64,000 bases of DNA, taken from contig CAJWLO010000004.1 in NCBI GenBank assembly GCA_913043235.1, positions 18,351 to 82,350 on the forward strand, written 5' to 3'. The stretch is from an uncultured Fidelibacterota bacterium (lineage in GTDB: Bacteria; Fidelibacterota; Marinisomatia; Marinisomatales; UBA1611). Both the position numbers and the translations under genes were made by a program. The notes below the pieces were generated by a model that saw only the letters and a program-made list of their open reading frames with translations, was not told the origin of the DNA and did no database searches. Below are positions 1 to 64,000 of the stretch, one piece after another (within the stretch, counting starts at the first letter, position 1; every line of letters starts with the position of its first letter).

Positions 1-5
1 ACCTT

Positions 6-2228
6 TTGGCTGCTTTAAATAGAGAAGTTGGTTTTTCTGGCGGCTCCAATAACCATGATTGGGGTGACTATGACAATGATGGTGACTTTGATCTCGTAAT
101 AGCTGGACAAACATATGATGTAACGGTTTGGCCTCCTGAAGAAGTAGTTACATTAAAGGTTTTTAATAACATAAATGGAGAATTATTTCTAGACACTCTT
201 CAAACAAGATTAGTGCCTATAAACCCAGCTCTGGTAAAATGGGTTGATATGAATAATGATGGGTACCTGGACCTGATTGCCATTGGAGGAGATACAACAG
301 GAGTTCTTGCAGCAAGGGTCTACTTAAATGGACCAGATTATTTATTAGAAAATAGTCTTGGTCACTATAAAGGAAATCTAGGTGTCAAAGCTGGTGCATT
401 TGATTTCGGGGATTATGATAGCGACGGGTTAATTGATTTTGTGCTTACAGGAGCAAATACTCAAGACCAGCCTGTTACCTACATAGTAAAAAATTTCGGA
501 TACACTATTGATGCTGTCGATGTAATTATGGATGGAGTCTATTTTTCCAGACCCAGCTGGGGTGACTATGATAATGATGGTGATCTGGATTTACTAGTCA
601 CAGGTTATTCAGATGTTCCTTATTCAGTCCCAATCACCGTTCTTTATAATCAAAATAATGGTTTATTCTTACCGGATACAATTAACCTTGATAGTGTCGG
701 AGCTAGTTCCGCTGCTTGGGCAGACTACAATCAGGATGGTGATCTGGATTTATTTTTGGCTGGACTCGGACCCAATGGAGAAGTTGTTGCAAAGGTTTAT
801 GATAATTTAGAAGGAATTGTGAACCCCAATATAGCTCCTAATCCTCCCTATGGATTGGACGGGTCTTCAATCAGCGGAGATCAAATTACATTAAAGTGGG
901 AAGCTCCCGTAGATCCCCCAAACAATGGGGGTGGTTTTACACCCCAAAACGGCATCTTATACCAGCTACAGGTTGGCGGCTATACAGACACTACTAATAG
1001 CGATCATCAAATTATATCAGGTCATTATGGTTTAGATCTCACTGGAAAAATAAATATAACTACAAAAAAACTACGAAATCTACCTGAAGGTAATTATAAG
1101 TGGCGTGCGCGCGCCCTAGACCATGGTGGAGCAATTTCTGATTGGACAGGCTGGGACTACTTCTACATTGACGTAACAGCCCCAGCTGTCAAAACTCTCC
1201 AGGCAAACTATGTTACAAGTAGACAGATAATCTTGGTAATAAAGTTTCAAGAGTCATTCTTCCTTGATACTTCCAAAGACCCTCTGGTCCAAGTTACTCA
1301 CCCTGTTAATCCAGACTTAAATGATGATAATTCTCCGGATACCTTAACCGTAATAAAACAGAGTTTTAATGTAGACGAATGGACAGGCGTGTTGCTCCTA
1401 CCTGATGACGATAGTCTCCGTTACTCAGGAAAGGCTATCCAGGTTCATATCTCAGGCGCTGAAGATGAAAGAAAAAATAAAATGGAGCCCATAACAATTT
1501 ATAAAACACCAGAATCCATTATTTCTCAGTATGGAGGTACTGCAATATCTGGAGATGGAAAAGTATCTGTTCTTTTGCCCCAAAACGCAGTTAATAAAGA
1601 TGTTCAGATTACTATTTCCGCCATTTCTGGAGGACTTAGTTTTGGCGATTCAACCCAGTTGATTACCGATCTTTATACTATTTCAACTGAGCCCACTTTA
1701 AGCCTGAACAAGCCCGGAATTCTCCGTATTGCATATTCGGACTCTGTATTACCTGATTCTGTTTTACCTTTTATAGGTCGTATTACAAATAACAGTAAAA
1801 TGAACCCAATAGGTGGAACACCACTTACCATCCAAAATGTGCCATATATGCAGGTCCAGGTGGACACCTTGGAAACATTTGGTATATTCACAACACAAAC
1901 TATATCTCCGGTGGATTCTTTAATGGACATTGAGTCTGTCACATGCCAGCCAAGGATATTTTCCCCGGCAGGTTCTGTATTCGAATTTGCAAACACCAAT
2001 ATTCTATTTAACCTGAATGAGCAGGAAGAAGTCACCGCTCGTATCTTCAATCTTGCTGGACGTTTACAATGGTCATTAAAACCTGAAACCACTCAAAGGG
2101 GATCCAATGTCTTAAATTGGGATGGCAAAGATTATAACGGTAATGTTGTAGCCAGTGGTCTTTACATTGTGACCTTGGAAAAAGGAGATTCCGTCTTGCG
2201 AACTACTGTAGGGGTTCTGAACCGATGA
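6..2228 (+). CDS. FG-GAP/VCBS repeat exported protein with FlgD-like C-terminal domain (5' end probably outside window)
   Basis: Repeated WGDYDNDGDxDLxxxG motifs; C-terminus ARIFNLAGRLQWSLKPETTQRGSNVLNWDGKDYNGNVVASGLYIVTL is FlgD/sorting-domain-like. First codon is TTG at the window edge with no signal peptide, so likely 5'-truncated. Confidence 0.85.
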   Translation: MAALNREVGFSGGSNNHDWGDYDNDGDFDLVIAGQTYDVTVWPPEEVVTLKVFNNINGELFLDTLQTRLVPINPALVKWVDMNNDGYLDLIAIGGDTTGVLAARVYLNGPDYLLENSLGHYKGNLGVKAGAFDFGDYDSDGLIDFVLTGANTQDQPVTYIVKNFGYTIDAVDVIMDGVYFSRPSWGDYDNDGDLDLLVTGYSDVPYSVPITVLYNQNNGLFLPDTINLDSVGASSAAWADYNQDGDLDLFLAGLGPNGEVVAKVYDNLEGIVNPNIAPNPPYGLDGSSISGDQITLKWEAPVDPPNNGGGFTPQNGILYQLQVGGYTDTTNSDHQIISGHYGLDLTGKINITTKKLRNLPEGNYKWRARALDHGGAISDWTGWDYFYIDVTAPAVKTLQANYVTSRQIILVIKFQESFFLDTSKDPLVQVTHPVNPDLNDDNSPDTLTVIKQSFNVDEWTGVLLLPDDDSLRYSGKAIQVHISGAEDERKNKMEPITIYKTPESIISQYGGTAISGDGKVSVLLPQNAVNKDVQITISAISGGLSFGDSTQLITDLYTISTEPTLSLNKPGILRIAYSDSVLPDSVLPFIGRITNNSKMNPIGGTPLTIQNVPYMQVQVDTLETFGIFTTQTISPVDSLMDIESVTCQPRIFSPAGSVFEFANTNILFNLNEQEEVTARIFNLAGRLQWSLKPETTQRGSNVLNWDGKDYNGNVVASGLYIVTLEKGDSVLRTTVGVLNR

Positions 2229-4963
2229 ATCGAATTTTCATCATCGGTCTTATGGTTTCTCTGTTATGTGTACAGGGTCAGGATCAATTATTCGTAGGCA
2301 CGCGTCCCCTGAGCATGGGTGGGGCCTTCATTGCGGTGGCAGATGATGGCAACGCCATTACCTGGAACCCTGCCGGCCTTCCCCGTCTGCGCCGAACAGA
2401 GTTTACAACTACCTATGCTGATCTCTATGTCATGGGCATCACTCAATCCTATATTGGGATTGTAAGGCCATTTGGTGATAAGCTGGCATTGGGCCTAGAC
2501 TGGGCCAATGTTGGCTTCGATGATGGTGAACTGGGCTATGCAGATAATAAGCTTAATTTTTCGTTCGGTTACCAACCCCATAAACTGGTTTCATTTGGTG
2601 GGACCTTGAAATATATCTTCAAGGATATGACCCTTGATGGTACTTCTTACGGAAAAAGTTCAGGACTTGGCTATGACGTGGGCCTGCTTATTTCACCACT
2701 AAAAAATTTACGTTTTGGCCTTGGTCTTTTCGATCTAGGCGGAACCAGTATATCCTATGAAGACAAGGTTACGGAAAAAATCCTTGGACAGGCATTTAAA
2801 CTTGGGATTGCCTATATGCCTTTTGAAGGGCTCACCATGGCTATGGATGTTGGAGATCGCTACCATGCTGGACTTGAATATATTCTTAAAAATCGTATCA
2901 AATTCAGAGCAGGGGTTCAAAAAAATAGAATTGAGCCAGAAGCAATTTTCGTCCCATCAGCTGGCTTATCGATTAAATTCAAAAGTATTATTGTTGAATA
3001 CGGTTATGAAGACCACCCTTTCATGGATCCCACCCATCGTTTTTCCCTAGTACTTCAATTAAGCCCTGCTGTGGTCAGCATTGGTACCACAGTAATCAAT
3101 CATAACCCTGTATTCAGGTCCCTACATCGTTATTATGAATCAAATCCTTTTTTAAAAGTGGGCCTAAAGAATATCTCTGATGCGGACCTGCCAGTATCTG
3201 TGTCCTTATTTGTACCCACTATGATGGATAACCCCCACTCTGAAAATATCACGCTTCCGCCTAAATCAGATGAGGAATACGAACTTGGAGTCTCCTTTTC
3301 TAGCGATGTTTTGACATCAAAAAAGGCGACCTTTGACAACTTAGTTCAACCAGAAGTAAAAGTAACCTACAAACAGGACGGCGAGGAAAAACTGGCCCAG
3401 AAAAAAATGGAATCCGCCTATGTACTAGGAAAAGGGAAACTCACCTGGAGCAATCCGGAGATGATTGCGTGCTATGTAACACCCGCTGATGCTGTAATTG
3501 ATAAATTTTCACGCGGCAACATCCAATTTTACACCAATATACTTAATGACTATTTTGGCCGTAGTAATTTAGGCAGAGCTATCATTCTCTATGATGCCTT
3601 GGGGACTCTTGGCTTGGTATATAATATTGACCTGGAGACACCTTTCCTGGATATTGCTGATGATAAATCCACGTTTGATTCCGTAAAATATCCCGGAGAT
3701 ATGCTCAGAGACAAAATTGGAGACTGTGATGATTTAACCGCCCTTTTTGGTACTCTTTTGGGAAATTTAGGAATTGAAAGCATGTTCCTAGATGTATTCA
3801 AACCCGGGGCCGGACATATATTTTTGATGTTTGACAGCGGTGTAAAACCGGATGACGTCACAAAATATTTTCAAGATGAATCGGAAGTTGTGGTGTTAAA
3901 TGATAAAGTATGGATCCCCGTGGAAGCTACCTTGGTGGGAAAACCATTTTTCAGTGCCTGGAAACAGGGCGCACTTAAATACAATGAAATGAAAGCGGAA
4001 AACTATGTCAATGAATTCTCAGTGAAGGAAGCGTCAGCTATATATCTTGCCGGGTCCCATGTTACAGCGGATATGCCAATGCCTGAGATGAATGGGATCA
4101 ATGATCTTTTATTGGAAGATATTAAACAATATGAAAAATGGTTGGGAACAATTGTACTCAATGCTGTCGGAGGTGAACTTAAAACTGCAAATGATTATTA
4201 CGATGCCGGTGTACGGTACATGGAGTTTTCCCGGTACACTGATGCTATAAAAAAACTGGAGACCGCTATTACCATGCAACCAGCATTTCCAGATGCAATC
4301 AATACACTGGGAGTTTGTTATACGAAAAAAGGTGAATATGAAAAATCACTGGAATTTTATAATAAAGCTCTAGAACAAGCAGAATATCCTGGATATTTAC
4401 TTAATATTGCTATTGCCCATTTTATGATGGGTAACAAAGGTATTGCTCGGCAAAAATACGAAGAAGTTGCTGCCATTGATCCTGTGGGGTTTTCCGGTAA
4501 GTTGGATAAGGTGTTCGGTGCCGCAAAAGCATCTCTCTCATCAAAAATTACCGAAGGACCCAAATTCGAAGTTCCATCTGATTTGGCTGCTGAATTAAAA
4601 TCAGAAACACCAGAATCATTGGCAGAATCTGCTGAAGCATCTAAGAACATTAAACCGGAAGATATCCCCAAGATCAATTATAGAAAGAGCCGAGCACGAA
4701 GTGATAATACTGTGGGGGTTACATTCGCGCGCTTGGGGAATTATTCCATGGCCATTGACTATTTTTTAAAAGCAGTTAAATCTGATCCAGAGGAATTAGA
4801 TTATAAGGTAAACCTAACTGTAGCCTATTATCGTATGTATAAATATGATCAGGCCCTAACTCTTTATGAAGAAATAAAGAAGAAAAAACCCGAATTAGTG
4901 ACTCAATTAGACTTTATTGAAAGTATGGGCGAAATCACACCAAAATTCAGTAAATTTGATTAA
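2225..4963 (+). CDS. PorV/UPF0164-like outer-membrane protein fused to transglutaminase-like and TPR regions
   Basis: Signal peptide; N-terminal RPLSMGGAFIAVADDGNAITWNPAGLP typical of PorV-like barrels; central GDCDDLTALFGTLLGNLGIESMFLD...GHIFLMF resembles the transglutaminase-like Cys/His core; C-terminal TPRs. ATGA overlap with the upstream gene. Confidence 0.8.
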   Translation: MNRIFIIGLMVSLLCVQGQDQLFVGTRPLSMGGAFIAVADDGNAITWNPAGLPRLRRTEFTTTYADLYVMGITQSYIGIVRPFGDKLALGLDWANVGFDDGELGYADNKLNFSFGYQPHKLVSFGGTLKYIFKDMTLDGTSYGKSSGLGYDVGLLISPLKNLRFGLGLFDLGGTSISYEDKVTEKILGQAFKLGIAYMPFEGLTMAMDVGDRYHAGLEYILKNRIKFRAGVQKNRIEPEAIFVPSAGLSIKFKSIIVEYGYEDHPFMDPTHRFSLVLQLSPAVVSIGTTVINHNPVFRSLHRYYESNPFLKVGLKNISDADLPVSVSLFVPTMMDNPHSENITLPPKSDEEYELGVSFSSDVLTSKKATFDNLVQPEVKVTYKQDGEEKLAQKKMESAYVLGKGKLTWSNPEMIACYVTPADAVIDKFSRGNIQFYTNILNDYFGRSNLGRAIILYDALGTLGLVYNIDLETPFLDIADDKSTFDSVKYPGDMLRDKIGDCDDLTALFGTLLGNLGIESMFLDVFKPGAGHIFLMFDSGVKPDDVTKYFQDESEVVVLNDKVWIPVEATLVGKPFFSAWKQGALKYNEMKAENYVNEFSVKEASAIYLAGSHVTADMPMPEMNGINDLLLEDIKQYEKWLGTIVLNAVGGELKTANDYYDAGVRYMEFSRYTDAIKKLETAITMQPAFPDAINTLGVCYTKKGEYEKSLEFYNKALEQAEYPGYLLNIAIAHFMMGNKGIARQKYEEVAAIDPVGFSGKLDKVFGAAKASLSSKITEGPKFEVPSDLAAELKSETPESLAESAEASKNIKPEDIPKINYRKSRARSDNTVGVTFARLGNYSMAIDYFLKAVKSDPEELDYKVNLTVAYYRMYKYDQALTLYEEIKKKKPELVTQLDFIESMGEITPKFSKFD

Positions 4964-4988
4964 ATTCAGCCATGATTGATGTAGAGTC

Positions 4989-5435
4989 ATGAAAAATATA
5001 TTAATAATACTGGGCATATGTGCCTTTGGCCCTCTCTGGGCACAGGATGATGATGACCTAGACATGGACGCTATGTGGGAGAGTACCATCTGGGAAGAGA
5101 TCGAAGAAGTAACCACGGAAGAGTATGAAGTTGAAAAAGTCACCGCTGTTGCTGGGGTTCGTGGTGCCGAAGCGGAAGATGAAGCGCTTCATCATCTTTA
5201 TTACAGGAAATCCATGAAAGGCATTGATGAAGGGGCATTGAAAAATGCATTGGGGAAAATGTTGAATACACTATCCGTATTAAAAGATAAAAATCCAGAG
5301 CATGATAAAATACCACAATTGACCCATCTGGTATGCCAATTATATACAAAACTTGGTGATGAAAATAAAGCCAAATTATTCGAGAACGAACTCCTGACCA
5401 TAGCGCCTGAAATGCATGCCAAGTATTATAAATAA
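4989..5435 (+). CDS. hypothetical exported protein, TPR-like C-terminus
   Basis: ORF with signal peptide MKNILIILGICAFGPLWAQ, co-directional with the upstream gene, followed by a terminator hairpin. Confidence 0.6.
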   Translation: MKNILIILGICAFGPLWAQDDDDLDMDAMWESTIWEEIEEVTTEEYEVEKVTAVAGVRGAEAEDEALHHLYYRKSMKGIDEGALKNALGKMLNTLSVLKDKNPEHDKIPQLTHLVCQLYTKLGDENKAKLFENELLTIAPEMHAKYYK

Positions 5436-5457
5436 TTTGGTTTAATAACTGTTATAA

Positions 5458-5483
5458 AAAGGCCGCATTCAGCGGCTTTTTTT
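5458..5483. terminator. bidirectional Rho-independent terminator
   Basis: AAAAAGGCCGC-ATTCA-GCGGCTTTTTTT between convergent genes. Confidence 0.8.
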
Positions 5484-6228
5484 ATTTAAACTCATAATAC
5501 CTTTTATTTCCACCTCGGTCCCGAAGAATGAATCCTCCGGATTCTGTTTCACTAATAATTTCTCCTTCGATTTTTAAGTTACCATCTTCATACCAAAACC
5601 GGGCTTTTCCCCAAGCAACTCCATTTACAAAATCAATGGTTAATTCTTTTTTTCCATTTGAATACCACTGGATCCAGGTACCATCTTCCTTTCCGTTTTT
5701 ATAAGGAATCACAAGTCGTCTAGTACCGTCCACGTACCATTCACGATACTTCCCCTCTGGCAAACCATCAATAAACTGGGCTTTTACCGCTTTTTTCCCG
5801 TTGGTATGCCAAGCTAAATATTTTTTATTTTCTTTCCCAAATTTGTAGTGAGCCACCACTGCCTTTTGTCCACTTTCGTACCATTCACGATATTCTCCAT
5901 TTAAAATACCATTTTGAAATTCAGCATATAGCTTTTGATTGCCATTCAAATACCAATACTGCCAGATACCAATCTTTTCCCCTTCATAATATTCGCCGAT
6001 CATTAATGGTTTCTGAATCCGGTTTAATTTTTGCCAGATGCCATGGCGAATACCATTCAGATATTCACCGTAAAGTTCACCTTCTTCCAATGTTTTATAT
6101 ACTTGTCCTGTGAATAGCGTACCATTATTATAGATCAGGCCTTTTAAAGAATCAAGCTCTCCCCAATTCAGAGGATCCTGACCGAAAAGACTACTGATAA
6201 AAATGAAACCAAGTATTATATGAATCAC
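5482..6228 (-). CDS. exported MORN-variant (YwqK-like) repeat protein
   Basis: Repeated YxNGxxxGxxxxWYxxGxKxxxxxF units; signal peptide. Confidence 0.8.
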   Translation of the reverse strand: MIHIILGFIFISSLFGQDPLNWGELDSLKGLIYNNGTLFTGQVYKTLEEGELYGEYLNGIRHGIWQKLNRIQKPLMIGEYYEGEKIGIWQYWYLNGNQKLYAEFQNGILNGEYREWYESGQKAVVAHYKFGKENKKYLAWHTNGKKAVKAQFIDGLPEGKYREWYVDGTRRLVIPYKNGKEDGTWIQWYSNGKKELTIDFVNGVAWGKARFWYEDGNLKIEGEIISETESGGFILRDRGGNKRYYEFK

Positions 6229-6273
6229 AATAAAAAATTTAGTCTGGATACAACCAGAACTATATTAAAGAGA

Positions 6274-7041
6274 CTAATTTTGGAAATCAGAAGGTCTCAT
6301 AGCCCTCCTGACACCACCGGAATCTTGTAAAATCCAACCGCCGCTAGGCGTATCGCCAACTATCTCTCCTTCTGTCTGTAAACTCCCATTTTCAAACCAA
6401 AATTTTGCCTTGCCATTGGCAATGCCATTTGTATAATGCACCAGCATTTCTTTTTTCCCATTTGGATACCATTGAACCCATTTCCCATCTTCTTTACCAT
6501 CTATGTATTCAATTTGTAAAAGTTTTTTTCCTGTATCATACCATTCTCGATATAATCCTTTGCATTTGCCCATATCGTAGGTTGCAATTACTGCTTTTTT
6601 TCCGTTATCATGCCATTCTTTATATTTGCCATGTTCCAGACCATTAACATAGGTTGCATCCACAAGTTTTTTTCCTTTTTGATTCCATTCAAGATATGGC
6701 CCATCAAAAACACCAAAGTTAAAATTAGCATCTAATTCAGGTTTACCATTCTTGTACCATTGCTGCCAGCGCCCATGTGGTTCTCCATTCTCGTAATAGC
6801 CGATCAGGATTGGCTCCCCTACCCTATTCGTTGTTTGCCAGTGACCATTCCTTATCCCATCTTTGAATTCGCCCCTCATCAAGCCCCCATCAAGGTATTT
6901 AACGACCTCTCCTGTAAATAAAACACCTTCTTTATAAAATAATCCATCCAAAGAATCAAGTTTCCCCCATTCTGTCGCATCAGCATAACAAATGCCCAAG
7001 GGTAAAAAAACACTTAGTACCATGGAGGTATAAATTTTCAT
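6274..7041 (-). CDS. exported MORN-variant (YwqK-like) repeat protein, paralog of preceding gene
   Basis: Same repeat architecture and shared N- and C-terminal motifs (WGKLDSL.GL.Y..G.LFTG; ARFWYEDGNLKIEGEI / AKFWFENGSLQTEGEI). Confidence 0.8.
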   Translation of the reverse strand: MKIYTSMVLSVFLPLGICYADATEWGKLDSLDGLFYKEGVLFTGEVVKYLDGGLMRGEFKDGIRNGHWQTTNRVGEPILIGYYENGEPHGRWQQWYKNGKPELDANFNFGVFDGPYLEWNQKGKKLVDATYVNGLEHGKYKEWHDNGKKAVIATYDMGKCKGLYREWYDTGKKLLQIEYIDGKEDGKWVQWYPNGKKEMLVHYTNGIANGKAKFWFENGSLQTEGEIVGDTPSGGWILQDSGGVRRAMRPSDFQN

Positions 7042-7104
7042 TTAAGAATCCTAAACATATTTACCAATACTAAAATTTAGGTACATATACTGTTTGATTC
7101 TTCA

Positions 7105-7602
7105 TTAAAGTGTACCTGTTATTGCCTTAAGGTGTTCCAGGCCATGTTCATCAAAATATAGATTAACGAACCTATCCAATAGTTTCTGCCCATCCTGAAC
7201 ATGTTTCTGGTCCAACGTCTGTTTACATTTCATGGCAGATACCATTAACTGATGAAGATTGGTAATCTTCTGCACATATGCATCATAGGCCTCCCCTTGC
7301 GTAGCAGTTTTAGCTTTAATTCTTTGGATCAGAAAATAAGTGGAAACTGTTTCCTGAATACGGGTAGCGTGTTCTTCCTTTGTATGGACCCACCGGATAC
7401 ATTGGTTCAATTCCTGGGTACTTGTCTTACCATCTTGAAGTTTTATCTGGTTCATAGCTTTTTGAATTGTATGAAAATCTTCGCGCAGTTGAACGATCCG
7501 CAAAGCATCATCATATATTCCGCAGGGAACCTGACAATGGGCCCACAAATTTCCTTGAATTATAAAGACTATAGATAAAATGGTTTTATATGCTTGTTTC
7601 AT
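7105..7602 (-). CDS. sodN: nickel-containing superoxide dismutase with Sec signal peptide
   Basis: HCQVPCGIYDD matches the Ni-SOD hook HCxxPCGxY; downstream RWVxxKEEHA; preceded by MKQAYKTILSIVFIIQGNLWA. Confidence 0.9.
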   Translation of the reverse strand: MKQAYKTILSIVFIIQGNLWAHCQVPCGIYDDALRIVQLREDFHTIQKAMNQIKLQDGKTSTQELNQCIRWVHTKEEHATRIQETVSTYFLIQRIKAKTATQGEAYDAYVQKITNLHQLMVSAMKCKQTLDQKHVQDGQKLLDRFVNLYFDEHGLEHLKAITGTL

Positions 7603-7719
7603 AATAAATCCTCATTATTTTCCTGCTCTAAGGTTAAGGATAATAAAAAATCTAGTGTAGTTTCATTTTATTAATTTACAGGATCCGGATAATTTCTAAA
7701 TCAATAACAAAATTTTTGA

Positions 7720-8262
7720 TTATTTCCATCCAGTACTCCAATCCTCATAATTGGGTTCAGGCGGATCACCAATTAAAATATTAAATAAGTCATCTTCTAA
7801 TGTTTCAATGGGAGTTTCTACGATTCTTCCAATTTCCTGCCTTTCTTTAGAAACAATAAATGTAGGGACATGGTGGATATTTTTATCCTTTTCCAAGCCA
7901 TAGCCGCTAGTTTTATTCCTGTCCAACATAATCATCTCAATTTGATTTTTTGACCAGCCGATTTCATCTAATATTTTAAAAAAACGAGGAACTTCGCGAC
8001 GACTGTCCTCACACCATGTACCCAGATAGATCTGAACATCTATATTATCCAAAAAATCCTTGGAAGCACTGGCAAGATCATAATCTAAATCATAACCCTC
8101 ATATTCCTGAGCATACCATTCTCCATAAGGACTTTTCATAATATCCGTTCTTACAGCAATTCCCACCAACATGGGTTCGTTACTTTTTTCATCCAAGATT
8201 ATTTTAAGTCTTTGACCCATGAGAATAACGGTAAATATCAGTATTACTATAATATACTTCAT
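7720..8262 (-). CDS. thioredoxin-like family protein (WCEDSRR motif, single Cys)
   Basis: QIYLGTWCEDSRREVPRFFKILDEIG, NIHHVPTFIV; N-terminal hydrophobic signal. Confidence 0.75.
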   Translation of the reverse strand: MKYIIVILIFTVILMGQRLKIILDEKSNEPMLVGIAVRTDIMKSPYGEWYAQEYEGYDLDYDLASASKDFLDNIDVQIYLGTWCEDSRREVPRFFKILDEIGWSKNQIEMIMLDRNKTSGYGLEKDKNIHHVPTFIVSKERQEIGRIVETPIETLEDDLFNILIGDPPEPNYEDWSTGWK

Positions 8263-8280
8263 ATATAATATTTTTAGAAC

Positions 8281-8925
8281 TCACATAGAATTTATATATC
8301 TCCAGGCCTGCTCCAAACCATTGAATATGACCCGTCCTGTTTCCTGCAAGCGCTTGTAACTTACATGACCCTGATTTACAAGTATGCAATCCGTTCCAAT
8401 TTCTTTAGCTACTTCACTATCATGAATTGTATCGCCGACCAAGACCACTTCATGGTGTTTATAATTTAGTTTCTCCATCCAAGCCCGACCCAATTCAGTT
8501 TTACCGGCAGCATAGTGATTATCGATTCCAAGAATATCAATAAAAAAATTAGACAATCCATGGTCACTTACCCACTTCGTTAAAAAGGACTGCTTTCCTG
8601 CAGATAGAATGGATTGAGTGCGGTTACTTTTCAGTACCGACTGCAACACCTGCAGCGCATTGGAGTGAAGTCTGGCCTTTCGAAAATTTGTATTATAGAA
8701 GTCTATGAATTCTGTCCCAACGATGGAAAATGGTTCATCATTAAAATCGAATCCCAGTTTTATATAGTATTCAATAACTGGGAAACAAAAAATCTCTTTA
8801 TACTGTTCCTCATCAATGATATCCATATTACGAAGGGACAAAGTTTGATTGATTGCCGCAACGCATAACCAACGGTCATCAAGAAGTGTGCCGTTCCAGT
8901 CCCAGATTATATGTTTGTATTTCAT
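8281..8925 (-). CDS. HAD-superfamily hydrolase (phosphoglycolate phosphatase-like)
   Basis: WDWNGTLLDD, VLVGDTIHDSEVA. Confidence 0.85.
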   Translation of the reverse strand: MKYKHIIWDWNGTLLDDRWLCVAAINQTLSLRNMDIIDEEQYKEIFCFPVIEYYIKLGFDFNDEPFSIVGTEFIDFYNTNFRKARLHSNALQVLQSVLKSNRTQSILSAGKQSFLTKWVSDHGLSNFFIDILGIDNHYAAGKTELGRAWMEKLNYKHHEVVLVGDTIHDSEVAKEIGTDCILVNQGHVSYKRLQETGRVIFNGLEQAWRYINSM

Positions 8926-8986
8926 CTCATTTTTCAGTGGGAAACTTCGGGTAGATTTTTTAAAAAGTAGATAACTTTCCCGCTGA

Positions 8987-9610
8987 ATGATTCCGAAATT
9001 AATATCTCATTTGACTCGGCGCCTAGCTCACCCCTTACCAGGTGAAAAAGCTCAGAATATTATGATGGTTACTCCCCCTTATACATATCCGATTTCGGAT
9101 AAATATACTCAGCCCGTACCAGCAAGTGTATTGATCCTGTTATTTCCCAGAGATAACGGTTGGCATTTTTTCCTCACCAAACGGACATATAAAGTTGATC
9201 ATCATAAGGGACAAATATCACTCCCAGGTGGAGTCGTTGAAGATGGTGAAACCCTTAATCAGGCAGCCCTGAGGGAAACTCATGAAGAGATAGGAGTTCT
9301 CCCAAAACTTATTACTCTAATCGGATCACTTACATCATTTAATATTTCAGTATCTGGTTTTGAAATATTTCCTTTCATTGGCTGGGCCGTTAAAGAACCC
9401 ATAACCTTGATCCACGATGCTGAAGTAGATCGTGTTTTTGCTGTATCTATTGACTCTTTCTTGGACGATAGTAATCAAAAACAAAAAAAAGAAATCATCC
9501 ATGGCGAAATGAAAACAATTCCATATTTTGATCTGGGCAAGGAGCAGGTATGGGGTGCAACTTCAATTATTCTATCTGAATTTAAAGTAATCTTGAAGGA
9601 AGCTTTATGA
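8987..9610 (+). CDS. NUDIX hydrolase (CoA pyrophosphatase-like)
   Basis: Nudix box GGVVEDGETLNQAALRETHEEIGV; LPGG and PFIGW context typical of CoAse. Confidence 0.85.
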   Translation: MIPKLISHLTRRLAHPLPGEKAQNIMMVTPPYTYPISDKYTQPVPASVLILLFPRDNGWHFFLTKRTYKVDHHKGQISLPGGVVEDGETLNQAALRETHEEIGVLPKLITLIGSLTSFNISVSGFEIFPFIGWAVKEPITLIHDAEVDRVFAVSIDSFLDDSNQKQKKEIIHGEMKTIPYFDLGKEQVWGATSIILSEFKVILKEAL

Positions 9611-9858
9611 AACTGGGACATTGGCTAAACTCTCTAACTTTTCTTGACCACCTGTTGCTACTCTTATTGTTTCTTATTGGGGTATATTTTAGCAAATTGA
9701 CACTGGATGCTCTGCGGGAATTCTACCGCAGGAAGACCAATAACAGCCCATACATGGTCAAGTATCGTATCACACCTCTGGCATTGCTGTCCCTAGGAAT
9801 ATTTTACACTTTTATCCTAGTGAAAATCTTGATTAAACTTTTTGGTATTCTTGATTGA
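9607..9858 (+). CDS. small membrane protein of unknown function
   Basis: ATGA overlap with the nudix gene; two hydrophobic segments. Confidence 0.6.
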   Translation: MKLGHWLNSLTFLDHLLLLLLFLIGVYFSKLTLDALREFYRRKTNNSPYMVKYRITPLALLSLGIFYTFILVKILIKLFGILD

Positions 9859-10069
9859 TATATTTAATTCTATTTTTACACCCGGCCGCACCCATAGACT
9901 TTCTATGTTAAATACCATAGCCATTGAAAATGATATTTTTTCTTTAAAAAATCAATTTAAAATATTATGAATTCACCTTATTCTTGTTAGAGCATATTTT
10001 TACTGGTTAATTTCATCTTAGCCTTTGCATCTTTCACCATAACATTTACATAAACAGGCGGACATCGCA

Positions 10070-11398
10070 TTGACATCTTCAACTATTAAAATATTCATTC
10101 TTGATACCAATGTTATTTTGCATGATGCTACCTGCATTGAACAGTTTGAAGACAATGATGTCGCGATTCCTATTTCTGTGCTGGAGGAACTGGACCAGTT
10201 CAAACGCGGCAATGAACAAATTCATTATAACGCAAGGGAATTTCTACGCAGGTTGGATGAAATGTCCTGTGATCCGGCAAAAACAAATGGAGCAGCCTCT
10301 CAAGAATCTGAAAGCAAAATTCGAGTTGTAGTCAACCATAACTGGCATAAAGATGTCGAGGCCACATTGCAGGAAGATAGCCCGGATCACCGTATCATTA
10401 ACTGCGCCTACAAATTACACCAGCAAAATAGGGATAGATTAGTTGTACTGATCTCTAAAGATACCAATATGCGTCTTAAGGCACGGTCTCTCGGGCTACA
10501 AGCTGAAGATTATGCAACGGATAAAATTAACAATATAAGCCAGATCTATGCCGGTTCTAGGCTGGTGGATGATATCAGGTCTGAGATTATTGATGCGCTG
10601 TACTCCAGCTATGGTATTGTTACCAAAAATTTACCAGAGCTTGAAAACCCTCTAGCCAACGAAAATTTTATTCTGCGAAACGGAAAAAAATCAGTCCTGG
10701 CTACTTATAACCCTTTTGAGAAAAAGATCGTTCGTGTAGACGGAGCTGTGGCCTTCGGGATAAAACCGCGGAATGCGGAACAGTCTTTTGCACTCCAGAT
10801 ACTAATGGAAAAACGAATCCAGTTGGTCTCCCTATCAGGGAAGGCCGGTACCGGGAAAACACTCCTTGCCCTGGCCGCAGCCCTAGAATGCCGGACAGAA
10901 TACAAACAGATATTTCTGTCTCGACCCATTGTCCCCTTAAGCAATCGTGATCTGGGGTTTCTGCCTGGTGATATTCAATCTAAGCTGGATCCATACATGC
11001 AACCTTTATATGATAATCTATCCGTTATTCGTCATCAGTTCAAAGCCAGTAATAAACGGGCGATCAAGATTAATGAAATGCTCGAACAGGAAAAATTGTT
11101 AATTACCCCTCTGGCCTATATTCGCGGCCGTAGCCTGCAGAAAGCTTATTTCATTGTCGATGAGGCCCAGAATCTGACGCCCCATGAAGTGAAAACAGTG
11201 ATCACCCGTGCCGGGGAAGGAACAAAGATAATTTTTACGGGTGACATAAACCAGATCGATCATCCTTACCTAGATAAGCACTCAAATGGACTAACTTACC
11301 TGATCAGCCGCATGAAAGGTCAGGAAATTTTTGGGCATATTAATCTTGAGAAAGGGGAACGTAGTGAATTAGCTGAAATTGCCAGTAACTTTCTATAG
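10070..11398 (+). CDS. PIN domain-PhoH family ATPase (YlaK/PhoH2-like)
   Basis: N-terminal [14 protein letters not shown]; Walker [53 protein letters not shown] start. Confidence 0.9.
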
Positions 11399-11411
11399 CA
11401 ATATACCTGCT

Positions 11412-11762
11412 TCAGGGATTTAAATTTTCTTTCAAGGTTTTACTTTTTTCTTCCAGCTCTTCCAGTAGCTCATCTTTGGCCGCCTTGACTTTCTCATCCA
11501 TTACTTCTCTCGCTGTTTCTTTTACTTTTTCCATATTCTCAGTGACAGATTTCTTTAACTCTTCCGTAGTAACAGGAACCTCTTGCCCTGTATAATTTAA
11601 ATAAACAACATAGAGCACCAATACAATACCAATCAATATAACCAATTTGATTATCCGCTTCACAATACCGTAGACCATAATAAGACCCAGGATGACAGCA
11701 ATAGCCAAATAGACGGGATTGGAAGAGATCTGTTCAATGATATTTACCATAATGTGCTCCAA
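11412..11762 (-). CDS. small membrane-anchored coiled-coil hypothetical protein
   Basis: TM segments followed by a charged helical C-terminus. Confidence 0.55.
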   Translation of the reverse strand: MEHIMVNIIEQISSNPVYLAIAVILGLIMVYGIVKRIIKLVILIGIVLVLYVVYLNYTGQEVPVTTEELKKSVTENMEKVKETAREVMDEKVKAAKDELLEELEEKSKTLKENLNP

Positions 11763-11782
11763 GAACCAATTGAATCTAACAA

Positions 11783-12463
11783 ATGAAGAGATTATGGATT
11801 AATGTAAAATTGGTAATTTTATCCATGCGCAGGTACTGGATCTTTATTATAACTCCTCTACTGTTTTCGCAGCCACAATACCCGGCTGACTCCTTGCTGG
11901 CTTCTAAATCTGTACCGTTAATTTATAAGACAGGCCTCCTGCCCATTGCCGCCTGGCAACGATTATCTTACAATACAGACTTGCTTAACTGCCAATTTTA
12001 TCCTAGTTGTTCTAATTATGGTGCGGAGGCAATCAAAAAATACGGTCTACTCCGCGGCAGCGCGCTAGCCTCAGAGCGAATCGTACGCTGTAGTCCCTTC
12101 GCCCTCCATTACCATATGGAAACCAAGGCTCCTTTTCATGCCCCTGATGGCCGATTAATTGATTACGTAATACCTGATCCAGCTAACAAAACAACGAAAT
12201 CTCCACTGATTGCTTCTCTTCTTTCCTCTCTACTTCCCGGTTCGGGGCGGATTTACGCCGGAAGAACCTGGGATGGGATCATGGGCATGTGGACTATATA
12301 CCTAGTAGGAAGTTCAGCGTATTACTCACTTAAAGACGACCGTCCCATCGCCGGTCCTCTATTCGGGGCCACCGCACTTATCGTTTATTTTGGCGAGATC
12401 TACGGTGCATGGCGGACCGCTAAATATTACGAAATAAAGGGATATGAGGATCAAGAACTATGA
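11783..12463 (+). CDS. YidD-like protein with C-terminal transmembrane extension
   Basis: [37 protein letters not shown] is the YidD core; then [22 protein letters not shown] with TM segments. Start could be 11825. Confidence 0.8.
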
Positions 12464-12567
12464 ATACTGATACTTTTGATTTTCGCTATTATTTTGATCC
12501 TACACATTGATCATACAATGGAGCTAAAGTATTTACAAAAATTATCAAAAATAGATTACTTAAGTAG

Positions 12568-12640
12568 AGCCACCGAGGAGAATCGAACTCCTGACCTATG
12601 GTTTACGAAACCATTGCTCTACCAACTGAGCTACGGTGGC
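12568..12640 (-). tRNA. tRNA-Thr(CGT)
   Basis: Minus strand GCCACCGTAGCTCAGTTGGTAGAGCAATGGTTTCGTAAACCATAGGTCAGGAGTTCGATTCTCCTCGGTGGCT folds as a complete cloverleaf; anticodon loop TTCGTAA. Confidence 0.95.
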
Positions 12641-12772
12641 AATAAAAAAAATAACAATTGATTACAAATTGTCAATCAAATAAAGTGGTAAAAAATCTTT
12701 AATAACTTTTAATTATGCAATTGAAATAAAATAAAAATGTATTGGGTTAGTAAATTTAAATCAAGAACCCTA

Positions 12773-12816
12773 TTCGTAATCAGTAGTAGGTGGGTTCGAG
12801 TCCCATACCCGGCTCA
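12773..12816 (+). pseudogene. orphan tRNA 3' half (anticodon loop through acceptor)
   Basis: TTCGTAATCAGTAGTAGGTGGGTTCGAGTCCCATACCCGGCTCA: anticodon-loop sequence, T-arm and 3' acceptor strand, with no 5' half upstream. Confidence 0.75.
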
Positions 12817-12883
12817 TCATAAACTTACCCCACAACTGGACAATTATTTAATCTAATGTTTTATATTAATTAAATTATTGATA

Positions 12884-13579
12884 ATGAAAAAAGTATTTCT
12901 TGATTGTGGAGGAAATGATGGTTGCTCTGTTAGAAAATTTCGTGATTTACATGATAAAAATAATGATTATATTATACATAGTTTTGAACCTAATCCTATT
13001 TTTAAGAAATGCTATTCTAATTTTTTTAATCATACTTTCCATGAAGTTGCTACATGGATTTATGATGGAAATATTAAATTATACCTTGATTATATAGATG
13101 GAGATGGCAGTAGTCTTATTAAAGAAAAAAAAATATTATTTGATAGTCCTTCTCAAATTCAAGAAAAAAAATCAACTATTGTTAAATGTATTGATTTAAG
13201 TAAATGGATATTAGATAATTTAGTTTCTACAGATAGGATTATATTAAAATTGGATATTGAAGGTGCAGAATATGATGTATTAAAAAAAATGATACTTGAT
13301 GGTTCTATAAATTATATTGATGAATTATTTATAGATTGGCATTGGGATAAAATTGGAAAATCTAAGAAGGAACATGATTTATTTATATCATCATTAAACG
13401 ATGTAATAGTTGATTCTTCTTGGGATGCAGGTGATTTTAAATATCGCTCTCGATTAGTTTGGAAATTATATTTAAAAAAAGAATTATTTTTTTCAAAGAA
13501 ATACTTAAAAACACTTAAGAATTACTTAATATATAATATCAAAAATTTCTCCCTTGTTTTATTTCTTACCAATTATTGA
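12884..13579 (+). CDS. FkbM-family methyltransferase
   Basis: VFLDCGGNDGCSVRKF, HSFEPNP, ILKLDIEGAEYDVLKKM, typical of FkbM MTases; markedly AT-rich. ORF track starts at TTG 12878; ATG 12884 preferred. Confidence 0.8.
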   Translation: MKKVFLDCGGNDGCSVRKFRDLHDKNNDYIIHSFEPNPIFKKCYSNFFNHTFHEVATWIYDGNIKLYLDYIDGDGSSLIKEKKILFDSPSQIQEKKSTIVKCIDLSKWILDNLVSTDRIILKLDIEGAEYDVLKKMILDGSINYIDELFIDWHWDKIGKSKKEHDLFISSLNDVIVDSSWDAGDFKYRSRLVWKLYLKKELFFSKKYLKTLKNYLIYNIKNFSLVLFLTNY

Positions 13580-13647
13580 TTTACTGAACGACTACTGAAC
13601 CGATAGTTCCAAGTCCTTCACAAGAGAGATTTAAGTATATGAAAACA

Positions 13648-13685
13648 TTACGAATTTGGCACTCTTCCAACTGAGTTACGGTGGC
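13648..13685 (-). pseudogene. orphan tRNA-Thr 5' half (acceptor through anticodon loop)
   Basis: Minus strand GCCACCGTAACTCAGTTGGAAGAGTGCCAAATTCGTAA resembles the 5' half of the intact tRNA at 12568-12640, then loses tRNA structure. Confidence 0.75.
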
Positions 13686-13692
13686 TTTTATA

Positions 13693-14112
13693 TTAGTAAA
13701 CTTCTACTTCCAACAGTTCCACGTCAAAGATCAAAGCTGCATTAGGTGGTATCACATTACCAGCTCCCTTAGCGCCATAGCCCAATTCAGCAGGAATTTT
13801 CAGTTTTCGTTTTCCACCTACCTTCATCCCTTTAACACCCAAATCCCAGCCTTTGATCACAGAGCCCACCCCAAGCGTAAATGTGAATGGCTCACGCCCC
13901 GGCTTCAGGGACGAATCAAAAATACTGCCATCCTCTAGCTTACCGGTATAATTCACTACTACTTTATTAAAATCCTGTGCTTCCGCACCTTTTCCAACCA
14001 CAAGGTCTTCCATGACTAAACCATTATTCATAGTTATTAATTTTCCTTTTTGACTGCATCCGGTTACTAACATTGTTAAAACCAGAATAATTTTTTTATG
14101 TGAGAATTTCAT
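13693..14112 (-). CDS. FKBP-type peptidyl-prolyl cis-trans isomerase, lipoprotein
   Basis: [46 protein letters not shown]; lipobox VTGC. Confidence 0.9.
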
Positions 14113-14162
14113 TTGTTGATCGTTCCTCTTTCCATAGAAAAGGGTGTTAAATTTATTGTCCT

Positions 14163-15467
14163 ATGAATAAGCCGCAAACATTATTCGATTCTAACCTACC
14201 TCCATTAGCGGAAAGAGTTCGCCCAGAATCAGCCGATTGGTTTTACGGACAGGAGCATCTTGTCGGGAATGAAAAAATTCTTTCTCGGCTCTTGGAAGGC
14301 AAATCATCTTTTTCCATCATTTTCTGGGGTCCACCTGGGACTGGAAAAACGACATTAGCACGAATGGTTGCTAAAGCCTCAAACGCCATTATAAAGGAAT
14401 TATCTGCGGTATCCAGCGGAGTGAAGGACCTCAGAGAAGTAATCAAGTTAAGTCAGAGTAATCGTGAAATGGGCCGAAAAACGATTCTTTTCATTGATGA
14501 GATCCATCGCTTCAGCAAGAGCCAGCAGGATTCGTTGCTCCACGCTGTGGAAGATGGCACTATCACCCTGATTGGCGCAACCACAGAAAATCCATCCTTT
14601 GAAGTAATATCACCACTTTTGTCCAGATGTAAAATATTGACCTTAAAACCGCTGAATCCTGAACATTTACACCATATTTTAGAATATGCATTTGACCAGG
14701 ATGTGATATTGGCCAAAGGGGAATTCTCCCTGGATACAACGGAAAAGGAACTACTAATTCAGTCATCTGGCGGAGATGCCCGGAAAATGCTAAACACACT
14801 AGAAATTTCCATAAGTCTAACCGGTGGTGATGGCAGGATTACAAAAGAGATTTTAACTGAAGCCCTCCAATCCAAAACGCTGATCTACGATAAACAAGGT
14901 GAATACCATTATGATACCATCAGTGCATTTATTAAATCGGTCCGAGGATCCGACCCAGATGCTGCAGTGTATTGGCTGGCTGTGATGCTAGAAGGGGGTG
15001 AAAAACCAGAATTCATAGCGCGGAGGCTCATCGTACTTGCCGCGGAAGATATCGGTAATGCCGATCCTAGCGGGCTTACTCTCGCCACTTCCGGATTCCA
15101 AGCAGTCCAAATAATTGGCATGCCAGAAGCATGTCTAATTTTAGCTCAGGTCACTACTTACCTATCAGCTGCACCTAAATCCAATGCCAGCTATAAGGCC
15201 ATCAAATCCAGTATGGCTGTAGTAAAGGAAACCGGAACTAGCACCGTTCCCCTGCATTTAAGAAATGCACCTACAGATCTTATGAAAGACATCGATTACG
15301 GTAAGGAATACAGGTATCCCCATTATCATCGGGATCATTTCATCCTTGAAAACTATTTTCCTGATGGAATTGAGAATACATTTTATCATCCCACAAGCCA
15401 GGGTCACGAAGAATGGATCAAAAACAGGCTGAAATCCCTTTGGAAAGAGCGTTATTCGGATATATGA
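14163..15467 (+). CDS. rarA: replication-associated recombination protein A (MgsA/RarA AAA ATPase)
   Basis: FWGPPGTGKTTLARMVA, LFIDEIHRFSKSQQDSLLHAVEDG, GGDARKMLNTLE. Confidence 0.92.
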   Translation: MNKPQTLFDSNLPPLAERVRPESADWFYGQEHLVGNEKILSRLLEGKSSFSIIFWGPPGTGKTTLARMVAKASNAIIKELSAVSSGVKDLREVIKLSQSNREMGRKTILFIDEIHRFSKSQQDSLLHAVEDGTITLIGATTENPSFEVISPLLSRCKILTLKPLNPEHLHHILEYAFDQDVILAKGEFSLDTTEKELLIQSSGGDARKMLNTLEISISLTGGDGRITKEILTEALQSKTLIYDKQGEYHYDTISAFIKSVRGSDPDAAVYWLAVMLEGGEKPEFIARRLIVLAAEDIGNADPSGLTLATSGFQAVQIIGMPEACLILAQVTTYLSAAPKSNASYKAIKSSMAVVKETGTSTVPLHLRNAPTDLMKDIDYGKEYRYPHYHRDHFILENYFPDGIENTFYHPTSQGHEEWIKNRLKSLWKERYSDI

Positions 15468-18400
15468 GTATTTTTCGTTTATTCTGGATCTTATTAATTC
15501 TTACCACTGTCTTGCTTGGTAAGGATCGCTTGCGACTTGAAAAAGCTGATGTATTGGAAAGCAAAACAATAGATGGAAAAACAGTTCAATATTTATCAGG
15601 AAATGTGATCATCACTAAAGGGGATTTGACCCTCACCTGTCAGGAGGGACGCAACTACGAGAGAGAAGAAATTGCCAATTTATTCCATAACGTAACTGCT
15701 ACTAAGGAAACCACAATCTTAACCTGCGATACTTTAAAATTTTTTTCCCGAGAAGACCGTATACTCAGTAGCGGGAACCCCCATGTTTTGGATAATGATT
15801 ATGATCTAGTTGCGGATTCCATCATTGTTTTTACAGAGCAAGATAGCGGCGTTGCCATCGGCAAGGTGCGTCTACAGCAAAAGGGACAAACCATTTATGC
15901 CGATCGCATCGAATATGAAAAAAAATCAGACCAAGACGGTGTATCTTACACTGCGATCGGTCAGGTAGTCATTGAAGATTCTTCCCGGAAAGCAACCTGC
16001 GGCAGGGCCCGTTATGAACGTACAAAAGAGGTCACCACCTTAGAGTTGGAACCTGAGATAAAAGAGAATGGACGGATTCTTGCTGGTGAAAAAATTATTC
16101 TTACGTACAAAAATGAAATCCTGGAAACATTGCACATCCCCAAGAAAGCCCATGGCATTACATCTGTAAAGGGATACAAAAATACAGAATTGGATTCACT
16201 GGTTATCCAGGATTCAGTTCAATTTTTTGATGATATGGAAAGCACCGTATTGACGGGATATTTTGTTGAAGGGATTTTGGATTCCATGCGCCTTGAGGGC
16301 ATGGCAACATCCCTATATCATATTTTTGATGATTCGCTCTACCAAGGCAGAAACAAAACTTCCGGCGACACCATTACGATCTCTTTTCTTGACAATGATC
16401 TGGATAAACTCACTGTGATCGGGGGCTCTCAAGGGATCTATACACCGGATAAGGCCGGTGCAGATATGGAATTCCCAATAATCTACTCCGCTGATGAGAT
16501 TCACTACCGGGTGCCAGTGGAAAAAACAGACCTAACCGGCCAGGCCAAGATCAAACATGATAATACAGATCTGGAAGCTGGTTTTGTGACCGTGGATTGG
16601 AAAACAGACATGCTTAATGCCCTGCCTCGACCCAAACAAGATACACTCTCTGAATCGATCCAGCCGGTCATTAAGGAAAAAGGGAAAGATCCTATGTCAG
16701 GAGACAGGATGACTTATAACCTAAAGACACGGAAAGGTCGGATGGTAAAAGGTGCCACGCAGGCCGATGACGGATACTACACCGGTCACGAGATCCGCAA
16801 TGAATCTAAAAAAGTAATTTTTATTCAGAATTCCACTTATACAACTTGTGACCTAGATGTTCCCCATTTTCATTTTGAATCCACCAAAATGAAAATCATC
16901 CAGAATGATGTAGTCATTGCCCGGCCCATCATTCTGCACCTGGCCCAGATTCCAATCATGGGTGTGCCTCTAGGAATTTTCCCTCACAAGGGTGGAACCC
17001 GCCACTCAGGGTGGATCATGCCATCCTATGGTGAATCAAAATACCGCGGGCAATACATAGATGGGCTGGGATTTTACTGGGCACCCAGTGATTATTGGGA
17101 TTCTAAATTCACCATGAGTATGGGTGACCGTCAGGGATTAGTTTTTCGTGTCAATAATAATTACCGACTACGGTATAAATTCAGTGGCAATCTTAATATC
17201 CGCAGTCAGCAGTTTCTGATTGGATCAAATGATATCACCGATCTGGGTTCGTCTAGGAAAAGCGCTCTGAATATCCGCTGGTCTCATTCCCAAGTCCTTC
17301 GCAACAACCAGTCTTTCAACGCAAATGTCACCTATTCCAGTAGCGGCGACTACAATAAGAAATATGGACTCACCGAGGCGGACCGTATGAATCAGAAAGC
17401 GATCTCCAATGTTTCCTATTCCAAGCGTTGGTCAAAATCAAAAAACTCTCTTAGTACCAACCTGTATTCCAATCTTGACCTTTTAATCGATGATAAAGTA
17501 AATCCTGTATCTCCCTTTTACGTGAACCCGATCCGGGCTGGTACACAATTGAATATTGTAAATCGTACTATGCCCAAAATATCATTTCGCCACGGGCAGA
17601 GTAATTTGATCCCCACTACAGCCATAGATAAAAAATGGTACAACAATATCACTTGGAATTACGGTCTCAACTTTACCAGCAAAGACCGGGATTATTATGA
17701 ATCAGAAGCACACGCCATCGATGACAGTACAATAGTTTTCCAGTGGCAAAGAAATGATGTCGGAGATCCGGTAGTTCTTGATGAGCAAACCCAGGGCTGG
17801 GTACATACAACATCCATCAACGCTCCCCAGAAATTATTAAAACACATTGCGTTCAACCCCAGTATGAGTATTCGATCTGTATGGGTAAACGAATCCTATG
17901 ACGGAATATGGAACGATAGCACAGATTCATTTACAAAAATTTCAAAGAAGGGCTTTGCCAACAGGACCACAGGATCCTTCTCTTTGAGTGCTAATACAAA
18001 ATTATATGGTATGTTTCCCATTCCTTTCGGTCCTCTAAAGGTGATCCGTCATACTGCTTCACCATCCATCAGTTTTTCCTATACACCTAATTTTTCCAAG
18101 CCTGTTTTTGGTCAGGACCTGGGCTATATTAAGACTCATACCGATACGGTCGGGAATGAAATTCTATTTGACCGTTTCGCCGGTACTATGGCTGGAAGCA
18201 CACCCCGATCCGAAAGCAAGTCAATGAATTTTTCCCTGAACAATATTTTCCAAGCAAAAATGAAAAAAGGTGAAGAAGAGAAAAAAGTAGATCTTTTGAG
18301 CTGGCGCATGAGCAGCGGTTATAATTTTGCAGCGGATGAATTCCAACTAGCCAATCTTCGCAGTTCACTGCGGTCCAGAATCGCGGGCAAACTTAACCTA

Positions 18401-18997
18401 GATCTTTCCATCACCCATGACTTTTACCAATACGATCCTGAAAAAGGTCGAATCTCAGAATTCAATAAAAATACCAGCGGTATGCTTGATCCTCGCATGA
18501 CCAACGCTCGTTTTTCCACCGGTTTCCGTTTTTCTGGCAAGCACTGGTCCGAAACAAGTAATAATGAGGAAGATCCAGATTCATTATCCGTGGAAGAAGA
18601 CCTAGCCGGCCCTGGATTGGTCAACCCTGTGAAATCCATGCGCAATACCTTGAATAGCGGTCAACTGTGGAGTACAAACATCAGTTTAAGTTATTCCTAT
18701 TCTGCATTGAACCCTAATCAGGTAAAAAAGACCTTCTGGATTAACACATCTTCCTCATTCCAAGTCACACAAAACTGGAAAGTCTCTTATCGTGCCCGCT
18801 TTGATATGATAAACCGAGACCTGGTGAGTCATTCTTTTTCTGTTTATCGTGATTTGCACTGCTGGGAATTATCCTTAAACTGGACTCCAGGTGGCATTGG
18901 GCAGGGTGTCAATTTTAAAATAAATGTAAAATCTCCTACTCTTCGTGATTTAAAGATTGAGAAAAGGGGCGGTGTCTATTCCCGTTCACCATTCTAA
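15464..18997 (+). CDS. LptD/OstA-like LPS-assembly outer-membrane protein
   Basis: ATG overlaps rarA stop (ATGA); signal peptide MSIFRLFWILLILTTVLLG; OstA-like N-terminal repeats and long C-terminal beta-barrel. ORF-track start 15413 is probably too far upstream. Confidence 0.8.
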   Translation: MSIFRLFWILLILTTVLLGKDRLRLEKADVLESKTIDGKTVQYLSGNVIITKGDLTLTCQEGRNYEREEIANLFHNVTATKETTILTCDTLKFFSREDRILSSGNPHVLDNDYDLVADSIIVFTEQDSGVAIGKVRLQQKGQTIYADRIEYEKKSDQDGVSYTAIGQVVIEDSSRKATCGRARYERTKEVTTLELEPEIKENGRILAGEKIILTYKNEILETLHIPKKAHGITSVKGYKNTELDSLVIQDSVQFFDDMESTVLTGYFVEGILDSMRLEGMATSLYHIFDDSLYQGRNKTSGDTITISFLDNDLDKLTVIGGSQGIYTPDKAGADMEFPIIYSADEIHYRVPVEKTDLTGQAKIKHDNTDLEAGFVTVDWKTDMLNALPRPKQDTLSESIQPVIKEKGKDPMSGDRMTYNLKTRKGRMVKGATQADDGYYTGHEIRNESKKVIFIQNSTYTTCDLDVPHFHFESTKMKIIQNDVVIARPIILHLAQIPIMGVPLGIFPHKGGTRHSGWIMPSYGESKYRGQYIDGLGFYWAPSDYWDSKFTMSMGDRQGLVFRVNNNYRLRYKFSGNLNIRSQQFLIGSNDITDLGSSRKSALNIRWSHSQVLRNNQSFNANVTYSSSGDYNKKYGLTEADRMNQKAISNVSYSKRWSKSKNSLSTNLYSNLDLLIDDKVNPVSPFYVNPIRAGTQLNIVNRTMPKISFRHGQSNLIPTTAIDKKWYNNITWNYGLNFTSKDRDYYESEAHAIDDSTIVFQWQRNDVGDPVVLDEQTQGWVHTTSINAPQKLLKHIAFNPSMSIRSVWVNESYDGIWNDSTDSFTKISKKGFANRTTGSFSLSANTKLYGMFPIPFGPLKVIRHTASPSISFSYTPNFSKPVFGQDLGYIKTHTDTVGNEILFDRFAGTMAGSTPRSESKSMNFSLNNIFQAKMKKGEEEKKVDLLSWRMSSGYNFAADEFQLANLRSSLRSRIAGKLNLDLSITHDFYQYDPEKGRISEFNKNTSGMLDPRMTNARFSTGFRFSGKHWSETSNNEEDPDSLSVEEDLAGPGLVNPVKSMRNTLNSGQLWSTNISLSYSYSALNPNQVKKTFWINTSSSFQVTQNWKVSYRARFDMINRDLVSHSFSVYRDLHCWELSLNWTPGGIGQGVNFKINVKSPTLRDLKIEKRGGVYSRSPF

Positions 18998-19056
18998 TCA
19001 ACTATTTTTTCTACCAACCGGATGTAAGAAATTCAAAAGCAATTATTGCTGAAATT

Positions 19057-19395
19057 ATGATCTGTCCTGAATGTCATGCTGAATATCTAAACCATATCAA
19101 AGAATGTGGAGATTGCGGGATATCCCTCATCAATGCATCTGATTTTGACCTGTCGATCCCGGAAATAACCTGGCTGCCTTTATATCCCTTTAAAGGAAAA
19201 ATATATGCGGATATGGCTGCTGAATTGCTGGATAAGGAAGAGATCCCCTATTACTTGAAAATGGATTGGGCTTCTTCAGCTTTTGCCATTGAAGCTGCTA
19301 CTATTCCAGGACAGGTTGTACAAATTCTGGTTCCCGAACCATCTTTAGAAAAGGCCGCAGAAATTGTGAGTTCCATTACTGGACACGAGAATTGA
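19057..19395 (+). CDS. DUF2007-like small zinc-ribbon protein
   Basis: CPECHAEYLNHIKECGDCG; C-terminal VQILVPEPSLEKAAEIV. Confidence 0.65.
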   Translation: MICPECHAEYLNHIKECGDCGISLINASDFDLSIPEITWLPLYPFKGKIYADMAAELLDKEEIPYYLKMDWASSAFAIEAATIPGQVVQILVPEPSLEKAAEIVSSITGHEN

Positions 19396-20642
19396 GTCAA
19401 ATCAGATCCATAAAGGGCACCCATGATATCCTGCCCAAAGAAAGCATTAATTGGCAAAGACTAGAACAAATTATGCATCAAGTCTGCAGGCAATTTGGCT
19501 ATCGGGAGATTCGCACACCGATATTTGAGGAAACACGGTTATTTACCCGTAGTGTTGGTGAAGAAACAGATATTGTTTCTAAGGAAATGTACAGTTGGGA
19601 AGATAAAGACGGATCCAGCCTCACTCTTCGCCCCGAACTAACAGCCTCTGTGGTCCGTTCCTATATTCAACATAATCTTGGAAACCATGCTCCCTCTCAA
19701 CGGCTATACTACCTAGGTCCCTTGTTTCGCAGGGAACGGCCGCAAAAGGGACGCCAGCGCCAATTTCACCAATTTGGGGTGGAAGCATTTGGCTCACTTC
19801 ATCCGGAACAGGATGCAGAGATTATTGCCCTTGCATGGCACATATTATCCGTATGCGGTTTAATCGCAAATACCAAGCTTCATTTAAACAGTATTGGTTC
19901 ATCTGATTGCCGCTCTGCGTACAAAGATGCATTGAAAGATTTTATTCGACCTAATCTGATGCAATTTTCAGAAACGAGCCAAAGGCGATTTGAAACCAAT
20001 CCACTTCGTATTTTAGATACAAAAGCAGACCATGAAAAAAAACTGCTAAATGGAGCACCAATAGTTTCAGATTATTTCACAGATGATGACAAAATCCATT
20101 TTGATTCCGTACAGCAATTTTTGAATGCCATGGATATACCTTTCTCTTTAAATCCCAAATTAGTTCGTGGTTTGGATTATTATTCCCGGACTATTTTTGA
20201 ATTCTCATCATCTGCTCTAGGTGCTCAGGATGCTCTCCTAGGAGGTGGCCGTTATGATCAGCTGGTAGAAACACTGGGTGGAAAACCAACTCCGGCCATA
20301 GGCTTTGCAGCAGGCATGGAACGAATTTTAATTGCCTTAGAATCCATTGAAAAGACCAAATCAGATCCTAATCTGGATATCTATTTTATTTGTCTGGAAG
20401 ACGATGGCTTACCCGTGGCATTATCATTATGCCAGCAATTGCGTAACGCTGGTAGGAATGTAGTTATGGATTCCCTGCGCCGAAGCATAAAAGCTCAACT
20501 GCGGGAAGCAAATAAATCCGGTGCCGGACATGTCTTGATCCTGGGCAATGATGAAATTGAATCAAATACTATCATCATGAAAGATTTGAAAAAAGGGGAG
20601 CAGATGACACTTCAACAGTCATCTCTAATTGAAAAATTATAA
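19392..20642 (+). CDS. hisS: histidyl-tRNA synthetase
   Basis: IRSIKGTHDILP, LRPELTASVVRSYI, LGGGRYDQLVETLGG; TTG start overlapping upstream stop. Confidence 0.95.
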   Translation: MSQIRSIKGTHDILPKESINWQRLEQIMHQVCRQFGYREIRTPIFEETRLFTRSVGEETDIVSKEMYSWEDKDGSSLTLRPELTASVVRSYIQHNLGNHAPSQRLYYLGPLFRRERPQKGRQRQFHQFGVEAFGSLHPEQDAEIIALAWHILSVCGLIANTKLHLNSIGSSDCRSAYKDALKDFIRPNLMQFSETSQRRFETNPLRILDTKADHEKKLLNGAPIVSDYFTDDDKIHFDSVQQFLNAMDIPFSLNPKLVRGLDYYSRTIFEFSSSALGAQDALLGGGRYDQLVETLGGKPTPAIGFAAGMERILIALESIEKTKSDPNLDIYFICLEDDGLPVALSLCQQLRNAGRNVVMDSLRRSIKAQLREANKSGAGHVLILGNDEIESNTIIMKDLKKGEQMTLQQSSLIEKL

Positions 20643-20646
20643 AAAT

Positions 20647-20676
20647 TTGACAAATTAAAATTTTTTGTCATATATT
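20647..20676 (+). promoter_or_regulatory. candidate sigma70-type promoter for topA
   Basis: TTGACA (20647-20652), 18-nt spacer, TATATT (20671-20676), upstream of topA ATG 20730. Confidence 0.5.
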
Positions 20677-20729
20677 TTTTACGCGAGTGTGAACAGTTCG
20701 TTTTAGATAATTAAACAGGAAAAATTATT

Positions 20730-23249
20730 ATGAGTCAGAGACCGTTATTGATCGTTGAGTCCCCTTCCAAGGCACGGACTATTGAACAATATCTGGGAGG
20801 TGATTACGAAGTAGCCGCCAGTGTGGGACACGTGAAAGACCTGCCTTCCAATGAATTAGGAGTTGATATTGAAAACAACTTTGAGATTCAACTGCACATC
20901 CTTCCAGACCGGAAAAAATTTATTTCTGATCTGAAAAAGAAAGCTAACGATGCGCCACGGGTATTGATCGCTACAGACCCAGACCGAGAAGGAGAAGCTA
21001 TCGCCAGTCACTTGGCTAATGAAGTAGATCAGAAAAAGATTGAACGTGTAGAGTTTACCGAGATCACCAAAAACGGTATCACTGAAGCCATGAAAGAGGT
21101 TCGCAGTATTGATAAAAACCTGGTGGATGCCCAAACAGCCCGACGAGTCATTGATCGGCTGGTCGGCTATAAGGTATCCCCTGTACTTTGGGCAACCCTG
21201 CAAAAAAATATGAATTTTGTCCAGGGTTCTCTTTCCGCAGGACGGGTACAGTCTGCTGCTGTGAAACTAATTATAGATCGCGATCGTCTGCGGGCTAAAT
21301 TTTTGAAAACAACTTATTTCGACCTGCTGGCGATGCTATTTAAAGATGAAAATGAACCCAACTTCAACGCTACCCTTTTTCGTGTAGATGATAAACGAAT
21401 CGCATCCAGCCAGGATTTTGAAGCATATACTGGTCGGTTAAGAAATAAAGATGCAATTCTACTGACTGATGTTCAGGCCAATGATCTAGTAAAAGAACTG
21501 AAAACCGGATCTTGGCAGGTTTCTAAAATTGAAGATAAGCCAAGAACATCTAATCCTAGACCACCATTCACCACGAGTACCCTGCAGCAGGAAGCTGCCC
21601 GTAAATTACGTATGTCAGCACGTCAAACTATGCGAAACGCCCAACAACTCTATGAAAATGGTTTTATTACCTATATGAGAACCGACTCTACCCATTTATC
21701 AGAGGAGGCCATTTCCGGTGCTAGACAGATTATTACTGGTCTCTATGGAGATGATTATTTACCTAGGGAAGCCAATCGCTACAAGACCCAAGTCCGCAAT
21801 GCCCAGGAAGCCCATGAAGCGATTCGTCCTGCCCATCGTCAGTTTCGTTCCGTAGACGAGGTTCAATCCATACTTGGGAAAGATATTGCAAAATTGTATG
21901 ACTTGATCTGGAAAAGAACCATTGCCAGTCAGATGCTGCCTGCAAAATTGAAGCAGACGGCAGTTACTATCCAGAACCAGAAGGCCGAATTCCGCGCTAA
22001 TGGCCAGGTAATTCTTTTCCCAGGCTACATGAGGGTCTATGTGGAAGGACGGGATAATCCAGAAGCAGACCTAGCCAACAAAGAAAGAATTCTTCCAGCC
22101 TTAGCGGAAGGTGACTTATTAACCTGCACTGAACTAGAGTCTCAATCCCACACCACCAAGCCCCCGGCAAGATTTACAGAAGCTTCACTGGTGAAAAACC
22201 TTGAAACTAATGGGATTGGTAGGCCTTCCACTTTTGCTTCAATCCTGGATACCATCGTTCGCCGTGGTTATATTGAACAGGAGAAGGGAAGACTTTCACC
22301 AACCTACCTAGGCCTAGCTGTAACCCAACTGTTGGAGAACCATTTTACCAACCTAGTAAATAATGAGTTTACAGCAAAGATGGAAGAAGGTTTGGATGAA
22401 ATTTCCCGTGGCGAACGGGAAAGCCTACCTTTTATGACTAATTTCTATTATGGTGGAGAACGGTTCGCTGGCCTTGAAAATATGCTGGATGAAAAAGTAG
22501 ATATTCCCAAAGCATGCACCATCGAAATACCAGAACCCATTAGGGGAACTACAGAAGGCCGTATCGGTCGCTACGGCCCTTATTTAAGGCGCGGGGATGA
22601 AACCAGATCCATTCCCGAAAAAATATATATCGGTGATCTAACCCTTGAAGCCATTGAAAAAATTTTCAGTGAAAAAGAACATATAGATGAACCTTTGGGG
22701 AAGGATTCAGATACAGGGGAATTCATCTGGATCAAAAAAGGACCCTACGGACACTACGTTCAGCTAGGCGAATCCAAAACAAGAAAATCTATTCCCAAGG
22801 GGACAATAGTTGCCGAAGTCACCCTTGAACTGGCCTTACAACTTCTCGCCCTGCCCCGCAAAGTTGGAATCCATCCAGAAACAGGAGAATCGATCACCGC
22901 AGATTATGGTCGCTATGGGCCATATATTAAATGTGGAAACCAGAATGCTAGCCTAAGGGGACCTGAAACTCCCCTAGATATAGGTGTTGAAAAATCTGTT
23001 GAACTTCTCGCCAACCGCAATAAAAAAAGTGCCGAACTAAGAAGTCTAGGTGAGCATCCGGAAACAGGAGAAACTCTGTCCGTAAAAGACGGCCGCTATG
23101 GGCCATATATTTCTGATGGGAAAGTAAATGCATCTTTGAAAAATGAACATGACCCCAACACCATCTCCCTGGAAACTGCCGTAGAACTCATCAACGTAAA
23201 ACGGGCAGCCCCAAAAAGAGCCAGAAAACGAAAGAAAAAGAAAAAATAA
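20730..23249 (+). CDS. topA: DNA topoisomerase I
   Basis: LLIVESPSKARTIEQYL, TDPDREGEAIASHL, YMRTDSTHLS; C-terminal TETGE..GRYGPY repeats and Lys-rich tail. Confidence 0.95.
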   Translation: MSQRPLLIVESPSKARTIEQYLGGDYEVAASVGHVKDLPSNELGVDIENNFEIQLHILPDRKKFISDLKKKANDAPRVLIATDPDREGEAIASHLANEVDQKKIERVEFTEITKNGITEAMKEVRSIDKNLVDAQTARRVIDRLVGYKVSPVLWATLQKNMNFVQGSLSAGRVQSAAVKLIIDRDRLRAKFLKTTYFDLLAMLFKDENEPNFNATLFRVDDKRIASSQDFEAYTGRLRNKDAILLTDVQANDLVKELKTGSWQVSKIEDKPRTSNPRPPFTTSTLQQEAARKLRMSARQTMRNAQQLYENGFITYMRTDSTHLSEEAISGARQIITGLYGDDYLPREANRYKTQVRNAQEAHEAIRPAHRQFRSVDEVQSILGKDIAKLYDLIWKRTIASQMLPAKLKQTAVTIQNQKAEFRANGQVILFPGYMRVYVEGRDNPEADLANKERILPALAEGDLLTCTELESQSHTTKPPARFTEASLVKNLETNGIGRPSTFASILDTIVRRGYIEQEKGRLSPTYLGLAVTQLLENHFTNLVNNEFTAKMEEGLDEISRGERESLPFMTNFYYGGERFAGLENMLDEKVDIPKACTIEIPEPIRGTTEGRIGRYGPYLRRGDETRSIPEKIYIGDLTLEAIEKIFSEKEHIDEPLGKDSDTGEFIWIKKGPYGHYVQLGESKTRKSIPKGTIVAEVTLELALQLLALPRKVGIHPETGESITADYGRYGPYIKCGNQNASLRGPETPLDIGVEKSVELLANRNKKSAELRSLGEHPETGETLSVKDGRYGPYISDGKVNASLKNEHDPNTISLETAVELINVKRAAPKRARKRKKKKK

Positions 23250-23423
23250 GGCTTTATTGATCTGATTCAACTTGATTTTAGCGACATCCTTGAAATCAGT
23301 ATTATTGCACTATATTTAACATCCCCCAAAAACCCTTCTCCAGCGGTAATTTCTACCTTATTTGGTATTCTATGGATGAAAAATTAGTAAGAGAACTATA
23401 TTTGACGGATTAGGTAATTTCCC

Positions 23424-23456
23424 AACCTGATATTCACCTAGGCAGGTTTTTTTCTT
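23424..23456 (+). terminator. possible terminator-like hairpin in topA-glyS intergenic region
   Basis: AACCTG...CAGGTT followed by TTTTTT; short stem. Confidence 0.35.
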
Positions 23457-23511
23457 TTTGAATCACACTTCGCCAAGTTCAGAAAAAAGGTGAATTTCTC
23501 AAAGTTTCGTT

Positions 23512-24834
23512 ATGAACAACACAATTGAAAATATTGTTTCTCTGTGTAAACGCAGAGGTTTTGTCTTCCAAAGCTCGGATATCTACGGCGGATTTTCTGC
23601 TGTTTATGACTACGGTCCTCTGGGCATCGAACTAAAAAATAGCATTGCCAAGCTTTGGTGGAAAGAAATGACCCAAGTCCATGAAAATATCGTTGGGCTT
23701 GATAGCGGTATCCTGATGCACCCCAAGATCTGGGAAGCCTCAGGTCACATAGGTGCTTTCCATGACCCATTGGTAGACTGCAAACAGTGCAAAGCCCGCT
23801 TTCGCGCTGATGACTTGACCGAAAAACCGGAAGGGTTAAACTGGCAGGTAATTAAATGCCCTAAATGTGGCACAACAGGAAATCTTACTGATCCCCGTCA
23901 GTTCAACCTCATGTTTAAGACCCATACAGGACCTGTAGAAGAATCTGGTACGGAAGCTTACCTGCGGCCCGAAACAGCACAGGGAATTTATGTGAATTAT
24001 CAATTAGTCCAAGTAGCAATGCGGCTGAAAGTCCCTTTCGGTATTGCCCAAATTGGTAAGGCATTCCGTAATGAGATTATAGCTCGCAATTTTATTTTCC
24101 GGACTCGGGAATTCGAGCAAATGGAAATGCAGTATTTTGTAAAGCCGGGCACTGATGATGATCTACTTAAGGAATGGAAAGAAAAACGGTTCCAGTTTTA
24201 CCCCAATATTTTGGGCCTGAATGAAGCGAAAATCCGTTATCACCAACACGGTAAAAATGAATTGGCTCACTATGCCAAGGAAGCCTGGGATATCGAATAT
24301 AAATTTCCCTTTGGTTGGTCCGAGATCGAAGGTATTCATAATCGCACCGATTTTGATCTTTCCCGTCATCAGGAGTTTTCCGGAAAAAACTTGGCGTATT
24401 TTGACCAGCCCAATAATGAACGTTTTTTGCCATTTATTATAGAAACATCCGCCGGTCTGAATCGCACGCTATTAGCCGTCCTTGTCGATGCTTACTGGGA
24501 AGATAAAAAAAATGATCGTGTGGTCATGCGTTTAAATCCGCGTTTAGCGCCGGTAAAAGCAGTGATTTGTCCACTTGTGAAAAAAGGTGGTCTACCTGAA
24601 AAGGCTCGAGAAATTGTTGACATCTTAAAACCTCATTTTAAAGTTCTCTATGATCAGCAAGGATCTATCGGTAAACGGTATTACCGACAGGATGAAGCCG
24701 GAACGCCTTTTGGAATCACAGTAGACCACCAAACAAAAGAAGATAATACCGTAACCCTGCGACACCGTGATACGCAACAGCAGGACCGGCTATCAATCGA
24801 TCAGCTTTTGCCTATTATCCAGAAAAGTATATAA
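23512..24834 (+). CDS. glyS: glycyl-tRNA synthetase (dimeric type)
   Basis: LCKRRGFVFQSSDIYGGFSAVYDYGPLG, LRPETAQGIYVNY, FRNEIIARNFIFRTREFEQMEMQYF. Confidence 0.95.
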   Translation: MNNTIENIVSLCKRRGFVFQSSDIYGGFSAVYDYGPLGIELKNSIAKLWWKEMTQVHENIVGLDSGILMHPKIWEASGHIGAFHDPLVDCKQCKARFRADDLTEKPEGLNWQVIKCPKCGTTGNLTDPRQFNLMFKTHTGPVEESGTEAYLRPETAQGIYVNYQLVQVAMRLKVPFGIAQIGKAFRNEIIARNFIFRTREFEQMEMQYFVKPGTDDDLLKEWKEKRFQFYPNILGLNEAKIRYHQHGKNELAHYAKEAWDIEYKFPFGWSEIEGIHNRTDFDLSRHQEFSGKNLAYFDQPNNERFLPFIIETSAGLNRTLLAVLVDAYWEDKKNDRVVMRLNPRLAPVKAVICPLVKKGGLPEKAREIVDILKPHFKVLYDQQGSIGKRYYRQDEAGTPFGITVDHQTKEDNTVTLRHRDTQQQDRLSIDQLLPIIQKSI

Positions 24835-24887
24835 TATAAAAATGGATATTCCCTTTAAATGGAATTCGCTTTAGTTAATTTATATCC

Positions 24888-26180
24888 ATGAAAAAACTCC
24901 CACTCCATTGGCAAATTATTATCGGGCTGATTTTAGGCCTGATTTATGGGATCATTGCTGCCAATAGTGGTTGGCGCACTTTTACAACTGAATGGATCTC
25001 CCCCTTTGGGATAATATTTATAAACCTGTTGAAATTGATTGCTGTCCCGCTGGTGCTGTCTTCATTAATCACCGGTGTGGCATCCTTATCCGATTTAAAA
25101 AAACTTAGCCGTATCGGTGGGAAAACCATTGCAATTTACGTTGGCACTACAACAGTGGCCGTGACTATCGGTCTGGTTTCCGTGAATATAATTCAGCCAG
25201 GAAGAAAAGTACCAGATCAAATGAAGGCTGAGCTGCAGGAAACCTACGAGAAAGACGCTGCATTAAAATCAGGATCAGCACAAAATATAAAAACCCGGGG
25301 GCCGCTCCAGCCAATTGTTGATATGGTCCCCAGTAACTTTTTTTCATCAGCTTCCAGTAATCGTAATATGCTTCAGGTCGTTTTTGTGGCCTTATTCTTA
25401 GGTATCGGACTCATTCAGATACCAAAAGATAAAGGAAAACCTGTTTTGGATTTTTTTGAGGGTTTAAATGAGGTGGTGATCAAACTTGTAGATTTGATTA
25501 TGATTATGGCTCCAATAGGTGTTTTTGCTTTGATTGCTCAAACAATGAATAAAGTTGTAGGGGATGACCTATCGCAGGTCATGGAATTACTGAGCGCTCT
25601 TGGCTATTACATGCTTGCTGTGATTATAGGCTTAATTGCGCATGGAGCCATCACTTACACTGGATTGCTAATAACCATTACAAAAATGCCATTGAAATTA
25701 TTTTACAAAGGAATAGCACCGGCACAACTGCTTGCTTTTTCAACCAGTTCCAGCGGCGCCACATTACCGGTAACAATGGAGTGTTGTGAAGATAAGTTGG
25801 GTGTATCTGAAGAAGTATCCTCATTTGTACTTCCCCTCGGTGCTACTGTCAATATGGATGGAACAGCCCTATATCAGGCGGTTGCTGCTGTGTTTATTGC
25901 TCAAACTCTTGGAATGAATCTGGATTTAAGTTCTCAATTAACTATTATTCTAACGGCTGTTCTTGCATCAATTGGTACTGCTGCAGTTCCAGGTGCCGGC
26001 ATCATCATGCTGGTGATTATTTTAGAAGCCGTAGGAGTTCCCAGTGCAGGGATTGCTCTCATTTTAGGTGTTGACAGAATCCTGGATATGATGCGAACCG
26101 TTATTAATATAACAGGAGATGCATCTGTGGCCGTAATTGTCGCCAGTTCAGAAGATCAACTAATTATTCCTAAAAAATAA
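24888..26180 (+). CDS. dicarboxylate/amino acid:cation symporter (DAACS)
   Basis: FSTSSSGATLPVTMECCE, LPLGATVNMDGTALYQAVAAVFIAQ. Confidence 0.92.
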   Translation: MKKLPLHWQIIIGLILGLIYGIIAANSGWRTFTTEWISPFGIIFINLLKLIAVPLVLSSLITGVASLSDLKKLSRIGGKTIAIYVGTTTVAVTIGLVSVNIIQPGRKVPDQMKAELQETYEKDAALKSGSAQNIKTRGPLQPIVDMVPSNFFSSASSNRNMLQVVFVALFLGIGLIQIPKDKGKPVLDFFEGLNEVVIKLVDLIMIMAPIGVFALIAQTMNKVVGDDLSQVMELLSALGYYMLAVIIGLIAHGAITYTGLLITITKMPLKLFYKGIAPAQLLAFSTSSSGATLPVTMECCEDKLGVSEEVSSFVLPLGATVNMDGTALYQAVAAVFIAQTLGMNLDLSSQLTIILTAVLASIGTAAVPGAGIIMLVIILEAVGVPSAGIALILGVDRILDMMRTVINITGDASVAVIVASSEDQLIIPKK

Positions 26181-26234
26181 TTTATTTAAGCATAGCGCAA
26201 GTGACTTTTTGAATATAATGGTGAAATAATTAAT

Positions 26235-27707
26235 ATGTCCGTTCGGCAAAAAACTGGGATCATATTGGGTTTATTTGTTTTTGTAATACTTTTACTTATC
26301 CCAGTGCCAGATGACATGAATCCCAAAGCCATGAGAGCCATAGCCGTTTCGATGCTGATGGCTATATTCTGGGTTACAGAAGCAATCTCAATATTCTCTA
26401 CCGCATTTATTCCTATTGCTCTATTCCCATTAATGGGTGTATTAAATGCGAATCATATTGTTTTGCTGCTTCTAGGAGCTTTCCTAGTAGCCAAAGCGAT
26501 CGAAACAAATAATTTGCATAAACGGATTGCTCTTTTCACCATACTATTGATTGGTACAAACAGGCAGCATATCATTTTGAGTTTTATGATTGCTACAGCA
26601 TTTTTATCCATGTGGACTTCCAATAACTCAACCACATTAATGATACTGCCTATCGGCCTAGCCATCATCCAAAGGGAACACGCCTTGGGTGTAAAAGATG
26701 CAGCATTCGGCAGTGCATTAATGCTTTCAATTGCCTATTCAGCAAGTATAGGAGGAACTGGCACCCTAGTGGGTACACCTCCAAACCTTTTATTTGTAAG
26801 TACCATGAAAGAAATATACCCAGATTCTCCAGACATCGTTTTTATTGATTGGCTAAAGATTGGTTTACCATTTGTAGCTGTATTTTTACCCATAGCATGG
26901 TTTTTTATCATCAAATATTTCAAAGTGAATGGTCCTCTTCATGGCTCTGATGACATCATTGAAAACGAGTACCATGAATTAGGTCTTATGTCCGTTGCTG
27001 AAAAGCGAGTCCTAGTAATCTGCATATGCTATGCCCTTGGGTTTATTTTTCGTAGAGATATGCAGATTGGTGATCTAACCATTCCAGGCTGGTCAGATAT
27101 TTTAGGTGTACATATGTTCGTTAAAGATTCTACAGTAGCATTTTTAGCAGCAACATTAATATTTCTGTTGCCCAATGGATATTCCAATGGGAACGTTAGG
27201 AAAAACAAGTTGCTTGAATGGGATGATGCCAAAACAATCCCGTGGGGTATTGCCATGCTGATCGGTGGCGGTCTGGCTATTGCAGCAGCCTTTCGAGAAT
27301 CAGGTCTCATTGTCTGGATAGGCTCAAATCTGGAATTGAGTGGAATCTCCGTATTTCTTATTTTACTGCTCGCAGTAACCAGCATGGTTTTACTTACAGA
27401 AATAAATTCAAATACAGCCTCAACGGCAGTATTTCTTCCTGTATTAGCCGGTGTATCAAACGCCGGTCACTTTCATCCATATTTATTAATGGTGCCAGCA
27501 ACTATAGCAGCTTCTTGTGCATTTATGCTTCCTTCCGGTACAGGCCCCAACGCCAGTATACTCGCTAGTGGTGAGGTGACGATCCCCGAAATGGCAAAGT
27601 GCGGTTTCTGGCTGAATATATTTGCAATAATAGTAATTGTGAATCTCCTGTATTTTATAATCATACCAACTTTTGAGATTAATGGTACAGCACCGAATTG
27701 GATGTGA
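26235..27707 (+). CDS. DASS/SLC13-family Na+/carboxylate symporter
   Basis: TAFLSMWTSNNSTTLMILPIGLA, GGTGTLVGTPPNLLF, TEINSNTASTAVFLPVLAGV. Confidence 0.9.
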   Translation: MSVRQKTGIILGLFVFVILLLIPVPDDMNPKAMRAIAVSMLMAIFWVTEAISIFSTAFIPIALFPLMGVLNANHIVLLLLGAFLVAKAIETNNLHKRIALFTILLIGTNRQHIILSFMIATAFLSMWTSNNSTTLMILPIGLAIIQREHALGVKDAAFGSALMLSIAYSASIGGTGTLVGTPPNLLFVSTMKEIYPDSPDIVFIDWLKIGLPFVAVFLPIAWFFIIKYFKVNGPLHGSDDIIENEYHELGLMSVAEKRVLVICICYALGFIFRRDMQIGDLTIPGWSDILGVHMFVKDSTVAFLAATLIFLLPNGYSNGNVRKNKLLEWDDAKTIPWGIAMLIGGGLAIAAAFRESGLIVWIGSNLELSGISVFLILLLAVTSMVLLTEINSNTASTAVFLPVLAGVSNAGHFHPYLLMVPATIAASCAFMLPSGTGPNASILASGEVTIPEMAKCGFWLNIFAIIVIVNLLYFIIIPTFEINGTAPNWM

Positions 27708-27795
27708 TAATAACTAATAGCGGTGGAGAAACATTATTTATAAGATAGTATGCATTGTTATTTTTTATCTTGAAATCTTTAAGCAATAATAATAA

Positions 27796-29016
27796 ATGAA
27801 TCGACCTCTAGATGGTATTCGTATAGTGGCTTTAGAACAATATATGAGTGGTCCTTATTGTTCTATGCTCTTGGCCGATGCCGGCGCAGAAGTAATTAAA
27901 ATCGAACGACCGGGTACAGGCGATCCGCGGCGTTCGATCCCTCCCTTCGCCAAAAAAGGCGAGAACAAAAAGGCCGGCGGTTTCATGGCCTATAACCGAA
28001 ACAAGAAAAGCCTTGCATTGAATATTCGATCTGATTGCGGGAAAAAAGTGTTTTTAGACCTTGTAGAAAAAACCGATGTGGTGGTTGAAAACCTACGTCC
28101 CGGAAGCGTAGATAAAATGGGGATAGGCTATGATATCCTTAAAAACATCAATCCAAAATTGATCTACGCCGCCATATCAGGATTTGGTAGACTTGATGGA
28201 TATAAAGGTCCCGATTCTCACCGTCCGGCCTTTGATATTGTAGCCGAGGCTATGAGCGGCATTATGAACCTAGTGGGATATGATGATAAACCACCCAGCT
28301 GGACAATTTATGGTATGGCTGATCTTTACAGTGGCCTCTGTACAGCCTATGGCATTATGCAGGCCCTTTTCATGAGAGAGCGGACAGGCAAAGGTCAATT
28401 CGTGGACAGTTCTATGCTAGACAATATGATATCTTTGAATGAACGTATGGTTATGCTTTATTCCATTACCGGTGTGGAACCTCGACGCGGCCAACTGAAA
28501 CATATATTCCCTCGTGGAGCTTTTCCTTGTCAGGATGGCTATATTGCACTGAATGTCCCTGATGATTTAGTATGGGCTAAGCTTTGCAAAATGCTGGAAA
28601 GGGAAGATTTAATTCAAGATAATAAAAGTAAAACTGGGACAGCTCGCGCCTCCAATTCTGATATATTAATCCCGATTATTGAAAACTGGATGATGGAACG
28701 AACAAGAGATGAAGTTGAAAATATTTTAAACAAAAATGGGATACCCGTAGGACCTGTGTATACAGCAAAAGATGTTTTTGAATCAAAACAGGTCCAAGCG
28801 CGAAATAATCTGTTGAGCATTGATGACCCCCTAGTAGGAAACCACCAGTTTGCCCGCACACCAATCCATTTATCAACAGCCCCGGAGATTCCTGCCAAAC
28901 CTGCACCAGAATTGGGCCAGAACACAGAAGAAATACTATCAACACTATTAAACTACGATGATGAACAGATTAATAAATTAGAAAAAAATGAAATTATCCA
29001 AATTTATCAAGATTAG
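27796..29016 (+). CDS. CaiB/BaiF family CoA-transferase
   Basis: PLDGIRIVALEQYMSGPYCSMLLADAGAEVIKIERPGTGDPRR; NRNKKSLALNIRSDCGKKVFLDLVEKTDVVVENLRPG. Confidence 0.92.
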   Translation: MNRPLDGIRIVALEQYMSGPYCSMLLADAGAEVIKIERPGTGDPRRSIPPFAKKGENKKAGGFMAYNRNKKSLALNIRSDCGKKVFLDLVEKTDVVVENLRPGSVDKMGIGYDILKNINPKLIYAAISGFGRLDGYKGPDSHRPAFDIVAEAMSGIMNLVGYDDKPPSWTIYGMADLYSGLCTAYGIMQALFMRERTGKGQFVDSSMLDNMISLNERMVMLYSITGVEPRRGQLKHIFPRGAFPCQDGYIALNVPDDLVWAKLCKMLEREDLIQDNKSKTGTARASNSDILIPIIENWMMERTRDEVENILNKNGIPVGPVYTAKDVFESKQVQARNNLLSIDDPLVGNHQFARTPIHLSTAPEIPAKPAPELGQNTEEILSTLLNYDDEQINKLEKNEIIQIYQD

Positions 29017-30694
29017 CGCTTCTATTATTTTAACTCATTCCATATTGGTTTTCCCCGCCAGTTCTGATCCCGTATTCAGTAAAAATGGCATGGTGGTCTC
29101 TACTAGCCGCCAGGCTTCTGAAGCCGGGATAGAAATTCTAAAAAAAGGTGGTAATGCTGTTGATGCTGCAGTAACTATCGGTTTTGTATTAGCGGTTACT
29201 TCATCTTCAAATGGGAATATTGGTGGTGGTGGTTTCATGGTTGGGGCAATGTCTGATAATACTATGTTTACATTAGATTACCGGGAAAAAGCACCTTTAG
29301 CCGCTCACCAAGACATGTACCTTGATCCAGATGGAAACATAGTTGAAGGCATGTCTCTCTATAGTCGTGCAGCCTGTGGTGTTCCAGGAAGTGTGGATGG
29401 CTTATTAAAAGCTCTGAGAGATCATGGATCAGGAAATATCAGTCGTCGACAAGTCCTGGCTCCTGCTATTCGACTGGCTTTAAAAGGATATCATCTCTCT
29501 CATTATGAAGCAACAAGATTAAATAATAACCAGGATCTTTTTGAGATGAATGAAGCGGCGGCAAAAATATTTGTTCGAAAAGATGAACGCCTCTGGCAGG
29601 CAGGAGATCGATTGGTCCAGCTAGAACTGGCTAATACCTTGAAACGAATCAGTAAGCTTGGAAGGGACGGGTTTTATAAAGGACATGTCGCTGATTTAAT
29701 TGTAGCTGAAATGAAACGTGGGAACGGTCTTATTTCTTATAAAGACCTGGAAAATTATTCATCTGTGTATCGTACACCTATAACTGGTACATTCCATGAA
29801 TATGGTATTTTATCCATGGGACCTCCAAGCTCTGGAGGAGCTTTATTGGTCAATATGATGAACATGCTGGAAAATTATACCTTAGATACCTTAGGTTGGA
29901 ACTCTTCTGATTACGTGCATCTGCTAACAGAGATAGAGCGTCGGGCATATGCAGATAGGGCAGAACATTTTGGTGATCCAGATTATTGGGCAGTACCATT
30001 AGATATGCTCACTTCCAAGACCTATGCTGCATCCCGGTCAAAGGACATATCCATGAATAAGGCCACACTCAGCTCCACAATATCTGCCAGTGAACCTTTC
30101 AGCAATGAGAGCAGGGAAACTACTCATTATTCTGTGGTAGATAAGGATGGGAATGCTGTCAGTGTCACCACAACCATAAACTTGAGTTACGGAGGCGGGC
30201 ATCTTGTAGCTGGTGCAGGTTTTTTCTTAAATAATGAAATGGATGATTTTTCATCCAAACCTGGTGTGCCGAATGCATTCGAACTTGTGGGAAATAAAGC
30301 TAATTCCATTCAATCAGGAAAACGCCCTCTAAGCTCTATGACTCCGACTATAGTTTTAAAAGACAAAAAACCATACCTTGTTATTGGATCTCCTGGAGGA
30401 TCAACCATCATTACCACAACCATGCAAGTGATTTTAAATGTGGTCATATTCAGAATGGATATAAAAGAAGCTGTTTCTTCTCCACGGTTTCATTCTCAAT
30501 GGCTACCGGATGTAATTATGATGGAACCTCGAGGATTATCAAAGGATGTGATAAAAAATCTTACATCAAGGGGTCATACTTTAATCCCTTATCGCTGGGG
30601 GTATATTGGCGAGGCCAATGGAATTCTTATTGATAAAAATGGATTCTATGGCGGCGGGGATAGCCGAGGGGAAACAAGTTCCGTAGGATATTAG
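28988..30694 (+). CDS. ggt: gamma-glutamyltransferase
   Basis: GGNAVDAAVTIGFVLAVTSSSNGNIGGGGFM; TTHYSVVDKDGNAVSVTTTINLSYG; GKRPLSSMTPTIV. Confidence 0.93.
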   Translation: MKLSKFIKISASIILTHSILVFPASSDPVFSKNGMVVSTSRQASEAGIEILKKGGNAVDAAVTIGFVLAVTSSSNGNIGGGGFMVGAMSDNTMFTLDYREKAPLAAHQDMYLDPDGNIVEGMSLYSRAACGVPGSVDGLLKALRDHGSGNISRRQVLAPAIRLALKGYHLSHYEATRLNNNQDLFEMNEAAAKIFVRKDERLWQAGDRLVQLELANTLKRISKLGRDGFYKGHVADLIVAEMKRGNGLISYKDLENYSSVYRTPITGTFHEYGILSMGPPSSGGALLVNMMNMLENYTLDTLGWNSSDYVHLLTEIERRAYADRAEHFGDPDYWAVPLDMLTSKTYAASRSKDISMNKATLSSTISASEPFSNESRETTHYSVVDKDGNAVSVTTTINLSYGGGHLVAGAGFFLNNEMDDFSSKPGVPNAFELVGNKANSIQSGKRPLSSMTPTIVLKDKKPYLVIGSPGGSTIITTTMQVILNVVIFRMDIKEAVSSPRFHSQWLPDVIMMEPRGLSKDVIKNLTSRGHTLIPYRWGYIGEANGILIDKNGFYGGGDSRGETSSVGY

Positions 30695-30786
30695 CCTATA
30701 ATAAAATTCACTACCCCGAGTAATTCATTGATTATAAATAAATTAAACAAATAGTCTACTTTTCCTTTAAAAAGGGAAATATTTTC

Positions 30787-31947
30787 TTAGCCAAGAATAT
30801 TCTCAACTAGGTTAAGATAAATGGATGTTCCCACAGAAAGTGCTTTTTCATCCATATTAAAGTGGGAGCAATGGTGGGGAGTACTAAATTGGTTCTGCCC
30901 ATCGGGCGCAGAACCCACAAAGAAAAAACAACCAGGAATCTTTTGTAGATAATAAGAAAAGTCTTCACCACCCATGGATAAATAAGGTTCCCCTGCGCCT
31001 GAATCCACAACATCTTGTGCAGCTTTCAATACATTTCTAACTGGTTCGGCATAATTAATGGTCGGAGGATAACCTTTTTTATAATTAAATGTGATTTTAG
31101 CACCAAAAGACCTAGAAACGCCATCAATGACTTCTTCCATCCGCCGTCGTATCATAGAACGGTTTTCTTTGGTATAAGCCCTTGTCGTACCTGCCAGATA
31201 GACCTTATCCGCAATAATATTAAAATTATGTCCACCTTTGATCTTCCCAACAGTGATGACAGTGCTCTGCAATGGATTGGTATTCCTGCTGACAATCGTT
31301 TGCAAGGCTTGTATTAAATGAGCTGCTACAACCACGGCATCCACTGTCCCTTGGGGTGTAGCACCATGTCCACCAACCCCCTCGATAATGATATCGAACA
31401 AATCTGCTGCCGCCAAAACGGGTCCTTCTTTTACCCCAACTTCGCCCAAGGGTTGATAATTCCAAACATGAATTCCGTAAATCTCATCTACTCCTTCCAG
31501 ACAGCCATCTTGTATCATATATTGGGCACCGCCTCCGCCCTCTTCTGCAGGTTGAAAGATAAATCGAATTGAGCCAGACAGTGTATGGTCCATTTGAGAC
31601 AAAATTTTTGCCGCACCCAAAAGCATGGCCATATGGCCGTCATGACCACAAGCATGCATGACTCCATCGTGCTTCGATGAAAATGGTAGTCCGCTTGTTT
31701 CCTGAATTGGTAGTGCATCCATATCTGCTCTCAATGCGATGGTTGGCCCTTTACCAAACTTCAAATCTGCCGTAACACCTGTTTTGCCTACACCTGTTTT
31801 AGGTGACAAGCCAAACGATATAAGCGTTTCTGCAATGACACTGGCTGTGCGATGTTCCTTAAATCCTAATTCGGGGTATTGATGAAAATCTCTTCGCCAT
31901 TGAACTAGAATATCTTTAATAGCTTCAACTTCAGGTCTAACATTCAT
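30787..31947 (-). CDS. M20-family amidohydrolase
   Basis: RRDFHQYPELGFKEHRTA, ALRADMDALPIQE, HACGHDGHMAMLLGAAKIL. Confidence 0.93.
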   Translation of the reverse strand: MNVRPEVEAIKDILVQWRRDFHQYPELGFKEHRTASVIAETLISFGLSPKTGVGKTGVTADLKFGKGPTIALRADMDALPIQETSGLPFSSKHDGVMHACGHDGHMAMLLGAAKILSQMDHTLSGSIRFIFQPAEEGGGGAQYMIQDGCLEGVDEIYGIHVWNYQPLGEVGVKEGPVLAAADLFDIIIEGVGGHGATPQGTVDAVVVAAHLIQALQTIVSRNTNPLQSTVITVGKIKGGHNFNIIADKVYLAGTTRAYTKENRSMIRRRMEEVIDGVSRSFGAKITFNYKKGYPPTINYAEPVRNVLKAAQDVVDSGAGEPYLSMGGEDFSYYLQKIPGCFFFVGSAPDGQNQFSTPHHCSHFNMDEKALSVGTSIYLNLVENILG

Positions 31948-32022
31948 GATTTAAATCCTTTTAGAAATAGTTAAATTAATTAAGCTATATTTTATATTCA
32001 GTTAAACATCAACTAAATACTA

Positions 32023-33066
32023 TTATTTGGTTCTGGTTACCAACTGACCACACCCGGCATCAATTTCTACACCTTTACTCCAGCGAACCGTGACCGGGAA
32101 GGGCGCTTTTTCTAGTATAGACAGGAAAGATTGAATATTTTCATCTTTTGGCCGGACATAGTCTCTGCCGGTCTTATTATATGGAATAACATTCAATTTA
32201 CAATTAATAGATGAAAGCATTACCAACAAACGTTGGGCATCCTCAATTTTTTCGTTGATATCTTTCATGAGCACATATTCAAAGGTAACCCGAGTTTTAT
32301 TCTCTAAGGTATAATTTCGGGCTACTGAAATCAACTCATCCAATGGTTGTGTTGCGGAGATAGGCATTATCCTTATCCTCTGCTCCTGATTTGATGCATT
32401 TAAACTTATCGCCAGTTTATATTTATGTGCTTCAATACTGAATTGTTTTATTTTTGAGATAATACCAGCGGTGGAAATTGTAATCCGTTTTGACCCCATA
32501 TTTATTCCATCAGGATCATGAAGTAAATCTGCTGCTGCAATAACGTTTTTGTAATTTAAAAGTGGTTCACCCATGCCCATAAAAACCACATTGTTGATAG
32601 GACCAAAGCTTAATTTTTTAAGCTGGAGAAATTGATCTACAATTTCACCAATTGATAAATTCTGTACAAAACCCATTGTAGCTGTTGCACAGAAATCACA
32701 GTTTACAGCACAACCCACTTGTGTGGATAAGCAAATTGTGTTTCGACTCCCATCTTTCATCAAAACAGATTCTATTTGATTCCCATTCTGTAGCTGAAAA
32801 AGGAATTTTTTTGTCCGTTTAGAACCAGAATCAGATTGTGCAACCTGAATCAAAGGGTGTACAATTGCCGAATTTTTTACCTGATTACGAAACCGGGCAG
32901 GTAAATCCGTCATTTCATCAATTGTATCTTTTTTCTGGTGGTACAGCCAATCAAATAATTGTCTACCTCTATAAGATTGCTCACCCAAAGATACTGCAAA
33001 TGATTCCAGCTGTGTTTTGGACATCCCCACAAGGGCTTGATATTTAAGATTCTGGGAATGATTCAT
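32023..33066 (-). CDS. rlmN: 23S rRNA (adenine2503-C2)-methyltransferase
   Basis: STQVGCAVNCDFCATATMGFVQNLSIGEI; FMGMGEPLLNYKNV. Confidence 0.95.
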   Translation of the reverse strand: MNHSQNLKYQALVGMSKTQLESFAVSLGEQSYRGRQLFDWLYHQKKDTIDEMTDLPARFRNQVKNSAIVHPLIQVAQSDSGSKRTKKFLFQLQNGNQIESVLMKDGSRNTICLSTQVGCAVNCDFCATATMGFVQNLSIGEIVDQFLQLKKLSFGPINNVVFMGMGEPLLNYKNVIAAADLLHDPDGINMGSKRITISTAGIISKIKQFSIEAHKYKLAISLNASNQEQRIRIMPISATQPLDELISVARNYTLENKTRVTFEYVLMKDINEKIEDAQRLLVMLSSINCKLNVIPYNKTGRDYVRPKDENIQSFLSILEKAPFPVTVRWSKGVEIDAGCGQLVTRTK

Positions 33067-33234
33067 GATCAGGAATTTCTTATTTCCGCTACGATTCTAA
33101 AATGCCAAATATTTATTTAATTTTTTTATAATATGTAATTGATTTCAGTGTAGGTTAATCACTTTTACGGTGGATTGGAGTGCGGTAAGTTTTGCCCCAT
33201 TCACCCTGATAATACTAAACATAAAAACTTTTAT

Positions 33235-34230
33235 ATGACTGATACAACACAAGATCTTGTAATCCTTGATAAACTTAAAGATTCGCGAAATCAATTTTTC
33301 AACGAAATTGGTAAAGTGGTCATAGGACAGAGAAAAATTCTTGACCATATGCTTATCGCTCTATTATCCAAGGGCCATACTCTGCTTGTGGGTGTACCTG
33401 GTCTCGCTAAAACATTATTAATCAAATCTTTGGCGGATGTATTGGATTTATCTTTCAAACGTATTCAATTCACACCAGATTTGATGCCCAGCGATATAAC
33501 CGGCACAGAACTGATCGATATTGATCCTACTACTGATCAGAGGTCCTTCCGTTTTTATAAGGGACCGGTCTTTGGCAATATCATTTTGGCAGATGAGATC
33601 AATCGTACTCCTCCAAAAACCCAGGCAGCCCTGCTGGAAGCTATGCAGGAGCATAAAGTCACTGCTGCTGGTCATACCTACAATCTGGAAGAGCCTTTCT
33701 TTGTAATGGCCACCCAGAATCCCATTGAACAGGAAGGAACGTACCCGCTGCCAGAAGCACAGCTGGATCGCTTCATGTTTAACCTGAAGATTGATTATCC
33801 CACAATAGGTGAAGAAATAGAAATTGTTCAGAGTACCACTGCCAGTGAACCGTTTAAATTAGACAAAGTTATGTCAATTCATGAAATTTTATCCTATCAG
33901 AATCTGGTACTTCGCGTACCCATCGCAGAAAATGTGATTGAATTTGCCGTGAAATTGGTATCGGCCACACGATCAAAAAGTGAATTTTCGCCAGATTTTA
34001 TTCGACAGTGGGTAGACTGGGGTGCGGGCCCTCGGGCATCTCAATATCTTGTTTTAGGCGCAAAGGCAAAAGCTTTGTTGGATGGACGCCCTACCCCAGA
34101 CATCAATGATATTTGTGAACTGGCATTACCCGTTCTTCGTCATCGGGTTTTACCAAATTTTAATGCCGAAGCGGAAGGCATGAAAGTGGATGATATCCTT
34201 AACCAATTATTGGATCATTTCACAGTATAA
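33235..34230 (+). CDS. MoxR-family AAA+ ATPase
   Basis: VGVPGLAKTLLIKSLA, FTPDLMPSDITGTELI, LADEINRTPPKTQAALLEAMQE; ATG 33235 preferred over 33175. Confidence 0.93.
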   Translation: MTDTTQDLVILDKLKDSRNQFFNEIGKVVIGQRKILDHMLIALLSKGHTLLVGVPGLAKTLLIKSLADVLDLSFKRIQFTPDLMPSDITGTELIDIDPTTDQRSFRFYKGPVFGNIILADEINRTPPKTQAALLEAMQEHKVTAAGHTYNLEEPFFVMATQNPIEQEGTYPLPEAQLDRFMFNLKIDYPTIGEEIEIVQSTTASEPFKLDKVMSIHEILSYQNLVLRVPIAENVIEFAVKLVSATRSKSEFSPDFIRQWVDWGAGPRASQYLVLGAKAKALLDGRPTPDINDICELALPVLRHRVLPNFNAEAEGMKVDDILNQLLDHFTV

Positions 34231-34232
34231 AT

Positions 34233-35135
34233 ATGAGCCTAGAATCCGATAAAAGGAAATTCTTGCAACCGGAAACGGTGATTCTATTAAATTCTATGGC
34301 CCTGCGTGCCAAGATGATTGTAGAGGGCTATATTATTGGTCATCACCGCAGTCCCTATCATGGTTTCAGCGTGGAATTTGCTGAACACCGCGCTTATGGA
34401 TCTGGGGATGAAATCCGCCATATCGACTGGCGACTCTACGGTAAAACTGACCGTCTTTATGTTAAACGATATGAAGAGGAAACTAACCTCCGATCGTATC
34501 TGATACTGGATACAAGCCGTTCAATGCAGTATACAAGTGATAATATAACTAAGCTACAATATGGGAATTTTTTGGTCGCAGCATTGTCCTATTTAATGAT
34601 TAATCAACAGGATGCCGCTGGCCTAGTCCAGTTTGATGATAAACTTCGAAGTTTTATTCATCCCAGATCCACACCCAACCACTTGAACACAATTCTTTCC
34701 CGGCTCAATGACAAAACGGCGGGTAAGGACACTCAAATTGAACCAGTACTACATAAAATGGCGGAACGAATAAAAAAACGCGGATTGGTCGTATTGATCT
34801 CGGATTTGTTTGATGACCCGGAGAATGTCATGTCTGGCCTGAAGCACTTTCGCCATAATAAACAAGAGGTAATTGTATTTCATATTTTGGATCGTAAGGA
34901 AGTGGAATTTGATTTCAATAGCAGAACTAAGTTTCTAGATATGGAAACGGGAGATGAGATAACCACCGAACCTTGGCATATTCGATCCAATTATAATGAT
35001 CTCATCAAGGATTTGCAGAATTATTACCAGTCCGAATGCCGTCAGCACCGAATCGATTATTTTAGTCTGTTTACGGATCAAAACCTGGATACTGGCCTTT
35101 CGGAATATTTAAATAAACGGAAAAAAATGGGTTAA
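34233..35135 (+). CDS. DUF58 domain protein
   Basis: GHHRSPYHGFSVEFAEHRAYGSGDEIRHIDWRLYGKTDRLYVKRYEEE. Confidence 0.92.
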   Translation: MSLESDKRKFLQPETVILLNSMALRAKMIVEGYIIGHHRSPYHGFSVEFAEHRAYGSGDEIRHIDWRLYGKTDRLYVKRYEEETNLRSYLILDTSRSMQYTSDNITKLQYGNFLVAALSYLMINQQDAAGLVQFDDKLRSFIHPRSTPNHLNTILSRLNDKTAGKDTQIEPVLHKMAERIKKRGLVVLISDLFDDPENVMSGLKHFRHNKQEVIVFHILDRKEVEFDFNSRTKFLDMETGDEITTEPWHIRSNYNDLIKDLQNYYQSECRQHRIDYFSLFTDQNLDTGLSEYLNKRKKMG

Positions 35136-35141
35136 AATTTA

Positions 35142-36254
35142 TTATCCTCCATCGGCTACATCTCTTTTGTAGCGCAAAAGCTCCAACTGCTTTTTATATT
35201 TGGCAGTATTATCAATATCAACCATCATCACTGATTTTATTTTCTTTTCCGCTTTGCGATACCAACGGCTTGCTTCATTGGAATCTTTTTCAAACCCATC
35301 TTCACCGTTTAAGTATTTATCTCCCAATCCCTCATAGGAACCGGCAATGCCCAGAGCTGCTTCAAAATCTTCTTCATTTAAAAAATGTGCTTCTTCAAAA
35401 GCTTTTTCAGCTCCTTCATAATTCTGCATTTGAGTATGAATTACACCTAAATTAAAAAACAGGTCTGCTTTCACAATTCCATCTTCCTCATTGGCAATGG
35501 CATTTTCAAAAACCTGGATAGATTTTTCTTTATTTCCCATATCATAGTAAAGCGATGCCAGCTCCCGCAGGGCTTTGCTATTTGATGGATTGATGACTGT
35601 CGCTTTTTCGTATAAGGGCAGAATTTCCTCTGCTGTCCCTCCAACGCGGGCAATAATCTGTCCGGCAGCAAAATTGGCATCAAAACTTTCCGGGTTTTTG
35701 ATTACAGCTGTCAGGGCAGCATCTTTTGCCGCTTCCTTGTCCCCTAGGTCAAAATAACACTTGGCCAGCGTTGAATAAGTACTGGCATCAGAAGGTTTAA
35801 TTGCGACAGCATTCTGAAAATGCTCAATAGACTTTTCCAAGAATATTTTTTTATTCTCTGCATCTTTTTCAATTTTTTTAAACTGTTCAACTCCCTCATT
35901 AAATTGGTTAGCCCAATAATGCTCTTTGTAATTGTTAACTACTTCCTTCACCGGAAGAAATGTCCCTCGAACTTCTATGGTTTTTTCGGGGTTTAAATCC
36001 ATTGCTAAATCAAACAATTCAACCATTTTTACCCAATGTCCATTTTTAGCATGTATTTCCACTGCCATCACAACCGGTATCTCCGGATTATCAGGCTCTA
36101 CAGCCATTGCTTTGGGTAACCATTCAGCCGCTTTGGGAAAATCCTGCTGTTGTATGGCCAGTTTTGCTGTGGTGTATTCCTGACTGGAACAGGAAAAAAT
36201 TATCATAACTAATACTGTAATTATGGAAAGGAATTTTTTTTCTGTTTTTAACAT
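35142..36254 (-). CDS. TPR-repeat lipoprotein
   Basis: Signal peptide with lipobox IFSC; multiple TPRs. Confidence 0.8.
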   Translation of the reverse strand: MLKTEKKFLSIITVLVMIIFSCSSQEYTTAKLAIQQQDFPKAAEWLPKAMAVEPDNPEIPVVMAVEIHAKNGHWVKMVELFDLAMDLNPEKTIEVRGTFLPVKEVVNNYKEHYWANQFNEGVEQFKKIEKDAENKKIFLEKSIEHFQNAVAIKPSDASTYSTLAKCYFDLGDKEAAKDAALTAVIKNPESFDANFAAGQIIARVGGTAEEILPLYEKATVINPSNSKALRELASLYYDMGNKEKSIQVFENAIANEEDGIVKADLFFNLGVIHTQMQNYEGAEKAFEEAHFLNEEDFEAALGIAGSYEGLGDKYLNGEDGFEKDSNEASRWYRKAEKKIKSVMMVDIDNTAKYKKQLELLRYKRDVADGG

Positions 36255-36361
36255 ATTTTCCTCATTTAAACCAAATATTTATCTTCATTAAATTACCCGA
36301 ATTTTGTCTGTCATTTCAAGCGGTTGTAAAATCAGAATTTTGTTATCTAAAAATTTATAAT

Positions 36362-37336
36362 TTAAATCAGAGTTGATAGTTTCACCTCAGGGCGCGCACC
36401 ATAGTGGGAAATAATCTCTGAACTGGCAGTAGACCCATATGCACCGCACTCCTCCAGGGATTTTCCTTTTGCCAATCCAAATAAAAACCCGGCAGCATAT
36501 AAATCACCAGCTCCTGTTACATCTATGACATTTGGTACAGACTTCGCTTCAATTTCAATCACGGAATCATTATGAATGATTAAAGAGCCTTTCTCTCCGA
36601 TTGTAATTACAGCAATAATACCCAGAGACTTAGCATAGGTAATCGCTTTATCCATATTGGATGTTTCTGCCATAGATAAAATTTCATTTCTATTTGCAAA
36701 AATAATATCAACATCATTTTCAATAAGTTGTTTAAATGATTCACGATGACGGTCGATACAGAATTGATCAGAAAGGGTGAGTGCAATTTGTTGATGATCT
36801 GCTTTACACAAATCAATCATTTTTTTCATCGCCTTTTTGGCATTTTTATTATCCCATAAATACCCTTCCAGGTAGGCTATCTGATGGTTGGTAACATCCT
36901 CCTTTTTTATGTCATCAGGACCAATTAAAGTTCCCGCCCCTAAAAAAGTAGCCATTGTCCGGGTTCCATCTTTTTCCACAAATAATGTGCAACAACCAGT
37001 TGGTGTATTCTGGGATGTGTATCCTAAAGGAAACTTCAATCCCTCCCTTTTCATATCATCTATTAGAAACTGACCAAATGAATCATCTTTTATTTTGCCA
37101 ATAAAACTTCCATTACCTCCAAAGGAGGTAATGCCATACATTGAATTGCCAACCGATCCGCCACCAATCATTTTTTGAATGTTATAGGAATGATGGAGAA
37201 ATTCTTTTTTATCCTCATCAATAAGATTCATGGAATCCCGGATAAAAGCACTTTTTTCTATTTCTTCCTGTGTAGTATATACGATTGCATCTACCATCGC
37301 ATTTCCTATACCAATGATGTCAAGTCTGCTTTTCAT
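36362..37336 (-). CDS. PfkB-family carbohydrate/adenosine kinase
   Basis: IGIGNAMVDAIVY, GGSVGNSMYGITSFGG, DVTGAGDLYAAGFLFGLA. Confidence 0.88.
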   Translation of the reverse strand: MKSRLDIIGIGNAMVDAIVYTTQEEIEKSAFIRDSMNLIDEDKKEFLHHSYNIQKMIGGGSVGNSMYGITSFGGNGSFIGKIKDDSFGQFLIDDMKREGLKFPLGYTSQNTPTGCCTLFVEKDGTRTMATFLGAGTLIGPDDIKKEDVTNHQIAYLEGYLWDNKNAKKAMKKMIDLCKADHQQIALTLSDQFCIDRHRESFKQLIENDVDIIFANRNEILSMAETSNMDKAITYAKSLGIIAVITIGEKGSLIIHNDSVIEIEAKSVPNVIDVTGAGDLYAAGFLFGLAKGKSLEECGAYGSTASSEIISHYGARPEVKLSTLI

Positions 37337-37550
37337 ATTTTATTGTTATAAACCAAAGTTATTTTCGGAAAACATAGTTTGTGCCCATACTATCCAATAG
37401 CATAAAATTAAAAAGAAACATTTTAGACTAACATATATAACGCTTTATTTTACAGGTATCTTGCTACCATCTCAATGTGAATTTCGGGCTGATTTCTTAA
37501 TAATTTCTTATCTTGCCATAAAGTTTTATCAAAATGTATATTCAATACTT

Positions 37551-38324
37551 ATGACTGCGAAAACCTTTGCCATCATTACGGATATTCATTCCAATCTGGC
37601 GTCTCTGAACAAGGCTCTAGCCATTATTGAAGACCGGAAGCAAGTTAATCAAATGATTTGTCTTGGGGATTGTTTCTCCTTGGGTGCAGAACCTGAAAAA
37701 ATATTAGAGATACTTCAAAATTTCCCTGATTGCATATTTATCCGGGGAAATCATGATCGTTATTTGGTAGAAAAAATTTGGGAAGATGAATTACCTTCCC
37801 TGGAAGGTATGGATCCTTATGATCCAATATGCAAATCAATCGTTCAGAATGAAAAATGGACTGCAAAAAAGATTGGTGATGGAGGAATCCAATTCATCCA
37901 CAATATGAAAATAGCTCACAGGGAAATCATTGGAAGCACGCTAGTAGAATTTACTCACGCCTGGTATGAGCAGGATGATAAACCTCCAACCGTATCGGAG
38001 GCCCTCCATTGGCGAGACAATGTGATCAAGCAAAACCCGGAAGTGGAAAGAGTTGTTTTTGTGCATGGCCATGTACATGTTCCCAGATACCAAAAAATAG
38101 AAAACCTTACTATTCTGTGCCAAGGTGCTACAGGGTTGCCCTTTGATCTAGACAAACGGGGAGCTGTGGCATTTTTAACCATAAATGGGGATGTGGATTG
38201 GGATGTTGTTCGATACGAGTATGACCATCAATCAACTATAGACGGCCTACAGAAACGAAGACCCCCATTTTATGAGAACCTAACAAATACAATTGAATTC
38301 GCGGCTATTCGCAACGATCTTTAG
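37551..38324 (+). CDS. calcineurin-like metallophosphoesterase
   Basis: ITDIHSNLASLNKAL, CLGDCFSLG, IRGNHDRYL, VHGHVHVPRY; ATG 37551 preferred over 37461. Confidence 0.88.
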   Translation: MTAKTFAIITDIHSNLASLNKALAIIEDRKQVNQMICLGDCFSLGAEPEKILEILQNFPDCIFIRGNHDRYLVEKIWEDELPSLEGMDPYDPICKSIVQNEKWTAKKIGDGGIQFIHNMKIAHREIIGSTLVEFTHAWYEQDDKPPTVSEALHWRDNVIKQNPEVERVVFVHGHVHVPRYQKIENLTILCQGATGLPFDLDKRGAVAFLTINGDVDWDVVRYEYDHQSTIDGLQKRRPPFYENLTNTIEFAAIRNDL

Positions 38325-38377
38325 CCAATTATAATATTTATCGCAGTCGTAATTTGAGCGGCTGATTTCACTCCCCT

Positions 38378-39493
38378 ATGCCTTACTTTGATCATAGTGC
38401 AACTACGCCCGTTCATCCTGATGTTTTGGAATTAATGAAAACAACCCAACGGGATGTATACGGCAATCCTTCCAGTGTACATACCCAGGGCCGTAAATCA
38501 AAGTCCATTATAGAAAAAGCTCGAACACAACTAGCTGATGCAATTGGTGCAAAACCTGATCAGATAATTTTTACCAGCGGGGGAAGTGAATCAAATAATC
38601 AGGTATTGTGGTCTATGATAAATAGGAATATAAAACATATCATATCAACTGAGATCGAGCATCCTGCTATCTTGAATGTCCTGAGAGCCATGGAACAATT
38701 TGGTATAAATCACGATTGTATTTCTGTAGACCGTAATGGTATAATGAATTTTCATGAATTTGAGAACTCAATCCGGGAGACAACCGGACTTATTTCTGTC
38801 ATGCTGGCAAATAATGAAGTGGGAACCATACAGCCTGTAAAAAAAATTGTTAAAACAGCAAAACAAAAATCAATCCCAGTTCATACAGATGCGGTACAGT
38901 GTCTTGGGAAAATTCCCATCGATGTAGATGAACTGGGCATAGATTATCTTTCTCTTTCAGCACACAAGTTTTACGGCCCTAAAGGGTTGGGAATACTTTA
39001 TATTCGGGATAAGGAATCCATTTCGGCATTGATTATCGGCGGTGGACAGGAAATGGGGTTGCGAGCAGGAACAGAAAACATAGCATTAATTGCCGGAATG
39101 GGCCTCGCCGCAGAAATAGCCACAACAAATCTACATAGCCATGTTCACCATCTGAGGAACCTAGAAACTCAATTTAAAACAGGACTAAAACTATTTTTCC
39201 CCAATGCTATTTTTAATGGTGATGATATACGCAAACTGCCAGGTCTGATCAATGTGTCTTTTCCTGGATTCAAATCTGATATCATGATTGCCAAACTTGA
39301 TCGTGCCGGTATAGCAGTCTCCAGCGGCTCAGCCTGCGGTTCCGGAATTGTTAAACCCTCAGATATACTAAGGGCCATGGAAGTGGAAGATGAATTAAAT
39401 ATCTGCACTTTGCGCATCAGTTTTGGCCGTACAAATACTGCTGATGAAATAGCAAATCTTTTGTCTGAAATCAATTCCATTACTAAGTCCTGA
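38378..39493 (+). CDS. cysteine desulfurase (NifS/IscS family)
   Basis: YFDHSATTPVHPDVLELM, SLSAHKFYGPKGLGILYIR, SSGSACGSG. Confidence 0.93.
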   Translation: MPYFDHSATTPVHPDVLELMKTTQRDVYGNPSSVHTQGRKSKSIIEKARTQLADAIGAKPDQIIFTSGGSESNNQVLWSMINRNIKHIISTEIEHPAILNVLRAMEQFGINHDCISVDRNGIMNFHEFENSIRETTGLISVMLANNEVGTIQPVKKIVKTAKQKSIPVHTDAVQCLGKIPIDVDELGIDYLSLSAHKFYGPKGLGILYIRDKESISALIIGGGQEMGLRAGTENIALIAGMGLAAEIATTNLHSHVHHLRNLETQFKTGLKLFFPNAIFNGDDIRKLPGLINVSFPGFKSDIMIAKLDRAGIAVSSGSACGSGIVKPSDILRAMEVEDELNICTLRISFGRTNTADEIANLLSEINSITKS

Positions 39494-40566
39494 TGGAACA
39501 CGTAATAATCGGACTCAGTGGTGGTGTTGATAGTGCCGTGGCAGCCGCTCAAATTGTTCAACAAGGTTATAGCGCTGAAGGGTTATTCATGAAAAACTGG
39601 GAAGAAGATTCCCATTATTGCACATCAGAAGAAGATTACAAAGATGCCCTTCAAATCTGTGAATTACTTGGTATACCATTACGGTCTGTTAATTTTTCCA
39701 AAGAATATTGGGATAAGGTTTTTAAACATTTCCTAAATGAATATAAGCTTGGCCGCACTCCAAATCCCGATATCCTCTGCAATACAGAAATTAAATTCAA
39801 AACTTTTCTGGATTATGCAAAGGAAATGGGCGCAGATAAAATTGCCACCGGGCATTACGCACGAATCTTAAGGGACAATAAGTCGCTTAGGTTGGCCAGG
39901 GGTATTGATCAAAACAAAGACCAGAGTTATTTTTTATACAGGCTAAACCAGAAGCAGCTTTCCCAAGCCGTTTTCCCTATCGGTGACAGTGACAAAATGA
40001 CTGTACGCCAAAAAGCAAAGGAACTAGGGTTCCATAATCATTGCAAAAAAGATAGCACTGGAATTTGTTTTATTGGTGAGAGGCATTTTAAGGAATTTTT
40101 ACAGCGCTACCTGCCTGCACAACCGGGAGACATTATTAATGAGGAAGGGAAACACGTAGGTCAGCATGAAGGATTGATGTACTATACCATGGGCCAGCGT
40201 CAAGGTCTAGGAATTGGCGGTGGACACGGGACACTGGAAAAACCATGGTATGTTCTGGATAAAAACATCGAAAAAAATACCCTTATCGTCGGCCAAGGAA
40301 ACGATCACCCTGGTCTTTACCATCGATCATTAAGTTGTTCCCATATTCACTGGATTTCAGGGAAAATACCAGAATCAAAACTACTTTCTGCAAAAATTCG
40401 CTATCGGGCCCAAGATGCCCCTTGCAAAATTAAAATGACTTCAGAACAATCCATTTCTGTTGTGTTTGAGGAACCTCAATTTGCCATTGCACCTGGACAA
40501 TCAATTGTATTTTATGGGCAGGATATCTGCCTAGGCGGCGCGATTATTGATTCAAGATGGAATTAA
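39493..40566 (+). CDS. mnmA: tRNA-specific 2-thiouridylase
   Basis: GLSGGVDSAVAAAQIVQQGYSAEGLFMKNWEED; NPDILCNTEIKF; GHYARI; CFIGER. Confidence 0.95.
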   Translation: MEHVIIGLSGGVDSAVAAAQIVQQGYSAEGLFMKNWEEDSHYCTSEEDYKDALQICELLGIPLRSVNFSKEYWDKVFKHFLNEYKLGRTPNPDILCNTEIKFKTFLDYAKEMGADKIATGHYARILRDNKSLRLARGIDQNKDQSYFLYRLNQKQLSQAVFPIGDSDKMTVRQKAKELGFHNHCKKDSTGICFIGERHFKEFLQRYLPAQPGDIINEEGKHVGQHEGLMYYTMGQRQGLGIGGGHGTLEKPWYVLDKNIEKNTLIVGQGNDHPGLYHRSLSCSHIHWISGKIPESKLLSAKIRYRAQDAPCKIKMTSEQSISVVFEEPQFAIAPGQSIVFYGQDICLGGAIIDSRWN

Positions 40567-40634
40567 AAAATTTAAGAAAATGATTGTTCTTCTTTATTTT
40601 GGAACAAAGTCTTCCGTATTAAATTTGTTTATAT

Positions 40635-41159
40635 ATGAACACCTTAAATAAACAGATTCTTCAATTATTCATTTGTTCAAGCCTTCTTTTAGGCCAATTC
40701 AGAAATGATATACCAGTAAAATCATTACCTTCAAACCTGAATGGAGAATTGAGCAACATACAGGGATTGTCCTTATTTGACCCTGCTCGTTTTGATATCC
40801 AGCACGGCTTCACTATGAGCATGGCAAGTCTAGGCGGGCGTTCTTTTTCCATGACAGGATATACAAGTCATATCAGCTATTGGGCCTCAGATAACCTAGC
40901 GCTGAATGCAAAAATTATGCTATTTAATACTATGGAACCCTTTGCAAGAGAAAATGTGGGCGGCATGCAAAACCTTCAGTTAGCTTATGACGCCGGCATC
41001 ACTTTCAGGCCCACTGAGAATTCATTTCTTAGGTTTGAACTACGATCACATAATAGTCCTTATTACCAAAATAGCAACTATAACTTAAATCGGTTAGGTC
41101 ACTCACCTAATCAAAGGAATTCTTTTTATTTTTCCCCTGGACCAAGGATCCAGGATTAA
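40635..41159 (+). CDS. hypothetical exported protein
   Basis: ORF with signal peptide; beta-rich. Confidence 0.55.
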   Translation: MNTLNKQILQLFICSSLLLGQFRNDIPVKSLPSNLNGELSNIQGLSLFDPARFDIQHGFTMSMASLGGRSFSMTGYTSHISYWASDNLALNAKIMLFNTMEPFARENVGGMQNLQLAYDAGITFRPTENSFLRFELRSHNSPYYQNSNYNLNRLGHSPNQRNSFYFSPGPRIQD

Positions 41160-41711
41160 GTGCCTGGAAAAAAACGGAAATCAGGGAAACAGCTCAAGAA
41201 AAAGCTTCAATCTCAAAATATGACTCTCAATGGAGCTATCGGTATCGTAGGGGTATTACTTATTGGTTTCATTATCTCTTTTTCCCGCAATGCATCTCAC
41301 AGTGGCATTCCAGTTGAGGTTACCTTTCCAGAAATAGAGAATCAACCAAAACTGGCAGTGGAGATATTTAAAAAAAACCCAATCCAGGATATTAAAATAG
41401 AAGTACTAAACGGATGTGGAATTCAGGGATTGGCAGCAAAAACAGCTGAATTTCTTCGTTTGAAACAATTGGATGTAGTACGATCCGATGATGCAGATCA
41501 TCACAATTATCCCAAAACAGTAATTATACAACGCAATGAGAATATAGAAAGCCTAAAACACGTTTCTAATTCTTTTGGAGTTTTAATGAATGATGAATCC
41601 AGGATAAAAATTGTACCCGATGAAACTCTGGGAGTGGATGTAACTATTATCCTGGGCAAGGATTATGAATCATTCCCCGAGTTCAATAGTTTTCTTTCTT
41701 CCAAACCATAA
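41160..41711 (+). CDS. LytR C-terminal domain-like membrane protein
   Basis: N-terminal TM; IKIEVLNGCGIQGLAAKTAEFLRLKQLDVVRSDDAD; GTG start directly after upstream stop. Confidence 0.75.
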   Translation: MPGKKRKSGKQLKKKLQSQNMTLNGAIGIVGVLLIGFIISFSRNASHSGIPVEVTFPEIENQPKLAVEIFKKNPIQDIKIEVLNGCGIQGLAAKTAEFLRLKQLDVVRSDDADHHNYPKTVIIQRNENIESLKHVSNSFGVLMNDESRIKIVPDETLGVDVTIILGKDYESFPEFNSFLSSKP

Positions 41712-42095
41712 TTGACAAAAAAGTCGCCAGGATCCAAAACAAAGACTCCGCTATTAGATCACATTGCTGAATTGGCACTGGAAAAAAAAGCAGCCAATGT
41801 GATTAGCTTAGATGTTCGCGGTTTATCATCGATTACGAATCACTACTTAATCTGTTCAGCAGATACAGAACCTCAGGTAAAGGCCATTGCAGATAACATC
41901 CGTAGAGGAACACCGGATAAACCTTGGCACTTGGAAGGATATGAAAAATTAAAATGGGTTCTTTTAGATTATGTGGACTTAGTTGTACATGTTTTCAGAT
42001 CGGAAGAGCGGTATTACTACAATTTAGAAAAACTATGGGCTGATGCCCCAATAATAGAATTCTCTGATGAAAATACTGAAAAAACAACTGACTGA
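41712..42095 (+). CDS. rsfS: ribosome silencing factor
   Basis: ALEKKAANVISLDVRGLSSITNHYLICSADTEPQVKAIADNI ... WVLLDYVDLVVHVFRSEERYYYNLEKLWADAP; TTG start. Confidence 0.92.
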   Translation: MTKKSPGSKTKTPLLDHIAELALEKKAANVISLDVRGLSSITNHYLICSADTEPQVKAIADNIRRGTPDKPWHLEGYEKLKWVLLDYVDLVVHVFRSEERYYYNLEKLWADAPIIEFSDENTEKTTD

Positions 42096-43701
42096 TGGTA
42101 TCCAAAAAGCTCTGGAATCTCTAACGTATCCCGAAAAGGATTTTTCATTAGCGCCACCCAATAATCCTGACTTTGGAAATATATCCAGTAATATAGCACT
42201 ATTATTAGCGAATGATTTAAAAACGTCTCCCCTTGAAATTGCAAATGCGATTGCCAATGAACTACAAACCACTGTTCAGGATCATATCGAGTCTATCACT
42301 GTTACCCCACCGGGATTTATTAATTTTTTCATTCAAAACTCTTTCTTCCAATCCTCTATCAAATCAATACATAAAGCAGGGAATAATTATGGTAAAGGGA
42401 TTATAGGCCATAACAAAACTGCTAATGTAGAATTTGTAAGTGCTAACCCCACCGGGCCCTTAACAGTCGGGCATGGACGAAATGCCGTTCTGGGAGATTC
42501 TATTGCCAATATATTGGAGTGGAATGGCTATAAAATAACACGAGAGTATTATTATAATGATGCCGGTCGCCAGATGCTCATTCTAGGGCAATCTGTTGAA
42601 GCGCGTTATTTAGAACTATGTGGCCGAAAATCCAATTTCCCAGATGAGGGTTATCAGGGGGAATACATCAAGGAAATTGCCGCTCAAATCTTAGATCGTC
42701 GTGGAGTCGAACTGCAATCCGGGTCACATTATTTTAAAGATGATGCTGAAAAAGAAATTTTTTCTGATATAAAAAATATCCTCGAAAAACTCAGAATTCA
42801 GTTTGATTATTTTGCCAACGAAAAAACATTTTATGAAAATGGGGCGATTGATCAATTTATATTAGAACTAAAGGAAAAAGACCTGGTTTACGAAAAAGAT
42901 GGAGCCACCTGGTTTCGGGCTACCGCTCTTGGAAAAGAAAAAGACAGGGTTTATATTAAAACCAGCGGTGAACCAACATATAGGGTGCCGGATACAGCCT
43001 ACCATCGGGACAAACTGGAACGAAAGTTTGATCTTATTGTAGATATTTTTGGTGCAGACCATGCCGACAGCTATCCGGATGTCCTTCTTGCACTTCAAGC
43101 ACTGGGTATTGATACCAGCCCTATAAAAGTTTTGCTTTATCAATTTGTAACCCTAATGAGGGACGGTGAAAAAGTAAAAATGTCAACCCGTAAGGCTAAT
43201 TTTGTTACTCTCGATGAACTGATAAATGACCTGGGACCCGATGTGGTACGGTATTTTTTCATCATGCGAAGTATGAATACTCATCTTGATTTTGACCTGG
43301 GTCTCGCAGCCGACCAGTCTGAAAATAATCCCGTATTTTATCTGCAATATGCCCATGCCCGAATCTGCAATATTATCAAGCACGGGTTGGAAAAAGGAAT
43401 TAAAAAAACAAGTGCTTTCAAGGATGATCTTCTCATCCATGAAGATGAATTAAACTTGATCCGGCACATGGTTCGTTTTCCAGAACTCATTGAAACTGCC
43501 CATGATTCCCTGGAACCACAAAATATTGCCAATTACCTTCAGGAACTTGCAGCCTATTTCCACCGTTTTTATGGTCAATGTCGGGTAATCACAGAAAATA
43601 AAGAATTATCCAAGGCGAGACTCGGACTTGTAAGCGCTGTTAAAATTATCCTGGCCAACGGCCTATCTATCTTGGGTATTACAGCGCCGGAACGCATGTA
43701 A
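42067..43701 (+). CDS. argS: arginyl-tRNA synthetase
   Basis: VEFVSANPTGPLTVGHGRNAVLGDSIANIL; KMSTRKANFVTLDELI. Confidence 0.94.
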   Translation: MKILKKQLTDGIQKALESLTYPEKDFSLAPPNNPDFGNISSNIALLLANDLKTSPLEIANAIANELQTTVQDHIESITVTPPGFINFFIQNSFFQSSIKSIHKAGNNYGKGIIGHNKTANVEFVSANPTGPLTVGHGRNAVLGDSIANILEWNGYKITREYYYNDAGRQMLILGQSVEARYLELCGRKSNFPDEGYQGEYIKEIAAQILDRRGVELQSGSHYFKDDAEKEIFSDIKNILEKLRIQFDYFANEKTFYENGAIDQFILELKEKDLVYEKDGATWFRATALGKEKDRVYIKTSGEPTYRVPDTAYHRDKLERKFDLIVDIFGADHADSYPDVLLALQALGIDTSPIKVLLYQFVTLMRDGEKVKMSTRKANFVTLDELINDLGPDVVRYFFIMRSMNTHLDFDLGLAADQSENNPVFYLQYAHARICNIIKHGLEKGIKKTSAFKDDLLIHEDELNLIRHMVRFPELIETAHDSLEPQNIANYLQELAAYFHRFYGQCRVITENKELSKARLGLVSAVKIILANGLSILGITAPERM

Positions 43702-44351
43702 TGAATACCTTCTTGCAAACCGAATTTCAGTTTTTCATCCTTTGTCTTACAACATTGTTTACACTGATCAATCCAATAGGTATTGCTCCTATCCTGGTGA
43801 TTATGATCGAACGCTTTTCCAAGCCAGAACGAATTACTATTGCAAAACAAGGGACAATAACTGCTTGTCTCATACTAATTATTTTTGCCTTTCTGGGTTC
43901 GCTTATCTTTAATTTTTTCGCAATTACTATCGAAGCATTTCAAATCATGGGTGGTATAATATTTTTTCGGAGCGGATTTAAAATGATGGATGCAAAAGTG
44001 GGACGCTCCCGCACTACACCTCTGGAAGAAACCGAATCACAGGAAAGCGATGATATTGCCATTAGTCCTATTGGTATCCCTCTTATTGCCGGACCCGGAG
44101 CGATTACCGCAACTATGCTCCTGTCCAGTAAGGTACCAAATGTTCATAGCTATATCTCAATTGGATTGGCAATCCTTTTGGTACTATCCATGGTGTATCT
44201 GATATTAAGAAATGGTGACCTGATGATCAATGCCCTAGGGGTTAAAGGCATGAGGGTAATCCAGCGTCTCATGGGTCTCATTTTGATGGTAATTGCGGTG
44301 CAGTTTGTGATCAACGGGGTAACCACAGTGCTCCAGCAGATATTAACTTAA
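43701..44351 (+). CDS. MarC-family integral membrane protein
   Basis: FTLINPIGIAPILVIM, PLIAGPGAITATMLLSS, multiple TMs. Confidence 0.88.
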   Translation: MNTFLQTEFQFFILCLTTLFTLINPIGIAPILVIMIERFSKPERITIAKQGTITACLILIIFAFLGSLIFNFFAITIEAFQIMGGIIFFRSGFKMMDAKVGRSRTTPLEETESQESDDIAISPIGIPLIAGPGAITATMLLSSKVPNVHSYISIGLAILLVLSMVYLILRNGDLMINALGVKGMRVIQRLMGLILMVIAVQFVINGVTTVLQQILT

Positions 44352-44352
44352 A

Positions 44353-47300
44353 CTATTTCAACAATAACATTTTCTGTATGCGGGCTTCTTCTCCCGCCTG
44401 TAGACGAATAAAATAGACACCGGAACTCACTGGTTTCAAGGTAGCATCTCTACCATACCAGGTGAACTGATGTTTGCCTGGTTTCATGATATTTTGATCA
44501 ATAGTCTTAATGGTTCGACCCATCAGATCATAGATACGAATGGAGATAGGACTGGCTTTTGGCAAATCATACTTAATGACCGTTTGAGCGTTGAATGGAT
44601 TTGGATAATTAGCGTGAACTGTAAATTTTTCTGGATATAGTTCCATGGAAATGCTCTCCATTCCCGAAATGATCACCTCTTTATTTTCATTCATGAATCT
44701 GTATTGTATCTTGGCATTGAAATATTCATCGTTTGTACTGGGCAACTGAATAGTGATTGCTGTATCCAATCCTATATGGTCTGCCATAGAAAACAATTTT
44801 ATTTGTGAGACTGTGTCTTGCGCAGTAAATAAAAATGTGCCTGGTTTCTGATCACGCATTTGAAAACGGGCCAGATCCAAGTTGGTTTCACCTATCAGAA
44901 TCTCACCCATTTTCAGCCCGGATGGTTGGTAAAATTTCAAAGTGCGCCCGATGACCTTAAGATTTTGGAATCCCCAGATCCGTGCTGCCAAAAGAGTGGT
45001 ATCAAAATCAAGATCATGGTAGCGCCACTGCCACATCTTGGCAAAAGCTTTCAGGTCTTCCATATCCGCCTGATTGTCGGGTTGAGGACGCACGTGAGGA
45101 GGTTCTCCTAAATAGGGCCCCAGATCCGTATCGGGCCAGTTACTGTTAAAGGCCAAGATATCCGCCACTGTGATATCATAATCATTGTCCATATCACCCC
45201 ATAAGCGACTGAAAAATTGTAGCGTATCAGCTACATAAAGGGTGTTGATTGCAAAAGCACTATCAATAAATACAGTTATAGTATCGTAACTGGACAAGGT
45301 GTCCTGCCATAAGATGGAAATGATTGAGTCAGCATAGGTGTTTGTGGACATAAATTGTGTATCCACATTAGAATTAACAGCTAACTTATAGGAATAGATC
45401 GGTCGGTTAAATTTTATGGTGATGGTATCCCCTTTTAGGACTGATAAAAACCCTGATGAATCATTCACATCCGGAGTAAAACTTGTAATAAATGGTTCTG
45501 TATTATCAAAATAAACACCATCTGTTCGTGGAATAAAGGATACATTGGTCGCTAAATCCACAGCTCGGATATAAGTAAAATATAATGTATCCTGCACGAG
45601 GCTTAGGTTGCGGATGGTAATGCTGTCGGTACTATCCGTAGAAAACCAGTTCAAGATATTGGTGGTATCGTTCCCGGTGCCAATGGCCAACTGATAATAA
45701 TCTATTTCTGTATTATCAGAAAAACCAGACCAAGTATACTTCAAGGATGTAGAATCCGGGGTATAATCCGCATCCATGATCCACTGTCCATCTACAATGA
45801 ATCCAGTATCGGGTCTTGCCAGATCAATATATATCCCGTCTCCCCAGAGGGTATCTGAATGATTCCCGGCAGAATCTTCAACAAAAACCCCTATAAAATA
45901 ATCATTATCATTGGCCAGACTAAGACTACCAAGCCCTTTTTTATTCTCACCGCCTGAAGAACTCCAAGCCACAATATCAGTCACAACCGAATCTGAACCC
46001 AAGCTTACAAAACCATCCCGGATCCCAGAAAAGCCATCTTCATGGTCCCAGTATACCCATAATGAATCTGATTGATTAGAATAATCCAGGTCCAGTGAAT
46101 CTGTGCCCACCAATAGTGCCGACAGAATTGGTTCTGTTTTATCCAGTATTATACCTACACCATTGGAAGTTGTGGAAATTGTATCTCCAAAATTTCCTGC
46201 TGTATCCCGGTAGGTAATGGCAAAAGTTTGTTGACCTTCTGGATCATTATCTATGAATTCCCGGGTTGCAGTCCAATTCATCCCTAAATTAGACGAAACA
46301 AGACTAAGTGTATCCGCATTCAAGATGGAAACCGGGTTTTTTAAGCCCTCACTGCTTGTAAAACTCAAATTCCCCTGATCTCCTCGCTTTGTCCAATAGG
46401 AACCAAATTCATTATTGGACGTTAGCAATACATCTGAAAGATCAGGTGCTGTTTCATCAATATGGATCAGAGTCTCATGTGCTGTTCCGGTGGTAGTATT
46501 CCCTGCCCGATCCAAGATTTGAGCCGTAAACTGTACATCTGCACCTTCTGCATAGCCATCCAAAGCCACGAATATTCCCCGGCTCATATCAATATTCAAC
46601 ATCCCGGATGATGTAATGGTCACAGCGTGTCCTGCGTTTATAAAAGGACCATTATTAATGCTGGTCTGCAGTTGACAGATTCCATCAATGAGGCTTTCAT
46701 CGTCTTGTGCAATAGGAACTGATACTATTACTGTATCATTGCTGGAATTCCAGTAATTCTGCTCAATCGTTCCGCCTTTGGAAAATACGGTATCAATACT
46801 GAAATCAGCGGGTGGAGATTGGTCAAATAATACATATCCGCTGTTTGTTCCGTGGGTTGTATCAATCGGAACACCCGAGTTACCAACCCAGTCCTCAAAT
46901 ATAATTGTATACGATAAATATCCCTCCTCCTCTGCTCCAGTCATTTCATAATTAGCTAGAAATGATCCGTTTTGATCTACAATTTCTGCAGACGGATTGC
47001 CAGCGATTGTTATTATGGGGTCAGGCCGCAGTAGCTCGCTGGGCGTATATTCAACAAATATGGTGTCTCCTGTAATACACAGCGAGGTATCGTTGGCGTT
47101 ACTGCTGTAAAATAATATATTTAAGCAAGTCGGTACCGTACGGTCGAATCGTACCTGCGAACCGTCATTTGTAGTTGTCACTGTCCCCGACTCGTTTCCG
47201 GCTGAATCAGTCATGAACAGGCTAAATGGTACCCAGCCCTCCGTTTCTGATCCGTCAAAGGTATGGGTGGTCAAAAAATCCAGTACAGATTGTGCTGGTA

Positions 47301-50300
47301 TCTTATTGGCACCTGCCAGAGAAACAGCTAAACTGCGACTTGCTTCCGATATGGAGAAAGTCAGGGTATCTGTATCACCTGTTTTTGCCAGAGAATCGCC
47401 ATAAACATTATTTGATCTCATGGAAACTGTAGAGATTACTGGAGGTGTTTTATCAAAACAGACCTGGCTACCATTGGTAGTGGTATCCGCATCTGGTCCG
47501 GTCAATCCCCCCAAATCAGCATAGGAAACGGTAAATGGAATGCATTGTTCATCATTACTCTCTGACATAACAATGTATCCCATATAAGTTGTACTAGATG
47601 GATTTGACACAATTGAGTTACTACCATCAATGATTATCGTACAATTATTCAGTGGTTCATTAGCTGTGAATTGAACGAATACCGTGTCACCCACCTTGGC
47701 CCAGGAAGAATCCGTATTGCTGGAATATATTCCTGTGGAAACGACTTCCGGTGGACCGGTATCATGATTGACAAAACTCTCATCCGTGGGTGAAATCACC
47801 TGTACGCCTGGATTCCCGGCACGATCTACAAAATCAATCGTGTATGAAAGTATCCCTGAAGGTTCTGTGCCATCGAGGGTGATGGTTGCAGTATATGTAT
47901 CCCCCGATAGAGTTGGCACTGATACCTGACCCGAAATCGTAACCGTGATTGAATCAGAAATTATCGGCTCGGCAGGAGTGAAAGATAGATAAACTTCGTC
48001 TCCTCCAATTGCGATGACGGTGTTATTGGCATTATTTGATTCTATATGCACCAATGTTAACGTGGGTGCTGTTTTATCAAAAATTACTTGGCTCATGTTG
48101 GTTGTATTTGCGACCGTATCACTGACCAGACCAACCGAATCTGTGACCAGGATCTCAAAATTAATAATCCCCTCATCGTTATCCGAGTCTGCCATGACAT
48201 ATCGGCCAGAATATTGTTCGCTGCCCAGATCAGTCACTTCTGCTGTTTGGGTTGCAATTGTAACTGTCTGGTTGGTTAACAATTCAGCACCTGTAAAAAT
48301 TACTGTTACTGTATCACCAACTTTTGCCCAGGCAGGATCAAGATTAGATGAAATGATAGTAACCGGATCTAATGTGGGTTTTGTATTGTCAAAGGTTACC
48401 ACCGTATTATCTGTGGTTTGGGTAAAACCATCAGCCGGGTTACCTCGTAGATCCACCAGACCGTTGATAGTAAATGCAATGACACCTTCCGCATCGCCAT
48501 CCTGCATGGTGTAGGTTCCTGCCCAGGAAGAGTCACCACTGACACTTGCCACAGAACCAGCGTTTCCAGAAACAGTAATGGTAGGTACTTGCAGTAGTGG
48601 TTCAGTGGTAAAGGTAATCGTAATTATATGACCCACTGCGGCCAGAGTTGTATCTGAAAAATTTGAGGCATAGGATACCGTATTTACAACCGGCAGAACT
48701 TGATCGATCACCAGCCGATCTGAACTGATACTCCCTTCAGTCTCATTTCCCGGCCTATCGGTTATTACTGCTTTAATGTAAATACTGTCTTCTTCCGCGA
48801 AGCCTGCCAGGGCTTCCACTTCCCCGGCTGATAGAGACATCAATTTATCTGAACCAAGCTCTGAACTGGTGATGTTAGAAGCATTGCCAATGGCTGTAAA
48901 AGCATTATTGCCAGCCTTGGCCCGCAACTGTACTGTTCCATTTTCCAGAGTAGTATCATTAGCAACGATCGGTATATTTACATTAAGACCTGTATTTGTG
49001 GAATTCCAAGAATTTTCCACCACATTACCCCCAGTAGATACAATAGCACCAACAGTAAAATCAGTGGGTGGTGTTCTGTCAAAGGTCACCTTACTGGAAT
49101 TGGTGGTGCCGACCACATTTGTGCCATTGTTCCCTGCTGAATCTGTGAACGCTATTTCAAATGCAACTATTCCTTCTGGGTCTGTATCGGTAAAAGCATA
49201 GATGGATTTGAATTGACTGGTATTTATATTAGTAGTCGTAGCGGACTGGGTAACAACCGTAACAGTGTTGTTGATAAGTGCTTCACTGACTGTGGCAGAG
49301 ATCGTCACCGTATCACCAACTTTGGCCCATTCTGTATCTGAGTTATTAGAGATAATAGAAACCGGCGATAATTCAGGTAACGTTCTGTCATAACGTACCG
49401 TTGAAGAACCTGCACCTACCGCACCGCCATTGTAGGTGCCGGGATTGCCTAAATAATCATTTGTGCTGATAGCAATATAATTAATATTTCCTTCGGTTTC
49501 TGACCCCGAAAACGTATATGTCGCTTCAAATTGTTCACCTCCCAGATCGGTCTCATCAGCAGCATTGCCACCTACGGTGACTGCAGGCAGGTCAACATCT
49601 TCATCATATGTAAGGGCAATGGTTATCACATCACCGGTTTTTGCCAGGTGTGGAAATGTATTGTTTGAAGTGATGGACACAGGATTTGGATTGTTCGCCT
49701 GCAGGTCGATAGCAGTATTTGTCGTACTGGTATCCCCAAGGGAGAAATTTCCCGCAACGTCAAATAGCAATGCGGATAACTGAGCTGTATCCCCGTGTGC
49801 AAAACCTGTCAACGCTTCAAAAACACTTTCTGGCGCAGTAACAACCTTTGTCCCAGAATTAAAATCAGCAGTAGTAATAGTATCTTTTTCTCCGAATGGG
49901 GCAAAATCATTTGTCCCGATTCTCCCGCGAAGCTGATAGGCAGACCCAACAATGACCCCAGTATCATAGATAGGTGTTTGAAATTCAATTGGTGAATCTA
50001 GTGTGGACCAGCTAGCGCCATTGATTGTGGCATGGTTCGCTGTTGCAGTAGAATCTGCAGTGGAAGGACCAGAACCCTCATCTATTCTCCAATAACCAAT
50101 AAGTCCCGCTTCCTCTCCAGTTAAATTAATCTCCCGCGATGCCTTTATTTGATCTTTGGTACGTACCACATTCCACAGGCGTACTTCATCAATACCTCCT
50201 TGAAAAAAATGACCAGTTCCATCCTTAGGAAAATTCCCCAAAACCATTTCTGCTGGGGCACCAGACCATTTTACGTCTCCCATAGCATCTGCAGAATCAA

Positions 50301-51624
50301 CCAATGCACCATTACGGTATAATTTTACTTCGGAACCATCGTAGGTAGCAGCGATATGGCTCCATTGCCCCACAGGCATTTGTGATCCCGCCATACTACC
50401 GTAATTAATTTGGTTGGTAGTAGTTTTCAGGAAAAATCTCCAGCCGGTTAAATAGAATGAGAAACCGAAACCAGCTTGGGTACCACCAGCATCCATGGCA
50501 TAGCTTAAAAAACCATCATAATCAACAGGAGCTACCTCAGGCTTGACCCATGATTCGATTGTAATAGCATTGGTTACTTGATATGCGGCCAACCCTGGGA
50601 TCGAAACTTCATCATTGCTGCCATCAAACTGCAAACTATTGCCTTGATAATAATTAAAACTTGCCACCGCTGAATCCTGCGGAACATTTACTTCTAACCC
50701 AATAGCTGTATTGGTGCTGTTCCAGATGTTTGGCGCTACCGTCCCGCCGGTACTGGTTACAGCGCCGACCGTAAAAGAAGGCGGGTCAGAGTTATCAACT
50801 ATTACTTTGCTGTTATCAGTGGTCTGTTTTACGGTTTTACCATCAATCCCATTAGAACCCGTGAAATCAATCGTAAACTGAATTGGTCCATCGGGATCAG
50901 AATTTTCTACCGTATACGAAGCAACCCAGTTCGTACCACTCGTATTACTTACACTACAAGCATTGCCATTGATCTGTACATAAGGATCCCCGGAAAAATC
51001 TGAATTTGCTGTAAAATTCAGTGAAACATCCGTTCCAGCAGTAGCAGAGGTAGGATCTTCATTTGAAGATTCAATAGTAACACTGGTTAACTTAGGCAGT
51101 GCATAAAATTTAATATTATCTACAATCCAGCCATCAATAGCCCATGAGTTTGTACCATAAGCTGTCCAGCGAACCTGTAGGTTGCTACCATTAGAAATAT
51201 CTGCCGTAAATGATTCTGTACTGGTCCAAGGATTATTTTGTATTGTCAGACCGGGGCCAATGGCATAGCTCAATACATCAATCCAGCCAGCACCCCCGTT
51301 ATAGGAAATCCGCAATCCATTCAAATCGCCTTGACCATAAAAATCCAATGCAAAATAAAATTCGACAAGTACACCAGTATTATCCCCTACATCTATTAAT
51401 GGAGTGGTTGCACTTTGTTCAAAATTATACGCCTGAGGAGACCAGTTAAAAAGTGCAGCTGGTGGTGTATCATTACCTTCATAGCTGCTACTAACTTCCC
51501 AGTTCCCTTCGTGGAGCCATCCTGCAGGCCAACTCCCTCCACTAAAATTTTCTTCATACAAAATTTGGCCTGATATAAATGCAGGTAACCATACAGACAG
51601 AAACAATAAAAAATTCTTTTTCAT
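44353..51624 (-). CDS. giant exported multi-Ig-like repeat protein with LamG, dockerin-like and C-terminal sorting domains
   Basis: 2423 aa; signal peptide; tandem units VSIxSNNxDxxWAKVGDTVxxxFTxxEPL...VxFDKTPP; LamG-like insert; DMDNDYDITVADILAF; C-term ANYPNPFNAQTVIKYDLPKASPISIRIYDLMGRTIKT...GVYFIRLQAG. Confidence 0.9.
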   Translation of the reverse strand: MKKNFLLFLSVWLPAFISGQILYEENFSGGSWPAGWLHEGNWEVSSSYEGNDTPPAALFNWSPQAYNFEQSATTPLIDVGDNTGVLVEFYFALDFYGQGDLNGLRISYNGGAGWIDVLSYAIGPGLTIQNNPWTSTESFTADISNGSNLQVRWTAYGTNSWAIDGWIVDNIKFYALPKLTSVTIESSNEDPTSATAGTDVSLNFTANSDFSGDPYVQINGNACSVSNTSGTNWVASYTVENSDPDGPIQFTIDFTGSNGIDGKTVKQTTDNSKVIVDNSDPPSFTVGAVTSTGGTVAPNIWNSTNTAIGLEVNVPQDSAVASFNYYQGNSLQFDGSNDEVSIPGLAAYQVTNAITIESWVKPEVAPVDYDGFLSYAMDAGGTQAGFGFSFYLTGWRFFLKTTTNQINYGSMAGSQMPVGQWSHIAATYDGSEVKLYRNGALVDSADAMGDVKWSGAPAEMVLGNFPKDGTGHFFQGGIDEVRLWNVVRTKDQIKASREINLTGEEAGLIGYWRIDEGSGPSTADSTATANHATINGASWSTLDSPIEFQTPIYDTGVIVGSAYQLRGRIGTNDFAPFGEKDTITTADFNSGTKVVTAPESVFEALTGFAHGDTAQLSALLFDVAGNFSLGDTSTTNTAIDLQANNPNPVSITSNNTFPHLAKTGDVITIALTYDEDVDLPAVTVGGNAADETDLGGEQFEATYTFSGSETEGNINYIAISTNDYLGNPGTYNGGAVGAGSSTVRYDRTLPELSPVSIISNNSDTEWAKVGDTVTISATVSEALINNTVTVVTQSATTTNINTSQFKSIYAFTDTDPEGIVAFEIAFTDSAGNNGTNVVGTTNSSKVTFDRTPPTDFTVGAIVSTGGNVVENSWNSTNTGLNVNIPIVANDTTLENGTVQLRAKAGNNAFTAIGNASNITSSELGSDKLMSLSAGEVEALAGFAEEDSIYIKAVITDRPGNETEGSISSDRLVIDQVLPVVNTVSYASNFSDTTLAAVGHIITITFTTEPLLQVPTITVSGNAGSVASVSGDSSWAGTYTMQDGDAEGVIAFTINGLVDLRGNPADGFTQTTDNTVVTFDNTKPTLDPVTIISSNLDPAWAKVGDTVTVIFTGAELLTNQTVTIATQTAEVTDLGSEQYSGRYVMADSDNDEGIINFEILVTDSVGLVSDTVANTTNMSQVIFDKTAPTLTLVHIESNNANNTVIAIGGDEVYLSFTPAEPIISDSITVTISGQVSVPTLSGDTYTATITLDGTEPSGILSYTIDFVDRAGNPGVQVISPTDESFVNHDTGPPEVVSTGIYSSNTDSSWAKVGDTVFVQFTANEPLNNCTIIIDGSNSIVSNPSSTTYMGYIVMSESNDEQCIPFTVSYADLGGLTGPDADTTTNGSQVCFDKTPPVISTVSMRSNNVYGDSLAKTGDTDTLTFSISEASRSLAVSLAGANKIPAQSVLDFLTTHTFDGSETEGWVPFSLFMTDSAGNESGTVTTTNDGSQVRFDRTVPTCLNILFYSSNANDTSLCITGDTIFVEYTPSELLRPDPIITIAGNPSAEIVDQNGSFLANYEMTGAEEEGYLSYTIIFEDWVGNSGVPIDTTHGTNSGYVLFDQSPPADFSIDTVFSKGGTIEQNYWNSSNDTVIVSVPIAQDDESLIDGICQLQTSINNGPFINAGHAVTITSSGMLNIDMSRGIFVALDGYAEGADVQFTAQILDRAGNTTTGTAHETLIHIDETAPDLSDVLLTSNNEFGSYWTKRGDQGNLSFTSSEGLKNPVSILNADTLSLVSSNLGMNWTATREFIDNDPEGQQTFAITYRDTAGNFGDTISTTSNGVGIILDKTEPILSALLVGTDSLDLDYSNQSDSLWVYWDHEDGFSGIRDGFVSLGSDSVVTDIVAWSSSGGENKKGLGSLSLANDNDYFIGVFVEDSAGNHSDTLWGDGIYIDLARPDTGFIVDGQWIMDADYTPDSTSLKYTWSGFSDNTEIDYYQLAIGTGNDTTNILNWFSTDSTDSITIRNLSLVQDTLYFTYIRAVDLATNVSFIPRTDGVYFDNTEPFITSFTPDVNDSSGFLSVLKGDTITIKFNRPIYSYKLAVNSNVDTQFMSTNTYADSIISILWQDTLSSYDTITVFIDSAFAINTLYVADTLQFFSRLWGDMDNDYDITVADILAFNSNWPDTDLGPYLGEPPHVRPQPDNQADMEDLKAFAKMWQWRYHDLDFDTTLLAARIWGFQNLKVIGRTLKFYQPSGLKMGEILIGETNLDLARFQMRDQKPGTFLFTAQDTVSQIKLFSMADHIGLDTAITIQLPSTNDEYFNAKIQYRFMNENKEVIISGMESISMELYPEKFTVHANYPNPFNAQTVIKYDLPKASPISIRIYDLMGRTIKTIDQNIMKPGKHQFTWYGRDATLKPVSSGVYFIRLQAGEEARIQKMLLLK

Positions 51625-52175
51625 TGAATAACAACCTCTGCTGTACGCTCACCATTTAGTCCAATAATATGGTCAGCGTTATCAATGATCTGACAGTTTT
51701 CCAGATCATACTTAATCGTTGTTGTACCAGTGGAAAGAGGTTGAAAAATAATATCTGCCAAGTGGCCAGTACCTTCGATACTAATCTTCAACGTATCCAG
51801 GAAATAGGCAAATAGCTCTATATTCCCAGGTGCATCATTGTTGTATACAAATAGTGGATTTGCTCTACTGGTATCAGTAATAAATAGACCCGGTTTTAGA
51901 GTATCCAACTCCAGAACTTCTGCATCATAATTGATTACCACCTGTACCCCTGTAAAAGGTGCAGTAGAATCGGATTTGAATACAATAAATGATTCCACCT
52001 TAACAGAATCATTTATTGTTTTTTCTTGGGTTTTGGGATAAAAAACTAGGGAAGGCAGAGCAGTAGCGTAATCCGCTTCATGATCAACGGGATTATCAAG
52101 TTCCTTTTTGTGAATCGTACAGGACCAGAAAAAAAGCCCCAACATGAAGATAGAATAGAGGAAGAATTTTTTCAT
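51621..52175 (-). CDS. cohesin-like domain lipoprotein
   Basis: Lipobox LFFWSC; VESFIVFKSDSTAPFTGVQVVINYDAEVLELDTLKPGLFITD...GNIELFAYFLDTLKISIEGTGHLADIIFQPLSTGTTTIKY follows the cohesin pattern. ATGA overlap with the dockerin-bearing gene. Confidence 0.75.
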   Translation of the reverse strand: MKKFFLYSIFMLGLFFWSCTIHKKELDNPVDHEADYATALPSLVFYPKTQEKTINDSVKVESFIVFKSDSTAPFTGVQVVINYDAEVLELDTLKPGLFITDTSRANPLFVYNNDAPGNIELFAYFLDTLKISIEGTGHLADIIFQPLSTGTTTIKYDLENCQIIDNADHIIGLNGERTAEVVIQ

Positions 52176-52178
52176 GCT

Positions 52179-53081
52179 TCATTCCACATTTACCGTTCTA
52201 GTACTATCCCATTCCCGATATATTTCTTGGAAAGGTCTGGGACCTACTATCCAAGCATGGACACTATTAGACAGCCAGACAGTTCCAGTCATAGATGCAA
52301 AAGCAATCATTAGATTATTATAGCGTACATGCTTGGCATGTTCAGTAATAGCAAGCGCTCTATATCGGGCTATCTCTTTCTCATCATCTGTACTATTGTA
52401 ATCTTTCTGATACTGTAGAAAATTCTTGGAAGCCGTATTATAGTTTAGAAAACTAAGCAAAATACCAACACTTAAAGATGATTCCAATCCTGCCCAGAAT
52501 GCTGCAGAAAGTTTTTTCCCCGAGTACATTTGGCCCCAACCGGGTACAGCCAAGCTACGCATGGCAGCACCCATAGGTGTTTTTTCATAGGTTATATTAT
52601 CTGGATCCAAAAAAAGAATAGATTCCCTGTTTTCAATCCACCCTGGATAAACAATATTCATAATCTCTCCAACCCACAGGTTTAGCTCATTCATCTGTCC
52701 TTTAGTGTAATCGAGTAAATCGAGTTTACGCCGTAGGATGAGCCCGCCGGAGCGGGTGCTGAAAATCTGACCTTCCAGGTAAAACCGTTCATCCTGATTA
52801 CGAATTTGATTATAAATGATATAATCAACGTCATATTCGTTCCCCACCATCTTGACCAGACCCATCCTACTGGCAGCCGGGTATTGCTCCACATCTAGAT
52901 CTGTAATCAATTTTTCTATGGGTTCCCTGAATTGAAACTCTGATCCGCTAAAATTTTCTTCAAGAGTAGAACTTAATTCAGGGATTTGGTTTTCAAACTG
53001 GTTCAACATCAAGATCGTCTTACCCTGATCTCCTGCTAGCAATGTTTGTGACATAAGGGCCACAAGGAACAATTTTTTCAT
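52179..53081 (-). CDS. hypothetical membrane protein (DUF5683-like C-terminus)
   Basis: Signal peptide; AMRSLAVPGWGQMYSGKKLSAAFWAGLESSLSVGILLSF. Confidence 0.65.
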   Translation of the reverse strand: MKKLFLVALMSQTLLAGDQGKTILMLNQFENQIPELSSTLEENFSGSEFQFREPIEKLITDLDVEQYPAASRMGLVKMVGNEYDVDYIIYNQIRNQDERFYLEGQIFSTRSGGLILRRKLDLLDYTKGQMNELNLWVGEIMNIVYPGWIENRESILFLDPDNITYEKTPMGAAMRSLAVPGWGQMYSGKKLSAAFWAGLESSLSVGILLSFLNYNTASKNFLQYQKDYNSTDDEKEIARYRALAITEHAKHVRYNNLMIAFASMTGTVWLSNSVHAWIVGPRPFQEIYREWDSTRTVNVE

Positions 53082-53083
53082 TT

Positions 53084-53569
53084 TCAGCCAGACAATTTTT
53101 TCTTAAGAAAATATTTGAAGTGTTTTGGTTGGTCAGCCAGGATAGTCTGTTCATCTACGATCTTGTCCTTTTTGTATACACGGAGAAGATGCTCTCCTGC
53201 CTCCAATTCTATGCGGATCTTTTTGTCACTCCACTGGTGTTCTTTATTCAATTCGAAAGTTAATCCTTCTTCCTCAGTTGTGAATTTTATTTTATAAATG
53301 GGATTTAAGTAAAAATCCAGGTTGACTGCTTTTGCTGGATTCACTATAAGAGAATAGGTCAGAGATGCGTAGCCTTTTTTAGTAAGTTCAAAGTCATGGT
53401 GTCCAGGAGAAATTTCCTGACCTAGAATGGGGGTTTCCCCAATGGGGACACCGTCCAAAAAAACTTCCACTTGTCGGGGAATGGCATTGACATTGAGCTT
53501 CACCTGGGCATGCAGAAAATTTCCAGGAAGAACCAGAAAACACAAAATGATTTTATTCAATGGATTCAT
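53084..53569 (-). CDS. PEGA-domain exported protein
   Basis: VKLNVNAIPRQVEVFLDGVPIGETPILGQEISPGHHDFELTKKGYASLTYSL. Confidence 0.8.
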   Translation of the reverse strand: MNPLNKIILCFLVLPGNFLHAQVKLNVNAIPRQVEVFLDGVPIGETPILGQEISPGHHDFELTKKGYASLTYSLIVNPAKAVNLDFYLNPIYKIKFTTEEEGLTFELNKEHQWSDKKIRIELEAGEHLLRVYKKDKIVDEQTILADQPKHFKYFLKKKLSG

Positions 53570-54590
53570 TATTATTACCTTTAGAAAAAATATTTTCCAG
53601 TTGCATAAGAGACAGGTCTTCTTTTACAATCCAGCCATCAAAAACAACCAGTTTCCCATTTTGGAGCAATACTTCAATATCCCCAAAATATTCCCCCCTA
53701 GTAGTCCGTTTCACAGATACAGATTCTCCTTTATCAAGAAGAAATTTGGTTTCGGAGCCCACGTCCGGTTTTTCCCTAAAATGAACATATTTTTTATTGG
53801 TCAAATAAATAGGCTCTTCCAGTGTTTTACTGGGCCCAATGTTCACATTCTGATATATTCCTTTGGTATTACTATAATCCAGTTTCTGCCGAAAAGGCTT
53901 AAAAATCAGGTTGGTTCCAGCTACCAATTCAATATTTGGTGATTTCATAAATTCACCAGGTATACCCATTTCAAATATACCATTTTCATCCGATTTTGTC
54001 GTAGCCAAAGTAGCCGGGAATACTTGGACGGAAAGATCCACGCCGGCTAGAACACTATCGTTCTGGGCCAACGTGACAACTCCCTGTACGAGTAATGGTT
54101 TAAAATCTACTGCTTTCTCCGGTAGGTCAATGCGGCCGGCTCCCAAGCCTTTGAAAGGAATGTAGAAAGTCCGGAAATCATAATCCTGAGGCATAACCTT
54201 GATCAGATTCGTGGAATCTTCCACATCGAGGACTCCATGGGGTAGAAATAGAACTATCTCATCCAAAGGACCCTGCATAACAGAGATCAGGGGAAATGTT
54301 GTATCCCCCCCGGCATAAACCTGAAAAGCAATTTGTTCCGGTCGGTACCGAGGGTAAAATAGAGGCAGGTGTATTTCTATCTCACCGTAATCGTAAGTGA
54401 CCGAAATCAGGGGCTGCCGATCATTATAAATAACATCGGTGTACCGAGGTATAATAAACATGGAACAACCACTTGCAAAAATAGAAAGCAGTATAATTGC
54501 CATGTAGCTGGAGTCTTTTATTTTCTTTAAAATTTTCATTCCATGGAATTTAGGGTAGGTTGGACCATTATTACCCAGACAGATCAACAA
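53553..54590 (-). CDS. exported protein with CarboxypepD_reg-like and SH3-like regions
   Basis: VQGVVTLAQNDSVLAGVDLSVQVFPATLATTKSDENGIFEM; VHFREKPDVGSETKFLLDKGESVSVKRTTRGEYFGDIEVLLQNGKLVVFDGWI. Overlaps the PEGA gene. Confidence 0.65.
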   Translation of the reverse strand: MLICLGNNGPTYPKFHGMKILKKIKDSSYMAIILLSIFASGCSMFIIPRYTDVIYNDRQPLISVTYDYGEIEIHLPLFYPRYRPEQIAFQVYAGGDTTFPLISVMQGPLDEIVLFLPHGVLDVEDSTNLIKVMPQDYDFRTFYIPFKGLGAGRIDLPEKAVDFKPLLVQGVVTLAQNDSVLAGVDLSVQVFPATLATTKSDENGIFEMGIPGEFMKSPNIELVAGTNLIFKPFRQKLDYSNTKGIYQNVNIGPSKTLEEPIYLTNKKYVHFREKPDVGSETKFLLDKGESVSVKRTTRGEYFGDIEVLLQNGKLVVFDGWIVKEDLSLMQLENIFSKGNNNESIE

Positions 54591-54800
54591 ATTTCTTTAT
54601 TATTAACCAAGCTACCCGGTTCTTAACTATATTACAATAAGATTGGGTTATTGATGGTTCATTTTTAAGAATGAAAAATCACATGGCCAAGTAAAAAACG
54701 GAATCATTAAAAATAGAAATTTTACCTTTTTTAATAGAGTATTGTCATTCTTTATGTCATTTTCATCTTTTCCAGGAGAAAGTAAATTCACAACAACCCC

Positions 54801-55349
54801 GTGATGACAGACACAGAGCAATATCTCTTGGAAAAAGTTAAAGGCGGAGATAAATCCGCTTTCCAGAAACTTTTTTATAACTATCATGACTCCCTATTCC
54901 GGTTTGTAGCCTACCGGGTCAAGGACGAAGACTTGGCTGATGATATTACTCAGGAAACGTTTCTTCGGGTCTGGAAAACACGCAGTTCCATGCAACCAAA
55001 AAAGTCATTCTTTTCCCTAATAGCCCGCATCAGTTCCAATCTCTGTTACGATCATTTCCGCCACGTGGAGGTCCGCCATCGGCATGAAGATTCTATACCA
55101 GATTATGGTGGGTTCGATACCCTTGAACCGGAGATGATAAACCAGGGACAGGCATTCCAAAAGGAAATCCAGCGGGTGGTAAATAAAAAACTCCCTGACA
55201 AATGTCGCAATATTTTTATCCTCAGCCGTATCGAAGGAAAATCAAATTTGGAAATTGCAAAACTTCTGGACCTCAGCATTCGCACTGTAGAAAACCAGAT
55301 CTACCGGGCCATAAAAATTCTAAAAAATAATCTAACCAATTATCTGTGA
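54801..55349 (+). CDS. ECF-type RNA polymerase sigma factor
   Basis: AFQKLFYNYHDSLFRFVAYRVKDEDLADDITQETFLRVWKTRSSM; IFILSRIEGKSNLEIAKLLDLSIRTVENQIYRAIKILKNNL. Confidence 0.92.
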   Translation: MMTDTEQYLLEKVKGGDKSAFQKLFYNYHDSLFRFVAYRVKDEDLADDITQETFLRVWKTRSSMQPKKSFFSLIARISSNLCYDHFRHVEVRHRHEDSIPDYGGFDTLEPEMINQGQAFQKEIQRVVNKKLPDKCRNIFILSRIEGKSNLEIAKLLDLSIRTVENQIYRAIKILKNNLTNYL

Positions 55350-56269
55350 GTATTTTTTACAAAAAAGACGTTAATATCCTACAAATGCGAAAATTGAACA
55401 AAATTGAAAAACTGATCTGGGAAAAAAGTGTTATTGCTGACCTACCCCGGACACCTGAAGTTGATGACGCCTGGATGCGACTCGAGCAGCGAATGGTCAT
55501 TGCAGATACAGATCCTGACATTAACAAAAACCAAGACCAACTATTTTCTTCAACTCCAATACTGAGATGGAAGCCCCGTCTAGCAAGCATTGTTTCCATG
55601 ACTCTTGTCACATTGGTTTTTCTGCCCATTGTTTATCAGATCTTCACCACAGAATCAATACTTACCCAGACCGGTAAAACTGAAACTGTAATTCTCAAGG
55701 ACGGGTCATCTGTGACTCTCAATTCTGGAAGTGAACTTAAATACAAAACAGATTTTAATAGTGATCATCGCAATATTACCCTAAGCGGTGAAGCTTTCTT
55801 TGAGGTTCAGCCAGGCCTTTATCCTTTTGTAATTCACACAGATCATGGCGAGGTGAAAGTTTTGGGAACAACATTTAACGTTCATGTGCGACCTTACCGA
55901 TTTGAAGTGGGCGTAAATAAAGGAATTGTTCAGATTTCCAATCAAGCTAAGTCCATCATTCTAACCCATGGTCAAAGGATAGATATTAAACCTTCAGATA
56001 CACACCTTGGTCCAGCAATTGAAGCTTATCGTAACTATCCAGACTGGATCCATAATAAAATAGTTTGTGAGCAAGCACCCTTATGGGAAGTTTGCGATGA
56101 GATTAAGCGGATATTTGATATTTCTTTTACCTTTTCTGATCCATCTCTTGCAGATGTAACCGTTACAGGTGTACTGGATGCGAGTGATTTAAATTCAGTA
56201 TTGAGCACTATTTCCCTATTGACTCAGCATGAGTTTAAATTTGATGGTGAAACGTGCACGATCCTCTAG
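55346..56269 (+). CDS. FecR-family anti-sigma/regulator
   Basis: TGKTETVILKDGSSVTLNSGSELKYKTDFNSDHRNITLSGEAFFEVQPGLYPFVIHTDHGEVKVLGTTFNVHV; GTG start overlapping sigma-factor stop. Confidence 0.9.
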   Translation: MSIFYKKDVNILQMRKLNKIEKLIWEKSVIADLPRTPEVDDAWMRLEQRMVIADTDPDINKNQDQLFSSTPILRWKPRLASIVSMTLVTLVFLPIVYQIFTTESILTQTGKTETVILKDGSSVTLNSGSELKYKTDFNSDHRNITLSGEAFFEVQPGLYPFVIHTDHGEVKVLGTTFNVHVRPYRFEVGVNKGIVQISNQAKSIILTHGQRIDIKPSDTHLGPAIEAYRNYPDWIHNKIVCEQAPLWEVCDEIKRIFDISFTFSDPSLADVTVTGVLDASDLNSVLSTISLLTQHEFKFDGETCTIL

Positions 56270-58871
56270 TTTAACCCTATTAAAATTTTCCTTATTTTTC
56301 CAGCTGGCCATATGTTGTCAGCTGACAGCTCAGACGCAGGATTCCATTTCATTCTCATTTGATAGACTCCCACTAAAGGATGTCCTACAGGAAATGAATG
56401 AAATCCATAGAATCCCAGTTATTTTTCCTGATGAGGCAGTGCGGGACATCCTTATTACTACCAGTTGCAGTTCATGCTCACCCATCGATGCTTTGGATAG
56501 AGTATTATCAAAAACAAATCTAGTGTGGAAACAAACGGGTACACAATTCACAGTATTCAAAACCGGAAAACCCCATCAGTTCAGTTTATCGGGGTTTGTA
56601 ACTGACCTGGAGACCGGGGAAACAATTCCTCATGCCAACATATATATTCCCGATGTAGGTATAGGTGATATTTCTAGTCCCGATGGAGCTTTTTCCCTTG
56701 TCAATATCCCTACAAAATCCTGTTCGCTTTCCGTTTCTTACATAGGGTATAAGACCACCAAAGTTGAGTTGAATTTTCCCAGGGATGAATATAATCTGTT
56801 GAAGGTAAATTTGCAGCCGAGGGTTATTTCAACAGCAGGAGTCTGGATCACAGCAGAAAACCGGGAATTCATGGATCGGTCTGATGCACCAGGGAAAATT
56901 TCTTTTTCTCCCCGGCATATAACTACTCTTCCTAATCTGGGTGAGGTGGATATTTTCAGATCCCTGCAGCTACTCCCCGGTATTCAATTTGGATTGGGAG
57001 GGACTTCTGATCTTTATATCCGCGGCGGTACTCCAGACCAAAATCTCATTCTTCTTGACGGGATGTCTATTTATCATAGGGGACACTTATTCGGGTTTGT
57101 AAGCGGGATCAACGCCAATACCATCAAGGATATCCAGGTTTACAAAGGAGGTTTTCCCGCACAATTTGGGGGTCGAATTTCAAGCGTGATTGAATTAACA
57201 AGCAGGAATGGAAACAGCCTGCGACCCCGTGGGTCATTTTATGGAAATTTAATGAGCCAAGGATTTTCCATTGAACTACCTATTGTAAACCGTGGAAACT
57301 GGATATTGAATATGAGAAGGTCCACCGTTTCCAATTATCAAGCAGAATTATATAATTCTATTCAAAATTTCATCACCGGAGATAATCAGTTTGACCTAAT
57401 TGGAGAAAGTGCTGACACTTCAAAAAGTCAAACTGCTTCCTATTCCCCAAATTTTTCCTACATCGACCTTAATAGCAGATTTACCTATCTGCTTTCACCA
57501 AAAAATAAAATCAGTATCACAATATCTGCCGGGAAAGATTCTATTCGAGAAACACGAAAATTTTACGGATTTGAAAGTACATTTGGATATGATACTTCTA
57601 TCACTAAGCAAAAGACGGAATGGATGAATAATGGCATAAGTTTGAATTGGAACACTTATTGGAATCATGTTTTGGATTCAAAAATGACGATTTCGGATTA
57701 TACTTATAAAAGTAATTATGAATCAGGTCAAACAAAGATTGTAAACCAAGAACCTATTCGAATAGGTTCCTCCAACGAAAAAAATAATGTTCATGATAAG
57801 ACATTTAATCTTCATGGTAGTTATAAAGGATTTAATAAACATAAAATTGCATCAGGTATTGAAAGTTCATATTATGATATTCAATTCCTAGATGAAAAAA
57901 AAGATGAAACTTCCGATTCAACTTATCAATTCATCCAATCCAGTTATTTACATTCATTCTATATCCAAGATAAATATACAGCTTTACATAATTGCATTAT
58001 ACAATCCGGGATAAGAGTTTCCTATTTTTCTGAGCTGTCCAAATTCTTTTCAGCCCCCCGGTTTTCTATCATGAAAAAATTTGATAATGAAATCACCCTT
58101 GAAGGATCCTTAGGACGGCATTACCAGTTTATCCATCAATTCAACAGCAACTATTCTACCCGAGGTACTGATGGCATGTGGCTGCTTTCATCTAATGATA
58201 TTCCAAATATTTCCTCTATAAATTATCATTTAGGATTGAACTGGAAATACAATCATTATAGTATTACCGCAGAATTATATCAAAGAACATCAGAAAATCT
58301 GATTGAATTTCAGAGTTCAGCAACCCCACTTTCAAATAATAGTAAAACAATATTAACAGGGATCGGATATTCAAAAGGGGCTGAATTCTTAATCCGGAAA
58401 AAGAAAGGAAATATTACTGGTTGGTTATCCTACCTGCTGAACAAAACAGTATTTGAATTTCCTGATTTGAATGATGGTAAAATTTTTCCTGGTGATCATG
58501 ATAAAACTCACGAAATAAAATGCGTGCTTATTACCAAATTTGGCAATTGGGATCTAACAGTTAATTGGGTTTATTCATCGGGTCGTGTTTATACACAAAT
58601 AGAAAATATTGATAATTCAAATCAAATCATTTCAATTATTAAAGACCGAAATGATATACGATTAAATCCCATACACCATTTGGATATGAGTATTTCCACC
58701 AAGCGTATCTTATTCACTGCGCGGATTCACACCGGCATTTCAATTTATAATATTTATAATAAAAATAATATTAGTCATAAAAGGTATAATCCTTACACAC
58801 CAGTTCTAACTATTACAGATGTGTCAATGTTTGGGATTACACCAACATTATTCTTAAATATTTCTTTCTAA
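56229..58871 (+). CDS. TonB-dependent receptor with STN, CarboxypepD_reg and plug domains
   Basis: STN FSFDRLPLKDVLQEMNEIHRIPVIF; carboxypeptidase-like VTDLETGETIPHANIYIPDVGIGDISSPDGAFSLVNIP; plug LYIRGGTPDQNLILLDGMSIYH; C-terminal barrel. Confidence 0.88.
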   Translation: MSLNLMVKRARSSSLTLLKFSLFFQLAICCQLTAQTQDSISFSFDRLPLKDVLQEMNEIHRIPVIFPDEAVRDILITTSCSSCSPIDALDRVLSKTNLVWKQTGTQFTVFKTGKPHQFSLSGFVTDLETGETIPHANIYIPDVGIGDISSPDGAFSLVNIPTKSCSLSVSYIGYKTTKVELNFPRDEYNLLKVNLQPRVISTAGVWITAENREFMDRSDAPGKISFSPRHITTLPNLGEVDIFRSLQLLPGIQFGLGGTSDLYIRGGTPDQNLILLDGMSIYHRGHLFGFVSGINANTIKDIQVYKGGFPAQFGGRISSVIELTSRNGNSLRPRGSFYGNLMSQGFSIELPIVNRGNWILNMRRSTVSNYQAELYNSIQNFITGDNQFDLIGESADTSKSQTASYSPNFSYIDLNSRFTYLLSPKNKISITISAGKDSIRETRKFYGFESTFGYDTSITKQKTEWMNNGISLNWNTYWNHVLDSKMTISDYTYKSNYESGQTKIVNQEPIRIGSSNEKNNVHDKTFNLHGSYKGFNKHKIASGIESSYYDIQFLDEKKDETSDSTYQFIQSSYLHSFYIQDKYTALHNCIIQSGIRVSYFSELSKFFSAPRFSIMKKFDNEITLEGSLGRHYQFIHQFNSNYSTRGTDGMWLLSSNDIPNISSINYHLGLNWKYNHYSITAELYQRTSENLIEFQSSATPLSNNSKTILTGIGYSKGAEFLIRKKKGNITGWLSYLLNKTVFEFPDLNDGKIFPGDHDKTHEIKCVLITKFGNWDLTVNWVYSSGRVYTQIENIDNSNQIISIIKDRNDIRLNPIHHLDMSISTKRILFTARIHTGISIYNIYNKNNISHKRYNPYTPVLTITDVSMFGITPTLFLNISF

Positions 58872-58879
58872 TGACAATG

Positions 58880-59229
58880 TGGAGGCGGGGAGAATCGAAC
58901 TCCCGTCCGAAACAGAGTGATGGAAGACGTCTACACGCTTAGTCATCCAATTAAAATCTTATCCAACCCTTTATCAGCGACAAAAAATAGGAAGGACCAG
59001 CCTACTTAGATCTTACTCCGAACCTGCAGGCATATTCGGAGCCAGCCTATGTAAGTGACGCTCCTAGATTAAACCATAGACTCATCGAATCCGGAACGGA
59101 CCGCTAATTAAGCAGCGGCCATGTAGCCGTAATCGGCAACTAATGATGTGACAGGTGATTAAGGAGGTAACTATCATCCTCCGCGTGCGGTCCAACATAT
59201 CTCTTGCCCCGTCGATACCGATCGCCCCC
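58880..59229 (-). ncRNA. ssrA: transfer-messenger RNA, tag reading frame encoding ADYGYMAAA*
   Basis: 5' GGGGGCGATCGGTATCGACGGGG, 3' GGACGGGAGTTCGATTCTCCCCGCCTCCA; tag ORF GCC GAT TAC GGC TAC ATG GCC GCT GCT TAA at 59137-59108. Confidence 0.93.
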
Positions 59230-59259
59230 ATTTTCAAAAATCGATTAAAGTAATACTTT

Positions 59260-59303
59260 AAATGAAAAAAAAGAAAAGGCTTCTAGTGCCAACCTGAAGC
59301 CTT
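59260..59303 (-). terminator. Rho-independent terminator (minus strand)
   Basis: AAGGCTTC...GAAGCCTT stem followed on the minus strand by TTCTTTTTTTT. Confidence 0.6.
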
Positions 59304-59601
59304 ATCTCCTAAATTGAACTTAATGTAACAGTTCAATATGATTTCATTTATCGCCTTATATTCTCAAAATCTTCTTTTCAAAAATTTTGCCAAAAAAGGC
59401 TAATAAGTATAGAGGTGCAATAGTTGATTGCGCAACTGCTAATCTTCATATTTCTAAAATAATTCTATAAATTATGTTACTGAACATAATCGGATGAAAA
59501 AATTAAAGATATAAATCACTGCCATTAATCGATCAAGATGGGGCACAATAATTTTATCAGATATTCTTATGGGATAGATAAGGTTTGCCAAAATTCATAT
59601 T

Positions 59602-61467
59602 TTATAATGTTTGGGCAATAACACTGTTCATCCGTTTCACGAATCCTGCTGGATCCTCCAGCTTCACCCCTTCCTGAATCAGGGCCTGCTCATAAAGTAA
59701 CAAAGCAATATCATTAAATGATTTTTGCTTAGTTTTCTCTTTTAATTTTAACACAATCTCGTGGGACGGATTAATTTCCAATATCGGCATTATTTGGGGC
59801 ATGTCAGGCTGACCCATTGAACGCATCATTTGCTGCATTTGTGCCGTTGGATCATTTTCATCAGCAACTATACAAGATGGCGATTCATTCAGCCGGTTTG
59901 ATATTTTTACATCCTTTACTTTTTTGTCTAATATTTTTTTTATCTTTCTAAGCACCGGTTTCAAGGACTTTAGAGCATCTTTATCGCTATCATCAGAAAA
60001 ATCATCTGCGGCACCGCTACGATTTACTGATTTAAGCTCTTTATCATCGTATTTAGGAACACCTGTTATTATAATCTCATCTATCTCATCATCCAAGATC
60101 AATACTTCTATATCCTTTTTTTCATACATTTCCAGAAGCGGAGAATTCTGTAGGGATATTTGGTTCTGACCTGTAATATAATAAATGGATTTCTGTTCAT
60201 CCCTCATCCTGCCTGTATATTCACGCAGGGATACAAGACCTTCTTCTTTTGTTGACTTGAATCGGAGCAAATCTGTCAATGCTTCTTTGTGCTCAAAATC
60301 CTGATAGACACCTTCTTTTATCAACCGACCGTATTGCTCAAAGAATTGGTCATATTTATCTTTATTACCAGCAATAGTTTTCAGTTTATCCAGAATTTTT
60401 TTCACCGAGTTTGAGCGAATTTTGGCCATGATCCTATTCTGCTGTAAAATTTCACGGCTTACATTCAGCGGCAGATCCGATGAGTCAATAATCCCCTTTA
60501 CAAACCTGAGCCAGGTAGGGAGCAATTCCTTATCATCATCTGTAATAAAGACGCGGTTTACATATAGTTTTACACCAGACTGGTAATCAGCACGATAAAT
60601 ATCTGGTGAAGCTTTCTTGGGTATAAAAAATAGAATGGTGAACTCTAGGCTCCCTTCTGCCCTAAAATGAATCCAATCAAAGGGGTCATCCATGTCGTGG
60701 CCTATGGATTTATAAAATTCCCTGTAATCTTTGTCCTTCAGTTGATTTTTTGATCGGGTCCAAAATGCCTTGGCATCGTTGATCTGGTCTGTTTTCAACT
60801 TCCTACTTTTTTCATTACCATCCTTGTCATAATCAATCTCAGGATAGGTGAGGAAAATCGGAAAATCAATATGGTCCGAATATTTTTTTACCAGACTTTC
60901 AATTTGCCAGCGACTGGCAAATTCCTTACCCTCTTCATTTAAATACAGAGTGATTATAGTACCATTATCCTTTTTTACATCCTTGACGATCTCAAAGCCA
61001 GATTGCCCATCGCTGGTCCATTTCCATGCTTGTTTATTTCCTGCCTTTTTACTAATCACATCTACCTGGTCAGCAACCATAAAACTGGAGTAAAAGCCAA
61101 CTCCAAATTGACCGATCAACTGCGAATCTTTTTTTGCATCTCCGGAAAGTTTGGTCAGAAAACTTTTTGTACCAGACCTTGCTATTGTGCCCAGATTATC
61201 TTGAAGCTCTTTCTTGCTCATGCCTATACCAGAATCTATGATGGTGAGTGTCGGTTGATCCCCATCTTTGAATTCCAGATTTATTTTTGGCTTAAATGCC
61301 AACGATTTATATTCGTCTTTTGTGAGCGTCAGATATCTCAGTTTATCCAGAGCATCTGATGAGTTAGATATAAGTTCCCGAAGAAAAATTTCTTTATGAG
61401 AATAAAGAGAATGAATAATCAGGTGCAATAATTGACTTACTTCAGTTTGAAAAGTATGCTGTGACAA
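59602..61467 (-). CDS. htpG: HSP90-family chaperone
   Basis: FQTEVSQLLHLIIHSLYSHKEIFLRELISNSSDALDKLRY; IGQFGVGFYSSFMVAD. Confidence 0.96.
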   Translation of the reverse strand: MSQHTFQTEVSQLLHLIIHSLYSHKEIFLRELISNSSDALDKLRYLTLTKDEYKSLAFKPKINLEFKDGDQPTLTIIDSGIGMSKKELQDNLGTIARSGTKSFLTKLSGDAKKDSQLIGQFGVGFYSSFMVADQVDVISKKAGNKQAWKWTSDGQSGFEIVKDVKKDNGTIITLYLNEEGKEFASRWQIESLVKKYSDHIDFPIFLTYPEIDYDKDGNEKSRKLKTDQINDAKAFWTRSKNQLKDKDYREFYKSIGHDMDDPFDWIHFRAEGSLEFTILFFIPKKASPDIYRADYQSGVKLYVNRVFITDDDKELLPTWLRFVKGIIDSSDLPLNVSREILQQNRIMAKIRSNSVKKILDKLKTIAGNKDKYDQFFEQYGRLIKEGVYQDFEHKEALTDLLRFKSTKEEGLVSLREYTGRMRDEQKSIYYITGQNQISLQNSPLLEMYEKKDIEVLILDDEIDEIIITGVPKYDDKELKSVNRSGAADDFSDDSDKDALKSLKPVLRKIKKILDKKVKDVKISNRLNESPSCIVADENDPTAQMQQMMRSMGQPDMPQIMPILEINPSHEIVLKLKEKTKQKSFNDIALLLYEQALIQEGVKLEDPAGFVKRMNSVIAQTL

Positions 61468-61641
61468 AGAACACTCCTATTACTAATATGTTTAGATATT
61501 TTTTTATCTGCCCAATTTTACCGGCATCAGATAATTTTTTTTAATTTAAAGCCGGGGAAAATAAAAATTAATTAGTTTAATAATCCAGATTCTTTCTGCT
61601 GTTCATCGATGTTTAGGACTATCAACAAAATAATAGAATAT

Positions 61642-61665
61642 GTCAATAATATGAATATTATTGAC
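61642..61665. repeat. perfect inverted repeat GTCAATAATAT-GA-ATATTATTGAC
   Basis: 11-bp arms with 2-nt spacer in the htpG / lipoprotein intergenic region. Confidence 0.8.
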
Positions 61666-61777
61666 CCCTCATGTTTATAGAAATATATATTCTTAATATG
61701 TTTCAATCATCGAGGGTTCCAGAACAAAAAAGGTTTTTATCTAAATCTAATTTCACAAATAATGGGTAGATTTTGAT

Positions 61778-62917
61778 ATGATTAGATATAAATCATTTCT
61801 ACTATTTATTGTACTATGTTTTTGGGGATGTGAAGAAGGACTAAATTCATCAGAAGAGAAACCAGACCCAATCATTACCTTTGAAAAAAACATTGAAAAT
61901 ATAAAAAGTGCAGTTAGACAGACAACAGATGAAGGATATATTATAGCTGGAGGTCGAGGTGGGAAAGCTTGGCTACTGAAACTAGATAAGTACGGTAATG
62001 AAAAATGGCAAAATACATATAGCTTAGGAGATTTTGGTTTAACTAGAGCAGTTATCCAAACTAACGATGGTGGCTATCTATATGCGAGCTGGGAAGGAAT
62101 CGTAAAAGCCGATTCAAATGGTGTTGAAGAATGGAAAAATAGTGAAGTCGGTCAATATCCGAACTATGAAGATGTAATTCAGCATAGCAATGGAAATTAT
62201 TATGCCGTTGGAGGTCCCAGTGGAGGGCAAGCAAAGTTTGTTAAATTTAGTCCGCAAGGAAATATCTTAACCCAAAAATATTTTGGGACAAATTGTGAGG
62301 ATGATATTTTTAGATCAATAATTGAAACACCTGATGAGATGCTAATAATTGTTGGAGAAAAAGCTCATGGTGAAGGACCTCATCCCTGTTCATTTAATTT
62401 TATGTATTACAAAGATTTTTGGATTGTAAAAGTAAAGAAAAATGGTGGCCTAATTTGGGAAAAGACTTATGGTGGAGATTATTTAGAGCAAGCAGATGAT
62501 ATTATTAGTATGGAATCTGGTGGTTATGCAGTGATAGGAAATCAATGTGTTCATCAATCAAACTTAAATTCATGCGGGTGGAATTCAAAACTTGTCGTAT
62601 TGCAAATCAATGATGAGGGTGAATATTTGACTGAAAATATATTCCCAGGGTTAAAATTTCATGAACGATTGCCCTACTACTCGATTACCACTACTGCATT
62701 TGGAGGTCTTGCCTGGACAGCTGAACATAAGAATAAAGGAACCTGGATACACAAATGGGGACCCAATGAAGATACAGTAAGTGTTTATATTGACGGGATC
62801 GGTGGTTTTGAAATTAATAACACCCAAGATAATGGTTTTGTAATCGGAACCTGGATGGGTGAATTAATCAAAACCAATTCTGAATTGTTTTATGAAAGCC
62901 TTTCTGATGACAGATAA
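61778..62917 (+). CDS. beta-propeller-like lipoprotein
   Basis: Lipobox CFWGC; repeated TxDGGYxxxG and KxDxxGNExWxxTY units. Confidence 0.75.
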   Translation: MIRYKSFLLFIVLCFWGCEEGLNSSEEKPDPIITFEKNIENIKSAVRQTTDEGYIIAGGRGGKAWLLKLDKYGNEKWQNTYSLGDFGLTRAVIQTNDGGYLYASWEGIVKADSNGVEEWKNSEVGQYPNYEDVIQHSNGNYYAVGGPSGGQAKFVKFSPQGNILTQKYFGTNCEDDIFRSIIETPDEMLIIVGEKAHGEGPHPCSFNFMYYKDFWIVKVKKNGGLIWEKTYGGDYLEQADDIISMESGGYAVIGNQCVHQSNLNSCGWNSKLVVLQINDEGEYLTENIFPGLKFHERLPYYSITTTAFGGLAWTAEHKNKGTWIHKWGPNEDTVSVYIDGIGGFEINNTQDNGFVIGTWMGELIKTNSELFYESLSDDR

Positions 62918-62940
62918 TACTGTTTCTAAAAAACTCTAAC

Positions 62941-63630
62941 CTAGGACAGGAGCTCCTCTCCTGTCTGAATCTTCCAAAGCTGGGAATAATAGCCACCTTT
63001 TTTATTTACTAAATGGTTGTGGTCTCCCTCTTCCAAAACCCTACCATCTTTAAGCACAAAAATATTATCACAGTTCCTTATAGTTGAAAGGCGATGTGCA
63101 ATAATAATTGTGGTTCTTCCTTTTCGTATGTCAAAAAGTGCTTTTTGGATAAGTTGCTCGGTTTTATTATCTACAGAAGATGTTGCCTCGTCAAAAATTA
63201 ATATATCAGGTTTTCTCATTAAGGCTCTTGCAATAGCGAGTCTCTGGTTTTGTCCACCAGAAAGAGTACGCCCCCTTTCACCTACGATTGTATCAAAGCC
63301 TTTAGGAAGTTTTTCAATAAATTCAATCGCCTGACTTTGCTTAGCAGCGTTTTCTATATCTTCCTTAATAGGTTCTTTAGATCCATAGCTAATGTTTTTG
63401 CTAATCGTTGAGTTAAATAAAAAAGAGTCTTGACTAACAATTCCAATCTTGCTTCGAAGAGAACGGATATTAATCTCCTTAATATTATGTTCCCCAACAT
63501 ATATACTGCCCTCTGATAGATCATATAACCTGAGTAGTAACTTTGCTATAGTTGTTTTACCACTACCGCTTTCACCAGCAACAGTATGTATTTTAGGAAA
63601 ACCGGTATCTATAGTAATATTAAAATTTTT
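62941..63630 (-). pseudogene. 5'-truncated ABC transporter ATP-binding domain
   Basis: Open frame with Walker A GESGSGKTT, signature LSGGQ, Walker B ILIFDEATSS, H-loop IIAHRLSTI, but no start upstream and an in-frame TGA at 63631-63633; TM domain missing. Confidence 0.75.
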
Positions 63631-63632
63631 TC

Positions 63633-64000
63633 ATGAATTGGAATGATAATAACGGCCCTTGGGGCTCTGGCGGTCAAAATCCCTGGGGAGGAGATAAGCC
63701 AAATAATAAAGATTTTGAGGAATCTATTAAAAAAGCTAGAGAAAGATTTAATAAATTTAAACTTGGAAGTCCAAGAAATTTCTCACTTCTTATAATTGTA
63801 GCTATCCTTTTATGGGTTGCCACAGGTTTTTATAGAGTTGAGCCAGATGAACAAGGAATTGAATTGCTTTTCGGAGAATGGAATGGAACCACCACTCAGC
63901 CTGGTTTACATTATTTCTTCCCAAGACCTATAGGCCAAACAATAACTCCTAAGGTTGAAGTGATTAGAAAAATAAATGTCGGATATAGATCAGCTTCTGA
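63633..64000 (+). CDS. hflK: HflK-like SPFH-domain protein (3' end beyond window)
   Basis: MNWNDNNGPWGSGGQNPWGG...LLIIVAILLWVATGFYRVEPDEQGIELLFGEWNGTTTQPGLHYFFPRPIGQTITPKV; open to window end so absent from ORF track. Confidence 0.88.
   Translation, partial: MNWNDNNGPWGSGGQNPWGGDKPNNKDFEESIKKARERFNKFKLGSPRNFSLLIIVAILLWVATGFYRVEPDEQGIELLFGEWNGTTTQPGLHYFFPRPIGQTITPKVEVIRKINVGYRSAS

Follow-up and report, generated by a model that had tools for sequence, protein, structure and literature searches.

The question raised by this locus is what a cohesin domain, borne on a small lipoprotein, is doing next to a giant exported protein that carries a dockerin-like module. The window is the whole stretch of 64,000 nucleotides that was analysed. 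We consider it probable, at roughly two chances in three, that the locus is one copy of a Marinimicrobia surface cassette in which the cohesin would tether a giant protein, exported by the type 9 secretion system (T9SS), by its C-terminal dockerin to the outer membrane; this reading is drawn from sequence comparison. The features on which it depends are as follows.

53553..54590, minus strand: 345-aa frame, first gene of the run; a lipoprotein from an internal start (SIFASGC), recurring in syntenic relatives
53084..53569, minus strand: exported PEGA-domain protein of 161 aa, part of the same run and found at the same place in syntenic relatives
52179..53081, minus strand: third cassette gene, 300 aa, immediately upstream of the cohesin gene; CsgG/LpoB-like N-terminal region and DUF5683 (PF18935)
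51621..52175, minus strand: cohesin lipoprotein gene, 184 aa; signal peptide, lipobox FFWSC, Cys19 at about 52119-52121
51693..51998, minus strand: Cohesin domain, residues 60-161 of the lipoprotein (PF00963, AF2 model, PDB fold and profile searches)
44353..51624, minus strand: giant exported protein gene, 2423 aa, overlapping the cohesin gene by ATGA
50143..50625, minus strand: Laminin_G_3 (concanavalin A-like) domain, residues 334-494 of the giant (PF13385, E 5.5e-27)
45019..45201, minus strand: dockerin-like module of the giant (loop 1, linker, degenerate loop 2, AFAKMWQW)
45160-45195, minus strand: loop 1 of the dockerin-like module, DMDNDYDITVAD
about 45055-45090, minus strand: degenerate loop 2, ending ADMED, preceded by the linker DLGPYLGEPPH
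44641..44961, minus strand: beta-sandwich module, lying after the dockerin-like module and before the tail; also conserved in homologues
44368..44607, minus strand: T9SS type A C-terminal sorting domain, residues 2340-2419 of the giant (TIGR04183, PF18962)

The cohesin lipoprotein and the dockerin-like module

The stop codon of the lipoprotein and the start codon of the giant share the letters ATGA at 51621-51624, and the sequence-only reading had placed both genes and their overlap correctly. Its lipobox FFWSC is also present, with a cysteine that is invariant among 41 homologues and a DNPxD motif conserved C-terminal to it; the region after the cysteine is acid-rich (on average 2.7 acidic against 0.5 basic residues per ten, in the 31 of 41 sequences scored). 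The cohesin that had been proposed from a pattern in the letters was borne out by the Pfam search, in which the lipoprotein reached 38.4 bits against the PF00963 cut-off of 24.1 (E 1.7e-9) and 36 of the 41 homologues matched at E<=0.1. The AF2 model of the lipoprotein (pLDDT 85.8) was searched by fold against the PDB and matched solved cohesins with a best E of 4e-11 and a target TM of 0.76, the Clostridium perfringens cohesin 2vo8 giving a target TM of 0.81; among the matches listed, which are the best 50, all are cohesins or cohesin-containing complexes, including cellulosome complexes. It should be mentioned that the single sequence gave one weak cohesin match in the PDB (E 0.097); the profile search with the 41 homologues was then decisive and returned almost exclusively cohesins, with a best E of 2.3e-11.

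The giant carries a signal peptide followed by a long Ig-like repeat region, in which the repeats are visible in the protein sequence; a scan of its gene for tandem DNA repeats found none. Its tail matches TIGR04183 with 36.7 bits against a cut-off of 23. The calcium loop quoted earlier, DMDNDYDITVADILAF, was located at about 45160-45195 and follows the canonical pattern D-x-[ND]-x-[DN]-x2-[ILV]-x3-D in almost every one of 24 distant homologues, with D1, D/N5 and D12 kept in 24/24 and N/D3 in 23/24. A chance motif was rejected on this conservation. The second repeat had rightly been called degenerate: ligand positions 1 and 3 are lost, and D/N5 and D12 are each kept in 24/24. Two tryptophans and an LGP..G..P linker are conserved as well, and the beta-sandwich adjoins the module C-terminally in all 24 aligned homologues.

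The dockerin claim itself stood in part only. Loop 1, the PDB profile and the fold speak for it; Pfam Dockerin_1 (PF00404) has no match in the window giant at E<1, and the NCBIfam scan was likewise without a dockerin. Pfam Dockerin_1 is blind to the window module because loop 2 has lost positions 1 and 3, and among 21 phylum-wide module members it matches 3, with a best E of 9e-4. When the phylum-wide module profile was searched against the PDB, at least 16 of the 18 sequences at E<1 were dockerins or dockerin-bearing enzymes, with modest E values (best 0.0035), and hhalign of this profile with four canonical dockerins of the same genome gave a probability of 87%. The AF2 model of the module has two helices at the expected positions. 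By this profile and fold evidence the module is probably a dockerin variant that stands outside Dockerin_1, and the loss of two ligand positions from loop 2 could alter its pairing with the cohesin. A scan of the genome collection with a subset of the modules found 19 loci, 18 of them in Marinimicrobia/Neomarinimicrobiota and one in an 'uncultured bacterium'.

The cassette in the genome and in the phylum

The sequence-only reading had described a two-gene surface-display system. The pairing of lipoprotein and giant in this proposal is supported, in part, by domain identity, fold, co-conservation and co-divergence, and neither of the outcomes that the reading had named as a refutation was seen; the limitation to two genes is not supported, as a third gene and T9SS export have to be added. 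The sorting tail, this third gene and the paralogous cassettes were all absent from that reading and were found here. The unit is a cassette of a CsgG/LpoB-like and DUF5683 protein, a cohesin lipoprotein, and a giant with dockerin and T9SS tail, in that order, and larger paralogues of the third gene have matches to CsgG, LpoB and DUF5683. It occurs in several copies per genome and in several classes of Marinimicrobia (SAR406). The genome of the window has eight cohesin places, and in its six small-cohesin cassettes the DUF5683 gene is followed by the cohesin lipoprotein and then by a large exported protein.

Conservation of the gene pair in related genomes, proposed as a check, was found at most loci. 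Among 58 distinct small cohesin lipoproteins the DUF5683 gene is directly upstream in 56, and a dockerin giant lies downstream in 39 of the 41 resolvable loci, as the next gene in 37; here 41 is the number of loci whose downstream genes could be traced to a clear result, the other 17 reaching the end of the contig or locus. In other classes the arrangement recurs with different lipoproteins (Ig-like plus cohesin, and PKD-PKD plus cohesin). It is also present in genomes of 0.9-1.0 Mb, where no DUF5683 gene was found beside the cohesin lipoprotein.

In one exception, locus L015, a canonical dockerin protein takes the place of the dockerin-variant giant; here (L015:3392-4168 and L015:4194-8865) a truncated cohesin lipoprotein of 113 aa is followed by a canonical two-loop dockerin protein of 1445 aa and then by a PKD plus cohesin lipoprotein. 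A non-dockerin gene lies directly behind the cohesin in L013, L052, L056 and L058, which weighs against the proposed tether. L013 is not clearly an exception because a dockerin module is present on the same strand about 27 kb further downstream, in a frame of 5845 aa.

Several neighbouring genes were seen in passing. An ORF6N/BRO-type DNA-binding-like protein stands directly behind the cohesin, at the expected place of the giant, in L056:1-1343 and in L058, and a similar frame also adjoins the cohesin in L143. Repetitive proteins lie directly behind the cohesin gene in L052:5679-9878 and L014:2-1345; the C-terminus of the one in L052 resembles a tailspike-type self-cleaving chaperone (S74), and a dockerin giant is found further downstream. 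L150:4558-16018 has one cohesin lipoprotein followed by tandem giants of 2002 and 1806 aa, both with dockerin and T9SS tail.

Around the window cassette, promoter and terminator scans gave results at chance level only. Housekeeping genes on the plus strand (39493-44351; MnmA-like, LytR-like, RsfS-like, ArgS-like and MarC-like) adjoin it, and their recurrence beside the cassettes of L063 and L076 marks the locus in the window as old and syntenic. Divergent to the run, on the plus strand, are an ECF sigma factor (54801-55349) and FecR (55346-56269), a pair that also flanks the syntenic cassette in L063 and is not found at that in L076. FecR is followed by an 880-aa protein (56229-58871, plus strand) whose N-terminal start resembles an STN/TonB-receptor protein, and a tmRNA with the tag peptide ADYGYMAAA lies at 58879-59229 on the minus strand.

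Export, co-divergence and the competing explanations

The domain identities, the conserved cassette, the co-occurrence, the co-divergence and the presence of T9SS genes were all computed here. Of the T9SS machinery two components were searched, and both SprA (E 4.7e-36) and PorU (E 2.4e-176) are present in the genome of the window, so that T9SS export of the giant is likely; SprA was found in 28 of 31 genomes and PorU scored over the cut-off in 17 of 21. The giant, an Ig/LamG-type protein, would use its signal peptide and then pass the outer membrane by the T9SS under guidance of its type A tail. Type A tails are removed at the cell surface during T9SS export, and as the dockerin-like module is placed just before the tail, it would then lie near the mature C-terminus together with the beta module. 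The cohesin of the co-encoded outer-membrane lipoprotein, presumably facing outwards, would bind this module and hold the giant at the surface, with the repeat region projecting outwards; the giant would probably act as an adhesin or as a coat protein. As a dedicated third component, the CsgG/LpoB-DUF5683 protein may take part in envelope assembly. A further point weighs against the tether: type A cargo of Bacteroidota is covalently anchored to A-LPS (PMC9143113), and with such anchoring a second anchor would be redundant.

The two modules go together across genomes. For cohesin and dockerin module in 175 genomes the counts were 74/5/26/70 (Fisher p 1e-20), the 26 being genomes with a dockerin module and no detected cohesin lipoprotein, which speak against the tether, and in 61 relatives they were 44/3/5/9 (p 2e-5); both tests ignore phylogeny and many of the genomes are incomplete. 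The genome of the window has 105 T9SS tails and only 5 such dockerin modules, of which 3 are directly behind a cohesin lipoprotein (P 5e-4). In 35 complete cassettes the pairwise distances of the cohesin correlate with those of the dockerin module at 0.91, of the beta module at 0.88, of the sorting tail at 0.77 and of the giant N-terminus at 0.62, yet the N-terminus is the part nearest to the cohesin in the DNA and the dockerin module is distant from it. The N-termini are often non-homologous, and part of the contrast between 0.91 and 0.62 is domain shuffling within the giants. The cohesin-DUF5683 correlation is 0.92, as high as that of cohesin and dockerin, and the DUF5683 gene therefore belongs to the unit; the co-divergence may reflect inheritance of the cassette. 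On swapping paralogues within genomes the cohesin-dockerin correlation fell from 0.91 to 0.37, which means that the cassettes keep their own pairs. This retention fits specific pairing and would also be compatible with joint inheritance.

Joint inheritance is at the centre of one rival explanation, in which cohesin and dockerin do not bind: the operon would be ancient and passed on as a whole, with the dockerin-like module packed on its own beta-sandwich neighbour as a structural end-cap. Correlated trees can arise from operon inheritance alone, loop 2 is degenerate, and the beta-sandwich that follows the module in the 24 aligned homologues bears a weak fold resemblance to cohesins (Foldseek E 4.6e-4, query TM 0.34) or to Ig domains. 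However, cohesin divergence tracks the end of the giant that carries the dockerin-like module much more closely than the nearer N-terminus, and the association persists in other classes, where the rest of the lipoprotein has been replaced, and in the genomes of 0.9-1.0 Mb. The beta module is also less conserved than the dockerin-like module that it would cap (mean identity 22% vs 44%). We regard this explanation as improbable.

It is somewhat easier to imagine, and still unlikely, that the lipoprotein points into the periplasm, where it would dock the giant to the inner side of the outer membrane before or during export and act as a chaperone or recruiter for the T9SS instead of a surface anchor. 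The partner gene product, CsgG/LpoB-like with DUF5683 and presumably periplasmic, co-diverges with the cohesin at the r of 0.92 given above, which would suit such a location. But about 100 other T9SS-tailed proteins of the genome are without the module, so that export does not in general depend on a cohesin, and the acid-rich stretch after the lipobox cysteine appears compatible with the signals for surface export in related phyla. It is very improbable that the system is a true enzyme complex of the cellulosome type, in which the lipoprotein would be a minimal scaffoldin for dockerin-bearing hydrolases. In favour of this are the presence of cohesin and dockerin-like modules, the inference of a scaffoldin-type system in Cloacimonadota (PMC8542988) and a weak Pectinesterase/Beta_helix match in one related giant. 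Against it, there is one cohesin per small lipoprotein, scans for catalytic domains were negative for the window giant and for 4 of 5 other giants, and the 5 dockerin modules of the genome are all on large proteins or an open fragment. No glycoside hydrolase family was seen in the giants scanned, as the sequence-only reading had remarked for this locus. A cellulosome was rejected, as neither a multi-cohesin scaffoldin nor dockerin-bearing hydrolases were found.

Parallels in known systems and meaning for the phylum

The anchoring cohesins OlpA, OlpC and SdbA of clostridial cellulosomes pair with type I or II dockerins and have SLH modules. They are the nearest molecular parallel to the tether that we propose, with the same fold and a surface cohesin that captures the C-terminal dockerin of an exported protein. 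The present case differs by a Gram-negative lipid anchor in place of SLH, one cohesin per protein, the lack of a scaffoldin, non-enzymatic giant partners, a variant dockerin and T9SS export. The modules of Clostridium perfringens (PDB 2jh2, 2vo8, 2w1n, 2jnk) are likewise a non-cellulosomal cohesin-dockerin set, and 2vo8 is among the closest folds, but there the cohesin sits on secreted glycoside hydrolases and here on a stand-alone lipoprotein in a conserved operon. Ca. Stygibacter of the Cloacimonadota likewise has cohesin and dockerin proteins alongside T9SS-type C-terminal domains; its inferred system comprises a multi-cohesin scaffoldin of 3755 aa and hydrolases (PMC8542988), in contrast to the single-cohesin lipoproteins and large adhesin-like partners of our cassettes. 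The cohesin and dockerin proteins of ANME archaea (PMC9012536) are similarly non-cellulosomal and extracellular with partners of unknown function, but they are archaeal and include scaffoldin-like proteins with several cohesins, and the available part of that source describes no lipoprotein-T9SS operon of the kind seen here. Non-cellulosomal cohesins and dockerins as such are already known (PMC8542988, PMC9012536).

The nearest functional parallel is provided by SprB-SprF and PG1035-PorP, for which the proposal is that PorP/SprF-like partners hold T9SS type B cargo (PMC9143113), that is, a surface protein exported by the T9SS and held by a specific outer-membrane partner, as is proposed for the giant. 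Those partners are PorP-like beta-barrels acting on a type B tail, whereas here there is a cohesin lipoprotein, and the giant has a type A tail and a dockerin-like module. Type B anchoring of the SprB/SprF kind was rejected for the window on account of the type A tail and of the adjacent cohesin lipoprotein. Our search of the open-access literature found no paper joining cohesin or dockerin with Marinimicrobia and, in the parts of the sources available, no description of a cohesin lipoprotein for T9SS cargo.

The findings suggest that the clasp-and-plug pair of cellulosomes is used to hold non-enzymatic giants on a Gram-negative surface. A broader extension, which we put forward tentatively and at somewhat less than even odds, is that cohesin lipoproteins serve throughout the phylum as outer-membrane receptors for the dockerins of T9SS giants, replacing LPS attachment or working beside it, with the co-evolving CsgG/LpoB-DUF5683 protein as a specific assembly factor and several orthogonal pairs per cell. 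Should this be true, a Gram-negative phylum would have, in cohesin-dockerin docking, a general means of keeping T9SS proteins on its surface, separate from the A-LPS and PorP/SprF routes, and new natural cohesin-dockerin pairs with a one-loop dockerin would be at hand. The retention of the cassette in genomes of only 0.9-1.0 Mb suggests that it is important to the cell, and for an abundant and mostly uncultured marine phylum it would offer a testable pathway of surface-protein assembly.
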